A DNA stretch of 64,000 nucleotides from Saccharothrix ecbatanensis (GTDB lineage Bacteria > Actinomycetota > Actinomycetes > Mycobacteriales > Pseudonocardiaceae): contig NZ_JACHMO010000001.1 in the NCBI RefSeq assembly GCF_014205015.1, positions 8,556,001 through 8,620,000 of the forward strand. The letters are read 5' to 3'. Within the stretch, counting starts at the first letter, position 1; each line of letters starts with the position of its first letter. The notes beneath the pieces are model-generated. The model was not told the DNA's origin, searched no databases, and saw nothing but the letters and a program-made list of their open reading frames with translations. Shown piece by piece: positions 1 to 64,000 of this stretch. Made by a program: the position numbers and the translations under genes.

Positions 1-45
1 CTGGACCCCGTGGGTGAGCTGCGGATATGCGGTTAGGGGACCCCG

Positions 46-75
46 GTGAAAAGGGGTTTTCAGGGCGTGTATAGT
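46..75 (+). promoter_or_regulatory. Probable promoter of the initiator tRNA
   Basis: A -10-like TATAGT lies at 70-75, and GTGAAA at 46-51 can serve as a -35 with an 18-bp spacer. The mature tRNA begins 11 bases after the -10. The first 45 bases of the window show nothing else. Confidence 0.5.
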
Positions 76-86
76 TGTCCTTACAG

Positions 87-160
87 CGCGGGGTGGAGCA
101 GCTCGGTAGCTCGCTGGGCTCATAACCCAGAGGTCGCAGGTTCAAATCCTGTCCCCGCTA
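87..160 (+). tRNA. Initiator tRNA-Met (CAT)
   Basis: The cloverleaf folds completely. The anticodon CAT is at 121-123 in the loop CTCATAA, closed by the stem CTGGG/CCCAG, and the T-arm reads GGTTCAAATCC. The first acceptor position is an unpaired C opposite T (87 and 159). A mismatch at 1:72 is the hallmark of initiator tRNAs and separates this gene from elongator tRNA-Met. The CCA end is not encoded (CGA follows), so it must be added after transcription. A strong terminator follows directly, so the gene is a single-gene unit. Confidence 0.96.
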
Positions 161-170
161 CGACGTGAAA

Positions 171-200
171 GGCCCCCGGATTCCGATCCGGGGGCCTTTT
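171..200 (+). terminator. Rho-independent terminator of the initiator tRNA
   Basis: A perfect 10-bp stem, GGCCCCCGGA (171-180) and TCCGGGGGCC (187-196), has a 6-base loop and is followed by TTTT. It begins about 10 bases after the tRNA. Confidence 0.92.
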
Positions 201-213
201 GCGTATCCGCTCC

Positions 214-411
214 TCAGGTCATGTTCTCGGCCCAGTACTGGGCACAGGTGAGTGAGCACACCCGGCCCTCGCCGCTGACCGTGCGGTGCCGGCGGATCTG
301 CTTGCCGCACACCATGCACTCGTCCTTGCCCGCCTGCTCGGGGATCGTGCCGGACGCCCACGCGCGGGCGTTGCGGACTACCTTCGTCCCCGTCGTCCAT
401 TTGATGCCCAC
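214..411 (-). CDS. Small Cys4 zinc-finger protein, conserved hypothetical
   Basis: This 65-residue protein carries two close cysteine pairs in its C-terminal half, CMVC and CSLTC, spaced as a small treble-clef or zinc-ribbon site. The sequence reads like the short zinc-binding hypothetical proteins often found beside housekeeping genes in actinobacteria. I chose the GTG at 411 because codons upstream of it translate to arginine-rich low-quality sequence although the frame stays open to 588. It converges on the initiator tRNA gene and shares no operon with it. Function is unknown; nucleic-acid binding is only a guess from the zinc site. Confidence 0.65.
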   Translation of the reverse strand: MGIKWTTGTKVVRNARAWASGTIPEQAGKDECMVCGKQIRRHRTVSGEGRVCSLTCAQYWAENMT

Positions 412-802
412 AGTCGACCTCCCAGTCGAACAAGCCAGTCGAACGACAACCCGCCGTAATGGTCCCACCACCCGACGTGTTCGCCAGGGTGCGGGCGCGA
501 CATCACCGGGTTGTGCTATCCGTCGACGGCCCGTTGGGGCGTGCCGGACGCTCCGCGTGACACGGCGCTGCCGTTCGAGTGAACGCAAAAGTGCGGTTTC
601 CGTTGTGGGTCAATGGATTTCCACCCGGCGTGGACAGCCGCGGTCAAGGGGCCGAACGCGTGGTGTTGATCAGCGGGCGGTTACGCAGCGATGCTTCTCG
701 TTGCTCCGCATGGCCCAACTCCGCTAGCCCGTGATCAGCCACAGTGGACAGAACGGCTGACCATTGTGGACAGCGACCGGTGAGCGTGGCACGGTTGGTG
801 GT
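412..802. other. Intergenic region with a direct repeat, no gene supported
   Basis: Open frames here are arginine-rich and look like shadow translation of GC-rich DNA. The region should hold the divergent promoters for the zinc-finger gene and the PadR gene. Near its right end the octamer GTGGACAG occurs twice, at 744-751 and 766-773, exactly 22 bp apart on the same helix face. Confidence 0.5.
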
Positions 803-1303
803 GTGTCGGACCTGAATGCGACGGCGGCGGCCCTGCTCGGGCTGCTGCACGACGGACCCAAGACCGGTGGCCAGCTCGTGGCTGAGGCCGGAGAGCGCTT
901 CGGCGCGTTCTTCAGCGTCACCCGCAGCCAGGTCTACCGCGAGCTGCCCGCGTTGGCGGACGCCGGCCTGCTGCGCCTCGGCAAGCAGGGCCCCCGTTCC
1001 AGCCAGCAGTACGTGCTCACGGCGGCGGGCAAGAAGGCGTTCAAGAACTGGCTGCTCTCCGAGCCGGGACCGGACCACCTGCGCAGCCCGCTGATCCTGC
1101 GGCTGGTGCACGCGGGTTCCCTGACCGCGAAACAGCGGCAAGGACTCGTGGACTCCGCCCGCGCGAGCTACGGCGCGGAACAAGAGGCGGCGAAGACAGC
1201 CGTCAAGACCGCGGAGGACGCCTATGCCAAAGCGGTCGCCGAATTCGGCCTGGCCCATGCCAAGGCCGTGCTGAAACTGCTCGACGCCATCCCCACGGCC
1301 TGA
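803..1303 (+). CDS. PadR-family transcriptional regulator
   Basis: The protein has 166 residues. The N-terminal half is a winged helix of PadR type (AALLGLLHDGPKTGGQLV, then a recognition-helix region with QVYRELPALADAGLL and the wing ending YVLTAAGKKAF). The C-terminal part is a long alanine/lysine-rich helix that would form the usual PadR dimerisation coiled coil. The GTG at 803 matches the normal PadR start; upstream codons do not look like protein. It may bind the GTGGACAG repeat that ends 30 bases before its start, since PadR proteins are commonly autoregulated, but this is inference. A 10-bp palindrome follows the stop codon. Confidence 0.85.
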   Translation: MSDLNATAAALLGLLHDGPKTGGQLVAEAGERFGAFFSVTRSQVYRELPALADAGLLRLGKQGPRSSQQYVLTAAGKKAFKNWLLSEPGPDHLRSPLILRLVHAGSLTAKQRQGLVDSARASYGAEQEAAKTAVKTAEDAYAKAVAEFGLAHAKAVLKLLDAIPTA

Positions 1304-1311
1304 AGCGCGCC

Positions 1312-1336
1312 CACCGGTCGCGCTCAGCGACCGGTG
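1312..1336 (+). terminator. Perfect hairpin between padR-type gene and prfB
   Basis: Arms CACCGGTCGC (1312-1321) and GCGACCGGTG (1327-1336) form a 10-bp stem with a 5-base loop. No T-run follows. It sits where the -35 element of the prfB promoter is expected, so it could be a terminator, an operator, or both. Confidence 0.55.
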
Positions 1337-1342
1337 CCGGCG

Positions 1343-1348
1343 TAATCT
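1343..1348 (+). promoter_or_regulatory. -10 element of a leaderless prfB promoter
   Basis: TAATCT ends 6 bases before the GTG start at 1355, and no Shine-Dalgarno sequence is present. This is the geometry of leaderless transcripts common in actinobacteria. The -35 region near 1320-1325 is weak. Confidence 0.6.
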
Positions 1349-1354
1349 TTGGAC

Positions 1355-2455
1355 GTGAACCCCGACGTCGAAGCAGACATCAAGGACCTCTCCGCCACGC
1401 TTTCGAGCATCGAGGCGGTGATGGACCTCGATTCGCTGCGCGCTCAGGTCGCCGATCTGGAAGAGACGGCTGCCCGACCCGACCTGTGGGACGACCAGGA
1501 GCAGGCGCAGAAGGTCACCAGCCAGCTCTCGCACAAGCAGGGTGAGCTGCGGCGCATCACGACGCTGCGCGAACGGCTCGACGACCTGTCGATCATGTAC
1601 GAGCTGGCCGAGGACGAGGGTGACGCGGGCAGCCTCGCCGAGGCGGACACCGAGCGAGCCAAGCTGCGTGACGAGATCTCCTCCCTCGAGGTCCGCACGC
1701 TGCTGTCCGGCGAGTACGACGAGCGCAACGCGCTGGTCACCATCCGGGCCGAGGCGGGCGGCATCGACGCGGCCGACTTCGCCGAGATGCTGCTGCGGAT
1801 GTACTCGCGCTGGGCCGAGCGCCACGGCTACGGCGTCGACGTGTTCGACACGTCCTACGCCGAAGAGGCGGGCATCAAGTCCGCGACCTTCCGCATCACC
1901 GCCCCGTACGCCTACGGCACGCTCAGCGTCGAACAGGGCACCCACCGCCTCGTGCGCATCTCGCCGTTCGACAACCAGGGCCGCCGGCAGACGTCGTTCG
2001 CGGGCGTCGAGGTGGTGCCCGTGGTCGAGACGACCGACCACGTCGACATCGACGAGAAGGAACTGCGGGTCGACGTCTACCGCTCGTCCGGCCCCGGCGG
2101 CCAGGGCGTCAACACGACCGACTCGGCGGTGCGCCTGACGCACATCCCGACCGGCATCGTGGTCTCCTGCCAGAACGAGCGCTCGCAGCTCCAGAACAAG
2201 GCCACCGCGATGGCCGTGCTCCAGGCGAAGCTGCTGGAGCGGCAGCGGCAGGAGGAGCAGGCCCGGATGGACGCCCTCAAGGACACCGGGTCCAGCTGGG
2301 GCAACCAGATGCGGTCCTACGTGCTGCACCCGTACCAGATGGTCAAGGACCTGCGCACGGAGCACGAGGTCGGGAACCCGTCCGCGGTGCTCGACGGCGA
2401 GATCGACGACTTCCTGGAAGCGGGCATCCGCTGGCGCAAGCAGAGCCAGTCCTGA
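1355..2455 (+). CDS. prfB: Peptide chain release factor 2
   Basis: RF2 recognises UAA and UGA codons and triggers peptide release in the ribosome. The 366-residue product shows the RF2 codon-reading motif SPF in '[14 protein letters not shown]' and the catalytic GGQ at residues 248-250 ([19 protein letters not shown]). Length is normal. The GTG at 1355 is preferred because the -10 TAATCT lies 6 bases upstream; a TTG two codons earlier is possible. The frame is continuous from the start, so the programmed +1 frameshift known from E. coli prfB is absent. It is followed by the ftsEX-smpB group, an arrangement typical of actinobacteria. Confidence 0.96.
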
Positions 2456-2519
2456 TCGGTCAAGCCGCCGTCCGGCCCCGGGAAGAAGGGCGAGACGGAG
2501 GCTTTACCCGGGCCGCGAG

Positions 2520-2525
2520 TACACT
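2520..2525 (+). promoter_or_regulatory. -10 element upstream of ftsE
   Basis: TACACT ends 8 bases before the GTG of ftsE, with no ribosome binding site between them. This suggests a leaderless or near-leaderless transcript. Confidence 0.5.
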
Positions 2526-2533
2526 CGCCCCTC

Positions 2534-3223
2534 GTGATTCGCCTCGAACACGTGTCCAAGGTCTACAAGAGCTCCGCGCGCCCCGCTCTCGACAACGTCT
2601 CGGTCGAGATGGGCAAGGGTGAGTTCGTGTTCCTCATCGGGCCTTCCGGTTCCGGGAAGTCCACGTTCCTGCGGCTCCTGCTGCGGGAGGAAGTGCCCAG
2701 CAAGGGCCGCGTGTACGTGTCGAACTTCGACGTGGCCAAGATGTCCCGGCGCAGGGTCCCCCGCCTGCGCCAGTCCATCGGCTGCGTGTTCCAGGACTTC
2801 CGGCTGCTGGCCAACAAGACCGTGGCGGAGAACGTCGCGTTCGCCTTGGAGGTCATCGGCAAGCCGCGCAACACCATCGTCAAGGTGGTGCCCGAGGTGC
2901 TCCAGCTGGTCGGCCTCGACGGCAAGGCGGACCGGATGCCGCACGAGCTGTCCGGTGGTGAGCAGCAGCGGGTGGCGATCGCCCGCGCGTTCGTCAACCG
3001 GCCGCTGGTGCTGCTCGCCGACGAGCCGACGGGAAACCTGGATCCCGACACCAGCCAGGACATCATGTTGCTGCTGGAGCGGATCAACCGCACCGGCACG
3101 ACGGTGTTGATGGCCACCCACGACCACTCCATCGTCGACTCCATGCGCCGTCGGGTGGTCGAGCTGGACAACGGCCGGATCATCCGCGACGACGCGCGGG
3201 GTGTTTACGGCGTGGGCCGCTGA
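2534..3223 (+). CDS. ftsE: Cell division ATP-binding protein FtsE
   Basis: FtsE is the cytoplasmic ATPase of the FtsEX complex, which controls peptidoglycan hydrolases at the septum. The 229-residue protein has Walker A (GPSGSGKST, about residue 36), a Q-loop (VFQDFRL), the ABC signature LSGGEQQR, Walker B (VLLADEP) and the switch histidine (ATHD). It begins with GTG directly behind a -10 element. It is followed by ftsX 53 bases downstream, as in most bacteria, and the two are surely a unit. Confidence 0.96.
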
Positions 3224-3276
3224 GCCCGAGGCCGACGGACCCCCTCATCCCCCGACTCTGAGGAACGTTCCCCCCG

Positions 3277-4179
3277 ATGCGTACCAGCTTCGTGTTCAGC
3301 GAGGTCGTCACCGGCCTGCGCCGGAACGTCACGATGACCATCGCGATGATCCTCACGACCGCGATCTCCCTCTTCCTGCTCGGTGTCGGCCTCCTGGTCG
3401 TCAACATGGTGGGCAAGATGCAGGACGACTACCTCGGCAAGCTCGAGGTGGCGGTCCACCTCACGAACGACATCAGCGCCAACGACAAGGACTGCACGCA
3501 GCAGCCGTGCGCGGGCCTGCGCACGCAGCTGGAGGGCACGTCCGGCGTCGAGTCGGTCGTCTACGACAACCGCGACAAGGGCTACGAGCGGTTCAAGAAG
3601 GTCTTCGAGTCGCAGCCCGAGCTGGCCAAGCTGGCCCGCCCGGAGGCCATCCCGGCCATGTTCCGGGTGAAGCTGGTCGACGCCGAGCGGTCCGACGTGA
3701 TCGTGCAGGCGTTCAGCGACAAGGCCGGCGTGAAGAAGATCGACGACCAGCGCGAGGACCTCGACCGGCTGTTCGGCTTCCTCAACGGCGTGCGTGACGC
3801 GGCGTTGGCGCTGGCGCTGCTCCAGGCGTTCGCGGCGCTGATGTTGATCTCGAACACCATCCAGGTGTCGGCGTTCACCAGGCGGACCGAGGTCGGCATC
3901 ATGCGGCTGGTGGGCGCGACCCGCTGGTACACGCAGCTGCCGTTCCTCATCGAGGCGGTGGTCGCGGGCATCATCGGCGCGGTGCTGTCGATCGGGCTGC
4001 TCGTGGTGACCAAGGTCTTCCTGCTCAACCGGGTGCTGGGCGACCTGTTCGCGTCCAACATCATCCCGGAGGTGAGCATGATCGAGATCCTGTTCATCTC
4101 GCCGATACTGCTGGGCGTCTCGATCCTGATCTCCGCGTTGACGGGCTACGTCACCCTGCGCCTCTACGTCCGCCTGTAG
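3277..4179 (+). CDS. ftsX: Cell division permease FtsX
   Basis: FtsX is the membrane partner of FtsE and transmits ATPase activity to cell-wall hydrolases outside the cell. The 300-residue protein shows the family layout: a cytoplasmic start, TM1 at about residues 20-45, a large extracytoplasmic domain with two cysteines (CTQQPC, useful for a disulfide), then three TM helices in the C-terminal half with the 'RRTEVGIMRLVGATRWY' coupling segment typical of FtsX. The ATG at 3277 gives the normal family start (MRTSFVFSEVVTGLRRN). Confidence 0.96.
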   Translation: MRTSFVFSEVVTGLRRNVTMTIAMILTTAISLFLLGVGLLVVNMVGKMQDDYLGKLEVAVHLTNDISANDKDCTQQPCAGLRTQLEGTSGVESVVYDNRDKGYERFKKVFESQPELAKLARPEAIPAMFRVKLVDAERSDVIVQAFSDKAGVKKIDDQREDLDRLFGFLNGVRDAALALALLQAFAALMLISNTIQVSAFTRRTEVGIMRLVGATRWYTQLPFLIEAVVAGIIGAVLSIGLLVVTKVFLLNRVLGDLFASNIIPEVSMIEILFISPILLGVSILISALTGYVTLRLYVRL

Positions 4180-4209
4180 CTGCGTCCGATAACCGCTGGC
4201 CTGCTCACG

Positions 4210-4215
4210 TAAGGT
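4210..4215 (+). promoter_or_regulatory. -10 element upstream of smpB
   Basis: TAAGGT lies 7 bases before the smpB ATG with no Shine-Dalgarno in between, again the leaderless geometry seen at prfB and ftsE. Confidence 0.45.
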
Positions 4216-4222
4216 TTCGGTC

Positions 4223-4699
4223 ATGGTCAAGGAACGCGGTCAGAAGGTGATCGCGTCGAACCGCAAGGCTCGGCACGACTACACCATCCTCGACACCTTC
4301 GAAGCGGGTGTCGTGCTCGTCGGCACCGAGGTGAAGAGCCTGCGCATGGGCCGGGCGTCCCTTGTGGACGCCTTCGCCCAGGTGGACAACAACGAGATCT
4401 GGCTGCACGCGCTGCACATCCCCGAGTACGTGGCGGGCACCTGGACCAACCACGAGGTGCGGCGCAAGCGGAAGCTGCTGCTGCACCGCGGCGAGATCGA
4501 GCGGCTGATCGGCAAGACCAAGGAGAGCGGTCTGTCGCTGATCCCGTTGTCGATGTACTTCAAGGACGGCTACGTCAAGGTCGAGCTGGCGTTGGCGCGC
4601 GGCAAGAAGTCGTACGACAAGCGGCAGGACCTGGCCAAGCGCGACGCGGATCGGGAGATCCAGAAGGCGCACGGCCGGGCGTTGAAGGGCCGCTACTGA
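4223..4699 (+). CDS. smpB: SsrA-binding protein SmpB
   Basis: SmpB delivers tmRNA to stalled ribosomes for trans-translation. The 158-residue protein carries the hallmarks: '[26 protein letters not shown]' at the start of the OB-fold, '[11 protein letters not shown]', and a basic C-terminal tail ([19 protein letters not shown]) that enters the decoding centre. Its RNA partner ssrA lies 2.9 kb downstream on the same strand. The amidohydrolase gene starts 5 bases after the stop. Confidence 0.97.
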
Positions 4700-4704
4700 A
4701 CGGC

Positions 4705-5568
4705 GTGCCAGGACTTGTCGGCGTGCCCGGATTGGTCGACGTGCACGTGCACTTCATGCCGCAGCGCGTGCTGGACAAGGTGTGGGACTACTTCGACGAG
4801 GCGTCACGGCACTACGGCGTCGACTGGGCGATCCGGTACCGGCTGCCCGAGGCGGAACGGCTGGCGGCGCTGCGGTCGTTCGGGGTGGTCGGGTTCGCGC
4901 CCCTCGTGTACCCGCACAAGCCGGGCATGGGTGAGTGGCTGACGGACTGGGCGCTGGACTTCGGGTCACGGGTGGACGGCGCCGTGCCGACGGCCACGCT
5001 GTACCCGGAGCCGGGCGTCGAGGCGTACGTCTCGCGGGCTCTGGAGGCCGGTGCGCGGTGCTTCAAGGCGCACGTGCAGGTCGGCGGTTACGACCCGCGT
5101 TCGCTGGACGGCGCGTGGGGCCTGTTGGCCGAGGCACGGGTGCCGGTGGTCGTGCACTGCGGGCACGGGCCGATCCCGGGGGCGCACACGGGGCTGGACG
5201 TGTTCGAGGACGTGCTCCGGCGGCACCCGTCGTTGGTGGCGGTGCTGGCGCACGCCGGGATGCCGGACTACGTGGGCGCGTTGGACCTGGTCGGCCGGTA
5301 CGACGGCGTGCACCTGGACACCACGATGGTCGGCGTGCCGTTCACGGAGGCGCTGGCCGCCCTGCCGCGGGACTGGGCGGCGCGGCTGGTCGACGTGAGC
5401 GATCGGGTGGTGTTGGGCTCGGACTTCCCGAACATCCCGTACGACTACTCCGTGCAGCTGGACGCGATCGAGGGCTGGGCCGCCGCCGACGACCGCCTGG
5501 GTGAGCCGTTCCTGCGCGCCGTGCTGCACGACAACGGCGCCAGGCTGCTGGGCATCAGCCCAGGTTGA
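4705..5568 (+). CDS. Amidohydrolase-family (TIM-barrel) protein
   Basis: The 287-residue protein starts with the metal-binding DVHVHF motif (HxH, about residues 13-17) and later has VVHCGHG, a VLAHAGMPD segment and a late aspartate in VLGSDFP. These are the metal ligands and catalytic aspartate of the amidohydrolase_2 branch, which contains decarboxylases and hydrolases such as the ACMSD/dihydroxybenzoate decarboxylase group. The substrate cannot be read from sequence. The GTG at 4705 is only 5 bases after smpB, so the two are probably co-transcribed. The 3' end overlaps the convergent response-regulator gene by 14 bases. Confidence 0.85.
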   Translation: MPGLVGVPGLVDVHVHFMPQRVLDKVWDYFDEASRHYGVDWAIRYRLPEAERLAALRSFGVVGFAPLVYPHKPGMGEWLTDWALDFGSRVDGAVPTATLYPEPGVEAYVSRALEAGARCFKAHVQVGGYDPRSLDGAWGLLAEARVPVVVHCGHGPIPGAHTGLDVFEDVLRRHPSLVAVLAHAGMPDYVGALDLVGRYDGVHLDTTMVGVPFTEALAALPRDWAARLVDVSDRVVLGSDFPNIPYDYSVQLDAIEGWAAADDRLGEPFLRAVLHDNGARLLGISPG

Positions 5569-6199
5569 GGTACGCGAGCACGGCCCGGACGCGGCGGTGC
5601 TCGGACGTGCTGGGTTCGAGGCCGAGCTTGGCGAAGATGTTGCCGACGTGCTTCTCCACCGCGCCGTCCGACACGACCAGGGACGCGGCGATCGCGCCGT
5701 TCGAGAGACCTTCCGCCATCAGACCCAGCACCTCGCGTTCACGCAGGGTGAGCGAGTCCACCGGGTTGCGCCGCGACCGGGCCATGAGCTGCGTGATGAC
5801 CTCGTGGTCGATGCTCGTGCCGCCGTCGGCGACCCGGCGCACCGCGGCGACGAAGTCCGCCACGTCGGCTACCCGCTCCTTGAGCAGGTAGCCGACGCCG
5901 TTCGCGCCGCCCGCCAGCAGCTCCACCGCGTACCGCTCCTCCACGTACTGGGAGAGCACCAGCACCGGCAGGTTCGGGATGCGCTTGCGGGCCTCGATCG
6001 CGGCACGCAGGCCCTCGTCGGTGAACGTGGGCGGCATGCGCACGTCCACCAGGGCCAGGTCGGGCCGGTGTTCCTCGATCGCGGCGAGGAGGGCGTCGCC
6101 GTCCTCCACCGCCGCGACCGTCTCGATCCCCTCGTCGGCCAGCAGGCGCTGCACGCCCACCCGCAAGAGGACCGAGTCCTCCGCGATCACCACGCGCAC
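5555..6199 (-). CDS. NarL/LuxR-family response regulator
   Basis: The 214-residue protein has an N-terminal receiver domain with acidic pocket residues ED at 7-8, the phosphoacceptor aspartate in LALVDVRMPP (about residue 53) and the switch lysine in LLKERV. A C-terminal LuxR helix-turn-helix follows (LTLREREVLGLMAEGLSNGAIAASL, then VEKHVGNIFAKL). It overlaps the end of the upstream histidine kinase gene by 13 bases, so the two are translated together as a two-component pair. Target genes are not visible. Confidence 0.93.
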   Translation of the reverse strand: MRVVIAEDSVLLRVGVQRLLADEGIETVAAVEDGDALLAAIEEHRPDLALVDVRMPPTFTDEGLRAAIEARKRIPNLPVLVLSQYVEERYAVELLAGGANGVGYLLKERVADVADFVAAVRRVADGGTSIDHEVITQLMARSRRNPVDSLTLREREVLGLMAEGLSNGAIAASLVVSDGAVEKHVGNIFAKLGLEPSTSEHRRVRAVLAYLNLG

Positions 6200-7434
6200 G
6201 GCAGCTCCGTCCGGATCACTGTCGGCCCGCCGAGCGGGCTCACCACCACGACCACGCCGTCAATCGTCGCAGCACGGTCCGCGAGGCCCGCGAGGCCACC
6301 TCCCGGACGCACCTCGGCGCCGCCGCGGCCGTTGTCCGTGACCTCGACCACCACGGAGTTCTCCGTGCGGGTCACCTTGACGTGCGCCTCGGTCGCGCCG
6401 GCGTGCTTGGCGATGTTGGTCAGCGTCTCGGCGACGGTGAAGTACGCGGCGCTCTCCACGGCTGTCGGCGGGCGCGGCTCCACGTCCACGTCCACGGTCA
6501 CCGGGATCGGGCACCGCGCGGCCAGCGAGGACAGGGCCGGGTCGAGGCCGCGGTCGCCCAGCACCGACGGGTAGATGCCGCGGGCCAGGTCGCGCAGTTC
6601 GGAGATGGCCAGCTTGGCGTCGGCGTGCGCCTCTTCGATCAGGTCGCGGGCGGCGTCCGGGTCGGACTCCATCTTGCTGCGTGCCCGGCCGAGGCCCATG
6701 GCCACCGACACCAGGCGTTGCTGCGCGCCGTCGTGCAGGTCGCGTTCGATACGCCTGCGCTCCGCCTCGGCCGCTTCCACGCCCCTCGCACGGCTGGCGC
6801 TCAGCCGCTGCGTCTCGGCGGACAGCACGCTGTTGCGGGACGGGCCGAGCATGGCCCGTGCGAACCCCGCGTGGCCCCTGGCCATGACCTTGAGCAGTCG
6901 GTACGCGATGACGCCGAGCAGCAGGCCCAGCACGCTCACCGGGAGGGCCTTGACGAACGAGTCGATCAGCCACACGTTGCCTTCGCCGAAGTCGACTTCC
7001 CACGTGGCGGGCAGCGTGTGCACGTAGAACGGCAGGAACACGGTGGCCAGGACGGTGGACCACAGCGTCACCGTGAGTGAGAACTCGATCACGCCCAAGG
7101 GCAGCATCAGGAGCCAGTAGGACAGGTCGCGCCACGTCGCCGGGTCTTTCACCAGCGCTTTCGCTCGACCGCCCAGCCCGTCCGGCAGCGGCCGGTAGGG
7201 CGACGGGATGTCGACACCCAGCGTGACGCCCAGCCACGCCCGTTCGGCGCTCGCCGCCGCTCGTGCCAGGACCATCGTCAGCACGCCCAATGGCACGCCG
7301 ACCCAGATCACCGCGGTGCCGAGGCTGACCGCGCCCAGGGTCACCAGCAGGACGAACCAGAAGATCCCGGTGACCAGGTTGATCAGGAAGTACCCGCTGA
7401 TCCGGGCGATGTCCGGGTTGACCCGCGTCGTCAT
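6187..7434 (-). CDS. NarL-type sensor histidine kinase (HisKA_3)
   Basis: The protein has 415 residues. Its N-terminal half holds several hydrophobic segments (about 15-65, 115-160 and 170-195), consistent with a membrane sensor domain that lacks an obvious extracytoplasmic ligand domain. The dimerisation/phosphoacceptor motif is RRIERDLHDGAQQRL, followed by a HATPase domain with N-box (ETLTNIAKHA) and G-box (VTDNGRGG). I prefer the ATG at 7434 because a GGTGGGG ribosome binding site precedes it; an ATG at 7470 is possible. It pairs with the response regulator downstream. Confidence 0.9.
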   Translation of the reverse strand: MTTRVNPDIARISGYFLINLVTGIFWFVLLVTLGAVSLGTAVIWVGVPLGVLTMVLARAAASAERAWLGVTLGVDIPSPYRPLPDGLGGRAKALVKDPATWRDLSYWLLMLPLGVIEFSLTVTLWSTVLATVFLPFYVHTLPATWEVDFGEGNVWLIDSFVKALPVSVLGLLLGVIAYRLLKVMARGHAGFARAMLGPSRNSVLSAETQRLSASRARGVEAAEAERRRIERDLHDGAQQRLVSVAMGLGRARSKMESDPDAARDLIEEAHADAKLAISELRDLARGIYPSVLGDRGLDPALSSLAARCPIPVTVDVDVEPRPPTAVESAAYFTVAETLTNIAKHAGATEAHVKVTRTENSVVVEVTDNGRGGAEVRPGGGLAGLADRAATIDGVVVVVSPLGGPTVIRTELPCAW

Positions 7435-7547
7435 GTTCCCCACCTTCAGGCTGATGTACCGGCCCAGCATCGCCCGTCCGGGTGGCCGGAAACCATCAGG
7501 TACGCCGGTCAGCGGGGGGTGGGGACAGCCCTACCAACCTAATGGGA

Positions 7548-7576
7548 ATGAACCGGGGTGCGCGGGGCGTTATGCT
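7548..7576 (+). promoter_or_regulatory. Promoter of ssrA
   Basis: ATGAAC (7548-7553) and TATGCT (7571-7576) are separated by 17 bp. The mature tmRNA 5' end lies 23 bases further, leaving room for a short leader removed by RNase P. Confidence 0.55.
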
Positions 7577-7599
7577 GTGCGCAGCAAGACCCACGACAC

Positions 7600-7969
7600 G
7601 GGGGTGAACGGTTTCGACTTTGTGCGTTGATTCAAGGGAAGCGTGCCGGTGCAGGCGAGAGACCACCGTAAGCGTCATCGCAAACCAATAAGCGCCGAGT
7701 CTAACGACCAGCGCGCGTTCGCCCTCGCCGCCTGAGGCTAGGAGCAACGCTGTCGGCCCGGAGGCGCCTCCGCTCCGGTCGCCGGCATCAGCTAGGAGGC
7801 TCACCGCCGTCCCCGGCCACGGGGAACGGTTGGGACACTCACAGTGGCTGGGCTCATCACGATGACTTGTCTGCGTGATCATCGGGGCCGAGTAGAGGTG
7901 TAGCAGACTGCGCACGGAGAAGCCTTGATGATGCGGCAGAGGACCCGGGTTCGATTCCCGGCACCTCCA
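7600..7969 (+). ncRNA. ssrA: Transfer-messenger RNA (tmRNA)
   Basis: tmRNA tags and releases nascent chains from stalled ribosomes together with SmpB. The acceptor arms GGGGGTG (7600-7606) and CACCTCC (7962-7968) pair, with a discriminator A at 7969 and no encoded CCA; the conserved start GTGAACGGTTTCGACT and the T-arm GGTTCGATTCC are both present. The resume codon is GCC at 7694, preceded by ATAAGC as in other actinobacterial tmRNAs, and the tag reading frame ends with TGA at 7733-7735. The encoded tag is AESNDQRAFALAA, ending in the ALAA degron. Confidence 0.95.
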
Positions 7970-7975
7970 CGGCCT

Positions 7976-8017
7976 CGGCCGACCCATGTTCGCGGAACGC
8001 GCGAACCGGGTCGGCCG
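7976..8017 (+). terminator. Hairpin downstream of ssrA
   Basis: Arms CGGCCGACCC (7976-7985) and GGGTCGGCCG (8008-8017) form a perfect 10-bp stem that starts 6 bases after the tmRNA. The T content after it is low, as is usual in actinobacteria. The following 120 bases up to the next gene show only GC-rich filler. Confidence 0.75.
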
Positions 8018-8138
8018 TCGTGGTTTGTGGGGGGTGCGATCCCCACGCCCCGCCCGGCGGGCTCCGCCCCCGGACCCCCGTCCGTACGTGGTTGCGTTGA
8101 GCGGTTTCCGGCGGTTGCCCTACTCGTAGGTGGTCGGG

Positions 8139-8750
8139 TCAGCGGCGGTCGAGGTAGTCCTTGATCAGGGTGGCTACCAGGGTCGGGTTTTCGAAGGCTG
8201 CGGCGTGTGAGGTGTCCATGCGGACCACTTCGATGTTGGGCGGCAGGGTGGGCAGGTCTCGGAGCAGGCCTTCGTGGTACTGCTCGAACAGGGTTTGGCC
8301 TGGCATGGGTTTCGTGGCGACGGCCAGCAGCATCGGGCAGCGGACGTCGTGGAAGACCTTGAAGCAGTCGAGTTCTTCGATCGCCTGTTGGAGTTCCGGT
8401 TGGCCGAAGCCCTGGAAGAGTTCGCGCAGGGCGATGATGTCGTCGGCCACCGCGGTCGGGTCCAGGTAGCGCTGGGGCTGGGTGGGGACGCCGTGGCCGT
8501 CGATGTCGATCACCGCCGGGCATTCCGGGTGACGTCTGCCCCACAACGCCGCGACCATGCCGCCCAGCGACATGCCGAGCACGGCCGGGTTGTCGGTGGC
8601 GTGTGGTTCGATCCGGTCCAGGACGGAGTCCCAGTCCCACGGGGCTTCGAGCGTCAGCGGGACGATCTCGTGGGCGCCGTCGAGGGCGCTGATCACCGGG
8701 TCCCAGTCGGCCGGTGAACCACCCGCGCCGTGCAGTGCCAACACCTTCAT
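8139..8750 (-). CDS. Alpha/beta hydrolase
   Basis: The 203-residue protein has the core of an alpha/beta-hydrolase fold: the oxyanion-hole segment LHGAGGSPADW at residues 5-15, the nucleophile elbow GMSLGG near residue 62, and a late histidine in DTSHAAAFENP that fits the catalytic base. The substrate is unknown. The ATG at 8750 overlaps the stop of the preceding gene in an ATGA motif, so it is translationally coupled to the DNA-binding protein and should share its regulation. Confidence 0.85.
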   Translation of the reverse strand: MKVLALHGAGGSPADWDPVISALDGAHEIVPLTLEAPWDWDSVLDRIEPHATDNPAVLGMSLGGMVAALWGRRHPECPAVIDIDGHGVPTQPQRYLDPTAVADDIIALRELFQGFGQPELQQAIEELDCFKVFHDVRCPMLLAVATKPMPGQTLFEQYHEGLLRDLPTLPPNIEVVRMDTSHAAAFENPTLVATLIKDYLDRR

Positions 8751-9172
8751 GTCGTCAACCTCGCCCTCACCGAGTCGACGGTCACGCCGCCGCCGTCCGC
8801 GTTCCGCTCCAACTTCCCGCGCCGCACGAGGTCGTGGACGCCCTGCTTGGTGACGCCGAGCATCGCGCCGGCCACCGAGTACGACACCGCCCGCGTCGCC
8901 GGGTGCCCCATCCGCCGCGCCACGACCTGGCCCAACGGCGTGCGCCACCACTCGGCGGGCGGGTCGAACGGCGCGTCACCGGGGTAGAGCGCGCCGACGA
9001 GTCTTGCGATGGCGTGCACGGCCGCCGCGTCGTCGTCCCCCTGCATGGCCGCCGCCAACTGGTGGGCCACCTCGTCGGCGCGGGACGGCAGGTCGCCGAC
9101 GTCGTCGAAGAGGATCTCCAACGGGTCGAGCAGTCGGGTGCGGATGATCGTGGCGATCTGTTCTGCGAGCAC
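8747..9172 (-). CDS. HTH DNA-binding protein, probable autoregulator
   Basis: The 141-residue protein has a helical N-terminal part and a C-terminal helix-turn-helix of MerR/excisionase style (VAGAMLGVTKQGVHDLVRRGKLE, then VTVDSVRARL). Several upstream codons are open in frame, but the AAGGAGG at 9181-9187 is spaced 8 bases from the GTG at 9172, which decides the start. Two perfect palindromes lie immediately upstream, so it probably represses its own operon, including the alpha/beta hydrolase. I do not recognise the family by name. Confidence 0.72.
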   Translation of the reverse strand: MLAEQIATIIRTRLLDPLEILFDDVGDLPSRADEVAHQLAAAMQGDDDAAAVHAIARLVGALYPGDAPFDPPAEWWRTPLGQVVARRMGHPATRAVSYSVAGAMLGVTKQGVHDLVRRGKLERNADGGGVTVDSVRARLTT

Positions 9173-9184
9173 TCGCGCCACCTC

Positions 9185-9226
9185 CTTGACGGCTATCGTC
9201 AAGTACTTGACGCATGCCGTCAAGTA
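9185..9226 (-). promoter_or_regulatory. Twin palindromic operators
   Basis: Two perfect inverted repeats share the arms CTTGACG/CGTCAAG around 5-base centres: 9185-9203 (centre GCTAT) and 9206-9224 (centre CATGC). The second extends to 9-bp arms TACTTGACG/CGTCAAGTA at 9204-9226. Their centres are 21 bp apart, two helical turns. They occupy the gap between hrpB and the HTH gene and overlap the ribosome-binding region of the latter. Confidence 0.85.
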
Positions 9227-9227
9227 G

Positions 9228-11591
9228 CTAGCGGCGGGCGGGGCGCGCGGTCATCGGGTCCTCGGGCCAGCGGTGTTTGGGGTAGCGGCCCCGCAATTCG
9301 GACCTGACCTGCGGGTAGCCGGTCCGCCAGAACGACGCCAAGTCGCCCGTCACGGCGGTCGGCCTGCCCGCGGGGGACAGCAGGTGCAGGACGATCGGCA
9401 CCCGTCCATCGGCCAACCGGGGCGTTTCGGTCCACCCGAAGACCTCCTGGACCTTCACCGGCAGCGCGGGCTCGGACCCCGAGTAGTCCACTCGGACGCG
9501 TGAACCCGAAGGCACCTCCAGCCGGTCCGGGGCGAGCTCGTCGAACCGGGCCGCGGCGGGCCATGGCAGCAACCGGCGGACGACCTGCTCGCCGCTGATC
9601 CGCGCCAAGTCCACCTTCCGGCGCGCGTCACCCACGTCCACGACGGCGAGCAGCGACTCGTCGTCCACCGCCGGCCACGGATCGCCGATCACGCGGTGCA
9701 GGAAGGCCATCCGCTCACGCGTGCGCAGACCGTCCGCATCCCACCGGAGCAGGCCCAGGCCCTCCGTGCGGAGGCCGTCCGTCAACGCCTGGCGGATCGC
9801 CTCGCGGTCGTGCAACGGCTTGCTGGACAACGTGATCGCGCCCAGCTTGCGCAGCCGGTTCGCCACCACGTCACCGTCCCACCGAACGTCGTCCTCCCAT
9901 GTCAGGAGGGATGCGGCGGCCTTGATGGCGAGTTCTTCGTCGGCCCGCACCGCCAACCTGATCCGACCGTGCGTGCGGCCCGGCTCCCGGTCGGCGATCG
10001 CCACTGCCAGCCACTCGGCGTCGGCCAGACCACTGCCCGGCGGCAGTTCCACGGCTGTGCCACCGGCCATCAGGTACAGCGGTGAACCGGGGGAACGCCT
10101 GCGCGCCAACCGTTCCGGGTACGCGAGGGCGACCACGAGTGCCGGGTCGGAGGCTTTCCTGGTCGGCGGGTCGTCGACCATCGCGGCCAGTCGGCGCACC
10201 TCGGGCGGGTCGGCGTCGCGGACCGCCAACTCGACGCCGGAGTTCGACCGGTCGTCGTCCAGCAGGGCCACCACCGATGCGGCTTGGCGTGCGCCTACGG
10301 CCGCCGCGCCGTCCAACAACGCCCGCGCCAGGCGGGGATGCAAGCCGAGGTTCGCCATTCGGCGGCCACGGTCGGTGGCGCTGCCGCTGTCATCCAACGC
10401 ACCCAGCGCCCGCAGCACCGTCCGGCCAGCGTCGAGCGCACCCGGCGGCGGGGCGTCCCACCAGCCAAGACCGGAACCGTCCGGCACGCCCCAGCACGCC
10501 AGTTCCAACGCCAGCCGGGTCAGGTCGGCGGTCCGGATCTCCGGCTCGGGGTAGCGGGGGAGCGTGCTGTGCTCGTGCGCGGGCCAGCACCGGTAGACGC
10601 GGCCAGGCGCCTCACGTCCCGCCCGGCCCGCGCGCTGGTCGGCGACGGCGGCACTGACGCGGACCGTGGCCAGGCCGGACAGCCCGCGCCGGTGGTCGAC
10701 GCGGGAGACGCGCGACAACCCCGAGTCCACCACCGCCCGCACACCCGGCACGGTCAGGCTCGACTCGGCGATCGCGGTGGACAGCACGACCCGTCGTCGT
10801 GCACCGGGCCGCAGCGCGTCGTCCTGCGCGGTGGTGGTGAGCCGACCGTGCAGCGGCAGCACGTCCACGTCGTTGCCGAGCAGCGCCGCGCACCGCCGGA
10901 TCTCCGCCACACCCGGCAGGAACGCCAGCACGTCACCGTCCACTTCGGACAACGCCTGGCGGATCGCGCGGGCCACGGTGTTCTCGACCCGTTCACGGCG
11001 CACCGCCGGGATGTGCGCGATGTCCACCGGGAACGTCCGCGCCTCCACCCGGATCACCGGCGCGTCACCGAGGAGCTGCGCCAACCGGTCGGCCGCGACC
11101 GTCGCCGAGGTGGCCAGCAGCTTCAGGTCCGGCCGCAGCCCGGCCCGTGCGTCGAGCAGCAACGCCAGCAGCAGGTCCGCGTCCAGGTGCCGTTCGTGGC
11201 ACTCGTCCAGCAGCACCGTGCCGACGCCCGCCAGCTCCGGATCGTGCTGCAACCGCCGCACCAGCAGACCGGACGTGACGACCTCGATGCGGGTGTTCTT
11301 CGACGTCTTCCGGTCTCCCCGCACCGAATAGCCCACGGTCTGGCCGACCGGTTCGCCGAGCAGGCTCGCCATCCGTGCGGCGGCGGCACGTGCGGCGAGG
11401 CGACGTGGTTCGGCCACCACGACGCGACCGTCCAGTGCCAACGGCACCAACGTCGTCTTGCCGGTGCCCGGTGGCGCGACCAGCACCGCCGAGCCGTGTG
11501 CCGTCAGCGTGTCCGCGATCTCGCCGAGCACCGGTCGGATCGGGAGGTCCGGAAGCTCCGGCAGGTCCGAGGTGAGCCAGTGTCGTCCCAT
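9228..11591 (-). CDS. hrpB: ATP-dependent helicase HrpB (DEAH-type)
   Basis: HrpB is a DEAH/RHA helicase of unclear cellular role. The 787-residue product shows Walker A APPGTGKT, the variant box DECH in LLDECHERHLD, SAT in LLATSAT, and the C-terminal helicase motif QRAGRAGR. The HrpB-specific C-terminal domain is present with the typical tail ending in KHRWPEDP. The ATG at 11591 removes upstream codons of non-protein character. It diverges from the glycosyltransferase gene with only 22 bases between the two starts, where CCATTG/CAATGG forms a small palindrome (11601-11617). Confidence 0.94.
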   Translation of the reverse strand: MGRHWLTSDLPELPDLPIRPVLGEIADTLTAHGSAVLVAPPGTGKTTLVPLALDGRVVVAEPRRLAARAAAARMASLLGEPVGQTVGYSVRGDRKTSKNTRIEVVTSGLLVRRLQHDPELAGVGTVLLDECHERHLDADLLLALLLDARAGLRPDLKLLATSATVAADRLAQLLGDAPVIRVEARTFPVDIAHIPAVRRERVENTVARAIRQALSEVDGDVLAFLPGVAEIRRCAALLGNDVDVLPLHGRLTTTAQDDALRPGARRRVVLSTAIAESSLTVPGVRAVVDSGLSRVSRVDHRRGLSGLATVRVSAAVADQRAGRAGREAPGRVYRCWPAHEHSTLPRYPEPEIRTADLTRLALELACWGVPDGSGLGWWDAPPPGALDAGRTVLRALGALDDSGSATDRGRRMANLGLHPRLARALLDGAAAVGARQAASVVALLDDDRSNSGVELAVRDADPPEVRRLAAMVDDPPTRKASDPALVVALAYPERLARRRSPGSPLYLMAGGTAVELPPGSGLADAEWLAVAIADREPGRTHGRIRLAVRADEELAIKAAASLLTWEDDVRWDGDVVANRLRKLGAITLSSKPLHDREAIRQALTDGLRTEGLGLLRWDADGLRTRERMAFLHRVIGDPWPAVDDESLLAVVDVGDARRKVDLARISGEQVVRRLLPWPAAARFDELAPDRLEVPSGSRVRVDYSGSEPALPVKVQEVFGWTETPRLADGRVPIVLHLLSPAGRPTAVTGDLASFWRTGYPQVRSELRGRYPKHRWPEDPMTARPARR

Positions 11592-11613
11592 AGGTGTGTG
11601 CCATTGTGGACCA

Positions 11614-12714
11614 ATGGGGAAATGGGGTGTCCTCGGCGCGACGGTGGTGTTGGCTCGTGCTGCCGTGGCGATCAAGGTGTGGCAAGAGGTCAAGCGACTG
11701 CCTACTTCGACGGTCGACGCCGGGCCGGTCACGGTCGTCGTGCCCGCGCGCAACGAGGAGCAAACGATCGACCGCTGCCTCTCCGGCCTGCGCAAACAGG
11801 ACTACGCGGACCTGCGGATCCTGGTCGTGGACGACGCGTCGACCGACCGCACGGCCGAGATCGTGCGGCGGCACGCGGAGGAAGACCCGAGGGTGCGGCT
11901 GGTCGCCAGTTCCGGACCGCCGTCGGGCTGGGCGGGCAAGGTGCACGCGCTGCACCTGGGCTGCGCGGACGTGGACACCGACTGGCTGCTGTTCATGGAC
12001 GCCGACACCGAGGCCGCGCCCGACCTGGTCGGACGGCTGCTCGCGGGCGCACGGCGGGACGAGGTGGACCTGGTGTCCACGTCCGGCCGCGGGACCAGGC
12101 CGAGCGCCGGGTGGTGGCTGCTGCTGCCGCCGGTGAACCAGCTGCTGTTCGAGACGACGACCGTGGACGGTCGGCGCGGGATGGCGTTGGCCGTCGGGCA
12201 CTGCATCCTGGTCAGCCGTGCGGCGTACGAACGGTCGGGCGGCTGGGCCGCGATCGCCGGGTCCCGCGCGGACGACGTCGGCTTCGCGACGCTGGTCCGC
12301 GACACCGGCGGCCGGACGCGGTACGTGGACGGGGCGGACTCGCTGACCACGTCGGGGATGGACACGTTCGGCGACATGTGGGCGTCGATGCGCAAGAGCA
12401 TGGTCGCCGGCACGTCGATGTACGCGAAGGGACCGGCCACCGCGTTCCTGTCGCTCGGGTCGACAGGTCTCGCGCACATCGCGTACGGGGCGGTGCCGTT
12501 GGTGACGGCGCTGCGCGGGTCCAAGCTCGGGATGCTGGCGTTGCTCGGCCAGTCGGCCGCCGGGTGGATCTTCCTGCGGCGCTCCCGACAACCGCAGGCC
12601 GCCGCCGTTCTCGCGCCGTTGTCGTACGTGGTGTTCGGCGCCATGTCGTTGGACGCGGCGTGGCGGGCGTTGCGCGGCACCGCGAAGTGGAAGGGCCGGG
12701 ACGTGCGTGGTTGA
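11614..12714 (+). CDS. Family-2 glycosyltransferase, membrane-associated
   Basis: The 366-residue protein has an N-terminal hydrophobic helix, then a GT-A catalytic domain with VVVPARNEEQTIDRCL (nucleotide-binding start), VVDDASTDRT and the metal-binding DADTE near residue 130. Two or three C-terminal hydrophobic segments follow. This layout resembles CrtQ-like and other membrane-bound GT2 enzymes that glycosylate lipids or carotenoid acids; the acceptor is unknown. The ATG at 11614 was chosen because the frame upstream overlaps hrpB. Its stop overlaps the following GNAT gene by 8 bases. Confidence 0.88.
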   Translation: MGKWGVLGATVVLARAAVAIKVWQEVKRLPTSTVDAGPVTVVVPARNEEQTIDRCLSGLRKQDYADLRILVVDDASTDRTAEIVRRHAEEDPRVRLVASSGPPSGWAGKVHALHLGCADVDTDWLLFMDADTEAAPDLVGRLLAGARRDEVDLVSTSGRGTRPSAGWWLLLPPVNQLLFETTTVDGRRGMALAVGHCILVSRAAYERSGGWAAIAGSRADDVGFATLVRDTGGRTRYVDGADSLTTSGMDTFGDMWASMRKSMVAGTSMYAKGPATAFLSLGSTGLAHIAYGAVPLVTALRGSKLGMLALLGQSAAGWIFLRRSRQPQAAAVLAPLSYVVFGAMSLDAAWRALRGTAKWKGRDVRG

Positions 12715-13528
12715 CCCGCTGCGCGACCCGGACGATCCGGACCTGCTCGACCCGTACCGGGCCCGTGAGCTGGCCGGACTGGTCGAGGCCGCCCGGTTGG
12801 CGTCCGGCGCCGTCCGGTACGGCAAGGTCGGCCGGGTCGGCGTGGCGCAGGTCGTGGTGAACCGGGACAACCCGTTGCCCGGCGGCAACCACGCGTGCGC
12901 GGTGTACGGGTCGTCGGCCGAGGTCGCGGGCACGTTGATGCAGTTGGAGCAGACGTTCGCCGACGTGGGGCGGGCGGAGGCCGTGCTGTACGCGTCGCCG
13001 ACGACGGTGGCCGAGATCGAGGGCATCGCCGACGACACCGGGTGGCACGCGGTGGAGGAGGCGCTGGCCGTGGTGCACCGCGGTGAGGTGCAGCGATCGC
13101 CTCTCGTGCGTGCGGCGCGGGACACGGACCTCGAAGGCATCGCCGAACTGCTGGCCGACGACCTGGGCGTGGACGGCCCGCGGCTGTTGCGGCACCTCGG
13201 GCAGCGGATGGACGACCCGCGATGCGTGTTCCTCGTGGTGGACGACGGTCCGGCGGGCGAACGGATCGGCGGGTTCGCGTCCGGGTTCGGCGAGCGCCGG
13301 GTCGGGCTGGTGGAGCACGCGGTCGTGCGGCCGGCACGGCGTCGACGTGGGCTCGGCGGTGCGTTGGTGAGCGGCGTGGTGACGGCGTTGCGCGAGGCAG
13401 GGGCGCTGTTGGTGGCCTCGCACGTGGCCGAGGGCGGCGCGGGGGAGCGGTTCGTGGAGGCGTGCGGTTTCGACGTCGGTTATCCGGTAACCGCCTATGC
13501 ACGCAGGGTCGACGAGCTACTCGATTGA
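12707..13528 (+). CDS. GNAT-family N-acetyltransferase
   Basis: The protein has 273 residues. The C-terminal half (about 125-265) is a GNAT domain: it starts SPLVRAARDTDLEGIAELLADD and contains the acetyl-CoA pyrophosphate-binding loop RPARRRRGLGGALV. The N-terminal half has no feature I can name and may be a degenerate second GNAT domain. It starts with GTG inside the end of the glycosyltransferase gene, so the two are coupled. Confidence 0.82.
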   Translation: MVDPLRDPDDPDLLDPYRARELAGLVEAARLASGAVRYGKVGRVGVAQVVVNRDNPLPGGNHACAVYGSSAEVAGTLMQLEQTFADVGRAEAVLYASPTTVAEIEGIADDTGWHAVEEALAVVHRGEVQRSPLVRAARDTDLEGIAELLADDLGVDGPRLLRHLGQRMDDPRCVFLVVDDGPAGERIGGFASGFGERRVGLVEHAVVRPARRRRGLGGALVSGVVTALREAGALLVASHVAEGGAGERFVEACGFDVGYPVTAYARRVDELLD

Positions 13529-13589
13529 GAATTTAGTTGCTGTACCGCATATCCTTAGCACAGCTAACGGAGATCGGAAGGGGCGCACA

Positions 13590-14897
13590 GTGCTGGGGTC
13601 CGATGCGAAGGTCAAGGCACGGCTGCCCAGCGAGGTGTGGGTCCTCGTCGTGGCGAGCTTCATCATCGCCCTCGGCTTCGGCATCGTCGCACCCGTCCTG
13701 CCCGCGTACGCCAAGAGCTTCGACGTCGGCACGTTCGCCGTGTCCGCCGTGGTCAGCTCGTTCGCGCTGGTCAGGCTGCTGTTCGCGCCGATGAGCGGCC
13801 GGCTGGTGAACCGGTTCGGCGAGACGTGGGTCTACATCGTCGGCATCCTCATCGTGGCGCTCGGCACCGGCGCGTGCGGCTTCGCCACCGCGTACTGGCA
13901 GCTCATCGTGTTCCGGTCGTTCGCGGGCATCGGCTCGACCATGTTCACCGTCGCCGCGGTCGGCCTGCTGATCCGGATCACCCCGGCGGCGTTGCGCGGC
14001 CGGGCGTCCGGGCTGTGGGCCACCGGGTTCCTGCTCGGCAACATCGGCGGCCCGATCGTCGGCGCGGCGCTGGTGGAGATCTCCATCCAGGTGCCGTTCG
14101 TGACGTACGCGGGCGCGTTGGTGGTGGCCGCGCTGGTCGTCTGGTGGTACCTGCGCACGTCCACGCTCGCCGCGTTGGACAGTTCGAACGAGAACGCGTT
14201 CATGCCGATGCGCGCGGCCGTGCGGCTGTCGGCGTACCGGGCGGCGTTGGCCTCCGGGTTCGCCAACGGCTGGGCCGTGTTCGGCGTGCGGATCTCGTTG
14301 GTGCCGCTGTTCGTGGTCGAGGCGCTGCGCAGCACACCCGCCATCGCGGGCATCTCGCTGTCGGTGTTCGCGGCCGGCAACGCCGCCGTGCTGATGATCT
14401 CCGGGAAGCTGTCCGACTCCATCGGCCGCAAGCCGGTCGCCATCGCCGGCCTCGCCGTGTCCGCGATCGGCACGGTGTGGCTCGGCTTCAGCGGCGACGT
14501 GCGGATGTTCATGGTGGCGTCGCTCGTCGCGGGCATCGGCGCGGGTCTGCTCAACCCGCCGCAGAACGCCGTCGTGGCCGACGTGATCGGCGCCAAGGCC
14601 AGGGGTGGTCCGGTGCTCGCCGGGTTCCAGATGGCCGCCGACTGCGGCGCCATCATCGGCCCGCTGCTCGCCGGTGTGCTGGTGGACCAGTTCTCGTACC
14701 AGGCCGCGTTCACCCTGACGGGTGCCATGGCGGCGGTGGCGCTGGTGTTCTGGGTCTTCGCGCCCGAAACCCTGCCGCGAGAGGAAGAGACGCACGTCGC
14801 GGCGGAGGTGGCCGGTGAGTCCGGGTGCCTGCACGAGGGGCCCGAGGTGCCGGTCGGCGAGCGCGTGGCGGGACGTCCCCGTCAGCCGGACGCGTGA
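13590..14897 (+). CDS. Major facilitator superfamily exporter
   Basis: The 435-residue protein has twelve hydrophobic segments and MFS signatures: a loop 2-3 motif (GRLVNRFGETWVY), the repeated motif in the second half (GKLSDSIGRKPVAIAG) and motif C-like glycine pattern (GIGAGLLNPPQ). It is likely a drug:proton antiporter of the DHA1 type. The GTG at 13590 has a good GGAAGGGG ribosome binding site. The AT-rich stretch 13525-13565 just upstream is a probable promoter, with an imperfect inverted repeat (GTTGCTGT near 13538 and ACAGCTAAC near 13560) that could be an operator. The substrate is unknown. Confidence 0.9.
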   Translation: MLGSDAKVKARLPSEVWVLVVASFIIALGFGIVAPVLPAYAKSFDVGTFAVSAVVSSFALVRLLFAPMSGRLVNRFGETWVYIVGILIVALGTGACGFATAYWQLIVFRSFAGIGSTMFTVAAVGLLIRITPAALRGRASGLWATGFLLGNIGGPIVGAALVEISIQVPFVTYAGALVVAALVVWWYLRTSTLAALDSSNENAFMPMRAAVRLSAYRAALASGFANGWAVFGVRISLVPLFVVEALRSTPAIAGISLSVFAAGNAAVLMISGKLSDSIGRKPVAIAGLAVSAIGTVWLGFSGDVRMFMVASLVAGIGAGLLNPPQNAVVADVIGAKARGGPVLAGFQMAADCGAIIGPLLAGVLVDQFSYQAAFTLTGAMAAVALVFWVFAPETLPREEETHVAAEVAGESGCLHEGPEVPVGERVAGRPRQPDA

Positions 14898-14961
14898 CCA
14901 CTCAGGTTCCGCTCAGCATCGCTCGGTAGCCTCGCGCGAGGGTGACCGGGAGGATTTGGCT

Positions 14962-15717
14962 GTGGGTGGCGCGGAGCGCAACGCTCGGAAGAAGAAGCAG
15001 CAGCAGCGGGCGACGACGGCGGTGAGCGCTGCGCGCGGGGCGTCCGGCGACCGTTCCAAGGTCGTCATCGGGATCGTGGTCGTCGCGGTGCTCGCGGTGG
15101 CCGTGATCGGTGGTGTGATCTGGTCCAAGTCCGGCGAGAAAGAACCACTGGCCGTGCCGCAGGACGTCACCGGCGTGTCCGCGCCGATCGTGCGCGAGGG
15201 CGGCGCCGTCGTGGTGGGCAAGGACAGCGCCAAGGCCACCATCGACCTGTACGAGGACTTCCTCTGCCCGGCGTGCGGCACGTTCAAGAAGGCCTACGGC
15301 GACGAGATCAAGCGGGAGATCGAGGCCGGCACCCTCAAGGTGAAGTACCACGCCCTGCCGTTCCTGAACAAGTACTCCGATCCGGAGGGGTACTCGCGGG
15401 ACTCGGCGAACGCGGCGCTGTGCGCGGCCGACGAGGGCAAGTTCTGGGAGTACCACGAGACGTTGTTCGCGAAGCAGCCCGAGGAAGGCGGTCCGGGGCA
15501 CACCAAGGAGGAGTTGGTGAAGCTCGGCACGGACCTCGGGATCACCGGTGACACGTTCAAGCAGTGCGTGGAGAGTGGGGCGCACGAGGCGGACGCGCAG
15601 GCCGAGTTGGACGCCGTGAAGGCGGGCGGGAACTTCGGCGGCACGCCGACCGTGATGCAGGACGGCAAGATCGTGGACTGGGACGACGAGGACTGGCTGA
15701 CCAACCTGGTCAAGTAG
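14962..15717 (+). CDS. Membrane-anchored DsbA-like thioredoxin-fold protein
   Basis: The 251-residue protein has a basic cytoplasmic start (RNARKKKQQQR), one TM helix at about residues 34-55 and an extracytoplasmic DsbA-like domain. The active site is C102-P-A-C105, and the cis-proline loop is GGTPTVM near residue 230. This is the layout of actinobacterial thiol oxidoreductases that introduce or isomerise disulfides in exported proteins. The GTG at 14962 has GGGAGG eight bases upstream. A palindrome CCTCGCGCGAGG (14930-14941) lies in its promoter region. Confidence 0.93.
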   Translation: MGGAERNARKKKQQQRATTAVSAARGASGDRSKVVIGIVVVAVLAVAVIGGVIWSKSGEKEPLAVPQDVTGVSAPIVREGGAVVVGKDSAKATIDLYEDFLCPACGTFKKAYGDEIKREIEAGTLKVKYHALPFLNKYSDPEGYSRDSANAALCAADEGKFWEYHETLFAKQPEEGGPGHTKEELVKLGTDLGITGDTFKQCVESGAHEADAQAELDAVKAGGNFGGTPTVMQDGKIVDWDDEDWLTNLVK

Positions 15718-15737
15718 GGCCGGACGTCGGTCTAGCT

Positions 15738-15752
15738 GCCCGGATGCCGGGC
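15738..15752 (+). terminator. Small hairpin after the DsbA-like gene
   Basis: GCCCG and CGGGC pair around a 5-base loop 20 bases after the stop codon. Short stem, no T-run; a weak terminator at best. Confidence 0.35.
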
Positions 15753-15844
15753 GGGACCCCCCGATTTCGTCCGTGCGGGGGCGATGTTGTACGGTATTGC
15801 CACACGAGAACGGCGGCCCCAACCGCCGGGAAACGTACAGGCAC

Positions 15845-15917
15845 GGGGCTGTGGCGCAGCTGGTAGCGCATCACACTGGCAGTGTGAGGGTCAGGGGTTC
15901 GAGTCCCCTCAGCTCCA
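15845..15917 (+). tRNA. tRNA-Ala (GGC)
   Basis: The cloverleaf folds with anticodon GGC at 15878-15880 in the loop CTGGCAG, closed by TCACA/TGTGA. The acceptor stem GGGGCTG/CAGCTCC contains the G3:U70 wobble pair, the identity element of alanine tRNA. T-arm is GGTTCGAGTCC. CCA is not encoded. Foreign-looking genes begin directly downstream, so the tRNA may mark an island boundary, but I found no second copy of its 3' end. Confidence 0.95.
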
Positions 15918-15933
15918 CAATTGACACAGCATG

Positions 15934-15971
15934 CGAAGGGCGGGGGCCGGGTCACCGGTTCCCGCCCTTCG
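15934..15971 (+). terminator. Terminator after tRNA-Ala
   Basis: Arms CGAAGGGCGGG (15934-15944) and CCCGCCCTTCG (15961-15971) form a perfect 11-bp stem with a 16-base loop. Confidence 0.8.
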
Positions 15972-16000
15972 GTGTTGGTGGCCCCTGAACGCGCGGTGCG

Positions 16001-16045
16001 TTATGGGTACGCCCCTGGTTCCGCCGGGGCGAACTCGTTCCGTGA
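16001..16045 (-). pseudogene. 3' remnant of a second copy of the HEAT-like gene
   Basis: Read on the minus strand, the segment encodes EFAPAEPGAYP followed by a stop. The intact relative at 16662 ends QFAPAEPRARP. The 18-base block GTTCCGCCGGGGCGAACT is identical in both places (about 16018 and 16678), and similarity continues into the sequence after the stops. This looks like the tail of a lost tandem paralogue. Confidence 0.45.
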
Positions 16046-16082
16046 CTCGATGGACATGCCGTATCACCCTTGTGCCGTCGCG

Positions 16083-16574
16083 TCATGTGCCAGGTGAGTC
16101 CCAGGTCGCCCGCAAGTCGGCGCACTGGACGAAGATCGTGCCCCCGGTCAGCTTCACCTCGTGGGTGCAGCCTGTCGCCGCCGGCAGGATCTCATCGAGC
16201 TGGAGGTCGCCGAGACGGCGGCTCTCCGGCCAGACCTTCGTCCCGGGCTTCGACTCGTCCACCTCGACGTTGAAACGCGTGACCCCCTCATAACGGATCA
16301 CCAGACCGCTGTCGTGCTTGAACCGGTTCGGTTCGAACTCGATCACTGCCGTCACTTGGTCGTGGCCTGCCTCTCGGATCGTCACGGCGCCAACGGCCAG
16401 GTCCTTGACGCACCGCACCGATCCGAAGTCGTAGTGATCGGCATCGGTTGCGAAGGCCGCGGCGCCGGTCGGCAGTTGTGGTGCCAAGTCGGGCAGAGCA
16501 CGCAAATAGGGCTCCGGGTCGAGCATGTTCACAGGCCACGGGTCCCGCTCGAACCCCACGCTGACGAACCTCAC
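16083..16574 (-). CDS. Hypothetical protein, possible immunity-type protein
   Basis: The 163-residue protein is soluble, acidic and has two cysteines; I recognise no domain. Motif-like stretches include DPEPYLRALPDLAPQLP near the start and GCTHEVKLTGGTIFVQC near the end. The GTG at 16574 is chosen because GGAGG lies 8 bases upstream; a TTG at 16580 would be too close. It sits next to a HEAT-like gene and a paralogue remnant in a short accessory stretch, a context typical of immunity genes of polymorphic toxins, but this is inference from position and size only. Confidence 0.55.
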   Translation of the reverse strand: MRFVSVGFERDPWPVNMLDPEPYLRALPDLAPQLPTGAAAFATDADHYDFGSVRCVKDLAVGAVTIREAGHDQVTAVIEFEPNRFKHDSGLVIRYEGVTRFNVEVDESKPGTKVWPESRRLGDLQLDEILPAATGCTHEVKLTGGTIFVQCADLRATWDSPGT

Positions 16575-16661
16575 CCACAACCTCCACGTCTTGTGGTGAA
16601 CGGGCGCTTCCGCGCGTCACCATTGATGTCTTCGGTGTCGGTAGCCCCGATGGGCGGTTCG

Positions 16662-17005
16662 CTACGGGCGCGCTCGCGGTTCCGCCGGGGCGAACTGGTC
16701 GATGTCGTCCAGGGCGTCCTGGGCTGTCCCACCCACAACGGGGTCGGACAGCAGGGTGCGCAAGGTGGGCACCACGGTCCCTCTGGTGATCTTGCCGTGG
16801 ATGCGTGCCAGGTGGCCGAGGCAGGTCGTCGCCAGCAGACGCAATCGGACGTCGTACTTCGGAGCCAGGTGCTCCAGCAGGATTGGTTCCACCCAGTCGC
16901 CGTCGGGGTCGTCGTAAGTCAACTCGAGCAGTGCCTGGTTCGCCACCTGCGGGTCGCCCGTCCTGATGTCGGCGAGCATCTCGGCCCGCCAGCGCTCGTC
17001 GACGT
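16662..17005 (-). pseudogene. HEAT-repeat-like protein gene, body, disrupted by IS insertion
   Basis: The frame encodes about 113 residues of helical repeat character (ALLELTYDDPDGDWVEPILLEHL, RLRLLATTCLGHLARIHGKI, VVPTLRTLLSDPVV). It has no start with a ribosome binding site of its own; the first internal ATG is at 16979. If the IS element and one copy of the 10-bp target duplication are removed, the frame joins without shift to an ATG at 18525, giving a natural N-terminus MNPSDHVDERWRAEM. The insertion therefore hit codon 9 or so of a roughly 119-codon gene. A shortened product from the ATG at 16979 cannot be excluded. Confidence 0.85.
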
Positions 17006-17024
17006 CAATGCCGCTTAGTTAGTG
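16996..17024 (+). repeat. Left target duplication and left inverted repeat of the IS
   Basis: TCGTCGACGT (16996-17005) is the target duplication; CAATGCCGCTTAGTTAGTG (17006-17024) is the 19-bp terminal repeat, perfectly inverted at the other end. Confidence 0.95.
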
Positions 17025-18499
17025 ATCTTGCCGAAGAGGTGGATGCCAGGTGGCCGGTCGTAGCGGGTGCCTGTGTGGTGCGCGCGTTTGATCAGCTTGC
17101 TGCCGACGTTGCTGCGTTTGACCACGCGTGGGTAGGAGCGGTGGCGGCGGCCCCGGGCGCGTCGGTGTCGGATCTCCTCAAGCGTCTCGATGATCGCGTT
17201 CTTCAGGCGGTGAGGGGGAAAAACCCGCCTGGTTGGTGACCTGGCGGCGCACAGCGTTGAGACTTCGGACGAAGGACAACCCGTCGACGTCGAGCCCGTC
17301 GTCCGGACCGAGGCCCTCGGCGGCCTCCAACATCAACGCCCGCACCGCGTAGTGGGTCAGCAGCAACGCCCAGATCTCCTGCCGGACCAACTCCGGGGAC
17401 TTCGACCGCAGCACCCTGCCATGCGGCATCTGATGGGTCTCGATCTCGTCCAGGGTCAGCTCGAACTCCCACCGCTGCCGATACAGCACCGCCAACTCCA
17501 CCGCCGGCGCCACCTCGCGATCCATGATCGACACCACCAGGCGGATCATCTCGGGCTGCCCGCCGCGGTCGGTCACCGAGTACTCCACCACCCGCACCGG
17601 CAACCGCGACCCCTCCGGCGCCCGCGACCGCTTGCCCCGCTTCAGGTCCGCCTTGACCTTCGAGGGCAGCAGCTCACTGCGGTAGGACCCGTCGGGAAGC
17701 CACCCCAACACCGGCAGGTCCACATCGTCACGGACCCGCCACACCAATTGCGCCCCGCTCCGGCGCGCCCGCTGCCACAAGTCGTAGGAGAACACACCGC
17801 GATCGGCCAGCACCAGCATGTCCGGCTCGAACGCCGCCACCAACCGCTCGCACAAGCCGCGTTCCTGCACCCGCCAGGAATCCAACTCCGCCGCCACGAT
17901 CGCATGCGTGCCGCACTCGCCCAGCCCCATGATCCGCACCTGCGGAAACGGGCTCTGCCCGCCCTTGTGCGGCTTCTTGCCGAACTCGGCCACGTTGGCC
18001 GCCGTGTCGGGCAAGTCCAGCACGACACCGTCGACCGCCATCACCCGCCACCCGTGAAACCACGCCCCCCGCGTTCCGGCATGGGCCATCGGCACCGCCA
18101 CCCGGTCGAACAGCACCCGCAGCGGCGCCTCGCCCAACCGCCCCCGCGCCTGGGAGATCGCCCCCGTCGTGGGCACCGTCCACCCCTGCCGCCACGTGCC
18201 CAGAAACCGCAGACCGTCGACCAGCTTGCGCATCACCTCTTCGTAACCGTCATCGAAGAACAGGCACAGCGCCAGCACGTAGTAGACGACCACCCGCGCG
18301 GGCAGCAGACGCGACCGCCTCTCCCGACGCCCCGTTTCCGCGAGCACCTCGTCCACCAGATCCCGGTCGAACACACGGGCCAGCACACCGATGCTGATCC
18401 CATCGGTGAAACGGCGAGCAGACGGCACTGATCAACAGTACTGCCAACCAATCCACTCGCCTCAACCCGCACACCAAGGCCACTAACTAAGCGGCATTG
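17006..18499 (-). mobile_element. IS4-family insertion sequence, 1494 bp
   Basis: The element is bounded by perfect 19-bp terminal inverted repeats (17006-17024 and 18481-18499) and flanked by a 10-bp direct duplication TCGTCGACGT (16996-17005 and 18500-18509). A single IS4-type DDE transposase fills it. Length, repeat size and duplication size fit the IS4 family. The identical repeats and intact duplication suggest a recent insertion, although the transposase reading frame is broken near its end. Confidence 0.95.
17015..18428 (-). pseudogene. IS4-family transposase, frameshifted near the C-terminus
   Basis: The first 416 codons (18428 down to 17178) encode an IS4-type transposase: an N-terminal IS4 domain, then AVDGVVLDLPDT with the first catalytic aspartate, VLADRGVFSYDLW with the second, and YRQRWEFELTLDEIETH with the catalytic glutamate in the YREK-type region. 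At a T5C5 run (17214-17223) the frame shifts. In the neighbouring frame the expected basic C-terminus continues (RLKNAIIETLEEIRHRR to HLFGKITN) and stops at 17015-17017, inside the terminal inverted repeat. Removing one T restores one frame of about 470 residues. This may be a real mutation, a sequencing error in a homopolymer, or slippage. The GTG at 18428 is the assumed start. Confidence 0.85.
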
Positions 18500-18509
18500 T
18501 CGTCGACGT
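18481..18509 (+). repeat. Right inverted repeat and right target duplication of the IS
   Basis: CACTAACTAAGCGGCATTG (18481-18499) is the right terminal repeat; TCGTCGACGT (18500-18509) is the second copy of the target duplication. Confidence 0.95.
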
Positions 18510-18525
18510 GGTCCGACGGGTTCAT
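18500..18525 (-). pseudogene. 5' fragment of the disrupted HEAT-like gene
   Basis: The minus strand holds ATG at 18525-18523 followed by codons for NPSDHVD before the IS end. It joins in frame to the body of the gene beyond the IS. Confidence 0.8.
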
Positions 18526-18680
18526 CTCAGCGGTCACGGGCCGATTCTTCCTTCACGGTCTTCTCTCGTCGACCGGTTTGCGGGTTGACGGCCTTGATCA
18601 GCAGCTCAGGCCCTTGAACAGCCACAACGGAGTTCTCATGCTGTGTAGTCAGGTCCACAAGTTAATAGCTTGACTGATTC

Positions 18681-18713
18681 GCCCGCTGACCTGCGGTAAT
18701 GCAGGTGGCGGGC
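18681..18713. terminator. Strong interrupted hairpin, terminator-like
   Basis: GCCCGC and ACCTGC pair with GCAGGT and GCGGGC across a small internal bulge, with a 6-base loop; GATCTTGCTTTT follows. It could end transcription entering the cluster from the left. Confidence 0.5.
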
Positions 18714-19128
18714 GATCTTGCTTTTAGATCCACTGTGGACTGCGGCGGCCTGTCTGGAGCAAATCTGGAGCAGGCGGTCGCTCCGCACGAAATGTTGTCA
18801 GCCGTGTGCTCCAGGTCTCACTAGCCCGGTTGGGTGGAACCGCCAAAGAACTTTGCGGTCTCCGTAGCCGCCGTCAATGTTCGGCGCTGGCGCAATGACC
18901 CCAGGGTGGTCCGGTGCGGCCGTCAGCGGGCGCCTGGTGCCCGAACCCGCGGTTGGCGACGCGGCTGGACCTGTTCGTGTGAGTATCTCGGAGGGCTGCG
19001 TGGCGCCGGGCGAGTTCGTCCGGGACCGCGTGGCTCTTCGCGTCCACAGCCGAGGGCGCAGTGTGATCAGCTAAATCTCGGTGGTCTACGTGCGTTCGAA
19101 GGCCTTCTCCACGTCGGGTTTGATGGAG

Positions 19129-19158
19129 TTGCAAAGATATGACTGACACTCACATAAA
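19129..19158 (+). promoter_or_regulatory. Possible promoter of the DUF262-led cluster
   Basis: TTGCAA (19129-19134) and CATAAA (19153-19158) are 18 bp apart in an AT-rich patch about 80 bases before the first start codon. Confidence 0.35.
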
Positions 19159-19236
19159 TGGTGTGGGGTTTGGAGAAACCTTTTCGTCCAATTACGCGAT
19201 ACAGCCCTCGACAGCACAGCGAACGGGGTGGTCCAT

Positions 19237-21018
19237 ATGGGCGTCGAGGCCTTCGGTATCGAGAAGGAGTTCCTGAAGGACCTGCTCACCCAGGTGGACA
19301 AGGGGGAGGCGCAGCTCCCCGAGTTCCAGCGAGGGTGGGTCTGGCCCGACCGAAACATCGCCAGCTTGATCGCCTCGATCTCTCTGGGCTACCCGGCGGG
19401 CACTGTGATGATGTTGAAGCAGGGTGGCGACGTCCGCTTCAAGACCAGGTCCGTCGAAGGAGCGCCGCGAGCCAGCGCCGTGCTCGACCGGCTGATCCTG
19501 GACGGGCAGCAGCGGTTGACCTCGCTGTACCAGTCGCTGTTCCGCGACGCCCCGGTGGAAACCCACGACGTCCGCGGCAACACCACACGCGGCTGGTTCT
19601 ACATCGACATGGAGAAAACCCTTCTCGGCGACGGGGACCGTGAGGAGGCCGTGGTCTTCGTCCCCGAGACCAAGGTCCGCGTGGACTTCCGCGGGCAGGC
19701 CCTGTTGGACCTGTCCACGCCGGAGCAGGAGTTCACGCACCGCATGTTCCCGTGCACCGCTGTGTTCAGCTCGATGCAGTGGATGATGAGGTTCTTCCAG
19801 CACTCGCCCGAGCGCCAGTCCGAGAACCTGGCGCTGTGGAGCAGGTTCCACGAGGCCGTGGTCAAGCGGTTCGAGCAGTATCAGCTGCCGGTGATTGAGC
19901 TGGGCAAGAGCACGCCTCGCCAGGCGGTGTGCCAGGTCTTCGAGAAGGTCAACACTGGTGGCGTCACCCTGACCGTCTTCGAGTTGCTGACCGCCACCTT
20001 CGCGGCCGACGACTTCGACCTCCGCCAGGACTGGACCGACTGCCGGGCGCAGTGGGCCGGCAGCAAGTACGGCATCCTCTCTGAGGTCGCCAACACCGAC
20101 TTCCTGCAAGCGGTCACCCTGCTGGCTACGTACGAACGCCACCGGGCCGCCATCGAGACCGGTCGGGACGAAGCCACCGTCCCGCGCATCGGCTGCCGGC
20201 GGGCGGACATGCTCAACCTCACCCTCCCCGAGTACCGCAAGTGGGCGCCCGCGGTGACGGACGGCCTCAAGTCCGCCGCCCAGTTCCTGCACTCGCAGCA
20301 CATCTTCGACACCCGGTTCCTGCCCTACGGCAGCCAGCTCATTCCCATGTCCGCCATCTTCAGCCTGCTCGGCACCAAGGCCGAGACCGTCGGCGCGCGG
20401 CAGAAGATCTCGCGCTGGTACTGGTCCGGTGTGTTCGGGGAGCTCTACGGCGGCACGACCGAAACACGCTTCGCGCGCGACGTGCCCGAGGTCGTGGCCT
20501 GGGTGACCAGCCAAGGCGACGAACCCCGGACCGTCCATGAGGCCCAGTTTTTCTCCAGTCGCCTTTGGTCGCTGCGGACCCGCGGCTCCGCCGCCTACAA
20601 GGGCCTCTACGCACTGCTGCTCAAAGTAGGGCCGGTCGACTGGGGCACCGGGTCCGACATGTCCGACGAGAACTACTTCGACAACGCCGTCAACATCCAC
20701 CACGTGTTCCCCAAGGCGTGGTGCGAGAAGCAGGGGATCAGCCCCGCCGACTACAACTCCATCGTCAACAAGACGCCGCTGACCGCCCGCACCAACCGAA
20801 TCATCGGCGGGCGGGCACCTTCCGTGTACCTGCGCGGACTGGGCAAGACCGCGGACGCCACGCCTGAACAGGTCGACCGGAACGTGCAGTCGCATCTGAT
20901 CTCGGCCATCGACCTGCGCAACGACGACTTCGATGCCGCGATGAGGGCTCGACAGCGAGCTCTGCTCGCTGTCATCGGCGAAGCCATGGGTAAAGGCGCG
21001 CAGATCGACACCGAATAA
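19237..21018 (+). CDS. DUF262 and HNH nuclease, GmrSD/SspE-like
   Basis: The 593-residue protein has an N-terminal DUF262 domain: LPEFQRGWVWP near residue 28 and the ParB-like motif DGQQR at 89-93, which in this family binds or hydrolyses nucleotides. The C-terminal region has an HNH/DUF1524-like nuclease core with IHHVFPKAWC (H488, H489) and NSIVNKTPLT plus TNRIIGG. Single-chain DUF262-nuclease proteins act in type IV restriction (GmrSD) or with phosphorothioated DNA (SspE), where they cut DNA that has the wrong modification state. The ATG at 19237 fits the GGGGTGG ribosome site; a GTG at 19228 is possible. It heads a run of six genes on the same strand. Confidence 0.85.
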   Translation: MGVEAFGIEKEFLKDLLTQVDKGEAQLPEFQRGWVWPDRNIASLIASISLGYPAGTVMMLKQGGDVRFKTRSVEGAPRASAVLDRLILDGQQRLTSLYQSLFRDAPVETHDVRGNTTRGWFYIDMEKTLLGDGDREEAVVFVPETKVRVDFRGQALLDLSTPEQEFTHRMFPCTAVFSSMQWMMRFFQHSPERQSENLALWSRFHEAVVKRFEQYQLPVIELGKSTPRQAVCQVFEKVNTGGVTLTVFELLTATFAADDFDLRQDWTDCRAQWAGSKYGILSEVANTDFLQAVTLLATYERHRAAIETGRDEATVPRIGCRRADMLNLTLPEYRKWAPAVTDGLKSAAQFLHSQHIFDTRFLPYGSQLIPMSAIFSLLGTKAETVGARQKISRWYWSGVFGELYGGTTETRFARDVPEVVAWVTSQGDEPRTVHEAQFFSSRLWSLRTRGSAAYKGLYALLLKVGPVDWGTGSDMSDENYFDNAVNIHHVFPKAWCEKQGISPADYNSIVNKTPLTARTNRIIGGRAPSVYLRGLGKTADATPEQVDRNVQSHLISAIDLRNDDFDAAMRARQRALLAVIGEAMGKGAQIDTE

Positions 21019-21110
21019 TCGACTCGCTCGATCGTCTCGCCGTTCATCCTCCTCTGTCAGTGCGACTGAATTTCACCATCGGTCTGGCTAGCAATTGAAG
21101 GGCAACACCC

Positions 21111-22337
21111 ATGAACATGACCATGCCAACCAGCGCTGTCGAAGGAATCCGGCTGACGGTCACCCCGTTCCGTCCGGACGCGGTGATCGGCACGATGGGG
21201 TTGCCCACGCTCCTGCAACTCGTCCCCTCGCCGAAGACGGAGGAGGATGCCCGCGCGCTCAAGTACGCCTCGGGCGTCCTGCGCAGGCACGCAGAGGTGA
21301 GAGGCATGGTGCAGCGGATGTTGAAGGCCACCCAGAAGGGGCGCAACGTTACTTCCTACGCCTCCTACATCGCTTCCGGTGTGAACGGCGATCACGGCGC
21401 CGCCTGGTCCACCCCGCCGATCACGCTGTGGCTGGACGGCCAACCGGGCGCGATCGGCGATGAGCTCGTGCCGGGGACAGGGATCCGCACCATCACCGTC
21501 GCCGCGGGTTCACCGGTCGTCGCCATCGATGGGGAAACGCAGGTGACCGCCTGGCACGAGCTGTACGACGACCCGGCGCGCTTCGGCTGCGCCTACGAGA
21601 AGCTGGACGCGGTTCGCGTGCCGTTCGAGTTGTACTTCGGGCTGAGTGTCGAGGACGCACGGCAGATCTTCTACGACCGCAACGTCGAGGGCGTGCCGGT
21701 GGCCAAGAACCTGGCCATGTCCATGGATCAGCGAGACATCGGCACGCAACTCGCCCATCGCGTCGCCGAGGCCGTCAAGGTCGAGCACGAGGGCAAGATT
21801 GTGCCGTTCAGCAAGCTGGTGCAGGCGCGCAAGCGGCAGCTGACCAAGCTCGATCCAGAACTCGTCACCCTTTCCGCCCTGCGCGTGCTGGTGATCACCG
21901 CGTTGCACGGACGCGGGGGACTGGCGCTGTCCTCGTCGACCGTCCACGAGGACGACCTGCCCGGAGGAGTCACGGTCAGGCAAGCGGAAGAACAGCTCGT
22001 TCCACTCCTGTCTCGGGCCATCAGTGCCCTGTACCCGCACTTCGCCGCCAGGAGCGCCATCTCGGCGCCGGCTGTACTTGCAGGACTGGGGATCGCCGCC
22101 CACCAGGCCACCGGATGGGCCTCTTCGGGAAGGCTGCTGACAGCCGACGAACTCACCGAACTGCTGGAGTCCGTGCACTGGGAGCGCGAAGCACGCTACT
22201 GGGACGGTGTCGCCGCCAGTGCCAACGCCAGTGGAGTGCTCAACTTCGGTGGGGGCGCGAAGGACTCCGGCGGTCGTGTCGCAGACGCCCTTTTGCACCC
22301 CGACACCGAGTACGGGCGCAAGATCCGAGGCTGGTAA
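21111..22337 (+). CDS. DndB/DGQHR-domain-like protein
   Basis: The 408-residue protein resembles DndB and related DGQHR proteins: a beta-rich N-terminal half, a degenerate motif IDGETQVTAW at about residue 139 where the family has DGQHR, and the segment FYDRNVEGVPVAKNLAMSMDQRD, which matches the characteristic 'N-x-K-x-V-x-K' region of the family. DndB controls phosphorothioate modification genes; related proteins occur in other modification systems. No dndA, dndC, dndD or dndE gene is in the window. It starts 92 bases after the DUF262 gene. The assignment rests on motif similarity read by eye. Confidence 0.6.
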   Translation: MNMTMPTSAVEGIRLTVTPFRPDAVIGTMGLPTLLQLVPSPKTEEDARALKYASGVLRRHAEVRGMVQRMLKATQKGRNVTSYASYIASGVNGDHGAAWSTPPITLWLDGQPGAIGDELVPGTGIRTITVAAGSPVVAIDGETQVTAWHELYDDPARFGCAYEKLDAVRVPFELYFGLSVEDARQIFYDRNVEGVPVAKNLAMSMDQRDIGTQLAHRVAEAVKVEHEGKIVPFSKLVQARKRQLTKLDPELVTLSALRVLVITALHGRGGLALSSSTVHEDDLPGGVTVRQAEEQLVPLLSRAISALYPHFAARSAISAPAVLAGLGIAAHQATGWASSGRLLTADELTELLESVHWEREARYWDGVAASANASGVLNFGGGAKDSGGRVADALLHPDTEYGRKIRGW

Positions 22338-22493
22338 CCAACTGTCTGAACAAAACTTCTGCCGGAGGAGGGCGACGCGTTCGAACCGCCGCTTTGCGAC
22401 GGAGCCGACGTCGCCACGCCAGGGGGTGGATGTGCCAGGGAGGTGACATCGGCATCATGGGTGACCCTCGACCCCGCCTCAGGGAGCCTCATT

Positions 22494-23315
22494 GTGATCG
22501 TGTCCTCGGTGATGACCGACCATCCTTCTTGGCTGTCGGTTGGTGACGCCACCTACCGCGCCGTCCGTTCTGGACGCTCCTCCTGGGTGTTGATCTGCAC
22601 GTCCACCAGAACCGGTGATTGCCGAGCAGAGGCTCATCTCGTGTCCGGCGAGGGGGACGCCCCCGTGCTCGACGTCGTCGACCCCGCCGGGCTGACCGGT
22701 ACCGATGACGTGGTGGGTGTGCTGCGCGCCGCAGGCACGGTGGGACGTTGGCGCAACCCGGACTTGTGGGACGCCCTGGCGACGTCGATCGTCCGGCAGG
22801 TGATCCGAGCGGGTCAGGCCCGCAAGCTCTACCGGGCTTTCTGCGAGGCGCACGGCGAGGAAGTCGTCACGCCTCACGGGCCGGCGTGGTTGTTTCCGAC
22901 GCCGGAAGCCGTCCTGGCACTCCCGGACGACGAGTTCACCACCCTGGGGATGGCGTTCAAGCGCCGTCCACTGAAAGCCGCTGCCGAAGCAGTGCTGGAG
23001 TTCGGCTCGAAGTGGGCCGAGCTCGATCCGGCCGTGCTGCGGGACGAGGTGCAGAGCGTGCCCCGAATCGGCCCGTGGACCGCGGGTGCGACCGTCGCCG
23101 ACCTCACCAACGACTACTCGCTGTACCCGTACGCCGATCTTGCGGTGCGCACCTGGGCGAACCGCCTGTCGACCGGGCGAACCTGGCCCGAAACCGAACC
23201 GGAGTTCGCCCGCCGCTGGGCACGGTTGGCGGGGAAGGACCTGTCCGCCTGGACGCTGCTCACACTCGCATGGGGAGTACGTCATGCCAACACCTCAGGA
23301 GCCGTCGCCATCTGA
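22494..23315 (+). CDS. HhH-GPD superfamily DNA glycosylase-like protein
   Basis: The 273-residue protein has the helix-hairpin-helix-GPD signature in its C-terminal half: VPRIGPWTAGATVADLTNDYSLYPYADLAVRTW, in which IGPWTAG is the hairpin and the aspartate of YPYADLAV is the expected catalytic residue (AlkA/3-methyladenine glycosylase branch). The N-terminal half would be the AlkA-like beta domain. It would flip out and excise a modified or damaged base. The GTG at 22494 is supported by AGGGAG seven bases upstream; GTG 22443 and ATG 22512 are alternatives. Its end overlaps the radical SAM gene by 32 bases, so the two are coupled. Confidence 0.8.
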   Translation: MIVSSVMTDHPSWLSVGDATYRAVRSGRSSWVLICTSTRTGDCRAEAHLVSGEGDAPVLDVVDPAGLTGTDDVVGVLRAAGTVGRWRNPDLWDALATSIVRQVIRAGQARKLYRAFCEAHGEEVVTPHGPAWLFPTPEAVLALPDDEFTTLGMAFKRRPLKAAAEAVLEFGSKWAELDPAVLRDEVQSVPRIGPWTAGATVADLTNDYSLYPYADLAVRTWANRLSTGRTWPETEPEFARRWARLAGKDLSAWTLLTLAWGVRHANTSGAVAI

Positions 23316-24768
23316 CCTACCCGCAGCACCGATCACCGGCGCAGACCTCCGGCACCCGCTGGACGCGCTCTTCGTCAACGCACCGCTGCGCGACTACGCC
23401 GAGCGCCCTCGCGTCAACGACTTCACCCTGCCTGTGCTCGGCATGGGCTACCTGGCCACCTACGCCGCCTCGCAGGGCTTCAACGTCGGCGTCTTGGACG
23501 CCGAGGCCCACGGCTTGGGCGTCGACCACACCATCGACATCGTCAACCAGGCCGCTCCGCGGTGGGTCGGCTTCAACCTGCTCGCCCCGACCTACCAGGT
23601 CAGCGCCCGCATCGCCGCCGCCCTCGACCCGGCCATCAACGTCATGCTGGGTGGCCATCAGGCCAAGGCGATGCCCGTCGCCATCCTCACCGACCCGCGC
23701 ATGTCACGCTGCGAGGCCCTCGTGCTCGGTGAAGGCGAGACTCGGGTGGCAGCCCTGCTGGCTGACCACCGATCGCGCACCGAACTGCCTGGCGTCATGT
23801 GGCTGGATCCGATCCTGAAGACCCCGGTCACCGGCGGCGTTCCCGGCAACTCCCACCACCTCGCGCCCGACGTCGACGCACTGCCCTTCGTCGACCGCCG
23901 CTACCTCACCCAGGACCCCCACTACAAGGCAGGTCGGTGGGAGGCCAACATGGTCGGCGCCCGCGGCTGCCCCTACGACTGCTCGTTCTGCGGTGCTGCG
24001 GTCTCCGCCAACCCCGACATCACCATCCGCACCCGCGACTCGCACAACATCATCGCCGAAATGCACCAGCTCCGGGACACCGGCGTGACCGCGTTCCGCT
24101 TCGTCGACGACCTGTTCCTCGGTGCGAGACGGGTGATCGACCACATGATGAGCACGTTCACCACCGAGCGCGTCGGGGACTGGGCGGTCTGGGACGCCAC
24201 CGGCCGGATCAACGTCCTGCACCGCGCGAGCGACGAGACCTTGGACATCCTCGCGCGCAACGGCCTGCGCGAAGTCGCCCTGGGCATCGAATCCGGCAGC
24301 GAACGCATGCTCACCCTGATCGACAAGCGCATCGACCCCGCCATGACCAAGACCGTCGTCTGCCGCCTGACCGAACGCGGCATCAACGTCAAGGGTTACT
24401 TCATCCTCGGCTTTCCCACCGAGACCCCGAGAGAGATCGCCGCCACCGTCCGCCTCGTGCGCGAACTGTGGGACCTCACCGACCCGCTACCGGGACGGTT
24501 CCGCGCCTCGGTCTTCGAGTACCGCCCCTACCCCGGCACGCCCGACTGGCACCGCCTCATGGCCACCGGCCGCTACACCGCCGACCAACTCCTCGACTAC
24601 AGCCCTGTCGACCTCACCGACGCCGGAGTCGACGAGTCCATGCGGGAACGCGACGAGTTCAACTTCTCGGTCAACGTTCAACTCTCCGAAGCGCCTATCG
24701 ACCATGTCCGCGCCCAGCTCGTCGCCCTGACCCGCGAACAGCACGCCCGAAAGGCCGCAGCGGCATGA
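23284..24768 (+). CDS. Cobalamin-binding-type radical SAM enzyme
   Basis: The protein has 494 residues. The N-terminal about 180 residues form a Rossmann-type domain like the B12-binding domain of class B radical SAM enzymes (DAEAHGLG, FNLLAPTY, MLGGHQAKAMP, LGEGE). The radical SAM cluster motif is C229-x3-C233-x2-C236 in GCPYDCSFC. The rest of the barrel is recognisable: FRFVDDLFL, LGIESGSERML, KGYFILGFPTET and YRPYPGTP. Enzymes of this type methylate unreactive carbons or do thioether and rearrangement chemistry. The neighbouring kinase and Nudix genes suggest a nucleoside or nucleotide substrate, which is inference. It overlaps the glycosylase gene by 32 bases and the kinase gene in an ATGA. 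Confidence 0.88.
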   Translation: MPTPQEPSPSDLPAAPITGADLRHPLDALFVNAPLRDYAERPRVNDFTLPVLGMGYLATYAASQGFNVGVLDAEAHGLGVDHTIDIVNQAAPRWVGFNLLAPTYQVSARIAAALDPAINVMLGGHQAKAMPVAILTDPRMSRCEALVLGEGETRVAALLADHRSRTELPGVMWLDPILKTPVTGGVPGNSHHLAPDVDALPFVDRRYLTQDPHYKAGRWEANMVGARGCPYDCSFCGAAVSANPDITIRTRDSHNIIAEMHQLRDTGVTAFRFVDDLFLGARRVIDHMMSTFTTERVGDWAVWDATGRINVLHRASDETLDILARNGLREVALGIESGSERMLTLIDKRIDPAMTKTVVCRLTERGINVKGYFILGFPTETPREIAATVRLVRELWDLTDPLPGRFRASVFEYRPYPGTPDWHRLMATGRYTADQLLDYSPVDLTDAGVDESMRERDEFNFSVNVQLSEAPIDHVRAQLVALTREQHARKAAAA

Positions 24769-25403
24769 CCGCCCACCGCGGTCTTTTCGTGACCATCGAC
24801 GGCCCAGGTGGCGCAGGCAAGAGCAGCACCACCAGGCTCCTGCACCACCGGCTCACCAGCCAGGGCTACGCCGTCCACACCACCACCGAGCCCTCCCACG
24901 ACCAACTCGGCGAGATCGCCCGCCACGGCACCGACACCTACTCCGGACACGCCCTCGCCTGCCTGGTGGCAGCCGACCGCTACCACCACCTGGCCACCGA
25001 GATCCGCCCACAACTCGCCGCGGGCAAGATCGTGCTGTGCGACCGCTACGTCGCCTCGTCCTACGTGCTGCAACGCATGGACGGCGTCCCGATCGACTTC
25101 ATCGAAGCCCTCAACGCCGCCGCCGACATCCCTGACGTTGCCGTCATCCTCACCGTCGACCCGAAAGTCACCGCCCGACGCATTCACGAGCGCGGCGCGC
25201 ACAGCCGCTTCGAAGCCGGCATCACCACCAGCCGGATGGAAGCCGAGCTGTACGCGGACACCACCCACCGCTTGACCCGACGCAACTACCCGATACTCGC
25301 GATCGATACGACGAAATGCGCAACAGAGCAGGTCGTTGACATGATCGTCCAACGAATTGCGCAACTGACGGCCAGTCCACCCGACGAATCACACACCGCG
25401 TAA
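24765..25403 (+). CDS. Thymidylate-kinase-like nucleotide kinase
   Basis: The 212-residue protein has the P-loop GPGGAGKSS at 13-21, the LID/substrate signature LCDRYVASSYVLQ (DRY motif of dTMP kinases) and the fold order of thymidylate kinase. It phosphorylates a deoxynucleoside monophosphate. The family's usual TEPG-like loop reads TTEPSHDQLG here. A chromosomal tmk for housekeeping is expected elsewhere, so a second copy embedded between a radical SAM enzyme and a Nudix hydrolase suggests a modified dNMP as substrate. Start ATG overlaps the radical SAM stop. Confidence 0.85.
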   Translation: MTAHRGLFVTIDGPGGAGKSSTTRLLHHRLTSQGYAVHTTTEPSHDQLGEIARHGTDTYSGHALACLVAADRYHHLATEIRPQLAAGKIVLCDRYVASSYVLQRMDGVPIDFIEALNAAADIPDVAVILTVDPKVTARRIHERGAHSRFEAGITTSRMEAELYADTTHRLTRRNYPILAIDTTKCATEQVVDMIVQRIAQLTASPPDESHTA

Positions 25404-25437
25404 GCTGCGCCGGGTCTCAAACCGCGTGAGCAGCTTA
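25401..25437 (+). other. Inverted repeat between kinase and Nudix genes
   Basis: TAAGCTGC (25401-25408, including the kinase stop) pairs with GCAGCTTA (25430-25437). The GAGG ribosome site of the Nudix gene begins two bases later. It may attenuate transcription or tune Nudix translation. Confidence 0.45.
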
Positions 25438-25446
25438 TGAGGACCC

Positions 25447-25902
25447 ATGGCCGACCGTCACCTGATCGATGTCCACGTCCTCCTCGTCCGCGACGACGAG
25501 GTCCTGCTCACCCGCCGCCGCGACACCAATCCGATCTTCGACGGCCTGTGGCACCTGCCCTCCGGCAAGCTCGACGCGGGGGAGTCGGTCCTCGACGCCG
25601 CGGTCCGCGAAGCCGAGGAAGAAGTCGGCGTCCACCTCGACCCCACCGACCTGCGCCTGGTCCACACCCTCCACGTCAACGGCTCGGGGCCCGAACCCCG
25701 CCTAGGTCTCTTCTTCGAAGCCCGCCGCTGGACCAGGACACCGACCAATCGCGAACCCGACAAGTGCTCCGCGGTCCGCTGGTTCCCCCTCAACGCCCTG
25801 CCCGACCGGCTTATCGACTACCCAGCCGCAGGCATCCACGCTTACCGCGCCGCGGCCACCTTCAGCACCCGTGGCTGGTCTCGGCAATCAGTAAAACTCT
25901 GA
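25447..25902 (+). CDS. Nudix hydrolase, MutT-like
   Basis: The 151-residue protein has a full Nudix box, GKLDAGESVLDAAVREAEEEVGV, near residues 40-62, with all metal-binding glutamates present. It should hydrolyse a nucleoside diphosphate linkage. It is the last gene of the same-strand cluster, 43 bases after the kinase, and could sanitise a modified or unwanted dNTP. The ATG at 25447 has GAGG seven bases upstream. Confidence 0.9.
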   Translation: MADRHLIDVHVLLVRDDEVLLTRRRDTNPIFDGLWHLPSGKLDAGESVLDAAVREAEEEVGVHLDPTDLRLVHTLHVNGSGPEPRLGLFFEARRWTRTPTNREPDKCSAVRWFPLNALPDRLIDYPAAGIHAYRAAATFSTRGWSRQSVKL

Positions 25903-25949
25903 GAAAGATCCAGTTCGGCGAGGAACCACGCCGGTCGTTGCCCTAGAAG

Positions 25950-25974
25950 GTGTCGGTCTGCTGTCAGCCGACAC
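25950..25974. terminator. Hairpin at the convergent Nudix / Imm1-like junction
   Basis: GTGTCGG (25950-25956) and CCGACAC (25968-25974) pair around an 11-base loop and overlap the stop of the minus-strand gene. Suitable as a bidirectional terminator. Confidence 0.4.
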
Positions 25975-26425
25975 ATATAGGGCGTTTGCCGGTTCGCATA
26001 AATTCGTGCAGGAGTTCGCGGAGCAGGCTCAATTGAAGGGTGGCTTCCTTGGGGAACTCCGTGTCTCTGTCGATGTAGAGCGTCACGTCACTGGGAACCC
26101 AGGTGTCTGTCTGCCGGGGCAGGGCGATCCATGCCGTGGTGTCGTCCGCGCCACTCGTCACCCCGGCCTCCAGGAAGTCTTTCGGCCCGAACAGGTGGAC
26201 GGCGCCCACGTGGTGCTGGGTATCGAGATCGAACTTGAGTTGGTGGTCGGGCAACCCTGGCAAGCCGATTGTTGGTCGAATCTCGGCGTACACCACGGTC
26301 GGGTGCGGCTGCGGATTGGCCAGGATTTCGGACAGGACGTCGTCGAGGGCGACTTCGGAGTCGACGGTGACCGGCTCGTCGGCGCGGTTGTCGCCGCTGA
26401 AGTAGTAGATGAGAAGACCGTGCAT
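25964..26425 (-). CDS. Imm1-like immunity protein
   Basis: The 153-residue protein resembles Imm1-family immunity proteins of polymorphic toxin systems by size and by its opening (LLIYYFSGDNRADEPVTVDSEVALDDVLSEIL), mid-region (KFDLDTQHHVGAVHLF) and acidic character. Imm1 proteins neutralise deaminase or nuclease toxins delivered by secretion systems. No toxin gene lies next to it, so it would be an orphan. The assignment is from overall resemblance and should be checked by profile search. Confidence 0.55.
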   Translation of the reverse strand: MHGLLIYYFSGDNRADEPVTVDSEVALDDVLSEILANPQPHPTVVYAEIRPTIGLPGLPDHQLKFDLDTQHHVGAVHLFGPKDFLEAGVTSGADDTTAWIALPRQTDTWVPSDVTLYIDRDTEFPKEATLQLSLLRELLHEFMRTGKRPICVG

Positions 26426-26914
26426 GAGCTACGCCATCCTGCGCCAGGTGCTGTCACATCGACCGCATCGCCGCCGACCGCCCGTACTGCTCCGGAAAAA
26501 ACAAGCGCCACAGCATGAACGTCCAGATCCTCACCGACCAGTGGGGCGACTGCTGTGGACCTCGCCCGCGCTGCCCTGCTCGGTGTACGACCTGACTGCG
26601 GCCCGCGCCCACGGCATCGTCGACACTCTGGCCGACGGTGGAGTTGAACGGCATGCGACCGCTTCGAACGGCGGTGAACGGTACCGGCTGACGTGCGGGT
26701 TCTCTGTTTGCGCTGGTCAGGGCCACGGTCGGACCGCGCTGGCAGAGTGAGGCTCAGCTGTTGGCTGCACTTCGCCGTAGTTGGCATGGATTGGCGGGTG
26801 TTGGGCGCAGTTCGTTGATGTGGCGCGGTTGTGTGTCTCGGGTGTGACTGCGGCGCGCGCATCGTCTGGCGGGGCCAGGCCCTAGTGAGGGTCCTGAACC
26901 GCGCACCTTGGTGG
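26426..26914. other. Gene-free stretch of 489 bases
   Basis: All frames on both strands are short or of shadow composition. I looked for a decayed toxin that would match the Imm1-like gene and found no recognisable motif. Confidence 0.5.
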
Positions 26915-28669
26915 TCAGGTCGTGGCCTCGGGTCCAGTCGGTTCGGTAGACGTCGTGCCGGGACTCTCGTTCTTCTCGCCGGCCTCAATGGAGGCGTAGC
27001 GCCGCCGTTGGAGCTCATCGCGTTCAGCGTCCGGGATCGTCATCGACTCGGCGAGCACGGCGGCGAGCGCGTTCACCTGAGTGGTGTCGATGTCGGCGTG
27101 GAAGAGCCAGCGGATGTTCTCGTCGCGCGTGATGAGGTCGACCACCAAGCGTGAGCTTTGGTCCGGTGTGGTGGTCGCTCGGACGTATCGCACCTGGTCG
27201 AGCGGGATGTCTTGACGGATCTCGGCTTGCTCGAGGAATGCGTTTGTCCTGGCCGTGATGATGCGGCGATCCGTGACGGCGACCAATGTCTTTGCCGGAG
27301 CCTTATCCCACGCTGCCGTCAACATGTCCTTCGCTCCGCCGACGATCGCGGAAATGGGATCGAGGGCGTCGAGCTGGTCGGGGAAGCCGAGGACACGGAG
27401 AGCCTCGCCGTCCTCGAAGAGCCAGCGGAGGATGCGAAGGTACGGATCTGGATCCAGCGATTCGGGCGCGCAGACGATGCCCGGGACCTTGAGCGGAAGG
27501 GTCGGCGGATGGAGAGTGTCGGCAAGAGGCTGGATCGCCTCCAGAAGCCGGGCGGAGATTTCGCGGACTGCCTTCACGTCCTTCCGCTTCCCCAGCAGTG
27601 GCCACGTGTCGGGGCCGCGGAGCTCGACGGTGATCCGCAGCTCCCGCGTCAGCGAGTCGACGAGGCTCGTCGTCTCGGCGAGAGCGGAGTCGAACTCATC
27701 GCTGGTGTGGCGCGCGATGACCTCGGCGTATTGCGCCTCGGCGGCGTCCTCACGTCCAGCGGCTCTCGCCCTCGCGGCGCGAAGCGCGTGATACCCGGTC
27801 CATGCCTGGAGAGAGGACAGGAGGGCGTGGACGTCGAAGGCGATCACCTCGCCGTTCGTCTGCAGGTACTCGCGGTGGGTGCGTGCGTCGGCTTGACCGA
27901 TCTGCCCGACGTGGTCCCGGACGTTCCGCCGGTAGAGCTCAAGTTGCTTCTGCAGCAGCGCTCCACTGCCCGCGACGTCCTCCCAAAGGGACGTCGGGAC
28001 CGACTCGATCTCTCGCGCCTGGTCGACCGCGCGGTCAATGGCGGCGACGAGCCCTGTCAGTTCGGCCCACTGTTCCTTGCGGATGGCGGTGAGGACCTGA
28101 CGTGTCACCGCGAGGTTGGTCCGGACGAGGCCCGAGACCTCACTGAGCATCAGCTGAAGGGCCACCATGGCCAGCGCCGGTCCGACCGAGGCCGCGATCT
28201 GAGCCTTGCTCACCACGGTCACGGGGAAGAAGCGGGCCTGATGCGCGATGCGGCCGGAAACCATCACCGCGCCGAGATTCCCGCCATCCTTGACGGCGAG
28301 CGTCGCGCCGGTGCTCAACAGGGACTGCGCTGTGGCGCCGATCCTGTAGAGCCCCTGCACGTTGGCGAACGCGTTACCGAGATTGCCGACCACGGTCGAC
28401 GCGTTCCCGATCGAGGCGAGGATCGCCGAGATCTGCTTGCGGTCGGCAGCCGGCACGATCCCGAAGTCGATCAGATCGGGCTTCAGCTCCGGCGGGACCT
28501 CACCGACGACGACAGCCACCCCTGGGAGCACCTCCACCAGGACCGTCGACGTCGTCGAGTCGGCGTCCGAGTCGGACGTCGACTCGTCCACGACAGGTGA
28601 GTCGGCGGTATCGCTCCGGCCGTTCTCCTCAGTCTCGGTGATCTTCGTCGTGTCCGACGGGTCCTGCAT
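26915..28669 (-). CDS. Large protein with C-terminal PH-like domain, unknown function
   Basis: The 584-residue protein begins with an acidic Ser/Asp-rich tail (about 1-45), then an alpha-helical middle region with a hydrophobic segment near 160-180 (PALAMVALQLMLSEVSGL) and long charged helices. Near residues 470-540 it has a bacterial PH-like unit: KTLVAVTDRRIITARTN, then IPLDQVRYVR and LVVDLITRDENIRWLFHADI, as in YokE/bPH domains, which bind membranes or peptides. No enzyme motif is visible. It lies alone between the island cluster and the serine hydrolases. Function cannot be assigned; membrane or defence association is a guess from the domain and location. Confidence 0.75.
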   Translation of the reverse strand: MQDPSDTTKITETEENGRSDTADSPVVDESTSDSDADSTTSTVLVEVLPGVAVVVGEVPPELKPDLIDFGIVPAADRKQISAILASIGNASTVVGNLGNAFANVQGLYRIGATAQSLLSTGATLAVKDGGNLGAVMVSGRIAHQARFFPVTVVSKAQIAASVGPALAMVALQLMLSEVSGLVRTNLAVTRQVLTAIRKEQWAELTGLVAAIDRAVDQAREIESVPTSLWEDVAGSGALLQKQLELYRRNVRDHVGQIGQADARTHREYLQTNGEVIAFDVHALLSSLQAWTGYHALRAARARAAGREDAAEAQYAEVIARHTSDEFDSALAETTSLVDSLTRELRITVELRGPDTWPLLGKRKDVKAVREISARLLEAIQPLADTLHPPTLPLKVPGIVCAPESLDPDPYLRILRWLFEDGEALRVLGFPDQLDALDPISAIVGGAKDMLTAAWDKAPAKTLVAVTDRRIITARTNAFLEQAEIRQDIPLDQVRYVRATTTPDQSSRLVVDLITRDENIRWLFHADIDTTQVNALAAVLAESMTIPDAERDELQRRRYASIEAGEKNESPGTTSTEPTGPEATT

Positions 28670-28884
28670 GCGATCTCCTCCACGGGCGCGCGCAACGGCC
28701 GGACCTCGTCGGCGTTGACTGCCGGAGTCTACGGCTCAATTCCTTGCGGGCAGCCCGAATCCACCTGGGTTGATTCCGGCGTGGGCGCACCCCGGTGGCG
28801 CAGAACCGCTCCCAGCGGTGCTTGTCGGCCACTCCAAACAGGGCGCCCCACTCGGACTCGTTGCGAAGCTGGTGGCGATGATCT

Positions 28885-28922
28885 GGCCGGTGCGGTGGTG
28901 AATCGAATCCACCGCACCGGCC
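28885..28922. terminator. Strong terminator hairpin downstream of the serine hydrolase
   Basis: Arms GGCCGGTGCGGTGG (28885-28898) and CCACCGCACCGGCC (28909-28922) form a perfect 14-bp stem with a 10-base loop, 20 bases beyond the stop of the minus-strand gene. Confidence 0.88.
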
Positions 28923-28941
28923 TGTGAGCGGGGCAAGTGTT

Positions 28942-30171
28942 CTACTTCGTGGCGCACAGGGCCTTGTCGAAGAGGGCGATGACTTCGTACTGGTGGACTT
29001 CGTCGTTCGTCCCGGCGACGGTGACCGCCCGGCCGTCAGAGGTGATGGCGGCGCGGGTCTGGAAGCCGTCGGCGTCGCCGCCGTGGCCGTACGCGGTGAT
29101 CCCGCAGCTGAGCTTCATCTCGACGACGCCCAGACCGTAGCGCCAACCACTGAAGAAGCCGGGCGCGTCCACCGTCTGACGCATCTCCGCCAGCCGACCC
29201 GGCTTGAGCAGCCGACCGTCCTGCAGGGCGACCAGGAACTTGTTCACGTCACTCGGGGTGGCGATCATCTGCCCCGCGGCAGCGGCGATCGACGGGTCCC
29301 ACCGGGTGATGTCGATCAGATCACCGGCGATCGGCTCGCCCTCGTCGTCCTTGGGCAGCAGGTAACCCCGGGGGTGCGGGGCACGGATGTCACGGTCGCC
29401 CGGACCCGGGTAGTACGTCTCCTTCAGCCCGATCCGGTTGATGATCTTGTCCGTGACCACCTCGGCGAAGGGACGTCCCGCCGCTTTTTGCGCCACCAGA
29501 CCGAGCAGCATGTACCCGGCGTTGCTGTACGTCCACACCCTGTCCTGTCCCGGAGCGAACGTCGGCGCGTGCGTCAGCGCCACATCCAGGATCTCCCGGG
29601 TCTCGAAGTACCGGTCCTTGATCGGCAGGATCCCCTTGGACATGAAGGGGATCACGGGGGTCATCCCACTGGTGTGGTTCAGCAGTTGCCTGATCGTGAT
29701 CGTCCGACCGTCGACCGCCGCACCGTCGCCGGCGCCCCGCACCACGCCCGGCAGGAACCTCTCCACCGTGTCGTCCAGCGCGAGCTTGCCCTCGTCGGCC
29801 AACTGCAGGATCGCCACAGCGGTGAACATCTTCGTGTTGCTGGCGATCCGGACGTAACCGTCCGTCGGCACCTTCGACTTCGTCCTGATATCACCCACTC
29901 CGGCGGTGTAGTCGGTCACCCGCCCATTCCGGTCTCGCACCGACATCAGCATCCCGGGCAGCGACCCGTCGGCGACCAGCGCCTCCATGCCCGCCTGCAG
30001 CGCCTTGTCGTGGCCCGACCTCGACCGGTCACCCGAGGCGCCGGCCGACGCCACATCCGTCAGCGTGAGTCCGGCAACCGCTACTGCCGCCATTGCCGCA
30101 GCGGCCACACCACGACGCCGGCGCGCGGGGCCCGGTCGGGTTTGGGCCGGACGACGGAGATCATTCGACAA
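28942..30171 (-). CDS. Secreted serine hydrolase, class C beta-lactamase/DD-peptidase fold
   Basis: The 409-residue protein has a long signal peptide (RRRR then GVAAAAMAAVAVAGLTL, cleavage near ASA-GAS). The three active-site motifs of serine beta-lactamase-like enzymes are present: SNTK (SxxK), YSNAG (YxN) and HGGDADG (the HxG form of the KTG motif). It would act on cell-wall peptides or related amides or esters; D-alanyl-D-alanine carboxypeptidase or esterase activity is possible. The TTG at 30171 is chosen because AGGAGAG lies 7 bases upstream. A close paralogue lies next to it. Confidence 0.87.
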   Translation of the reverse strand: MSNDLRRPAQTRPGPARRRRGVAAAAMAAVAVAGLTLTDVASAGASGDRSRSGHDKALQAGMEALVADGSLPGMLMSVRDRNGRVTDYTAGVGDIRTKSKVPTDGYVRIASNTKMFTAVAILQLADEGKLALDDTVERFLPGVVRGAGDGAAVDGRTITIRQLLNHTSGMTPVIPFMSKGILPIKDRYFETREILDVALTHAPTFAPGQDRVWTYSNAGYMLLGLVAQKAAGRPFAEVVTDKIINRIGLKETYYPGPGDRDIRAPHPRGYLLPKDDEGEPIAGDLIDITRWDPSIAAAAGQMIATPSDVNKFLVALQDGRLLKPGRLAEMRQTVDAPGFFSGWRYGLGVVEMKLSCGITAYGHGGDADGFQTRAAITSDGRAVTVAGTNDEVHQYEVIALFDKALCATK

Positions 30172-30246
30172 AGGACACTCTCCTAATCGGACACTTCGCA
30201 CTGACCCGTTCAGTGTTGTCACCGCCCCAACGACCCACGATCCCCC

Positions 30247-30275
30247 GTGCTGGACACTTCCGGTACAGCCAGCAC
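30247..30275. terminator. Hairpin downstream of the second serine hydrolase
   Basis: GTGCTGG (30247-30253) and CCAGCAC (30269-30275) pair, 28 bases beyond the minus-strand stop at 30303. A second small inverted repeat CACTGA/TCAGTG (30199-30215) lies in the promoter region of the first hydrolase. Confidence 0.45.
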
Positions 30276-30302
30276 TACCTCCGACCGGCGAGGGCTCGGG
30301 CG

Positions 30303-31496
30303 TCAGTTCGCGCACAGCGCGGCGTCGACGAGTGCGCCCCGGTCCGCGGCGACGGACTCGTCCTTCACCGACCCGGTGAGCGAGGTGACCACGACGGTCG
30401 CCGCACGACCGTCATCGGTGGCCGCGTTGACGGTCGAGTAGCCCGGGATGTCACCGCCGTGCCCCCACGCGACCCCTCCGCAGCTCAACGGCAGGCTGAA
30501 CACGCCGAGCCCGTATCCCCGGCCCGACTCCGGGCCCGTCGGGATGGTGGTGCGCATCTGGGCCAGCTGGGCCGGTTCGAGCAACTTCCCGTCCAGCAGC
30601 GCGCGCAGGAACGTGTTGAGGTCGCCCGGCGTGGAGACCAGGTGACCGGCCGCCCAACCCCAGCTCGGGTCCATCCGCGTGAAGTCGACCAGTTCGCCGG
30701 TCGCCGGATCGCGCTGGTAACCCCTGGGGCGCCGGCCGCGGATGTCCTCCTCGCCGACCGCAGGCGCGTACGTGTCGCGCAGACCGATCCGCTGGATGAT
30801 CCGGGTGGTCACCAGCTCGTCGAACGGGCGGCCGGTGACCCGCTGGGCGATCAGGCCGGCCAGGAGGTAGTTCGTGTTGCTGTAGGACCAACCGCCGCCG
30901 GCCGCACGCCCGTCCTCCCTGGCGTTCGCCAGGTCGAGCAGTTCGCGGGGTTCGAAGTAGACGTGCTGGTAGGACAGGAAGTCGCCCATGGACTTGAACA
31001 TCGAGTCGGTGTAGTCGGGTAGGCCGCTGTCGTGCTGGAGCAGCCGGCGGACCGTGATCCTGTCGGCGTCCACGCCCTTGCCCTTCACCAGGCCCGGCAG
31101 GTACGTCTCGATCGACGCGTCAAGCTCGACCCTGCCCTCACCGACGAGCTGCAGCACGACGACGGAGGCGAACATCTTGCTCGCGCTGCCGATCCGCACC
31201 TTGCCGTTCGTCGGCACCTCGCCACCGGTCGCCAGGTCACCTACCCCGGCGGTGTAGTGGTGAGTTCGACCGCGCCGGTCCCGAACGGCGGCCAGCGCCC
31301 CGGGGTGCCGGTCGGCGCCGACGAGCTTGTCGATGCCCTGCTGGACCGCATCGCGTCGGGGCTCGGCCTGCGCGGTCGGGATCGGGTCGGTGAACGCGAG
31401 AGCACCCGCCGCGAGCACCACCGCCGCCGTTGTGCCGACTACGCGGCGGTACCGCGAGGAGGAAGGTCGATCTTGCTGGTGAGAGGACGTGAACAA
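30303..31496 (-). CDS. Secreted serine hydrolase, class C beta-lactamase/DD-peptidase fold
   Basis: The 397-residue protein is a paralogue of its neighbour: signal peptide (RYRRVVGTTAAVVLAAGALAF, cleavage near AQA-EPR), SASK (SxxK), YSNTN (YxN) and HGGDIPG (HxG). The TTG at 31496 has AGGAG 8 bases upstream; the frame stays open further to 32381 but that part overlaps the divergent kinase gene. Divergent arrangement with the two-component system suggests the system could control it. Confidence 0.87.
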   Translation of the reverse strand: MFTSSHQQDRPSSSRYRRVVGTTAAVVLAAGALAFTDPIPTAQAEPRRDAVQQGIDKLVGADRHPGALAAVRDRRGRTHHYTAGVGDLATGGEVPTNGKVRIGSASKMFASVVVLQLVGEGRVELDASIETYLPGLVKGKGVDADRITVRRLLQHDSGLPDYTDSMFKSMGDFLSYQHVYFEPRELLDLANAREDGRAAGGGWSYSNTNYLLAGLIAQRVTGRPFDELVTTRIIQRIGLRDTYAPAVGEEDIRGRRPRGYQRDPATGELVDFTRMDPSWGWAAGHLVSTPGDLNTFLRALLDGKLLEPAQLAQMRTTIPTGPESGRGYGLGVFSLPLSCGGVAWGHGGDIPGYSTVNAATDDGRAATVVVTSLTGSVKDESVAADRGALVDAALCAN

Positions 31497-31715
31497 AGCG
31501 GACAACTCCTGGGCTCGGCGGACGTCGGTCTTGGGATGACCGGCAGGATCCAGGCTGCTCACCGCCACCCCGAGTGGACAATCCAGCCCGCTGGACAACC
31601 GAGGTGGTGGTGGCACCCCGAGGCCGTCGTTCAGACGGGCAAGCCACGACGGGCGGCTCGATTCGCGTGCTCCACGGGGTTGTGTTGATCGGTTAAGGTT
31701 CGGCCGGGGGGTGGC

Positions 31716-32927
31716 ATGACACAGGTGCGGAAGCGCCTGCGGGCGTCGTTCGACGCTGTCGCGCGCTTGGTCGGCGGCCTCGGCACGGCGCTGCTCGCGC
31801 TGGCCGTCCTGGTCTGGCTCGGCGTGGTCGCGCTGCTCAGCTGCGTCGGTGTCGGCGTTGTCCTGCTGCCCGCCGCCTTGCGCGCGCTGCGGGCGGCCGC
31901 CAACCGGGAACGGGCCCGGCTCGATGTCCTCGCCCCCGGCCCGGCGCCGCGGCAGGTGCTCGCCGCGCTGCGCGAGGTGACCGTGCGGCGTGAGCTGGCT
32001 TGGCTGCTGCTGCACGCCACGGCCGGCCTGGTAGCGGGGTTCCTCGGGCTCGCGATGCCGGCCACGGCGTTGCAGAACACGACGTACCCGTTCTGGTACC
32101 ACCTGCTGCCGCCCGAGGACAACACTCCCAGCCTCATCTTCTGGGCTGTCACCGACTTCACCGGCGCGTTGGCGGTGGGACTGACCGGCGTGTTCTGCGC
32201 CGCCTTCATCGTCGGGCTCGGGCCGGCGCTCGTCCGGGCGCAGGAGTGGCCGGGCCGGTACTTGCTGGCACCGCCTGCGGGCACCGACCTGTCGCTGCGG
32301 GTCGCCGAGCTGACCGCCACCCGCGCCGCCGCTCTCGACGCGCACGCCGCCGAGCTGCGCCGCATCGAGCGGTCGCTGCACGACGGCACGCAGAACCGGC
32401 TGGTCGCGGTGACCGTGCTGCTCGGCGCCGCGCGGCGGGCCCTGGACCGGGACCCGGCCACGGCCGGCGCCGTGCTAGACCGGGCACAGGACGCCGCCGA
32501 ACAGGCACTGGCCGAACTGCGCGCGGTGGCGCGCAGCATCCTGCCCCCGGTGCTGGCCGACCGCGGGCTCTCCGGTGCCCTGGCCGGCCTCGCGGGCAGC
32601 TGCGGCGTGCCGTGCGAGGTGGTGGTGGACGTGCCGGGCCGATGCGCCGCCTCGGTCGAGGCCACCGCGTACTTCGTGGTGGCCGAGGCCCTGTCCAACG
32701 TGGCGAAGCACAGCGGCGCAGCGAGCGCCGTGGTGGCGGTGTGCCGGGATGGTGATCGGCTGCTGCTGCGGATCGGCGACGACGGCCGGGGTGGCGCGGA
32801 CGAACGCGGCGGGTCGGGCTTGTCCGGCATTCGCCAGCGGGTCGAGGCGCACGACGGGCGATTCACCCTGGACAGCCCGCCCGGCGGGCCGACGACGATG
32901 CGAGTGGAGCTGCCGTGCGGATCGTGA
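31716..32927 (+). CDS. NarL-type sensor histidine kinase
   Basis: The 403-residue protein has two N-terminal TM helices (about 20-55), two more (about 95-120 and 145-170), the phosphoacceptor motif RRIERSLHDGTQNRL near residue 220 and the HATPase motifs EALSNVAKHS and GDDGRGG. The ATG at 31716 has a G-rich ribosome site. It overlaps the response regulator gene by 13 bases. The region 31497-31715 between this gene and the serine hydrolase must carry both promoters. Confidence 0.92.
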   Translation: MTQVRKRLRASFDAVARLVGGLGTALLALAVLVWLGVVALLSCVGVGVVLLPAALRALRAAANRERARLDVLAPGPAPRQVLAALREVTVRRELAWLLLHATAGLVAGFLGLAMPATALQNTTYPFWYHLLPPEDNTPSLIFWAVTDFTGALAVGLTGVFCAAFIVGLGPALVRAQEWPGRYLLAPPAGTDLSLRVAELTATRAAALDAHAAELRRIERSLHDGTQNRLVAVTVLLGAARRALDRDPATAGAVLDRAQDAAEQALAELRAVARSILPPVLADRGLSGALAGLAGSCGVPCEVVVDVPGRCAASVEATAYFVVAEALSNVAKHSGAASAVVAVCRDGDRLLLRIGDDGRGGADERGGSGLSGIRQRVEAHDGRFTLDSPPGGPTTMRVELPCGS

Positions 32928-33571
32928 TCGCGGAGGACGACCCGCTGCTGCGCGAGGGGTTGGCGCTGCTGCTGCGCGCCGAGTCGCTCGACGTGGTGGC
33001 CACCACCGACACGCCGGGATCGTTCCTGGCCGCGGTGGCCGAGCACGAGCCGGACGTCGCCATCGTCGACGTGCGGATGCCACCCACCCACACCGACGAG
33101 GGAATCATGGCAGCCGTCGAGGCACGCCGCCGCCGGCCCGGCCTCGCGGTGCTCGTGCTCTCGGCGTACGTGGAGCAGGCGTTCGCCACCGAGTTGCTGA
33201 CCACCGGCGCCGACCGGCTCGGCTACCTGCTGAAGGAACGGGTGGGGCGGGTCGACGAATTCCTGACCGCGCTGCACCGGGTGGCCGGTGGCGGCACCGC
33301 CGTCGACCCCGAGGTGGTGGGCCAGCTGCTGGCACGCAACCCGCACACCAGCGCGCTGGGCCGGTTGAGCCCCCGGGAACGGGATGTGCTCGCGCTCATG
33401 GCCGAAGGACTCGGCAACACCGCCATCGCCGAGCGGCTCGTGATCACCGAGGGAGGAGTGCACAAGCACATCCGCAGCATCTTCGCGAAGCTCGACCTCG
33501 CACCCGACGACCGGGCCGACCGACGCGTCACCGCGGTCCTGCGCTACCTCAAGGGCGCCGGACCGAGGTAG
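32915..33571 (+). CDS. NarL/LuxR-family response regulator
   Basis: The 218-residue protein has a receiver domain (IVIAEDDPLLREG, phosphoacceptor in VAIVDVRMPP, switch lysine in LLKERVG) and a LuxR-type HTH (LSPRERDVLALMAEGLGNTAIAERL, VHKHIRSIFAKL). It starts with GTG inside the kinase gene and closely resembles the response regulator at 5555-6199, so the two systems are paralogous. Confidence 0.93.
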   Translation: MRIVIAEDDPLLREGLALLLRAESLDVVATTDTPGSFLAAVAEHEPDVAIVDVRMPPTHTDEGIMAAVEARRRRPGLAVLVLSAYVEQAFATELLTTGADRLGYLLKERVGRVDEFLTALHRVAGGGTAVDPEVVGQLLARNPHTSALGRLSPRERDVLALMAEGLGNTAIAERLVITEGGVHKHIRSIFAKLDLAPDDRADRRVTAVLRYLKGAGPR

Positions 33572-33653
33572 CGCCGCTGGTTCACCGGGTCGGTCTGCCG
33601 GCCCTGTGGAGTCGTGGTGGCGGAAATGACGGCCGAGGGCATGGGCAGGCGTT

Positions 33654-33715
33654 TGGCACCACGGTGAGCCACTGTGGTGCCATCGTGAGCCAATGTGGCT
33701 TGCATGTGGTGCCAC
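33654..33715 (+). promoter_or_regulatory. Operator array upstream of the RHH regulator
   Basis: TGGCACCAC (33654-33662) and GTGGTGCCA (33674-33682) are perfect inverted copies. AGCCA/TGGCT flank ATG at 33688-33700, and GTGGTGCCAC recurs at 33706-33715. The block ends 20 bases before the start codon of the RHH gene. Repeated short half-sites of this kind are typical for cooperative ribbon-helix-helix repressors. Confidence 0.75.
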
Positions 33716-33734
33716 GGTGTGTCAGAGTGATGCC

Positions 33735-34253
33735 ATGGACCTGACGCCGTACGTTGATTCCCTCGGTCGCGAACTGCTGACCGTCGCCGAGACCGGTGGT
33801 GACGACGCCACCGTGCTGATCGAGCGGTTGACCGTGTCGATGGAGTCGGCGATCCGGCTCGCGCTGCTCGAAGCCCTCTCGGCCGCTGCCGACGAGATCA
33901 CCCGCGACCTGGCACCCGGCTCGGTCCAAGTGCGCCTGCGTGGCCGCGACCCGAACTTCGTCGTGACGGTGCCGCAGGCGGAGCAGTCGTTCGACAGCAC
34001 GACGGACCTCGCCGCGGCGCCCGCCGACGATGCCGCGGCCGGCTTCGAGGACGGTCCGGCGGTGCGGTTCAACGTCCGACTCCCGGAGCAGCTCAAGGCC
34101 GCGATCGAGGAGGCGGCGGCGAAGGAAGGCCGGTCGCTCAACGCGTGGCTGGTCCGGGCGGCCACGGCCGCTTTGCAGACCCCCGCGCGCGACCAGGGCC
34201 CTGAACGGCGCAGTAAGCGCACTTCGCAGCACTACACCGGTTGGGTGCGCTAG
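33735..34253 (+). CDS. Ribbon-helix-helix (HicB/Arc-like) DNA-binding protein
   Basis: The 172-residue protein ends in an RHH DNA-binding module (about 115-150): FNVRLPEQLKAAIEEAAAKEGRSLNAWLVRAATAAL, where the NVRL strand reads DNA and the SLNAWL helix gives the dimer. The N-terminal part is helical and acidic and may bind a partner. The operator array upstream suggests autoregulation. It is the first gene of an operon with a DUF4097 protein, an ABC exporter and two P450s; no toxin gene lies next to it, so a toxin-antitoxin role is unlikely. Confidence 0.82.
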   Translation: MDLTPYVDSLGRELLTVAETGGDDATVLIERLTVSMESAIRLALLEALSAAADEITRDLAPGSVQVRLRGRDPNFVVTVPQAEQSFDSTTDLAAAPADDAAAGFEDGPAVRFNVRLPEQLKAAIEEAAAKEGRSLNAWLVRAATAALQTPARDQGPERRSKRTSQHYTGWVR

Positions 34254-34329
34254 CCCACCTCTCGCTCCGCTTCACCTCAACGCTCCCACCTGCGGGAACG
34301 TTCTTCCGACTCACTCTTAGGGGACAGCC

Positions 34330-35175
34330 ATGCCTGTTTTCGCCACTCCGGAACCGATCTCCGTCACCATCGAACTCCGCGCCGGCGACGTGCAGATCAT
34401 CGCGACCGACCGCACCGACACCCTGGTCGAGGTGCGGCCGAGCGACGAGTCCGACGAGTCCGACGTGGAGGCCGCGCAGAAGACCCGCGTCGAGTACGCC
34501 GACGGCGTGCTGCTGGTCCGCGGCCTGAAGGCCCGCGCCATCGACTTCTCCAAGAAGACCCGCTCGGTCGACGTGCTGATCGAGCTTCCCGCCGGCTCCC
34601 AGGTGCACAGCGACATGTCGGTCGCGGACGTCCGCAGCACCGGGGTGCTGGGGGAGTGCCGGTTCAAGGCCTCGGTCGGGCACTTCCGCCTCGACCGGAC
34701 CGGCCCGCTGCGGCTGGAAACCCTCGGCCACGTCACGGTGGAAGCGGTCGACGGCGACGCCGACGTCGCCACCGGCACCGGACGGGTGCAGCTCGGTCAC
34801 GTCAGCGGCGCCGTCGTCGTCAAGAACTCCAACGGCCACACCGAAATCGGCACGGTCGCCGGCGAGCTGCGGGTGCGTTCGGCCAACGGCGACATCTCCG
34901 TCGACCGGGCCGGCGCGAAGGTGGAAGCCAAGACCGCCAACGGGAGCATTCGCATCGGCGAGGTCGTGCGCGCCTCGGTCACGCTGAACACCTCGTCCGG
35001 CGACCTCGAGATCGGCATTGCCGAAGGCACCGCCGCCTGGCTCGACCTGAAGACCGGGCACGGGCGGGTGCGCAACTCGCTGGACGACGTCAGCGGGGCG
35101 CCGGCGAAGTCCGACGAGACCGTCGAAATCCGCGCGAACACCTCCTACGGCGAAATCACCATCCGCCGTTCCTGA
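34330..35175 (+). CDS. DUF4097-family beta-strand repeat protein
   Basis: The 281-residue protein consists of many short beta-strand repeats (GDVQIIATDR, GHVTVEAVDGDADV, GAVVVKNSNGHTEIGT, GELRVRSANGDISV, GSIRIGEV), as in DUF4097 adhesin-like beta-helix proteins. It lacks a signal peptide, so it is probably cytoplasmic. In actinomycetes such genes often stand between an RHH regulator and a DrrAB-type transporter, exactly as here. Its role is unknown. Confidence 0.85.
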   Translation: MPVFATPEPISVTIELRAGDVQIIATDRTDTLVEVRPSDESDESDVEAAQKTRVEYADGVLLVRGLKARAIDFSKKTRSVDVLIELPAGSQVHSDMSVADVRSTGVLGECRFKASVGHFRLDRTGPLRLETLGHVTVEAVDGDADVATGTGRVQLGHVSGAVVVKNSNGHTEIGTVAGELRVRSANGDISVDRAGAKVEAKTANGSIRIGEVVRASVTLNTSSGDLEIGIAEGTAAWLDLKTGHGRVRNSLDDVSGAPAKSDETVEIRANTSYGEITIRRS

Positions 35176-35199
35176 CCTGACTTCCTGAGGGGAATTCCC

Positions 35200-36156
35200 A
35201 TGACCACGCCATCCCGATCGGCGATCACGGTGACCGGACTGCGCAGGTCGTTCGGCGACCACGTGGTGCTCGACGGCATCGATCTGAACGTGCCCAGCGG
35301 CACTGTCTTCTCCCTGCTCGGCGCGAACGGCGCGGGCAAGACCACCATGGTCAAGATCCTGTCCACCCTGATCAAGGCCGACGGCGGCAGCGCGAAGGTC
35401 GCGGGCCACGACATCGCCGCCGACCCCGACGCCGTCCGCGCCGCGATCGGCGTCACCGGCCAGTTCTCCGCGGTCGACAACCTGCTGACCGGCTACGAGA
35501 ACCTGACCCTGATGGCCGACCTGCACCACCTCGGCCGTGCGGCGGGCCGGCGTCGGGCCGACGAGCTGCTCGAACAGTTCGACCTGGTCGAAGCGGGCAA
35601 GAAGACGGCGTCCACCTACTCCGGCGGCATGCGGCGGCGGCTCGACCTCGCGATGACCCTGGTCGGCTCACCGCAGGTGATCTTCCTGGACGAGCCGACC
35701 ACCGGGCTGGACCCGCGCAGCCGTCGCGGCATGTGGCAGATCGTCCGGGAGCTGGTGGCCGGTGGCGTCACGATCTTCCTCACCACGCAGTACCTGGAGG
35801 AGGCGGACCAGCTCGCCGACCGGATCGCGGTGCTCGACCACGGGAAGATCGTCGCCGAAGGCACCCCGGAAGAGCTCAAGCGGCGCATCCCCGGCGGTCA
35901 CGTGCGGCTGAAGTTCACCGACGCCCGTGAACTCGAATCCGCCGCTCGCGTCGTCGGCCAGGCGTCCCGCGACAGCGACGCGCTCGCCCTGACCGTGCCG
36001 CACGACGGCAGCCTCAAGTCGCTGAAGGCACTGCTGGACCGCCTCGACGCGGGCGCGGTCGAAGTCGACTCGCTGAGCGTCGACACCCCTGACCTGGACG
36101 ACGTCTTCCTCGCCCTCACCGGCAAGCCCAAGAACGAGAAGGTGGCCACGCCATGA
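35200..36156 (+). CDS. ABC transporter ATPase, DrrA type
   Basis: The 318-residue protein has Walker A GANGAGKTT, the signature YSGGMRRRLDLA, Walker B VIFLDEPTTGLD and the DrrA-family C-terminal extension (about residue 230 onward). DrrA-type ATPases power export of hydrophobic antibiotics or lipids. It overlaps the permease gene by 4 bases. The GAGGGGA ribosome site supports the ATG at 35200. Confidence 0.94.
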   Translation: MTTPSRSAITVTGLRRSFGDHVVLDGIDLNVPSGTVFSLLGANGAGKTTMVKILSTLIKADGGSAKVAGHDIAADPDAVRAAIGVTGQFSAVDNLLTGYENLTLMADLHHLGRAAGRRRADELLEQFDLVEAGKKTASTYSGGMRRRLDLAMTLVGSPQVIFLDEPTTGLDPRSRRGMWQIVRELVAGGVTIFLTTQYLEEADQLADRIAVLDHGKIVAEGTPEELKRRIPGGHVRLKFTDARELESAARVVGQASRDSDALALTVPHDGSLKSLKALLDRLDAGAVEVDSLSVDTPDLDDVFLALTGKPKNEKVATP

Positions 36157-36944
36157 GCACCGTGTCCTACGCACTGACCGACTCGGCGACGATGATCCGC
36201 CGCAACCTCAAGCGCATGGTGCGGTACCCGTCGATGACGGTGATGCTCATGGTGATGCCGGTCGTCTTCCTGCTGCTGTTCGTCTTCGTCTTCGGCGGCA
36301 CGCTCGGCGCGGGGATCGGTGGCGCCGCCGCCGGACGCGCGGAGTACGTCAACTACGTCACCCCCGCGATCATCCTGATGACGATCACCTCCGCTATCCA
36401 GGGCACCAGCATCTCGGTCGCCATGGACATGACCGAGGGAATCGTGGACCGGTTCCGCACCATGGCGATCGCCCGCGTCTCCGTCCTCACCGGGCACGTC
36501 GTCGGCAGCCTCATCCAGACGATGCTGAGCATCACGGCCGTGATCGGCGTCGCGCTGCTCGTCGGCTTCCGGCCGTCGGCGGACGTCGGCGGCTGGTTCG
36601 CCACCGTCGGTGTCCTGCTGCTGATGACGTTCGCCTTCGTCTGGCTGGCCGCCGCACTCGGCTTGGCCAGCAAGACCGTCGAGTCTTCGAGCAACGTCGG
36701 CCTGCCGCTGGTCCTGCTCCCGTTCCTCGGCAGCGGCTTCGTCCCGACCGACTCGATGCCGACCGCGCTGCGCTGGTTCGCCGAGTACCAGCCGTTCACC
36801 CCGCTCATCGAGACCCTGCGCGGCCTGCTGATGGGCACGCCGATCGGGAACAACGCCTTCATCGCGCTCGGCTGGTGCGTCGTCATCGGACTCGGCGGCT
36901 ACCTCTGGTCGAAGAAGCTGTTCAACCGCGAATCCACCCGCTAG
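36153..36944 (+). CDS. ABC transporter permease, DrrB type
   Basis: The 263-residue membrane protein has six hydrophobic segments and the ABC-2 permease layout, with the DrrB-like stretch GFVPTDSMPTALRWFAEYQPFTPLIETLRGLL near the C-terminus. It forms the channel for the DrrA-like ATPase just upstream (ATGA overlap). Exported substrate unknown; two P450 genes follow immediately, which may modify it. Confidence 0.94.
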   Translation: MSTVSYALTDSATMIRRNLKRMVRYPSMTVMLMVMPVVFLLLFVFVFGGTLGAGIGGAAAGRAEYVNYVTPAIILMTITSAIQGTSISVAMDMTEGIVDRFRTMAIARVSVLTGHVVGSLIQTMLSITAVIGVALLVGFRPSADVGGWFATVGVLLLMTFAFVWLAAALGLASKTVESSSNVGLPLVLLPFLGSGFVPTDSMPTALRWFAEYQPFTPLIETLRGLLMGTPIGNNAFIALGWCVVIGLGGYLWSKKLFNRESTR

Positions 36945-36968
36945 TCACCTGCTCTGGGGGAAGAAACC

Positions 36969-38174
36969 ATGCCGCACCACGAGGTTCCGCCGCTCGACTC
37001 GCTACCCACCACCCGACCCGCGGGCTGTCCGTTCGACCCGCCCAGCGAGCTGGCCCGGATCCGTGCGGAGAGCCCGCTCACCAGGATGGTCTACCCGGAC
37101 GGGCACGTCGGTTGGCTGGCCACCGGTCACGCCGTGTCCCGCGCGGTACTGGCCGACAGCCGGTTCACCTCCCGGTACGAGCTGATGCACTACCCGCTCC
37201 CGGGCGTCACCGAGCTGCCCCCGGCGCCGGTCGGCGACCTGACCGGGATCGACGCGCCCGAGCACACCCGCTACCGGAAGCTGTTGACCGGCAGGTTCAC
37301 CGTCCGCCGGATGCGGGTGCTCACGGAACGCCTTGAGCAGATCACCGCCGAGCACCTCGACGCCATGGAAAGCCATGGCCCGTCGGTGGACCTGGTGCAG
37401 GCGTACGCCCACCCGGTCCCGGCGATGATGATCTGTGAACTGCTCGGCGTCCCGTACGCGGACCGCGAGACGTTCACCCGCCACGCGAGGGCGCTGACCG
37501 ACCCGGACAACACTCCGGAGGAGATGTACGCGGCTTGGGGCGCGCTGGAGGAGTACGTGCGCGGGCTGGTGTCGGCCAAGCGCGCGAACCCGACCGACGA
37601 CGTGCTCAGCGAACTGACCGCCACCGACCTGGACGACACGGAGATCGCGGGCCTCGGCTCGTTCCTGCTCGGCGCCGGGCTCGACACCACCGCCAACATG
37701 ATCGCGCTGGGCGCCTTCGCCCTGTTGAGCCACCCGGACCAGCTCGCGGCCCTGCGCGCCGACCCGGACGGCATCGACCAGGCGGTGGAGGAACTGCTGC
37801 GCTACCTGACCATCACGCACACCGGCGCGCGGGCGGCGCTGGAGGACGTAGAGCTGGACGGCCACCTGATCAAGGCGGGCGAGACGGTCACCATCTCGGC
37901 GCAGGCCGCCAACCGCGACCCGGCGAAGTTCGCCGATCCGGACACGCTCGACCTGCGCCGGCAGGCCACCGGGCATCTCGGCTTCGGGCACGGCGTCCAC
38001 CAGTGCCTCGGGCAGCAGTTGGCCCGGGTCGAGATGCGGGTCGCGTTCCCCGCGCTGTTCGCCCGCTTCCCGTCGCTGCGACTGGCCGTGCCGGACGAGG
38101 ACGTCCCGCTGCGCCACGACGCGAGCATCTACGGCGTCCACCGACTTCCGGTCACCTGGGATCACCAGCACTGA
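36969..38174 (+). CDS. Cytochrome P450 (first of a tandem pair)
   Basis: The 401-residue soluble bacterial P450 has the heme-ligand motif [10 protein letters not shown], ExxR in EELLR and the I-helix sequence GAGLDTTAN, with aspartate where most have glutamate before the conserved threonine. It resembles the CYP105/107-type actinomycete enzymes that hydroxylate macrolides, terpenoids and xenobiotics. It starts 24 bases after the permease with a GGGGGAAG ribosome site. No ferredoxin gene is seen nearby, so redox partners must be elsewhere. Confidence 0.92.
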
Positions 38175-38206
38175 GGCTCTGGCCCACCACCACCGAAGGA
38201 AATCCG

Positions 38207-39433
38207 ATGACTCAAACGGTTCCCGTCCCGCAGGGCCTCCCCATGGACCGCGATGCCGGTCCCTTCGACCCACCCAGCGACATCACCCGGCTGCGTGAGG
38301 CACGCCCCGTCAGTCCCATGGTCTTCCCCGACGGTCACGAGGGCTGGCTCGTCACCGGGTACGACGCGGTCCGCAAGGTCATGGCCGACACCCGGTTCAG
38401 CTCACGCCAGGACATCGGCATCATCCACGTGCCGTACCCGACGCCCGGCATGCCCGAGCAGACCGAGCCGTCCCCGCAGATGCCGGGCCTGTTCATCTCC
38501 ATGGACCCGCCGGACCACACCAGGTTGCGGCGCATGCTCACCGGCGCGTTCACCGTCAAGCGGATGAAGCAGCTGGAAGAGGGCATCGTCGAGATCGTCC
38601 AGCGGCAACTGGACGAGATGGCCCGCCTGACGCCGCCGATCGACCTGGTCAAGGAGTTCGCGCTGCCGGTGCCCTCGCTGGTGATCTGCGAACTGCTCGG
38701 TGTGCCTTATGCGGACCGCGAGACCTTCCAGTCGAACTCCTCCAAGTTCATGGAGAAGGACGTGAAGCTGGAGGACAAGATGGCCGCGTTCGGCGCGATG
38801 GTCGGGTACCTGGGCGAACTGGTCACGCGCAAGCGCGCCGAACCGGACGAGGACATGCTGTCCGACCTGGCCCGCAACGACGACCTCACCGTCGAGGAGT
38901 TGACCGGGATCGCCTTCCTGCTGCTGCTCGCGGGCCACGAGACCACCGCCAACATGCTGTCCCTCGGCACCTTCGCGCTGCTGGAGAACCCGTCGCAGGC
39001 GGCCGAGCTGCGGGCCGACCCGGACCTGATGCCGGGCGCGGTCGAGGAACTCATGCGCTACCTGTCCGTCGCCGACATCTTCTTCCGCTACGCCACGGAG
39101 GACATCGAACTCGGCGGTGAGACGATCCCCGAGGGGTCGACCGTCGTCGTCTCGCTGCTGGCCGCCAACCGCGATCCCCAGCGCTTCGAGAACCCCGACA
39201 CCCTCGACGTCCACCGCACGGCTCGCGGTCACCTGGCGTTCGGGCACGGCATCCACCAGTGCCTCGGCCAGCAGTTGGCCCGCATCGAGATGCGCGCCGG
39301 TTTCGAAGGGCTGCTGCGCCGCTTCCCGACCCTGAAGCTCGCCATTCCCGCCGACGAGGTGAAGCTCCGGACCGACATGAACATCTACGGCGTCCACGAG
39401 CTGCCGGTGACCTGGACGGAAGCCGCCGGGTGA
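38207..39433 (+). CDS. Cytochrome P450 (second of a tandem pair)
   Basis: The 408-residue P450 has FGHGIHQCLG as the heme ligand loop, EELMR (ExxR) and a canonical I-helix AGHETTAN. It is clearly related to the upstream P450 (shared [16 protein letters not shown] and the C-terminal IYGVHELPVTW), so the pair arose by duplication and then diverged. The ATG at 38207 has GAAGGAAA upstream. A strong terminator follows. Confidence 0.93.
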   Translation: MTQTVPVPQGLPMDRDAGPFDPPSDITRLREARPVSPMVFPDGHEGWLVTGYDAVRKVMADTRFSSRQDIGIIHVPYPTPGMPEQTEPSPQMPGLFISMDPPDHTRLRRMLTGAFTVKRMKQLEEGIVEIVQRQLDEMARLTPPIDLVKEFALPVPSLVICELLGVPYADRETFQSNSSKFMEKDVKLEDKMAAFGAMVGYLGELVTRKRAEPDEDMLSDLARNDDLTVEELTGIAFLLLLAGHETTANMLSLGTFALLENPSQAAELRADPDLMPGAVEELMRYLSVADIFFRYATEDIELGGETIPEGSTVVVSLLAANRDPQRFENPDTLDVHRTARGHLAFGHGIHQCLGQQLARIEMRAGFEGLLRRFPTLKLAIPADEVKLRTDMNIYGVHELPVTWTEAAG

Positions 39434-39438
39434 CACCG

Positions 39439-39476
39439 TCGCCCGTCGAACCTGCTGACACGGGTTCGACGGGCGA
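39439..39476. terminator. Bidirectional terminator between convergent genes
   Basis: Perfect 14-bp arms TCGCCCGTCGAACC (39439-39452) and GGTTCGACGGGCGA (39463-39476) with a 10-base loop lie between the P450 operon and the minus-strand reductase. Confidence 0.9.
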
Positions 39477-39485
39477 TGTCGTGCC

Positions 39486-40169
39486 TCAGTTGCCGCGGCC
39501 CCGGTCGTCCAGGACGAGAGGGGCGCGGCCCTTGACGCTGTAGCGGATGTGCGTGACGTCGGGGGTGTGCACGACCCTGGTCGGGGTCAGCTCGATGCCC
39601 TCCTTGACGCCGAGACCGAGGTCGGCGTCGAGCAGTCGCATCCCGGTGCCGAGCACGACCGGCACGACGTGCAGCTCCAGTTCGTCCAGCAGGCCGGCCG
39701 CCAGGATCTGCCGCACGAGCGTGCCGCCACCCGCGACCGCGACGTTCTTGCCGCCGGCCGCCGCCTTGGCCTGCTCCACCGCGCTCGTGATGCCGTCCGT
39801 GACGTAGGTGAAGCTGGTCCCGCCCTTGCGCTCCAGGGTCTGGCGCGGGCGGTGGGTCACTACGAAGACGGGGGCGCGGAACGGTGGCTCCTCGCCCCAC
39901 GGCACCTCGCCGCCGTCGGCCATGCGACGTCCCATGACGTATGCGCCGGCGGCCTCGAACGTCTCCTGAATGATGTCGGAGTTGACGTCCCGCTCGCCGC
40001 CGGCGAAGCCCTGCCGTTCCCGCCACGCCATCGCGTTGATCACCCAGCGGGTGACGCGGTAGAACGCGGCGGCCTCCGCGGACTCCAGCCAGCCGTCGCC
40101 GCCCTCGTGGCGCGGTCCGGCGTAGAAGCCGTCGAGGGACACCGACATCTGCGCGGTCACCTTGGTCAT
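39486..40169 (-). CDS. RibD-C/dihydrofolate-reductase-fold protein
   Basis: The 227-residue protein has the DHFR/RibD-C fold signatures: MSVSLDGFYAGP at the start, YVMGRRMADGG, the NADPH-loop VAVAGGGTLVRQ and a conserved VVLGTGMRLL near the end. Members of this group are NADPH-dependent reductases of unknown substrate and are very common in actinobacteria. A single-gene unit. Confidence 0.9.
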   Translation of the reverse strand: MTKVTAQMSVSLDGFYAGPRHEGGDGWLESAEAAAFYRVTRWVINAMAWRERQGFAGGERDVNSDIIQETFEAAGAYVMGRRMADGGEVPWGEEPPFRAPVFVVTHRPRQTLERKGGTSFTYVTDGITSAVEQAKAAAGGKNVAVAGGGTLVRQILAAGLLDELELHVVPVVLGTGMRLLDADLGLGVKEGIELTPTRVVHTPDVTHIRYSVKGRAPLVLDDRGRGN

Positions 40170-40278
40170 CGTGTTCCTTCCTCCCGGCGGCCCCCGACGG
40201 GCTCGCTCGGGAGGGGATCGGAGCCGCCGGCCCGATTTCTACGTCGCCGGCGACTTCTTTTCGGCGGGTTGGTCGACG

Positions 40279-41529
40279 TCATCCGGTGGACGCGCAGCGC
40301 GCCGCGCGTAGCAGCAGGAACCGCTGCTCGGGGACGTTGCCGGCCAGCCGTGCGGCCTGGCGGAACGCCTCGCTCGCCTCCTTGAGGTCACCCGCCTGTT
40401 CGAGCAGGTGGGCGCGGACCGCGAACAGTCGGTGGTTGCCCGCCAGCACCCCCTGCTCCAGTTCCGCGACCGCCTCCAGGGCTGCTCGGGGGCCGTGCAC
40501 CTCGCCTACGGCCACGGCCCGGTTCAGCGCGGCGACGGGGCTGGGCGCGAGGCGTTCCAGCACGTCGTACAGCGCGAGGATCTGCGGCCAGTCGGTGTCC
40601 TCGGCGGTGATCGCCTCGCAGTGCACGGCCGCGATCGCCGCCTGCACCTGGTACGGGCCGACGGCGTGGTCCGCAAGGCTGCGGGTCACCAGGTCGGCGC
40701 CCTCGGCGATCGCGGCCCGGTCCCACTTGGACCGGTCCTGTTCGGCCAGCGGGACCAGGATGCCGTCGGGTCCGGTGCGGGTCGCGGCGCGTGCCTCGGT
40801 CAGCAGCATCAGGGCGAGCAGGCCGGCGGTTTCACCGGCGTCGGGCAGCCGGCGGTGCAGCTCCTGCGTCAACCGCATCGCCTGTTCGGTGAGGTCCGGA
40901 CGGCGCAGCGTGGGCCCGGCGCTGGCGCTGTAACCCTCGTTGAACAGCAGGTACAGCACGTGCAGGACGGTTCCGAGCGCTTTGTGATCGGGCGGCGGTT
41001 CGAACCGGGCGCCCACCTCGCGCAGCCGCTGCTTGGCGCGGGAGATCCGCTGGCCCATCGTCTTGTCGGGCACGAGGAACGCCGTGGCGATCTCGGTCGT
41101 GGTCAGCCCGGCGACGGCCCGCAGGGTGAGCGCCATCTGCGCGGACGGCGTCAGGGCGGGGTGGCAGCAGAGGAACAGGAGTTCCAGCAGGTCGTCCCGG
41201 ACCGGCTCCGCGTCCGGCGGTGGGGCCAGCAGCTGGTCACGCGGCACGGCGTCGAACAGGGCCTGCTCGCGGCGCTCGCGTGCGGCGTCGGAACGCACTT
41301 GGTCGACGTAGCGGCGTGCGGCGACCGTGGTCAGCCAGCCCAGGGGGTGTTCCGGCACGCCGTCGCGCGACCACGTGGCGGCGGCGTCGATCAGCGCCTC
41401 CTGCACGGCGTCCTCGCACCGTGAGAAGTCGCGGTACCGGCGGACGAGGATGCCGAGGACCTGCGGTGTCAGCGTGCGCAGGAGGTGTTCGACCGGACCG
41501 CCGAAGGTCGCCGGACCGCTTGATGTCAA
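40279..41529 (-). CDS. ECF sigma factor of the ECF42 type with C-terminal TPR-like domain
   Basis: The 416-residue protein begins with sigma-70 region 2 (LVRRYRDFSRCEDAVQEALIDA) and region 4 (LTTTEIATAFLVPDKTMGQRISRAKQRLR). A long C-terminal helical domain (DUF6596/TPR-like, HVLYLLFNEGYSAS and later AALNRAVAVGEVHGPRAALEAV) follows, which defines the ECF42 group. These sigma factors lack an anti-sigma factor and are encoded with DGPF/YCII proteins, as here. The TTG at 41529 overlaps the TGA of the upstream YCII gene (TTGA), which decides the start. Confidence 0.92.
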   Translation of the reverse strand: MTSSGPATFGGPVEHLLRTLTPQVLGILVRRYRDFSRCEDAVQEALIDAAATWSRDGVPEHPLGWLTTVAARRYVDQVRSDAARERREQALFDAVPRDQLLAPPPDAEPVRDDLLELLFLCCHPALTPSAQMALTLRAVAGLTTTEIATAFLVPDKTMGQRISRAKQRLREVGARFEPPPDHKALGTVLHVLYLLFNEGYSASAGPTLRRPDLTEQAMRLTQELHRRLPDAGETAGLLALMLLTEARAATRTGPDGILVPLAEQDRSKWDRAAIAEGADLVTRSLADHAVGPYQVQAAIAAVHCEAITAEDTDWPQILALYDVLERLAPSPVAALNRAVAVGEVHGPRAALEAVAELEQGVLAGNHRLFAVRAHLLEQAGDLKEASEAFRQAARLAGNVPEQRFLLLRAARCASTG

Positions 41530-41897
41530 AGGTCGCCGCCGCCACGTTCCATCAGCGGCCACACCTCCAGGCCGCCGCCCAGACCCCGGCTGTAGCGCAA
41601 TGCCGGGTACGACTCCGCGATCTCCACCGCGCGCTGTTCGCTGTCGACGTCGACCACGAAGTAGGAGCCGACGTGTTCCTTCGCCTCCAGGTAGGGGCCG
41701 TCGGTCACCACCGGCGCCTCCCCGACCACGCGCACCGACCGCGGCCGGTCCACCAGGCCTTGGGAGTCGACGAGCTCACCGGACTCCCGCAGGGCGGCGT
41801 TGAACCCGTCCACCTCGGCGACCAGCTTCGCGAACCCGTCCGCGTCGACGCTGTTCCACACCTCTTCGTTGCCGTAGATCAGCATCAGGTACTTCAC
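41526..41897 (-). CDS. YCII/DGPF-domain protein
   Basis: The 123-residue protein has the family's opening (KYLMLIYGNEEVW), the DGPY-type motif TDGPYLEAKEHVGSYFVVDVDS and the closing EVWPL. DGPF proteins accompany ECF42 sigma factors and may act as small enzymes or binding proteins. The GTG at 41897 has a perfect GGAGG 7 bases upstream. It is translationally coupled to the sigma factor gene. Confidence 0.92.
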   Translation of the reverse strand: MKYLMLIYGNEEVWNSVDADGFAKLVAEVDGFNAALRESGELVDSQGLVDRPRSVRVVGEAPVVTDGPYLEAKEHVGSYFVVDVDSEQRAVEIAESYPALRYSRGLGGGLEVWPLMERGGGDL

Positions 41898-42048
41898 GGC
41901 TGCCTCCTGTCCGTCCGGTTCGGATAGTCGATTCTGCCTGAGGCGCCATGTGCGTCGCCGGGGACGACGGCAAGTCCGTTCGTGTTGACGGCGCGATTGG
42001 CAACAGGAAACGCCGGCGCCACCCCCGCGCGCGGTGCGAAGGTGTGCC

Positions 42049-43275
42049 ATGACCCATGAGGCGTTCGGCAGCGCGTTGCGCAGAAGGCGCATGGCGAAAC
42101 GACTGTCACTCCAGGACCTGGCCACCGCGCTGCACTACAGCAAGGGCCAGCTCAGCAAGGTCGAGAACAACCTGAGCAGGCCGAGCTCGCAGTTGGTGCG
42201 GCTGGCCGACCGCGTGCTGGAGGCGGACGGGGCGCTGATCGCGCTGGCCGCGGCGCGCGAGGTGGCTCGGCCCGTGCGGAACAGCGCGGGGCAGGCGTCG
42301 ATCGGCATCGCGGTGCGCCGCGCCGACGCCGAGGCCGCCGCCGAGAACGGGGACACGGAACTGGTGCTGCGACAGCAGTTCGACCTCCTCCGCGGCATGG
42401 GCAGGCACTCGCCGCCGGGCCTGGTGATCCACGGCGCCTCGGGTGTCCTGGAGCTGGTGAACAGCCTGCGCTCAGCGGCGCGCGAACCGGCCGCCCGGGC
42501 GCGACTCGACGTGTTGGCCGCCCGGTACGGCGAATACCTCGGCTGGATGGCGCAGGAGGCGGGCCACCCCGACCTCGCGTCGCAGTGGACCCGGTGGTCC
42601 GTGTCCGTCACCGACGACGACAGCCTGGCCGCCTACGCGTTGGTGCGCGAGGCGGAACTGGCCATGTACAACGGGGACGGCCGTCGGACGATCTCCCTGT
42701 CTCGGGCGGCGCGGCGGCACCCCGGCGCGGACGCGCGCATCCGCGGCCTCGCGTCGCACCGGATGGCGCAGGGCTACGCGATCAGCGGCGACTACGGCCG
42801 GTGCCGCACGGCGCTGGACGAGGCCGAGGAGTGGTTGGCGCGCCCGCACGCGTCCGGCCCGGCGAACCCCGTGCTCGGGTCCTCGACCGTGGCCGACCTC
42901 GGGCGCGCGGTCGCCGGCTGGTGCCTCTACGACCTCGGCCGGCCCCGGGCCGCGGCGGAGTCGCTGGAGTCGGCGCTGGCCCGCACACCCGATTCGGCGC
43001 GGCGGGCCCGTGCGCTCTACGGGGCCAGGCTCGCCCTGGCCCACGAGGCGGCGGGCGAACTGACCCGCATGTGCGAGGTCGCCGAGCAGGCGGTGGCCGA
43101 CGCGGTGACGATCGACTCGGCGAGCGTCCGCGGCGAGCTGCGCACCTTGGCCCGGCGGGTGCTCCGCAGGAGGGGGCACCGCCCGGCACGCCGGTTGCAC
43201 GTCGAACTCACCACGTCGCTGTCCCAGGGCGAACTGCTCGTCGAGTTTCCTGTTTCCACCCCACCACGGGACTGA
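42049..43275 (+). CDS. XRE-family transcriptional regulator with TPR-like domain
   Basis: The 408-residue protein has an N-terminal HTH (FGSALRRRRMAKRLSLQDLATALHYSKGQLSKVENNLSRPS) followed by a long helical region with repeat-like segments (about 130-390), as in actinomycete XRE/TPR regulators that control development or secondary metabolism. A Nudix gene starts 41 bases after its stop, so both probably form one unit. The ATG at 42049 was chosen because it begins the HTH directly. Confidence 0.88.
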   Translation: MTHEAFGSALRRRRMAKRLSLQDLATALHYSKGQLSKVENNLSRPSSQLVRLADRVLEADGALIALAAAREVARPVRNSAGQASIGIAVRRADAEAAAENGDTELVLRQQFDLLRGMGRHSPPGLVIHGASGVLELVNSLRSAAREPAARARLDVLAARYGEYLGWMAQEAGHPDLASQWTRWSVSVTDDDSLAAYALVREAELAMYNGDGRRTISLSRAARRHPGADARIRGLASHRMAQGYAISGDYGRCRTALDEAEEWLARPHASGPANPVLGSSTVADLGRAVAGWCLYDLGRPRAAAESLESALARTPDSARRARALYGARLALAHEAAGELTRMCEVAEQAVADAVTIDSASVRGELRTLARRVLRRRGHRPARRLHVELTTSLSQGELLVEFPVSTPPRD

Positions 43276-43315
43276 GAAACACCAAAAAGGGTGATCACGA
43301 ACGGAACAAGGGTGT

Positions 43316-43894
43316 TTGAATTGCCCGGTGGAACGGGAAGAGCACCGCCGGTGGCAGTTGGTCGAGCGGCGGACGGCGCACGTGACGCCGTGGTTCGAAG
43401 TGCTGGAGGACGACGTCGTCCGACCGGACGGCCTGGCGGACGTCTACCACCACGTAGTCGCACCGGAGTCGGTGACCGTGCTCGCGATCGACGAGCACGG
43501 TCAGGCCGCGGTCACCCGCCAATGGATCTACACCCACCAAGAGCGGCAGTGGCGGCTCCCCGCCGGCGCCGTCGACAAGACCGATGCCGACCCGGCCGCC
43601 GCGGCGGCGCGGGAACTCGCCGAGGAGACAGGCGTCCGCGCGGCGCGGTGGGAGCGGCTGGTCTCCGTCAACGGGGCCGACAGCTTCACCAACCACGTGG
43701 ACCACGTCTTCCTGGCGACCGACCTGGTGCTCGGCGCGGCGCGGCAGGAGGGCGCGGAGGCGGATCTGGTCGTGCACTGGCTCCCCGTCGACAAGGTGCT
43801 GGCGCTGGTCGCCGAGGGCGAGATCCGGCACGCCGGCAGCGTGGGTGGGCTGCTGGCGTACGGCATGCGCCGAGACCACCCCACCGAACGGTAG
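43316..43894 (+). CDS. Nudix hydrolase, ADP-sugar-diphosphatase-like
   Basis: The 192-residue protein has a Nudix box of the sugar-nucleotide type: PAGAVDKTDADPAAAAARELAEETGV near residues 80-106. The spacer is one residue longer than the consensus and the first glutamate is replaced by aspartate. The preceding VTVLAIDEHGQAAVTRQWIY and WRLPAG segments fit ADP-ribose or ADP-sugar pyrophosphatases. The TTG at 43316 is used; the GTG at 43328 is a good alternative. Confidence 0.85.
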   Translation: MNCPVEREEHRRWQLVERRTAHVTPWFEVLEDDVVRPDGLADVYHHVVAPESVTVLAIDEHGQAAVTRQWIYTHQERQWRLPAGAVDKTDADPAAAAARELAEETGVRAARWERLVSVNGADSFTNHVDHVFLATDLVLGAARQEGAEADLVVHWLPVDKVLALVAEGEIRHAGSVGGLLAYGMRRDHPTER

Positions 43895-44085
43895 TGGTGA
43901 GCCGACAGAGCGCGATGTGACAACTTCGCGCCCTGTGGCTACCCGTTCCTGTCCTGTCATGCCACTCGGAGCGGCCCGATAATCGGGGTATGCCGGTCAC
44001 CGTCAAGGGCGGCTGACGTGGACCGCCGGGGAATCGCCAGACCCAGGCGGTCGCGGAGGCGGGACGCGACTTGATCAGTGGTTCG

Positions 44086-45435
44086 CTACCGGTGTTCGGC
44101 ACGGACGAAGACCAGCGGGCCCAGGGTCTGCTGCCACTCGGTCAGTTCGTCCACCATCTGGCTGTCGGTGCGGCGCTTGATCGCCCGGTCCAGGGCGATC
44201 ACGGCCGCGGCCACCGCCGCCGTGATCACCAGTGCGACCGCGTCGAAGGCGTACAGGGCGAACGGGGGCGAGGTGTGCAGGAGCGTCCCGGTCGCGATCA
44301 GGGCCGCGATACCGGCGGTCCACACCGGGAAGACGATCGGCACCGTGGAATGGCCGGAGGTCAGCCACGCGCGCCAGGGGAGGTCCCGTCTCGCGGCCAG
44401 GGCCACCTTCGTCTCGGCCAGGTCCAGGTAGACCTGCGTCACCTGTTGTTGGTGGAGGCGGGAACGGTACGGGGCCTGGTTCCTGGTCAGTACTTCGTGC
44501 AGTCGCACCGCGGCCCGGCGGATGTGGCCCGGTTCCGGGGACGGCGCCGGTGGCCATTCCTCGTCGCGCTGGATCTCCTCGTGCACCAGTCGGTGGATGT
44601 AAAAGGCCGCCAAAACGGCGACGAACGGCGTGAAGTAGAGAGCCCAAGGGCCCGCATCGATGGTGTACTGGATCGTGAAGATCGCCAACGCCGTGCACAT
44701 GAGCGCCGGCACCACCCAATACTTGCGCATGTACTCGCGGTACAGCATGGTGCCGGTCCGGCGCTCCAATCGCGCGGTGGGGGGCAACAACCACAATTGC
44801 ACGAGGAAGATCGCCGACGTCGCGATCATGAAGAACAGGGACAGGATCCCCGCCGCCAGGTAGGACGACCAGTCGCCGAGCACCGCGGCCAAGAGCGGCG
44901 GCAGTAGCACCGGCACGGCGGCCAGGGGAGTGGCCCGGAGCCACGTCCGCCGTCGTTTCACGGGCGGGCGTGGTCTCACCGGGCGGCTGGGCGGCAACCA
45001 ACTCTCCAGCCGCGCGAGCAGCGCGTCCACGTCCTCGGACAGGTGCGCGGTGCGGAGGCGGGCGGCCTGGCGCATGGCCAGTTCGCCGATGTCGTCGGGT
45101 ATCTCGGCACGTCCCGGCGGCGGGGTGTCCGCCAGGAGCAGGGGAACGACCTCCTTGCCGTCGGCCAGCGCGGTCCCGATCTCCCAGCGGACCCAGTCGG
45201 GCGGCTCGCGGTCGAACGTGTCGACCCACCCCGGGTGGATGACGGCCACCAGCACGTCGGCCGCCTTGAGCCTGGCCCGCAGTTCGTCCGGATAGCGGAT
45301 GCCCGACTGCATGTGGTGGTCCACGAACACTTGATCGGGGCCGAAGTGCGCCGCCAGCCGGTCCGCGAGCGCGGCCACCGAAAACGAGTGGGTACCGTGC
45401 CGGTAGTTGATGAAGATGCCGCTCAAAGAAATCAC
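44086..45435 (-). CDS. TIR-domain membrane protein
   Basis: The protein has 449 residues. The N-terminal TIR domain (about 1-145) shows IFINYRHGTHSFSVAALADRL, the glycine/DD-loop region FVDHHMQSGIRYPDELRARL, VLVAVIHPGWVD and the WxxxE motif WVRWEI with the likely NADase glutamate. The rest has two pairs of TM helices (about 170-215 and 240-285) and a later hydrophobic pair (about 375-425), separated by charged helices. TIR domains degrade NAD+ or make signalling nucleotides in antiphage systems. It lies divergent to the GrpE-like gene and has a paralogue at the other end of the locus. Confidence 0.88.
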   Translation of the reverse strand: MISLSGIFINYRHGTHSFSVAALADRLAAHFGPDQVFVDHHMQSGIRYPDELRARLKAADVLVAVIHPGWVDTFDREPPDWVRWEIGTALADGKEVVPLLLADTPPPGRAEIPDDIGELAMRQAARLRTAHLSEDVDALLARLESWLPPSRPVRPRPPVKRRRTWLRATPLAAVPVLLPPLLAAVLGDWSSYLAAGILSLFFMIATSAIFLVQLWLLPPTARLERRTGTMLYREYMRKYWVVPALMCTALAIFTIQYTIDAGPWALYFTPFVAVLAAFYIHRLVHEEIQRDEEWPPAPSPEPGHIRRAAVRLHEVLTRNQAPYRSRLHQQQVTQVYLDLAETKVALAARRDLPWRAWLTSGHSTVPIVFPVWTAGIAALIATGTLLHTSPPFALYAFDAVALVITAAVAAAVIALDRAIKRRTDSQMVDELTEWQQTLGPLVFVRAEHR

Positions 45436-45500
45436 TCCGTGAATGGCGACCGGAGGTGTCGCGATCGCCGCACACCTCTTGTTCCTTTTCTTCCCACTAC

Positions 45501-45530
45501 TTGTCCGACGACTCCTCTTGCATTTATCTT
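45501..45530 (+). promoter_or_regulatory. Leaderless promoter of the GrpE-like gene
   Basis: TTGTCC (45501-45506) and TATCTT (45525-45530) have an 18-bp spacer. The GTG start lies 6 bases after the -10 and no ribosome binding site is present, so transcription should begin at or next to the start codon. Confidence 0.65.
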
Positions 45531-45536
45531 CGTGCT

Positions 45537-46016
45537 GTGGACAACGTCGAAGCGACCCTGGCGGGAATCAACACCGAACTCGCCGGGCTGCACGCGCAGA
45601 GCAAGTTCCTCAACGAGGTGATCGACCGCCTGCACGCGGAGAACGAGCGGTTGCGCAACGCCGAGTCGAACCGCGCCCTGCAACCGGCGCTGCGCGAACT
45701 GGTCAAGCTCGCCGACGACTGGCGCAGCCGCCGCGGCGCGTTGACCGGCGCGGAGGACGCCGCCCGGCTGTGCGACGAGATCGTCGAGGACGTCACGCTC
45801 GTGCTGGAGCGCCAAGGGGTCGACGAGTTCCAGGCCGAGGTCGGCGCCGAGTTCGACCGCCGCGAGCAGCGGTCGGTCGGGACGCGACCGGTCGAGGAGC
45901 CCGACCTCGACGGCCGGATCGCCGAGGTGCGCCGTCCCGGGTACCGGGTCGACACCAAGGTCGTCCGGTTCGCCGAGGTCGTGGTCTTCAAGGTCACACC
46001 ACCGCCGGCGCCGTGA
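45537..46016 (+). CDS. GrpE-like nucleotide exchange factor
   Basis: The 159-residue protein has an N-terminal coiled coil (AGINTELAGLHAQSKFLNEVIDRLHAENERLR), a four-helix-like middle and a beta-wing ending EVRRPGYRVDTKVVRFAEVVVFK, the layout of GrpE. GrpE exchanges nucleotides on Hsp70; an Hsp70 gene lies 8 kb away in the same locus. It is transcribed opposite to the rest and its end overlaps the small membrane-protein gene by 23 bases. Not the housekeeping grpE, which normally sits beside dnaK and dnaJ. Confidence 0.78.
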   Translation: MDNVEATLAGINTELAGLHAQSKFLNEVIDRLHAENERLRNAESNRALQPALRELVKLADDWRSRRGALTGAEDAARLCDEIVEDVTLVLERQGVDEFQAEVGAEFDRREQRSVGTRPVEEPDLDGRIAEVRRPGYRVDTKVVRFAEVVVFKVTPPPAP

Positions 46017-46131
46017 CCCAGCTCGCCACCAGCCACAACGCGAGCAGCACGGTGACGGCCACGGCGATCGCCAGCAGCGCCATCGAGACCTTGCGGCCGT
46101 TGGCGACCGCGGTCGGCACCTCCTCGCTCAC
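45994..46131 (-). CDS. Tiny single-pass membrane protein
   Basis: The 45-residue protein is one TM helix (VSMALLAIAVAVTVLLALWLVASWV, here residues about 15-39) with a short charged N-terminus. Its GTG overlaps the stop of the preceding GTPase gene (GTGA), which makes it the last of seven coupled genes. Too small to classify; it may anchor or regulate the membrane GTPase. Confidence 0.7.
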   Translation of the reverse strand: MSEEVPTAVANGRKVSMALLAIAVAVTVLLALWLVASWVTAPAVV

Positions 46132-47744
46132 ACCTGCTCCTTCCGGTTGAGCAGCCACAGCAGCGGCGCGGCCGGGTCGTCGTTGACGACGGCGGCGTGC
46201 TCGGTCACCTCGACGGCGTCCTGGTAGCTGACCGCGAAGCAGGACACCGAGCCGAAGCGGTTGTCCAGCGAGGACAGCAGGTCCCGCTGTCCCACGGCGG
46301 CCAGCCACGCGCGGATCGCCTGGTCACGCTCGTCGCGGGTCGACCGGTCGAGCCCGGCGTACGGGTGGGTCGTGCCTGAGGGGTGGAGCAGCCCGTCGCA
46401 CTTGGTCAGCACCAGCGCGAGCGGGACGTCGATCCGGTTGCCCCGGCGGGAGAAGCCCCGCTCCGCCAACGCCTCGACGAACCTCTCCAACACCTCCTTG
46501 GGCGCGGTGTTCGACGCGCTCACGCTGCCCAGCACCGCGCGGTCGGTGTCCGAGCGCACCTGGCGCAACGAGAACGGGTCCACGATGAGCACGACGCCCT
46601 TGGTGAACGCCAGGAACTGCGCGTCGGCCAGGTGGTCGACGCTCTCCACGTGCTCGCCCGCGGGGTCGTAGAGATAGAGCAGCCGACGCGCCCGGCTGCC
46701 GCTGCGACCGACGAACACGTTGTACGCGCGGGGTTTGACGGTCGCGGTCTTGAGCGCGCGGCTGGGGTCGAGGTGGACGCCCAGCTCGATGTTGCGCTCG
46801 AAGGACTCCTTTGCCCGCGGGTCGGCGAACTCGAAGCCGTCGTCGCGCAGCATCAGCCGTGACACCGCGCTGTGCATGAACACCGACTTGCCCGCTTTCG
46901 GGCCCGCGATCACCGTGATGTGCACGGTCGGCGCAGAGAGCCCCTTCGCGGGCAACTCGTGCCGGCAGGAGCCGCACTGCGCGCTCAGCTTGTTCTTGCC
47001 CAGCGCCAGCAGGGTCGGCAGCGTGTTGTGGCAGCGGCACGTCCGGCGCAGCACGCCCGCCGTGCCCGGCACCAGCTTCCGGTGGGCCGCACCGCACTCC
47101 GGCGCGGGGCACCGGTAGATCGGCCGCGTCACCCGCTCGTGGCAGGAGGGGCACTCCAGCGTGATGCCGCGCAGGAACAGCAGCCCGAACTCGGCCAGGC
47201 GCGCGCCTCCCGCCGTGAGGAGGGCGACGGCCACAAGGACCACCAGCAGCGCCAGGAAGACCAGCGACGTGAACGCCACGAAGGCCGAGGCGCCCACCGC
47301 GCCGCCGACGAGCCCCGCGGACGCCGCGACGGCGATCGGCACCGCCACCGCCACGTGCGCCGTCGAGTTCTCCCGCCACCGCCACACCCGGTCCACCAAC
47401 GACGCCTGCGCCATCAGCACCGGGTCGTCCGACTTGCCCTTGACGACCTTGGACCACATCTGCTCGAAGGTCTTGACGAGCACCTTCCGGTAGTCCAGCA
47501 GCACCGGACCGGCGTAGTAGCTGCGGTACGCCGGGTCGGGCCCCTCCTCGGACGACTCCGGCGGCCCGATCCTCAGGTGCCCGATCCCGCCGTGCGGCGC
47601 GAAGCCCGCGAACGCGGCGGTGACGTACTCGACCAGGCCGATGAAGAGCGCCACGCCCACGCCGGCGAGGAAGACCGCGCCGAGCACGTACGGCGCCGCC
47701 GCCAAGGCCAGGCAGGCCAGCACCAGGAAGACGATCCCGGGCAT
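46128..47744 (-). CDS. Membrane-anchored GTPase with double zinc ribbon (TRAFAC, double-GTPase type)
   Basis: The protein has 538 residues. It begins with two TM helices (1-45), has another TM pair at about 130-185, then zinc-ribbon cysteines (CPSCHERV, CPAPECG, CRCHN, CGSCRHEL), then a GTPase domain: Walker A GPKAGKS, switch/Walker B LYLYDPAGEH and the base-specificity motif LTKCD. This matches the TRAFAC 'double-GTPase 2' proteins found in multi-gene conflict systems of multicellular bacteria. The ATG at 47744 follows the stop of the GAP1 gene by one base. Confidence 0.82.
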   Translation of the reverse strand: MPGIVFLVLACLALAAAPYVLGAVFLAGVGVALFIGLVEYVTAAFAGFAPHGGIGHLRIGPPESSEEGPDPAYRSYYAGPVLLDYRKVLVKTFEQMWSKVVKGKSDDPVLMAQASLVDRVWRWRENSTAHVAVAVPIAVAASAGLVGGAVGASAFVAFTSLVFLALLVVLVAVALLTAGGARLAEFGLLFLRGITLECPSCHERVTRPIYRCPAPECGAAHRKLVPGTAGVLRRTCRCHNTLPTLLALGKNKLSAQCGSCRHELPAKGLSAPTVHITVIAGPKAGKSVFMHSAVSRLMLRDDGFEFADPRAKESFERNIELGVHLDPSRALKTATVKPRAYNVFVGRSGSRARRLLYLYDPAGEHVESVDHLADAQFLAFTKGVVLIVDPFSLRQVRSDTDRAVLGSVSASNTAPKEVLERFVEALAERGFSRRGNRIDVPLALVLTKCDGLLHPSGTTHPYAGLDRSTRDERDQAIRAWLAAVGQRDLLSSLDNRFGSVSCFAVSYQDAVEVTEHAAVVNDDPAAPLLWLLNRKEQV

Positions 47745-47745
47745 G

Positions 47746-49995
47746 TCACCCCTTCCCTCGCCGGAACAGGGACAGCAGCCCGCGACGCTCGTGCCGCTTC
47801 CGCCACTCCTGCCACCACTTCGACCAGTTCGGCTTGGGCGCGGCCACGCCGAGCACATCCGCCATCGGCTGGAGCGACGAGCCGATCCCGTCCAGGTGCT
47901 TGGCCCGGCGCTTGCGCAGGGCGTCGGCGAGGACGTCGTCGACGAGCGCGTCCCTGGTCTTGGGGTCCGCCAGCCCGCGCCACGCGACGACCACCCCGGC
48001 CACCTTGTGCGGCTTCGCGGCGGCGAGGCTCCCGCGCGCCGCCTCCTTGTAGGCGGGCAGGAACACCGGCCCGTGCTCCGCCAGCGCCAGGTCGAGCAGG
48101 TCGCGGTGCAGCTTGTGGTCCGCGCGCAGCATGAACGACGCGACGGAGGCCAGCAGCCTGCCGCCCACCTCGTTCCGCAGGGACGCCGCCGTCGCGATGC
48201 TCGTCAGCACGGCCGCCTCGCTGCCGGGCCTGGGCGTGGCATCGTGGAAGTACGCGGCGCTCTCGGCCGCTTTCAGCCCGTCCCGGTCGCTGGGCCGCAG
48301 GCGGGCCGAGAGCGGGGACCGCAGCAGCGCCTCCAGGAGCCTGCTCTCGTCGCGGCTCAACTTCGCCCGGCCCGCGTGGTCGAGCGACTGCGCCACGATC
48401 CGCGTGCCCAGCCCGCTGTCGACCAGGACCTCCTCGGGGACGTGCCGCAGCAGCCGGATCGCGTCCTCCGTGGACGGGTCCGCCGGCCACAGGACGGGGC
48501 CGAGTTGCCGCCAGTCCGCCTGGCGCGCGTCGACCATGACTTTCACCTTGTCGAGCGCGCCGTGCCGGGCCAGCACCAGGTCGGTGAGCAGCTTGATCCG
48601 GTCGGCGCCCCGGCCCGCGAGCAGCCGGGCCGCGTCCGGGGGCAGCGCCGCGGCCAGCCGGGCCGTCTCCCGAGCGTCGACGAGCCTGCGCTCCAGCACC
48701 CGGACCAGGGCGTCGACCAGATCCCGCTGCTCGGCCACCCGCTCCACCAGCGCGGGGTCCGCCGTTTCGGTGAGCGAGGGCAGCACGACGTTCTCGGCGA
48801 CGTCGTCCAGGTCCGCCGGCGTCAACTGCGGCAGCCACAGCCGTTCCCGGTCGCGCAGCGCCGCGATGAAGTAGGCGCCGAACAGCTTCGACGGCACGGG
48901 CTCACCCGTGTGCCGCGCCGTGCGCAGGACTTCCGACCACCCGGCCACGTCCACCGGCCCGCCGCTGTCCTGCACCTCGTCCGCTATCCGCTCCCATGCG
49001 TGGGCCGGCAGGCACCGCCGCATCCGGTCCACGGCCAGTCGCACGGCGGCGAGCAGCAGCGCCTGGTCCGCCGGAGCCTGGACCGGCAGGTCGAACGCCA
49101 TCTCCAGCAGCACCGCGAACGCGTCGAGTTCCGCCGCGGTGAGGTCCGGGTCCGCCCGCGCGGCGAGGGCCAGCGCGTCCGCCACCGCGTCGCGGTCCCA
49201 CAACTGCGCGAGCGCCGAGGCGTACCGCGTGCTGTCGGCGTCGCGCGGCTGGTCGGTGGTCAGGTCGATCGCGGTGAAGTCGCCGTAGGTGGGCAGCCGC
49301 ACGTCCGGTGTCGTGCAGCTCACCAGCGCGGTCGACTCCTCGGGCCGAGCCGTGTAGGTGGTGAACGAGACGCGCAGCCCCAACGGACGCGGCAGCGACC
49401 GGCAGGTGGCGGCGAGCCACAGCGCGGCGGACCGGTCGTCCGGCACCACCAGCACGACCCGGCCCCGACCGGACACCAGCGCCCGCTGCGTCGCGCCGAG
49501 CACTCGTTCCAGCGCCGCTGTCGCGCCACGGCGGCCCAGGAACCGGCGCGTGCCGTCCGGGTCCGTCTCGTCGCCGGGTGCGAGCGAGGTCAGCTCGGGC
49601 AGCGCGGTGCCGGCGACCCTGGTGTGCGTCCAAGCCGGGCTGCGCCACAGGTCGATCGGCAGCACGTCGCCGAGTTCGCGCCGCACGTCGTCGAAGAGCA
49701 GGGCGTGGGCGAAGTAGTTGCCCATCCGGCCGGTGAAGTCGGCGCCCGCGTACCGGCTCTGGAACAGCGCCGCCCCGTCGCCGGACGCCACGTAGCCGAA
49801 CGCGATGGGGAAACCGCTGAGGTCGCGGTCGTCCAGGCGTCCCACCAGGCCGGGGCCGACCTCGTACGCGCTGGCGCGCACCGCGAGTTCGGTGAGCGGG
49901 CGCGGTGCGCCGGGGGTCATCGCGCTGACCTGGAAGCCCTGGATGCCCTCCAGGCCGTCCTCGCAGGAGGTGTAGTGCAGTTGGCGGACCGCCAT
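47746..49995 (-). CDS. GTPase-associated protein 1 (GAP1)-like protein
   Basis: The 749-residue protein starts RQLHYTSCEDGLEGIQGFQVSA, the typical opening of GAP1 N-terminal domains, and continues with GNYFAHALLFD and a central P-loop-less module with RALVSGRGRVVLVVPDD. The C-terminal half is a long alpha-helical array. GAP1 proteins always accompany TRAFAC GTPases in predicted conflict systems; here the gene lies between two of them with a 1-base (TGATG) overlap upstream and a 1-base gap downstream. The ATG at 49995 begins this conserved opening. Confidence 0.82.
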   Translation of the reverse strand: MAVRQLHYTSCEDGLEGIQGFQVSAMTPGAPRPLTELAVRASAYEVGPGLVGRLDDRDLSGFPIAFGYVASGDGAALFQSRYAGADFTGRMGNYFAHALLFDDVRRELGDVLPIDLWRSPAWTHTRVAGTALPELTSLAPGDETDPDGTRRFLGRRGATAALERVLGATQRALVSGRGRVVLVVPDDRSAALWLAATCRSLPRPLGLRVSFTTYTARPEESTALVSCTTPDVRLPTYGDFTAIDLTTDQPRDADSTRYASALAQLWDRDAVADALALAARADPDLTAAELDAFAVLLEMAFDLPVQAPADQALLLAAVRLAVDRMRRCLPAHAWERIADEVQDSGGPVDVAGWSEVLRTARHTGEPVPSKLFGAYFIAALRDRERLWLPQLTPADLDDVAENVVLPSLTETADPALVERVAEQRDLVDALVRVLERRLVDARETARLAAALPPDAARLLAGRGADRIKLLTDLVLARHGALDKVKVMVDARQADWRQLGPVLWPADPSTEDAIRLLRHVPEEVLVDSGLGTRIVAQSLDHAGRAKLSRDESRLLEALLRSPLSARLRPSDRDGLKAAESAAYFHDATPRPGSEAAVLTSIATAASLRNEVGGRLLASVASFMLRADHKLHRDLLDLALAEHGPVFLPAYKEAARGSLAAAKPHKVAGVVVAWRGLADPKTRDALVDDVLADALRKRRAKHLDGIGSSLQPMADVLGVAAPKPNWSKWWQEWRKRHERRGLLSLFRRGKG

Positions 49996-51095
49996 CACTT
50001 CCCCTTCGTCTTGATCGCCCCGAATCGGGCCAGCAACCACAACATCGGGTCCTCCAAGCGGTAGGGGTGCACGCCGGTGGGCGACAAGCGGGTGCCGCTG
50101 ACCGGCGCCGCGCCGAGCGCGGACATCCCGAAGTACCGGTAGGTCCGGAACGTGTTGGCCACCGTGCGGTCGAAGGCGGGGTCGTAGTAGCGGTCGAGCC
50201 AGCCGCGGACCTCCTCGTGGACATCACGGCCGTCGTGCTCGTCGTAGACGCCGTCGTGCCGGGACGGTTGGCGCAGCGGCGATTCCGCGCCGAACATGTC
50301 GCGCAGCAGGTCGACCTTGGTGAGCGCGATGGCGAGCGGCGTGCGCAGCCGCGTGCCCGCCGCGCCACGGCTGCGCTCGCGCAGGAGTTCGCCGAGCCGG
50401 TTGACCACGTGGAGCTGTTCGGTGAAGCCGGTCTTCGAGGTGGCGCCGACCAGGTTGCGGACCTCGGGCATCTGGAGCGGGTCGAGCAGCAGGATGATCC
50501 CCTCGGCGGCGTCCAGGTAGCTGACGAGCTGGTCCATCGCCTGCGCGCGGGCGACGTCCTCGCCCGCGGTGTCGTAGAAGACCGTGACCACGGGTGCGAT
50601 CCGCGTGGGGCCGATCCGCCGCTGCTGTTGGAAGCGGAGGCTGAACATCAGCGGCTCCGGGGTGGAGCGCAGCGCCGACGGCGTCTGCTGCACCGGACGG
50701 CCGTCCTCGAAGAGCGGCTTGGCGAAGTCGCGCGTGTAGCGCACCCGGGACGCCTCGCCCAGCAGGTCGAGCGACATGCCGGTGAACCGCGCGCTGACCT
50801 CGCCGCGCTGGAACTCGTGCACGAGCACGCCGACCCACGTGCTCTTGCCGGAGTCCGACGACCCGATCACCGCGATGTTGCGACCGCCGCTGTCGACGTA
50901 CTCGCGCAGCAGGTCGCGCCCGCAGTCGGGACAGACCCGGCGTCCCTGCGGCTGGTTGCCGTGCGGGCAGCGGCCCTTCTTCAGGTCGCGCTCGCGGAAC
51001 CGGGTGGCCTGGCCCGCGCAGCGCTCGCCGCAGCTCATCTGGAGATCGGCGCGGCGGTGCGTGGTCCAGCAGTACGGGCACTTCGTGGTCGCCAT
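49995..51095 (-). CDS. Zinc-ribbon TRAFAC-type GTPase
   Basis: The 366-residue protein has an N-terminal zinc ribbon (CPYCWTTHRRADLQMSCGERC, here residues 6-26, plus CPHG and CPDCG), then a GTPase domain with Walker A GSSDSGKST at about 76-84, Walker B VFYDTAGED and LTKVD for guanine specificity. It has no TM helix. It should be the cytosolic partner of the membrane GTPase. Overlaps with both neighbours (TGATG) indicate translational coupling. Confidence 0.85.
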   Translation of the reverse strand: MATTKCPYCWTTHRRADLQMSCGERCAGQATRFRERDLKKGRCPHGNQPQGRRVCPDCGRDLLREYVDSGGRNIAVIGSSDSGKSTWVGVLVHEFQRGEVSARFTGMSLDLLGEASRVRYTRDFAKPLFEDGRPVQQTPSALRSTPEPLMFSLRFQQQRRIGPTRIAPVVTVFYDTAGEDVARAQAMDQLVSYLDAAEGIILLLDPLQMPEVRNLVGATSKTGFTEQLHVVNRLGELLRERSRGAAGTRLRTPLAIALTKVDLLRDMFGAESPLRQPSRHDGVYDEHDGRDVHEEVRGWLDRYYDPAFDRTVANTFRTYRYFGMSALGAAPVSGTRLSPTGVHPYRLEDPMLWLLARFGAIKTKGK

Positions 51096-53641
51096 CAGGC
51101 TCCTCGCACGATGAGGTGGTCCGATCGCACCGGGACGAGCACGACGCGATCGTCGAGGGAGAACGCCCGCAGGTGCACGGGCCGGCGCAGGTGGCGCGGG
51201 ACCGCGAAGTCCCGGCCGGCCGCGGCGCCGTCCCCGTCCACGCGGAGCAGCACCTCGCCGTCGTCGCGGTCCATCGGCCGGATGCCGGACTTGCCCACCA
51301 GGACGACGCTCGACGGCTGCTCGTCGCCCTCCACGGTGAGCACCCACCGGCGGCGGGGGAAGACCCCGGCGCGGTGCACCGAGTAGCGCGCGGTGCGCCT
51401 GGTCGACTCCCGGCGCAGGACGAGCGGGCCGAAGCTCGGCACGCCGTCGACGGTCTGCGCGGTGCACACGCCGAACCAGTGGTCGCCCTCGGACACCGGG
51501 ACGGCGACGCCGCGGCTGTCGTAGCCGACCTTGGTGACGTCCAGGAACGAAGCCAGGGGATCGGTCGGGCCGGCGGGTTCGGCCGACTTGCGCCAGACCA
51601 CGCGCGCCGCCGTCGCACCCCGCGGCCACTCCCAGGTGACCCGCACCGTCGTGCCCAGCCGGTCCAGCCGCAGGGTGGACACCGCGGCGTGCCGCGCGTC
51701 CACCACGAACGGCGTGCCGATCGCGGCGAGTTCGCCGAGCACCGTGACGGGGACGAGGGTCTGCCGCTTGCCGGGCGTGGACAGCCGCCCCCGCAGCACT
51801 CCCCGCCCGGTGAGCGTCCCGGCGGGCACCGGGGCGCCGTGCCGGCGTGCCTGGTGCGCGGACACCACGCCGGGCTCGGGCGGATCGTCGCCGGGCCGGA
51901 GCTCCAGCAGCTCGACGTCGCCCCGAGCCGGCGGGGTCCACCGCGCGACCAGGTCGTCCCGGTCGAACTCGGCGACCAGGTCGGTGACCCCGACGGGCAC
52001 CTCCTGGCAGCTCGCGGTCGCCACCACGCCGAGGCTGAGCGGGGCCGACCCGTCGGGCAGGCGGTAGCGCGCTCGGACCCGGTAGTCGTAGGTCTCGCCG
52101 GGGCGGACGTCGTGGTCGACGAACGAGGACGAGTGCGCCTCGCCGACCGCCACGCCGGACCGGGTGACCAGCGCGCCGACCGCGCCCTCCGGCAGCCGCC
52201 ACCGGCCCGACACCGCGTCGGAACCGCCGCGCAGCACCAGGTCGAGCACTTCACCGAGGACGGTGACCGGTCCGGTGCGCGCCGCCCGCGCCGAGGGGTT
52301 GCCGTCCCGGAGCGCGTGCACGGCGTACACCAGCGCCGTCCCGTTCGGCGGGTCCGGGTCGACCAGCTCCCCGGCCGCGATGTCCTCGCCCAGCACGGTG
52401 TCGCCACGGCTGACCCGGTAGGTGACGCGGCCGGCGGTCGCGCTGCTCGGTTCCCACGTGACGACGACCCGGCCGTCGCGCACCTCGGCCCGCGCGGTCG
52501 GCGGCGCGGCCGGGCGGCATCGCTCCAGCGCGGTGTCGATCCCGTCGTCGGCCAGCACCGCGCGGACCCGGTGGTAGCCCGCCACGGCCGCCTCGACGTC
52601 GGTCCGCTCCAGCTCGCGGCAGCGGGCGACTTCCGCGTCGAGCTCGGCCAACTGCCGCTCCAGCGCGGTCCGCCGCCGCGACCACTCGTCCGGCAGTGAG
52701 GGCTGCTGCTGGAGGACGGTCAGCGCGGTCCGCAGCCGCAGGTCGCGCACCGCCTGCTGGTAGTGCTCCTGCCAGCTCGGCTCCGCCGGAACGGTGGTGA
52801 ACCGGCGGTCGCACCACACCGCGTAGGCCACCGCGGCCGGGTCCGCGTCGATCCCCACGGCGCGCAGTCGGTCCGCCACCGCCCGCGCGGCCTCGACCGC
52901 TTCGGCGTACCCGTAGGCCGCCCGGTCGAGCAGGTGGCTCACCACCTCGTGGCGCAGCACCCCGACCAGGTCGTCCAGCCACCCGTGCACCAGCCGCAGG
53001 AGGGTGGTCTCCGCGTTGCTGTCGGACGACCGCGACACCCGCAGCTTCTCGCGCCGCGCCGCGAGGTGCCGTTCGGTGGTGCGCAGGCCGCCGAGCCCGG
53101 CCAGGTAGTTCCACAGCGACTCGTGCCCGAGCTGCGCCAGGTGGCCCCGTGCTTCGGCCCACTGGCCGGGTTCGAGGTGCCGCGGCAGCTCCACCGGCTC
53201 CCGCTCGTCGGCGCCGTGCTCGCGCAGGGCGGCCACGATCGCGCTGCGCGGCACCTTCAACGCGCGGGCCTGCGCGTTCACCTCGGCGAGCGGCAGACCG
53301 GGTGCGCCGTGCAGCCGCGACTCGATGGTGGCGGCCAGCTTGCGCCGCCGCTCCTCGACCCACGCGCGGTGCGCCTCGCGCCGGTCGCGGTCCAGCAGCG
53401 TCTCGGACGCCGCCTCGTGCTGCCCGCGCAGGATGTCGACGGCCCGGCGGAAACCGCGGTACTGCTGCTGGGTGAACTGCCGGCCGACCTCCGCCAGCGC
53501 GGTCTCGATCGTGCCCCGGTCGGTCACTTCGTGGGGCAGCAGGTAGACGCGGAACAGGTCCTCGTCCGGGCTCAAGCCGTCCTGCACCGGCTTGAGCACC
53601 TCGGCCACGAACCGGTTCGCGTCGAACCGCCAACCGGTCAC
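51095..53641 (-). CDS. Large helical protein with fibronectin-III-like repeats
   Basis: The 848-residue protein has an N-terminal alpha-helical part (1-370) with coiled-coil stretches (WSRRRTALERQLAELDAEVARCREL) and a C-terminal part of repeated beta-sandwich units of FN3 type (for example AEVRDGRVVVTWEPSSATAGRVTYRVSRGD and STLRLDRLGTTVRVTWEWPRG). The GTG at 53641 overlaps the Hsp70 stop (GTGA). The immediate neighbour of Hsp70 and the GTPases, it may be a client, adaptor or co-chaperone, but no J-domain HPD motif is seen. Function unknown. Confidence 0.75.
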   Translation of the reverse strand: MTGWRFDANRFVAEVLKPVQDGLSPDEDLFRVYLLPHEVTDRGTIETALAEVGRQFTQQQYRGFRRAVDILRGQHEAASETLLDRDRREAHRAWVEERRRKLAATIESRLHGAPGLPLAEVNAQARALKVPRSAIVAALREHGADEREPVELPRHLEPGQWAEARGHLAQLGHESLWNYLAGLGGLRTTERHLAARREKLRVSRSSDSNAETTLLRLVHGWLDDLVGVLRHEVVSHLLDRAAYGYAEAVEAARAVADRLRAVGIDADPAAVAYAVWCDRRFTTVPAEPSWQEHYQQAVRDLRLRTALTVLQQQPSLPDEWSRRRTALERQLAELDAEVARCRELERTDVEAAVAGYHRVRAVLADDGIDTALERCRPAAPPTARAEVRDGRVVVTWEPSSATAGRVTYRVSRGDTVLGEDIAAGELVDPDPPNGTALVYAVHALRDGNPSARAARTGPVTVLGEVLDLVLRGGSDAVSGRWRLPEGAVGALVTRSGVAVGEAHSSSFVDHDVRPGETYDYRVRARYRLPDGSAPLSLGVVATASCQEVPVGVTDLVAEFDRDDLVARWTPPARGDVELLELRPGDDPPEPGVVSAHQARRHGAPVPAGTLTGRGVLRGRLSTPGKRQTLVPVTVLGELAAIGTPFVVDARHAAVSTLRLDRLGTTVRVTWEWPRGATAARVVWRKSAEPAGPTDPLASFLDVTKVGYDSRGVAVPVSEGDHWFGVCTAQTVDGVPSFGPLVLRRESTRRTARYSVHRAGVFPRRRWVLTVEGDEQPSSVVLVGKSGIRPMDRDDGEVLLRVDGDGAAAGRDFAVPRHLRRPVHLRAFSLDDRVVLVPVRSDHLIVRGA

Positions 53642-55215
53642 CGCTGGAGGGCGGGCAGCGGCGCCCGCTTGACCTCTTCCGGCACCAAGCCGCTGATCTT
53701 GGCTTCGAGCGTGATCTCCTCGCCGTTGCCCGCGACCGCGGTGACGTGCAGGATGCCGTCCGCCCCGAGGTTGCACGACACCTCCAGCGGCTGCCCGGCA
53801 GGCCCCGGCGGCAGGTTCTTCAGCGTGCCCTCGACCAGCTTCAGGTTGTCCTCCAGCTCGATGCTCAACACGTCCGTGGTGGACTCGTAGACCGAGATGT
53901 CCACCTCCTGCTGCCGGTCCTCCACGGTGCGGAAGGTGTCGTGCGGACGTGCCGGGATCTCGTCGTTCGGCTTGATCAACCACGCCACGACGAGGTCGCT
54001 GTCGCGCTTGCGGCCGTCCCGGACCACCGCGATGCCGTAGCCCTTGGACGTCACGTTGACGATCTTGGGCAAAGCCGTGCCGCCGGGCAGGCCCCGGGCC
54101 GCCGCCGCGGGGTCGCCGCTGGTCTCCGCGATGCTGTTGACCGCGAACAGGGCCGCGCCCTTGGCCACGATCTGGTCGGGGTCGGCGAGCTGCGGCGTCG
54201 GCAGGTCGGGGAACTCGCGGGCCAGCCCTTCCTTCACCGCGGGCGAGTGCGACATGCCGCCGACGAGCAGGAACTCGTCGATCCGGTCCACGCCCTTCTC
54301 GTGGGCGTGCCGGAGCACGTCCTTGGTGAAGTCCAGGGTCTTGCCGATGAGGTCGGCGGTCGCCTCCTCGTACTCCGCGCGGGTGATCTCGATCTTGGCC
54401 CGCAGGCCGTCGGCGATCACCGTGCTGCTGTAGCCGTCCCGCCGGCTGAGCGCCTTCTTGGCCTCCTCCGCCAGCAGCTCGATCGAGCCCGCCGCGTCCA
54501 GGTCCGTGCGCGGGTCGGAGCCGGGGTGCTGCTCGGAGAACTTGGCGCACACCAGTTCCACGATCCGCGCGTCCCACTCGGCGCCGCCGAGGTGGTGGTC
54601 GCCGCCGGTGGCCACCACCCGGATCTCGTCCGCCGACACCTTGATGATCGTGACGTCGAACGTGCCGCCGCCCAGGTCGTAGACGAGCACGGAGCGCTCG
54701 CCGCCGGACGAGATGAGCCCGTACGCGATGGCCGCCGCGGTCGGCTCGTTGATGATGTTGACGACTTCGAGGCCGGCCATCTCGCCCGCGTCCCGGGTGG
54801 CCTGGCGCTCGGCCGCGCCGAAGTACGCGGGCACGGTGATCACGACGTCGGCCAGCGGGCCGTCCGCCGGGACCTCCAGGCCGAGCACGGCGAGCGCGTC
54901 CTCGACCACCTGGCGCAGGATGATCGCGGAGACCTGCTGCGGGTAGAGCTGCCTGCCGTCGACGTCGGTGGTGTAGCCCTCCTCGCCCATGTGCCGCTTG
55001 ATGAGCGAGACGACCCGGCTCTGCTCGTTCTTCAACTCGTTCTTGGCGAACTTGCCGACCGTGACGTTGCCGCTGTGCTCGAAGAACACCACGGAAGGCG
55101 TGGTGAGGTCGCCCTCCTGGTTGGGCAGCACCGACACCCGTTGGTTCTCGTCCAGCGAGGCGACGCAGGAGTACGTGGTGCCCAGGTCGATGCCGAGCAC
55201 AGGACGACGGGTCAT
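53638..55215 (-). CDS. Hsp70-family chaperone (DnaK-like, locus-specific)
   Basis: The 525-residue protein has the full Hsp70 ATPase domain: GIDLGTTYSCVA (phosphate 1), VVITVPAYFGAAERQATRDAGEMAGL, IINEPTAAAIAYGL, VYDLGGGTFDVTI and LVGGMSHSPAV. The substrate-binding beta domain follows (about 370-510), but the C-terminal helical lid of DnaK is nearly absent, so the protein is some 90 residues shorter than housekeeping DnaK. It sits between vWA and FN3 genes with ATGA and GTGA overlaps. Together with the divergent GrpE-like gene it forms a dedicated chaperone module of the locus. Confidence 0.92.
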   Translation of the reverse strand: MTRRPVLGIDLGTTYSCVASLDENQRVSVLPNQEGDLTTPSVVFFEHSGNVTVGKFAKNELKNEQSRVVSLIKRHMGEEGYTTDVDGRQLYPQQVSAIILRQVVEDALAVLGLEVPADGPLADVVITVPAYFGAAERQATRDAGEMAGLEVVNIINEPTAAAIAYGLISSGGERSVLVYDLGGGTFDVTIIKVSADEIRVVATGGDHHLGGAEWDARIVELVCAKFSEQHPGSDPRTDLDAAGSIELLAEEAKKALSRRDGYSSTVIADGLRAKIEITRAEYEEATADLIGKTLDFTKDVLRHAHEKGVDRIDEFLLVGGMSHSPAVKEGLAREFPDLPTPQLADPDQIVAKGAALFAVNSIAETSGDPAAAARGLPGGTALPKIVNVTSKGYGIAVVRDGRKRDSDLVVAWLIKPNDEIPARPHDTFRTVEDRQQEVDISVYESTTDVLSIELEDNLKLVEGTLKNLPPGPAGQPLEVSCNLGADGILHVTAVAGNGEEITLEAKISGLVPEEVKRAPLPALQR

Positions 55216-56312
55216 GGATTGTTGTCCTTCTTGGTGGGTGGTGTGCGGTCGAGGAAGTCGAGGGACATCGACCGGTGCGCGGGCGGGCTCCCGCTGTCGC
55301 TGTCGCCGTCGCCGTCGCCGTGGGTGGTCGCGGTGTCCGGTCCGCCGGTGCCTTGCCCGGAAATGTCCTTGCCGGTGGTGTCGTGGCCGGTGGCCCCGAT
55401 ACCGGTCGCGCTGTCGCGGAGCTTCCGGGTGAGGTCCCGGTGGTCGATCGGCTGTCGCGCCTCGACCCGTTGCCGCGCGGGCCGCCCCTTCACGCCCACC
55501 GGGCCGCGTTCGCGGTACCGCAGGAAGGCGATCAGCGCGATCGCCAACGCCGCGGCGAGAGCGGCGGCCAGCACCGGTGTCCACGGGAACGCCCCGGCCT
55601 CGGGCTGCGGCAACGCCGTGATCGGGACGCCGCAGGCACTCGCCACGATGTCGTACAGCCTGCGCAACAGGCTCGACTGCTCGCCCGTGAAGTAGTCCTG
55701 CTCCGCCCGGGGGCCGGTGACGGCCGCGAGGTTGGCGTCGCCGCCGGGCGGCAGGTCGATGCCCACCGCGACGATCCGCGTGCCCGCGGCCTTGAGCCGG
55801 TCCGCCGTCCCGGCCGCCACCGCGAGCGGGTCCTCGGGACCTTCCTGGGGCGGGTCGCCGTACGCGGTCGGCATGCCGTCGGTGATCAGCACGGCCACGT
55901 CGACGCCGTGCGACCCGGCCGCCGCCAGCGCCGCGTCCCAGTTCGTCGCGCCGCCGGTGCTGTCACCGGTGTCGAGTCGGTCGACGTCGTCCTTGAGCCC
56001 GCGCCTGAGGTCGGCGTCGGAAACGTCCACATCGGACTGGACGATGCGCGCCGTGGTGCCGAACCCGATCACCGTGACCTTGGACGGCTTGTCGCGCAGG
56101 GCGTCGATCACATTCCTCGTGGCCTCGCGCACTTCGCCGAAGCGGCTGCCCATGGAGTCCGACTGGTCGACCAGCAGGCCGAGTTCCATCGGGCACCGCG
56201 CGGGCCACGGCGGGTTCACGACGTCCTGCGCGGCCACCGTCGGAGGGGTGAGGAACGCCGCGGCGGCGAGCACCGCGAAAACGCGGCCGAACACTCTGGT
56301 TCCCCACTTCAA
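55212..56312 (-). CDS. Exported or membrane vWA-domain protein
   Basis: The 366-residue protein has a signal peptide (about 1-29), a von Willebrand factor A domain with the MIDAS motif DQSDSMGS, the TGGATNWDAAL loop and VLITDGMPT, then a TM helix (PWTPVLAAALAAALAIALIAFL, here about 256-278) and a disordered Asp/Gly/Ser-rich cytoplasmic tail. The vWA domain would be outside and could bind a metal-dependent ligand. The TTG at 56312 has GGAAGAG 8 bases upstream. It is the first gene of the seven coupled genes. A truncated ligand-sensing role is inference. Confidence 0.85.
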   Translation of the reverse strand: MKWGTRVFGRVFAVLAAAAFLTPPTVAAQDVVNPPWPARCPMELGLLVDQSDSMGSRFGEVREATRNVIDALRDKPSKVTVIGFGTTARIVQSDVDVSDADLRRGLKDDVDRLDTGDSTGGATNWDAALAAAGSHGVDVAVLITDGMPTAYGDPPQEGPEDPLAVAAGTADRLKAAGTRIVAVGIDLPPGGDANLAAVTGPRAEQDYFTGEQSSLLRRLYDIVASACGVPITALPQPEAGAFPWTPVLAAALAAALAIALIAFLRYRERGPVGVKGRPARQRVEARQPIDHRDLTRKLRDSATGIGATGHDTTGKDISGQGTGGPDTATTHGDGDGDSDSGSPPAHRSMSLDFLDRTPPTKKDNNP

Positions 56313-56444
56313 CGGACGTTCTCTTCCTGTGCGGAGCGGTGCGCCAGGCAATCGCGTGGTCGAGGAGCGAGTCGAGGAGTGATCGGTAATGGTTACCACA
56401 GCGCAGGGTCGGTTGTTCAACACCTTGTCGCATAAGTGCTTTGG

Positions 56445-57896
56445 TCAATCCGCAATTCTGCGGTGCGCGGAAGGACCCTCGTATTTCTTCGGTGGTGCGG
56501 GGACGCTCGACTCGGATATCAGCGCGCGCAGTCGGGCCGTCTTCTCCGACGTCGTCTCGATGACCGCTCGCCCGCGCCGGCGGTGGAGCCGGTAGACCGA
56601 CTCCAGCGCGCCGAGTTGGAACGCGACGGCGAGCACCACGCCGGCCGCGCACCAGAGCGGCGCCGACCAGTGCGACAAGCCGCTCGACCAGTAGACGGGC
56701 AAGGCCGACACGGAGGCGCCCACGGTGGCCCCGGCCAGCAGCGTGTGCAGGGAGGTGAGCCAGGGCGCCGTGGCGCGGAACCAGGTGATTCGACGCCTGG
56801 CCGACAGCTCCCGCAACCCGGCCACCGCCTCTTCGACCCGGTCGAGGGCGAAGTTGCCCTGATCGCGCTGCGTCCGGTTGAGCGGGGGCGTGAAGTGGGA
56901 GATGTGCTCGGCCGCCGTGTTGATCGCACGTCGCACGGTCGTCGGGTCGGCCTCCACCCCGGGCTGGGGCCAGTCGAGCCCGGAGCGGAGCTTGCGCAGC
57001 CCCGGCACGCCGCCGCCGATGATCAGGAGGACCACGACCGCCACCAGGAGCATCCGTCCGTTGGCGCTGAGCTCCGGAATGGTGAGCAGGACGAACAACC
57101 CGACCGAGCAGGCCATCAGCGCGAGGATGACGTCGAGCTTGAGGTCGCGCGGCAACGCGGTGTACTCGCGGTCGAGTCGGTCCAGGTACCGGTAGCCCCA
57201 GCTGTTCGCGGCAGCCACCAACGAGATCACGAACAGCACCAGGACTCCGGCCACGGCCGCCGCGGTGAGCCAAGCCGGCTGGTCGACAGTCGACGCGAAC
57301 ACCGTGGACGCCGCGAACGGGATCAGCGCGCCCACCAACCACGTGATCGCCGGCAGGACCGGGTGGCGGGGCCGGGGCAGCGGGGGCGTCGCCTTCTCGG
57401 GCAGCGATACAGGGGACAGGTAGGCCTCGACCTCCTGGATGAGCAGGCGCACGTCGCGTTCCCAGTGCCCGAAGTCGATGCGGCGCAACTGCTTGAGCGC
57501 GAACGGCCTGATGTCCTCGGGCAGCGCGTCGAGGCTCGGCAGGCCCGCCTTGTCGATCAGCACCGGGAGGACGTGCTTGCCGTCGTCCAACGCGGTGCGG
57601 ATCTCGTCGCGCACCCAGTCGACCCCGGACCGGCCCATCCGGTCTTCGAGGTCGCGCAGCCACCCCCGGTGCAGCACGACGATGAGCAGCTCGGCATCGC
57701 GGAGCTTCACGCGCAGCGCGTCCGGGTAGTGCTCGCCCGCCCGGATGCCGGTGTCCAGGAAGACCTGGTTCGCGCCGAAGTGGCGGCGGAGCCGCTCGGT
57801 GATCGCCTCGACCACCTGGACGTGGGGCAGCCGGTCGAACCCGCCGTCCTGCGACCCGTTCTGCCGGTAGTTCACGAAGATGGCCTCACCCGGCAC
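56445..57896 (-). CDS. TIR-domain membrane protein, second copy
   Basis: The protein has 483 residues and the same design as the protein at 44086: N-terminal TIR domain (AIFVNYRQNGSQDGGF, QVFLDTGIRAGEHYPDALRVKL, LLIVVLHRGWL and WVRDEIRTAL with the likely catalytic glutamate), then TM pairs (about 180-230 and 250-300) and a third hydrophobic pair (about 395-445) separated by charged helices. It lies upstream of the vWA gene on the same strand with a 132-base gap. Two related TIR-membrane proteins thus bracket the GTPase/Hsp70 operon. The start is a GTG. Confidence 0.88.
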   Translation of the reverse strand: MPGEAIFVNYRQNGSQDGGFDRLPHVQVVEAITERLRRHFGANQVFLDTGIRAGEHYPDALRVKLRDAELLIVVLHRGWLRDLEDRMGRSGVDWVRDEIRTALDDGKHVLPVLIDKAGLPSLDALPEDIRPFALKQLRRIDFGHWERDVRLLIQEVEAYLSPVSLPEKATPPLPRPRHPVLPAITWLVGALIPFAASTVFASTVDQPAWLTAAAVAGVLVLFVISLVAAANSWGYRYLDRLDREYTALPRDLKLDVILALMACSVGLFVLLTIPELSANGRMLLVAVVVLLIIGGGVPGLRKLRSGLDWPQPGVEADPTTVRRAINTAAEHISHFTPPLNRTQRDQGNFALDRVEEAVAGLRELSARRRITWFRATAPWLTSLHTLLAGATVGASVSALPVYWSSGLSHWSAPLWCAAGVVLAVAFQLGALESVYRLHRRRGRAVIETTSEKTARLRALISESSVPAPPKKYEGPSAHRRIAD

Positions 57897-58033
57897 GGCA
57901 AGCCCCCTTCAGCCCACTCGACGACCCGCCCGGTGCGGACACACCCCCCAGGTGTCCCACACCGCATTGTGGCGGGGGACCGAGGTGCCACGACAGGTCA
58001 GGAACCTGACACCGCTTGCCACCCCTGTGCGGG

Positions 58034-58075
58034 GGTGAATGGCGCGACCGCGGCGGAGCGACCGCGCCATTCACC
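58034..58075 (-). terminator. Terminator of the terpenoid operon
   Basis: Perfect 13-bp arms GGTGAATGGCGCG (58034-58046) and CGCGCCATTCACC (58063-58075) begin 8 bases after the stop of the 15-residue peptide ORF, so that ORF lies inside the operon transcript. Confidence 0.88.
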
Positions 58076-58083
58076 GTCAGCGG

Positions 58084-58131
58084 TCAGGCGGACAGCAGCA
58101 TCAACAGGTGGACGAACAGGTGCGGCTCCAT
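58084..58131 (-). CDS. 15-residue peptide ORF at the end of the terpenoid operon
   Basis: The ORF encodes MEPHLFVHLLMLLSA and has an excellent ribosome site: AAGGAG ends 7 bases before the ATG. It is placed 65 bases after the polyprenyl synthase gene and directly before the terminator. The peptide is hydrophobic with two histidines. It could be a small membrane peptide, a precursor, or a leader-type regulatory ORF. I do not recognise it. The strong ribosome site and the tight position before the terminator are the only evidence that it is real. Confidence 0.55.
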   Translation of the reverse strand: MEPHLFVHLLMLLSA

Positions 58132-58196
58132 GGTCGTTCTCCTTCTCTGACGGCGGCGACCGGTGGGGAAACGTGAAACCCCGGATCAGCCCGCGA

Positions 58197-59198
58197 TCAC
58201 CACTGCCGGTCTTCGAGGGCGGAGGTGATGTCCCGTAGGACGTGCAGGTAGTCGGAGTCCTCGAAGATGGAGAGGGACTGGATCGCGCGGTCCAGGTGTT
58301 CGGCTGCCAGTGCCTTTCCCTGCTTGATGACCGGCTCGGAGCCCAGGAGCGCCACCAGGTCCGCCTGCTCCGTCGACGTGACCGCGCCGGACGAGAAGTA
58401 GCGCTGGAGGAGTTCACGTTCGCCGTCCGTGCCCTGCTCGTTCGCGATCACGACCGGCAGGGAGGCGCGGCAGGAGCGGACGTCGCTGAGCGGGTCCTTG
58501 CCGGCGGTGTCGAGGGTTCCCACGTAGGCCAGGACGTCGTCCTGCATCTGGAACGCCATCCCCAGGTTCTCGCCGAACGTGCGCAGTTGCGCGCGTTGCA
58601 CGGGAGTGGCGCCGGCCAGCACCGCGCCCAGTTCGGTGCACAGCCTGATGTACGACGCGGACTTCAGGTAGATGACGCGGCGGTAGGTCTTCCACGTCAG
58701 GTCCGCCGTCCTGGTGGCTTCCGATTCGCAGGCCTGGCCCAGGCACAGCTCGTGGCCGACCTCGGCGATCGCCTTCACGGCTTCCACGGTCGCGTACGGG
58801 TCCGAGTGGGAATCCGTGACGGCGCGGAACAGCGCGAAGAACAACGCGTCACCGGCCAGGATCGCGGTGTCGGTGCCGTAGCGGTGCCAGACGGACGCAC
58901 GGCCGCGGCGGATTTCGTCGCGGTCGATGATGTCGTCGTGGATGAGGCTCGCGGTGTGGCCGACTTCGAGGCCGACGGCCACGTTCAGGACTTCGCGGGG
59001 ATCGCGTCCGCAGAGGGCGACGGACGCCGCGAAAAGGGTGGGGCGAACGAGCTTCCCGGCCGGGAAGCAGGCGTAGCGCATCGTCTCGACCAGCAGATCT
59101 CCCCCTTCCGAGGGAAGCGCCTGCAAGAACGAGTCCAGCGCATCGGTTACATTCGCAGCCAGCTCTAAGTATGCTGTGTTGGCGATGGTCTTCATCAT
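58197..59198 (-). CDS. Polyprenyl diphosphate synthase, probably GGPP synthase
   Basis: The 333-residue protein is a trans-isoprenyl diphosphate synthase: GKLVRPTLF near residue 45, the first aspartate-rich motif HDDIIDRD (DDxxD, residues about 82-88), QMQDDVLAY as the second aspartate region and GKDPLSD. Small residues (Ala, Ser) lie at positions -5 and -4 before the first motif, where short-chain enzymes have aromatics, which suggests a C20 product or longer. Two ATGs (59198 and 59195) follow AGGAGGAGG. It supplies the prenyl chain for the UbiA enzyme of the same operon. Confidence 0.9.
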   Translation of the reverse strand: MMKTIANTAYLELAANVTDALDSFLQALPSEGGDLLVETMRYACFPAGKLVRPTLFAASVALCGRDPREVLNVAVGLEVGHTASLIHDDIIDRDEIRRGRASVWHRYGTDTAILAGDALFFALFRAVTDSHSDPYATVEAVKAIAEVGHELCLGQACESEATRTADLTWKTYRRVIYLKSASYIRLCTELGAVLAGATPVQRAQLRTFGENLGMAFQMQDDVLAYVGTLDTAGKDPLSDVRSCRASLPVVIANEQGTDGERELLQRYFSSGAVTSTEQADLVALLGSEPVIKQGKALAAEHLDRAIQSLSIFEDSDYLHVLRDITSALEDRQW

Positions 59199-59247
59199 GC
59201 CTCCTCCTGGCCTTGACCAAATCTCAACGGTGACCTCGCGGTCATCT

Positions 59248-60666
59248 CTAATTCCCCACGCCGCGTAGTGGCCGTAGTTCGACGTGCACGCGGCCCGCGA
59301 CCGAGCCAAGAGGCGCGTAGCTGTGACGAAAATGCATTTTTCCCACCGGCGCGATGCGCGCTTGGGAGAGCAGGGTCCGATAGACCATCTTCACCTGGTG
59401 TCCGGCCAGTAGTCCGCCCACGCAGACATGTGCGCCCACACCGAAAGGCGAGAAGATTCCGGGCCTCGAACGGTGCTCGGACCGATCCGGCGAGAACCGG
59501 TCCGGATCGAACACCGCCGGTTGCGTCCACGCCTCCGGGTGACGTGCCGGCGGTCCGAGCAATGCGAAGACCAACGTTCCGGCGGGAATCTCGTGACCGC
59601 CCAGTTCCGTGTCCACGAGGTTGCGCCGCATCACGTGCGAACTCACCGGGAAGAGCCGCATGGTCTCGTTCCAGACGCGTTCGGTCTTCTCCATGCGAGC
59701 CAGGACCTGGACGCTCGGCTCACCCGACGAAGCGTCCAACGCCTCCTCCCGCAACTGCTCCTGCCAGTCGGGGTGGTGCGAAAGGACGTGCGCCATGCTG
59801 CTCATCGACAGCGTGTTCGTGTCGAAGGCGGCGAGCATGGTCGAGATGAACGTCCGCGCGAGCGTTTCGTCGTCGGTCCACTCGATCTCGCCCCTGGCCC
59901 GGCAGAACCGGCTGAAGAGGTCCGTGCCCTCGGGGTTCGGATTCTCGGCGATGCGCTTCGTCAGCGAACGCAACAGGCCGCGGTACGACTTGAGCATCCG
60001 GGATCGGACCGCGCCGAGCGGAATACCCACGGCGGGCGTGAAGCTGGCCAGCCAGAGGCCGCGGATCGTGCGGTCCAACTGCTCGGCCTCACGCGGATCC
60101 TCCACACCCATGAAGATGAGCGCGGAAATGCGCACCAAGAGCTTTCGGATGGCGGCCTTGGCCTCGATCCGGCCACGCCCGACCCAGCCCGCGACCTCTT
60201 CCTCCACCAGCTTCTGGCAACTCCGCGCATACGATTCCAGCGCGTCGGGGGCGAACGCCGGGGACAACAGGCGCCGCACGTCGCGGTGCGGTACTTCGTC
60301 GAGGGTGAGAATCCCGTCCCAGCCCTCGATGGAGTCGTCCATGCCGGAGAGGTAATAGCCCCAGGCAACTCCGGACGACCAGCACTTGTCCCGGTTCCGG
60401 CCGACGCGGGAAACCAGGTCCGGGTCCGCGACGCACACGATCGGATCGACGCCGAACATGTGCCGGTATACCGGCCCGAATCGCTCGACCTGCTCCCGGA
60501 GGTGGTCGTCGCCGCGACGGACCCAACCGGCCACGTTGCGGTATCCCGCGAACGCCCCGGATTCACCGGGCAGGTGGTCGAGTCGGTTGGCCAGCGGTAT
60601 TCGGCCGATGCGTCGGATCGGCGCGCCGACATCCGGCAGGGCCGCACTGACCAGGTCGCTCTTCAT
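59248..60666 (-). CDS. Cytochrome P450 of the terpenoid operon
   Basis: The 472-residue P450 has the heme motif FSPFGVGAHVCVGG, ExxR in ETMRLFP and the I-helix AAFDTNT, where asparagine follows the conserved threonine. It is longer than the CYP105-like enzymes at 37-39 kb and more like the CYP of terpenoid or class-E type clusters. It probably oxidises the prenylated or cyclised product. It lies 49 bases upstream of the synthase and 66 bases downstream of the UbiA gene. Confidence 0.88.
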   Translation of the reverse strand: MKSDLVSAALPDVGAPIRRIGRIPLANRLDHLPGESGAFAGYRNVAGWVRRGDDHLREQVERFGPVYRHMFGVDPIVCVADPDLVSRVGRNRDKCWSSGVAWGYYLSGMDDSIEGWDGILTLDEVPHRDVRRLLSPAFAPDALESYARSCQKLVEEEVAGWVGRGRIEAKAAIRKLLVRISALIFMGVEDPREAEQLDRTIRGLWLASFTPAVGIPLGAVRSRMLKSYRGLLRSLTKRIAENPNPEGTDLFSRFCRARGEIEWTDDETLARTFISTMLAAFDTNTLSMSSMAHVLSHHPDWQEQLREEALDASSGEPSVQVLARMEKTERVWNETMRLFPVSSHVMRRNLVDTELGGHEIPAGTLVFALLGPPARHPEAWTQPAVFDPDRFSPDRSEHRSRPGIFSPFGVGAHVCVGGLLAGHQVKMVYRTLLSQARIAPVGKMHFRHSYAPLGSVAGRVHVELRPLRGVGN

Positions 60667-60732
60667 CGGTACCTTCCTTGCCGGCCGAGGCGGTGGGCGC
60701 TCGCCGACCGTGAAATGTGGACTTGGCTCAGC

Positions 60733-61818
60733 TCACGCGGCGCGGGCGAAGGTGAAGACACGGTTCTTGGCCAGGAAGGAGAGCGCCGGGAGCGAGGTGA
60801 TGGCGGTCAAGGCGAACAGCGCGAGCAACGCCGCGGTGCCGGCCGCCTGCGGCATGTCCCGGAAGCCGTACGACACCACCAGACCAAGGGCGGTGAGCAC
60901 GAAGTTCCGGTAGACGAAGAAGCTCTTCATCTTCCGCATGAAGTACTCGGCGTCGCGCCACCTGGACATGAACATCGCGGTCTCGACCAGGTTCAGGAGC
61001 ACGCCGGGGAGCACGAAGGCGAACGCGAGGTCGTCGACGACCAGCCAGGCGGCGAGCGCCGCGATGATCAGCGAGGTCACGAAGGGGACGCGGGACGCGT
61101 AGGTCTTGCCGAACCGGACGACGAGCGTCCGCTTGTTCCCGGCCTTGTCCTCGTCGTAGTCCAGCATCTCCTGGATGTGCAGGCTGCCGAACCAGATCGT
61201 GCCGAGGATCAGCGATTCGACCAGCACGGTCTCGCTGACGAAGCCGAGCAGGTTCCAGTTGGTCGCGTCGGCGGTCGCGGGTGATGCGCCCAGCCTCAGC
61301 GCGAGGTACGCGGAGCACACCAGGATCGGGCCGAACGAGATGAAGTTCGAGAACTCGCCGAGTCCGATGTAGGACAGCTTCAGCTTCGAGTTGTACCCGA
61401 ACATGAAGAACATGCCGGCCGCCACGCACAACAGGAACCGCCACCCGACGAAGTGGATGATCCCGCCCAGGACGACCACGTAGACGGCCAGCAACGTGTA
61501 GAAGAAGCGCCACACCTGCGGCACGGTCAGCAACCGGCCGGTCAGCACACCGCTGCCGCCGGAGAACAGCGTGGGTGGCTGCGCGACCTCCGAATAGACG
61601 TTCTGCCGGTAATTGGAGTAGTCCTTCAACTCATCCCACACCTCCATCACGGCGTGTTGGATGAACGCGGCGCCAACGACGAGTGACGCCAGGCCGACGT
61701 GGGAGTAACCCTCGGACCAGGCCTGGAGAATGCCGACCATCACCGCGAGCGTGCTGGCGATCGTCCAGTGCGGGCGGACCAACCTGAAGTACGCCATCGG
61801 ATGCTTAAAGCCCGCCAT
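60733..61818 (-). CDS. UbiA-family prenyltransferase
   Basis: The 361-residue integral membrane protein has about nine hydrophobic helices. The UbiA aspartate-rich motifs are present in altered form: EVWDELKDYSNYRQN as motif 1 (about residues 60-75) and MLDYDEDKAGNKRTLVVRFGK as motif 2 (about 215-236), which bind the Mg-diphosphate of the prenyl donor. It should transfer a polyprenyl group to an unknown acceptor, as MenA, UbiA and meroterpenoid enzymes do. Its ATG lies 14 bases inside the methyltransferase gene. Confidence 0.88.
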   Translation of the reverse strand: MAGFKHPMAYFRLVRPHWTIASTLAVMVGILQAWSEGYSHVGLASLVVGAAFIQHAVMEVWDELKDYSNYRQNVYSEVAQPPTLFSGGSGVLTGRLLTVPQVWRFFYTLLAVYVVVLGGIIHFVGWRFLLCVAAGMFFMFGYNSKLKLSYIGLGEFSNFISFGPILVCSAYLALRLGASPATADATNWNLLGFVSETVLVESLILGTIWFGSLHIQEMLDYDEDKAGNKRTLVVRFGKTYASRVPFVTSLIIAALAAWLVVDDLAFAFVLPGVLLNLVETAMFMSRWRDAEYFMRKMKSFFVYRNFVLTALGLVVSYGFRDMPQAAGTAALLALFALTAITSLPALSFLAKNRVFTFARAA

Positions 61819-62695
61819 CGAACGACACCCTTCCGGACTGGTTCTTCTGCGCGACGATGAAGATCTCGGTCGGCTCTTCGGACACCTCGATGACGGACGC
61901 GTCCTCGGCCCCGAGCAACTGGGTGATCTCGTCGGCGATCTGCTTGGGGCGCTCGGCGTCGATCGTCCCCGTTTCGTAGGAGAACATTCCCTGGACGGCC
62001 CGGGGCTCGCCGCGTTCGCCCATGTGGATGTACCCGTTGGAAACGGAGTAGATGAGAATTCCGCCCTCCTTGACGAGGGCCACCGACTTCCGCACGCACG
62101 ACTGGAGGTCGATCGACGTGCTGTTGAGCGTCCGCAAGGAGAAGAAGAGGTCGTACTCGGCGGATTCGGCTTTCCAGTCCTCGAACGAGCCGACGAAGCT
62201 GCGGACGTTCCGGTACCCGCTGAGCTGCTGGGCGACCTGCCGGATCGCCTCGGAGCTGATGTCCAGCAGGTCGATGTTCAGGTTCCGGTTCTCGAAGAGC
62301 TGGCGCACCTCGCGCCCGTCGTTGACGCCGACGCCGAGCACGGTCGCCTCCGGTGCGAGCGAGGTCGCGAACGGCGCGATCTTCTTGTACCAGGTGTCCT
62401 GGTAGAGCGCGCGGAGGTCGTTGACCTGGTCCCATTGGCCGTACTTCTGGTTGTACGCGTACTGCAAAGAGAGGAACGCGTCCTCGACGAACTGGTCGAA
62501 ATCGACGTCGATGCGGTGGCTGCGCCACACCTCGTGGAGTCGGAGCGCCGAGGCGGCCTTGTCGGCGGTCACCTGCACACCGGTGTCATAGCGTCGGGAA
62601 AAATGCGTCTGGAACAGCAATTCAATGCTGTCTTCACGATGTTCGAGTGAAGCTAAATCGTGGTCGTGCGCGTTGGCGTCTTCGTCTTGCTCCAC
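61805..62695 (-). CDS. SAM-dependent methyltransferase
   Basis: The 296-residue protein has a class I methyltransferase core: ATVLGVGVNDGREVRQLF as motif I, LNIDLLDISSEAI as the acidic motif II, and SAEYDLFFSLRTLNS with GGILIYSVSNGYIHM later. The N-terminal about 100 residues are a cap region without recognisable motif. The GTG at 62695 is supported by AAGGAG 8 bases upstream. It is the first gene of the minus-strand terpenoid operon and overlaps the UbiA gene, so the pair act together. Substrate unknown. Confidence 0.85.
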   Translation of the reverse strand: MEQDEDANAHDHDLASLEHREDSIELLFQTHFSRRYDTGVQVTADKAASALRLHEVWRSHRIDVDFDQFVEDAFLSLQYAYNQKYGQWDQVNDLRALYQDTWYKKIAPFATSLAPEATVLGVGVNDGREVRQLFENRNLNIDLLDISSEAIRQVAQQLSGYRNVRSFVGSFEDWKAESAEYDLFFSLRTLNSTSIDLQSCVRKSVALVKEGGILIYSVSNGYIHMGERGEPRAVQGMFSYETGTIDAERPKQIADEITQLLGAEDASVIEVSEEPTEIFIVAQKNQSGRVSFDGGL

Positions 62696-62985
62696 CGGTG
62701 TAGCTCCTTGGGGGGTATCGAGTCTCACGTGGCAGCATAGGTACCCGCCTGTGTGACCGGCGTGCGAACGCGAACATTCTTTACCTGACGCCGAACGGAT
62801 ATCCGAAGTGATGTCGCAGGCGGGGTGAAAATATTTCGCCGACCAACATCGACTGTGGTAGCATCCCGCGCCTCTACCTACTGGCGGGTCGTATGTGCGG
62901 GCCGGATGCGCGCGATCGCAATCCGTGACGGGAGCCATCGGCTATCGTTCGTCCGGACAGGGTCTTGCGAGAATGCGGAGGGGCA

Positions 62986-63708
62986 GTGAACCGGGCTGAA
63001 TTGGGGCCGTTAGAACTGTTCGGTGTGCCGGCGCCGACGATGTTCACCATTGTTTCCGGTGTCGGCACGCTGTTCTGGGTCGCCGCGTACGTGCTCGTCA
63101 TCAGGAAGGGGTTCCAGGACCGCAGCTTCGCGATGCCGATCGCGGCGTTGTGCGGCAACATCGCCTGCGAGGCGATTTTCTCGTTCCTCTACCCCGCCGA
63201 AGGACTGCTCCGGCTGTCCAACTACGCCTGGTTCGCGCTGGACCTGGTCATCCTCTTCCAGATCCTGAAGTTCGCGCCGGCCGAATTCCCCGACCGCCGG
63301 CCCGCCGCGATCCGGATCCAGGTCGTGTTCGGGATCCTGGTGGCGACCTGGTGCGAGATCGCGTTCATCCGGGAGTTCCACGACTACGGCGGCGCCTACG
63401 TCATCTACGGGCAGAACCTGCTCATGTCGGCCGTGTTCATCGCGATGGTGCAGCAGCGCCGGTCCGCCCGCGGGCAGTCGATGGGCATCGCGATCTCGAA
63501 GATGGTCGGCACCGGGCTGTTCTCCGTCACCCTGTTCCTCTTCTCGCGGGACGACTTCGCGCGGGGCCAGCTGTTGGTGTTCCTCTACGTGGCCTGCTTC
63601 GTGCTGGACCTCATGTACTGCCTCATCCTGCGCCGCTACGTCGTCGCCGCTCGCCAGGAGCGGGAGAGCGGGAAGGCGCAGGAGAGCGAGAAGGTGCCGG
63701 CATCCTGA
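62986..63708 (+). CDS. Pyr4/DmtA1-like integral membrane terpene cyclase
   Basis: The 240-residue protein has seven hydrophobic helices and no soluble domain. In helix 2 it has E62 in GNIACEAIFSF, and in helix 7 D208 in CFVLDLMYCLIL. These match the two catalytic acids of the fungal meroterpenoid cyclase Pyr4 (E63 and D218), which are shared by the bacterial drimentine cyclase DmtA1. Such enzymes protonate an epoxide or terminal olefin of a prenylated acceptor. The GTG at 62986 has GGAGG upstream. It is divergent from the methyltransferase-UbiA operon. The match to this family is by eye and should be tested by structure prediction. Confidence 0.72.
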   Translation: MNRAELGPLELFGVPAPTMFTIVSGVGTLFWVAAYVLVIRKGFQDRSFAMPIAALCGNIACEAIFSFLYPAEGLLRLSNYAWFALDLVILFQILKFAPAEFPDRRPAAIRIQVVFGILVATWCEIAFIREFHDYGGAYVIYGQNLLMSAVFIAMVQQRRSARGQSMGIAISKMVGTGLFSVTLFLFSRDDFARGQLLVFLYVACFVLDLMYCLILRRYVVAARQERESGKAQESEKVPAS

Positions 63709-63709
63709 T

Positions 63710-63749
63710 CTCCGGGGTCCGGCGCGATCTCAAGCGCCGGACCCCGGAG
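63710..63749. terminator. Strong bidirectional terminator
   Basis: Perfect 16-bp arms CTCCGGGGTCCGGCGC (63710-63725) and GCGCCGGACCCCGGAG (63734-63749) with an 8-base loop lie between two convergent genes. Confidence 0.93.
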
Positions 63750-63840
63750 GCAGTGCAGTGCTACGCGACGCCGAACACGTACACGGTCGAGGGGGTCGAC
63801 CGGAACTATCGGTCCGGCGTTACCTCTCGGGAACGATCAC

Positions 63841-64000
63841 TCAGCCGCTGCCGAGGCAGACGAACGGGCGGCGCAACGGGTCCGCGGCGATGGCGTCGGC
63901 GAGTGCCACGGCCGGTCGCGCGCCGGCGGCCAGACTGCGGTGGTAGTCGTCCATCGCGGCGGCGCAGGCCTGGTCGCCCACCCGGCTCAGCGGGGCCACC
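63841..64000 (-). CDS. C-terminus of a CHAT-domain-type protein (partial)
   Basis: The last 53 codons before the stop at 63841 run off the right edge. They encode QACAAAMDDYHRSLAAGARP, then AVALADAIAADPLRRPFVCLGSG, which is the typical ending of CHAT-domain (caspase-HetF-associated TPR) proteins, where the final strand is P-F-x-C-x-G. The rest, including any Cys-His catalytic dyad and other domains, is outside the window. Identification is provisional because only the tail is visible. Confidence 0.55.
   Translation of the reverse strand, partial: VAPLSRVGDQACAAAMDDYHRSLAAGARPAVALADAIAADPLRRPFVCLGSG

Follow-up and report, generated by a model that had tools for sequence, protein, structure and literature searches.

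The window, i.e., the whole 64,000-nucleotide stretch of Saccharothrix ecbatanensis DNA that was analysed, carries six codirectional and closely spaced genes, just as an earlier note on this DNA had described them. Upstream of this cluster lie an IS4-family transposase gene and a tRNA-Ala(ggc) gene, which bears out the earlier statement that it is found downstream of an IS and a tRNA.

15845..15918, + strand: tRNA-Ala(ggc)
17178..18428, - strand: IS4-family transposase, upstream of the cluster (NF033592, 226 bits)
19228..21018, + strand: DUF262/GmrSD_N protein, a neighbour and no conserved part (PDC-M55C 98 bits, HEC-05 58 bits)
21111..22337, + strand: DndB-like protein, DGQHR-type with degenerate DGETQ, a neighbour and no conserved part
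22443..23315, + strand: predicted HhH-GPD DNA glycosylase, AlkA/OGG1 fold, with an inner ATG at 22512
23136-23138, + strand: glycosylase codon for the catalytic Asp, assigned by family alignment
23284..24768, + strand: cobalamin-type radical SAM enzyme, B12 domain at about 23425-23757, CxxxCxxC at 23968-23991
24765..25403, + strand: thymidylate-kinase-like protein, Val at 24966-24968 and Leu at 25068-25070
25447..25902, + strand: Nudix (MutT-like) hydrolase, in an exchangeable triphosphatase slot

A tRNA-bounded island was considered and rejected, since no direct repeat of tRNA-Ala(ggc) was found between positions 15500 and 42000. Partial matches to the tRNA stretch at four other places of the genome (79-81% identity) were read as other tRNA genes. 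A scan for promoters and terminators gave signals that were not above chance.

The genes of this run are real, but they do not form a single six-gene system. The earlier note had proposed a modification-restriction system, in which the DUF262 protein would be the nuclease and the DndB-like protein the regulator, and the codirectional orientation and close spacing of all six genes speak for such a unit. However, among 397 genomes of the host's order (the order sample), DUF262 relatives occur in 37 and a DndB-like gene in 8, and both are present together with the radical SAM gene in only one genome, the window's own, which is also the only one of the 37 DUF262-bearing genomes where DUF262 accompanies the module described below. 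Similarly, the fetched flanks of 80 other module loci contained DUF262 in one case and a DndB-like gene in none. No DndB-like or module gene was seen beside the six DUF262 relatives viewed, and DndB-like genes in L181 and L182 are located near type I methyltransferase and DISARM-like helicase genes. On the co-occurrence counts from the order sample and the 80 loci the six-gene unit was rejected, and this reading is extremely improbable; DUF262 and the DndB-like gene are ordinary neighbouring defence-type genes. Of the conserved six-family neighbourhood that had been anticipated, the last four families do co-occur, whereas the first two do not take part.

The DUF262 protein possesses a GmrSD_N domain (94.3 bits; Pfam), and Pfam lists no C-terminal nuclease domain for it. 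Taken alone, its gene shares this domain with type IV restriction (GmrSD-like). As DUF262 is almost absent from other module loci, a DNA mark would have no conserved DUF262 reader, and the suggestion of a mark recognised by the DUF262 nuclease is not supported. A true DndB was excluded as well, the window's protein scoring 19.4 bits on the DndB equivalog model against 328, in agreement with the earlier view that its DGETQ motif is degenerate and that no standard phosphorothioate system is encoded.

The unit consists of genes 3-6 (window positions 22443-25902), encoding the glycosylase, the radical SAM enzyme, the thymidylate-kinase-like protein and the Nudix hydrolase. This four-gene module is so far undescribed, is patchily distributed in actinobacteria and is also carried on a phage and on plasmids; among the PMC papers searched, none on the gene combination was found. 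For a set of named genomes, in which 80 of 105 radical SAM loci were kept, genes were called with a GC-frame script and neighbour families were judged by eye. All four genes were present at 54 of the 80 loci, and glycosylase, radical SAM and kinase genes at 20 more, broken copies being included in both counts. At eight Nocardia loci the same members occur in a different gene order. Translational coupling, also claimed before, was recovered with script-chosen gene starts: of 78 pairs of glycosylase and radical SAM genes, 74 share bases (in one case an implausible 323), and the overlap of radical SAM and kinase genes amounts to 4 bases in 54 of 65. The commonest neighbour families across the 80 loci resemble XRE-type regulators and not defence genes, which counts against an anti-phage reading.

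The HhH-GPD fold spans the whole glycosylase chain, which has an AlkA/OGG1 fold (structure compared with VIA-align), and at E up to 1 no Pfam match besides HhH-GPD was obtained. The catalytic Asp motif D[ILM]AV is present in 78/78 family members and the Asp is invariant in all 60 of these that were aligned, so that the description as an HhH-GPD protein with a catalytic Asp stands. By family membership, the window protein is predicted to be a DNA glycosylase that would act in base excision. Each of the 13 strong glycosylase matches in the order sample sits at a radical SAM locus, and four further matches (about 1e-11) were taken for ordinary AlkA. A distant glycosylase in G157 (31%) was set aside; it has lost the Asp motif, and no radical SAM gene was found within its 15 kb.

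The window's radical SAM protein is of the cobalamin-dependent kind, possessing both CxxxCxxC and a B12-binding domain, and the cysteine motif is found in 78 of 80 relatives. Matches occur in 18 of the 397 order-sample genomes, fragments counted. Among solved structures, AprD4, TokK and a radical SAM protein without a name (9ccb) come closest to it, and OxsB does not; no OxsB chain appeared among PDB matches at E up to 0.01 or, in a profile search, at 0.001. In a quick tree, the radical SAM proteins group for the most part by bacterial family, which counts against the main reading given below. According to the portions of PMC13331322 and PMC7074753 consulted, OxsB and AlsB are cobalamin radical SAM enzymes acting on dATP and dAMP, and OxsB together with the phosphohydrolase OxsA leads to antiviral oxetanocin A; we take these enzymes as a precedent, which supports a radical SAM enzyme acting on a nucleotide. 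The oxetanocin A and albucidin systems (OxsB with OxsA; AlsB with AlsA), as presented in those portions (PMC13331322, PMC7074753), would resemble the module in that a cobalamin radical SAM enzyme acts on deoxynucleotides, that a phosphate hydrolase (OxsA) accompanies it and that the nucleoside product is toxic or antiviral. However, a nucleotide kinase and an enzyme of DNA repair are present in the module in addition, and OxsB is missing from the PDB sequence matches. Some prokaryotic viperins come with a nucleotide kinase, and PADLOC has viperin models both with and without one. These viperins resemble the module in having a radical SAM enzyme beside a nucleotide kinase and a presumed nucleotide product, whereas the window's enzyme has a B12 domain and no pVip match at E up to 1, and the repair enzyme and triphosphatase are extra.

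The kinase belongs to the dTMP kinase family TIGR00041 (108.3 bits; cut-off 83.25). Alignment of the module kinases covered 45 of 74. In the set used for a kinase tree, comprising the type I module described so far (22 of the 74 plus the window's) and the types II and III presented below, the few canonical kinases aligned mostly have Phe at the Val site of the module kinase and all have Tyr at the Leu site. This Tyr, which belongs to the nucleotide pocket of dTMP kinase, was found in 3/3 canonical rows and in three PDB alignments but in 0/38 module rows, being replaced by Leu, Val or Phe in 23/23 type I kinases and by Leu in 14/14 type II kinases and in the single type III row. The string AYQ is absent from all 74 module kinases, which is an unfair test as the genome's own housekeeping Tmk reads AAYG. 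In the tree, two Nocardia type I kinases nest among type II kinases (95/97), indicating a kinase swap between types. The A and B models of the PADLOC candidate PDC-M51 are matched by the radical SAM enzyme and the kinase at 22 and 46 bits only, and this candidate was dropped because the housekeeping Tmk control reaches 44 bits on the B model. With the Nudix protein giving 39 bits for PDC-S07, the PADLOC matches offer no real support for the module as a defence system.

The Nudix protein resembles MutT-type enzymes, and its slot is variable: across the 80 loci, Nudix occupies it 55 times, CYTH 14 times and MazG 5 times, with 6 loci having no assignment, so that at 19 of the 25 loci that lack Nudix one of the other two families is found at the same place. 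Parsimony on the quick radical SAM tree requires at least 7 changes.

The window's own genome also carries a type II module, with a SPASM-like radical SAM enzyme, a kinase of the same family, an APE1/ExoIII-like protein and Nudix. In 12/12 loci examined (own genome, 10 of 11 other genomes, G212 at a contig edge being omitted, and one of two plasmids), genes for the kinase and the APE1/ExoIII-like protein follow the radical SAM gene, and slot 4 is taken by Nudix (5), CYTH (6) or MazG (1). Among 44 PDB matches of the Exo_endo_phos protein, 41 are of AP endonuclease or exonuclease III type. With PADLOC viperin (pVip) models, 66 bits were reached by the type II radical SAM enzyme, but a viperin identity was rejected since the NCBI viperin model gave 48-51 bits (cut-off 180) for two of four proteins and was outside the best 25 matches for the other two, many other radical SAM families scored higher, and PDB matches were generic, i.e., BlsE (best, 49 bits), SkfB and others following at similar strengths. 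BlsE is an enzyme of blasticidin S-type biosynthesis.

A type III module, with the kinase, a cobalamin radical SAM enzyme and a UDG-superfamily protein, was found on one phage-like contig, and its being a single locus counts against a third version. No further locus with kinase and UDG was found, a second candidate being a type I contig already seen, and a plasmid search with a Fusobacterium relative gave no match at 1e-70. At E up to 1e-40, 1,407 proteins are related to the type III radical SAM protein (L219), some of which may be of type I; of the 120 that were listed, the few bearing a name come from Fusobacterium varium, Anaerobutyricum hallii, Lachnospiraceae and Oscillospiraceae. Judging from these relatives, type III may be widespread.

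Given the type II module and the UDG contig, radical SAM enzyme and altered kinase are repeatedly accompanied by an enzyme of base excision repair, the three partners (HhH-GPD, APE1/ExoIII-like and UDG-like) being unrelated. Antiviral DNA glycosylases are described in the consulted portions of PMC11078745 and PMC13160076, and one could imagine that the glycosylase excises modified bases of invading phage DNA while the other enzymes handle related nucleotides. Brig1 and Brig3 share with the module a DNA glycosylase in possible phage defence, and Brig1, like the type III partner, belongs to the UDG superfamily. However, in those same portions Brig1 worked by itself and Brig3 together with a glucosyl hydrolase, so that a coupled radical SAM enzyme and kinase would be needless, whereas the module glycosylase is an HhH-GPD protein in a four-gene unit. 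The type II core, moreover, has an APE1-like protein and no glycosylase, and we consider this explanation very unlikely.

The earlier note's own idea was a DNA base modification, the radical SAM product becoming a mark in host or phage DNA and the glycosylase removing misplaced bases. Phage thymidine hypermodification uses a kinase and an HhH-type protein besides a radical SAM enzyme, which counts for this idea; against it, no DNA-acting transferase or reader was recognised by eye among the commonest neighbour families of the 80 loci, HhH-GPD is all that Pfam finds in the glycosylase, and alternation of the latter with an APE1-like protein fits removal and not installation. A base modification is therefore quite unlikely.

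Streptomyces phage SF3 carries all four module genes beside an annotated integrase, and all four were present on 3/3 plasmids viewed. In a plasmid search with the kinase, it adjoins radical SAM by coordinates in 14 of 15 records, the fifteenth, outside this count, being a Kitasatospora record with six places each of kinase and radical SAM. By the title of PMC5336643, SF3 was published as a virulent phage, which counts against using a benefit to the lysogen as support. The SF3 table in that article lists glycosylase, kinase and Nudix, with gp36 lacking annotation, and the portions of text consulted do not link the three.

At the 18 order-sample loci, the radical SAM gene is damaged in 9 and is the only damaged gene in 4, and an intact radical SAM gene without glycosylase occurs in 0, counts to be read with the caveat that it is the longest module gene and that some genomes are drafts. 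In G377 the kinase gene is the only one damaged, which counts against a poison/antidote loss pattern. Within the 80-locus set, L100 has an orphan radical SAM gene with its cysteines kept, some radical SAM copies lack a kinase, and glycosylase flags for L107 and L110 in the list of broken copies are artefacts of the 40% identity filter. The loss asymmetry is weak and suggestive only.

These distributions also bear on a repair function like that of the GO system, which consists of MutT plus OGG1/MutY. The triphosphatase and glycosylase would clean pool and DNA of a specific nucleotide damage and the radical SAM enzyme and kinase would mend or recycle the affected nucleotide. The pairing of a pool-cleaning, MutT-type Nudix with an OGG1/AlkA-fold glycosylase, as well as the membership of all three repair partners in base excision repair, agrees with this, but in the module they are coupled to a kinase and a radical SAM enzyme. 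Neither its presence in only 18/397 genomes, half of the radical SAM genes being damaged, nor its occurrence on a phage and on plasmids resembles housekeeping repair, making this function unlikely. Somewhat less improbable, yet still doubtful, is a secreted nucleoside natural product from a minimal oxetanocin A-like cluster, with the triphosphatase aiding release and the repair enzyme conferring self-resistance. Actinobacterial hosts and Streptomyces plasmids, the BlsE match with generic ones behind it, and the precedent of oxetanocin A, which a phosphohydrolase and a cobalamin radical SAM enzyme produce and whose genes the cited title places on a plasmid (PMC7074753), favour it, whereas no transporter family exceeds 6 of the 80 loci (judged by eye) and the presence of the module on a phage with an integrase points rather to a benefit inside the cell.

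The module probably makes an unusual nucleotide and brings its own repair and clean-up enzymes. In our main reading, to which we assign a probability of roughly 0.4, the radical SAM product would be an antimetabolite nucleotide activated by the kinase, with repair enzyme and triphosphatase as antidote; substrate, product, toxicity, direction of the pathway and anti-phage role are those that we infer. The cobalamin radical SAM enzyme would modify a nucleotide, presumably a deoxynucleoside monophosphate, which the altered thymidylate-kinase-like protein would phosphorylate and a host kinase would convert to the triphosphate. As a false substrate, this triphosphate would harm DNA synthesis, most plausibly that of an infecting phage. 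The glycosylase would excise the odd base from the cell's own DNA and Nudix, elsewhere CYTH or MazG, would destroy the modified triphosphate, both thereby acting as a built-in antidote. An antidote accounts better than a DNA mark for the repair and triphosphatase partners. More tentatively, and at clearly less than even odds, the modules may belong to a wide class of nucleotide weapons, so far unrecognised, that phages and plasmids carry, with at least three versions arising by exchange of head enzymes on a shared kinase core; their common plan would comprise a radical SAM enzyme that makes an antimetabolite, a dedicated altered kinase that activates it and, as paired antidotes protecting the owner, a repair enzyme matched to the lesion and a triphosphatase that differs between clades.

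If true, bacteria and their phages would make nucleotide poisons along with DNA-repair antidotes tailored to them, which would take the ideas behind viperin and oxetanocin further, and new radical SAM enzymes that modify nucleotides would become available as sources of nucleoside analogues. The repair enzyme travelling with each radical SAM enzyme would then predict the kind of lesion across the parallel module types. Even without the poison reading, an OGG1-fold glycosylase coupled to a cobalamin radical SAM enzyme in many actinobacterial families represents unexplained biochemistry.

The earlier note had joined the genes for the HhH-GPD glycosylase, the cobalamin radical SAM enzyme, the thymidylate-kinase-like protein and the Nudix hydrolase (the type I module) with the DUF262 and DndB-like genes upstream into one six-gene DNA-modification and restriction defence system. 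When the radical SAM, DUF262 and DndB-like proteins were each searched in an identical set of 397 genomes of the order, relatives were found in 18 (fragments counted), 37 and 8 genomes, respectively. Radical SAM enzyme and DUF262 protein co-occurred only in the genome of the window, and radical SAM enzyme and DndB-like protein only there and in one other genome (G331), where ~729 kb separate the two genes; the six-gene unit was rejected on this co-occurrence. No DndB-like or module gene adjoined the DUF262 gene in six other genomes viewed. The DUF262 protein matched the PADLOC models PDC-M55C (98 bits) and HEC-05 (58 bits), and DndB-like homologues in two other genomes (L181, L182) have a type I methyltransferase and a DISARM-like (DrmA/DrmD) helicase in their vicinity, the one in a third genome (L183) a type II methyltransferase and an LmuB-like protein. 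The two are defence-type genes located upstream of the module in the window. PADLOC matches of the module itself were discarded as support, being non-specific by control.

A scan of named genomes, in which 80 of 105 loci were kept, showed a conserved neighbourhood of four genes: the radical SAM gene has glycosylase, kinase and Nudix genes nearby in 54 of the 80 loci, and glycosylase and kinase genes but no Nudix gene in 20. The remainder had the glycosylase alone (3), glycosylase and Nudix (1) or none of the three partners (2). Hosts were Pseudonocardiaceae, Nocardia, Frankiaceae, Micromonosporaceae, Streptosporangiaceae, Thermomonosporaceae, Nocardiopsidaceae, Streptomycetaceae and others; one record labelled Melainabacteria clusters with Pseudonocardiaceae and is probably misbinned. 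With script-chosen starts, glycosylase and radical SAM genes overlap in 74 of 78 pairs; of 65 pairs of radical SAM and kinase genes, 54 share 4 bases and 7 share a single base. In eight loci, all from Nocardia, the order is kinase, glycosylase, radical SAM with a convergent Nudix gene, that is, gene order is altered and membership kept. In two Micromonospora loci (L100, L102) the radical SAM gene is an orphan, with neither glycosylase nor kinase, and the L102 copy has lost the cysteine motif. A distant glycosylase relative in G157 (L263:6557-7498; 31%) lacks the Asp motif, and no radical SAM gene was found in the 15 kb fetched around it. Beside the module in the window, an Imm1-family immunity-like protein (25964-26425, minus strand; 43 bits) is convergent with the Nudix gene. 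Elsewhere in the window, two proteins (44086-45435 and 56445-57896 minus) have N-termini that look TIR-like by eye.

The fourth position of the module is exchangeable. Among the 80 loci it is occupied by Nudix (55), CYTH (14) or MazG-like (5) proteins, with no assignment in 6, some at contig ends; one example each was confirmed with Pfam for CYTH (57 bits) and MazG (22.9 bits against a cut-off of 22). By parsimony on a quick radical SAM tree, at least seven changes are needed. We take all three to be enzyme kinds that hydrolyse nucleoside triphosphates, and unrelated enzymes of such kinds are swapped for one another here.

In the genome of the window, a second module-type kinase (L120) comes right after a SPASM-like radical SAM gene, in a parallel (type II) module.

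L185 (G000:C1:1092000-1111000), 7402-10805, minus strand, genome of the window: SPASM-like radical SAM enzyme, kinase of the same family, APE1/ExoIII-like protein and Nudix hydrolase

The gene order is radical SAM, kinase, Exo_endo_phos, Nudix, and no Pfam B12 domain was found in this radical SAM enzyme, which among solved proteins matches BlsE best (49 bits); an assignment as viperin was rejected, since the match lies below NCBI's cut-off. The enzyme is present in 12 of the 397 genomes. At all 12 loci viewed (own genome, ten other genomes and one plasmid) it is followed by kinase and Exo_endo_phos genes in constant order. The Exo_endo_phos protein matches 44 solved sequences, with a best score of 39 bits, and 41 of these belong to AP endonucleases or exodeoxyribonucleases. 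The fourth position holds the same three enzyme kinds as in type I, namely Nudix (5), CYTH (6; sharing 51-61% identity with the CYTH protein of the type I locus L086) and MazG (1, on the plasmid, by annotation). Near the parallel module, L185:12929-13408 (minus strand) encodes a protein 37% identical to the Imm1-family one of the window.

A single phage-like metagenomic contig, which also bears terminase and portal genes, carries kinase, cobalamin radical SAM and UDG-superfamily genes consecutively (L219:1872-4464), possibly a third version (type III). Its radical SAM enzyme is ~30% identical to that of the window, and a search with an E-value limit of 1e-40 gave 1,407 relatives of it, the best 120 of which were inspected; the UDG-superfamily match scores 50 bits. 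A 343-aa protein without Pfam match is encoded upstream of the row.

All 38 module kinases aligned have another residue where canonical kinases have Tyr: Leu (21), Val (1) or Phe (1) in type I, Leu (14) in type II and Leu in type III. At a second pocket position, the only three canonical sequences included have Phe (2) or Tyr (1), all 23 type I kinases Val, and type II kinases Cys, Ile, Leu or Val. Both positions presumably contact base and sugar. A separate canonical Tmk is retained in the genome of the window (L121). Two Nocardia type I kinases nest among type II kinases (support 95/97) in a tree whose deep branches are long and uncertain, and by this placement kinases have been transferred between module types, which suggests that the substrates of these types are related.

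Mobile elements also carry the module. The radical SAM gene was found in 2 of 50,697 phage records, both Streptomyces phage SF3, in which gp35-gp38 form a complete module with an annotated integrase adjacent; the title of PMC5336643 presents SF3 as virulent. It was also found in 13 of 72,556 plasmid records, and all three plasmids viewed had the four genes in order. Of 15 plasmid records with a module-type kinase, 14 were checked, and in all of these a radical SAM gene is adjacent (12 type I, 2 type II). Fifteen viral-contig loci with kinase relatives comprised nine of type I, two of type II, one of type III and three without radical SAM. The glycosylase is present in eight of the nine type I loci, the ninth ending at the contig edge. 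Among 44 proteins of four type I contigs, three match integrase families and two endolysin families. Integrase genes are present on L164, L167 and L169. Some of the viral contigs originate from bacterial genomes and might be misassigned. On a Streptomyces microflavus plasmid (L163), possibly an enlarged cluster, the neighbours of the type I module include a second radical SAM enzyme (over 136 aa, 31% to the type II enzyme), a methyltransferase, the products of two ABC transporter genes and additional Nudix proteins.

That a cobalamin radical SAM enzyme is linked with a nucleotide kinase and with a triphosphatase suggests chemistry on nucleotides. One partner varies with radical SAM type and always belongs to a base-excision-repair family (OGG1/AlkA-like, APE1/ExoIII-like or UDG-like). 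On the simplest account, the radical SAM product has to be removed once it is incorporated in DNA. As precedent for a radical SAM enzyme acting on nucleotides we take OxsB and AlsB: PMC13331322 and PMC7074753 give dATP and dAMP as their substrates and describe oxetanocin A as antiviral. From these nucleotide-chemistry genes, the changing repair partner and the OxsB/AlsB precedent, we propose, at a probability of roughly two in five, that the module makes a poisonous nucleotide and carries its own antidote, phages being the likeliest target. The commonest neighbour genes of the 80 loci resemble regulators and the radical SAM tree mostly tracks bacterial families, and both count against a phage-directed poison with antidote; the module might instead make a secreted nucleoside, repair damage, lay a mark on DNA or mount a Brig1-like attack. 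At the 18 loci of the order sample, the radical SAM gene was intact with the glycosylase in 9, broken with the glycosylase kept in 4, damaged with the glycosylase gone in 5 and intact without glycosylase in none, a pattern that tilts toward poison and antidote. It is weakened because a damaged kinase stands next to an intact radical SAM gene in G377, because the radical SAM gene is the longest of the module and because draft-genome errors are possible. No description of the module was found in the PMC papers searched. A nucleotide analogue made by a radical SAM enzyme is already known as a kind; what is new is the proposed antidote scheme, together with the parallel modules.
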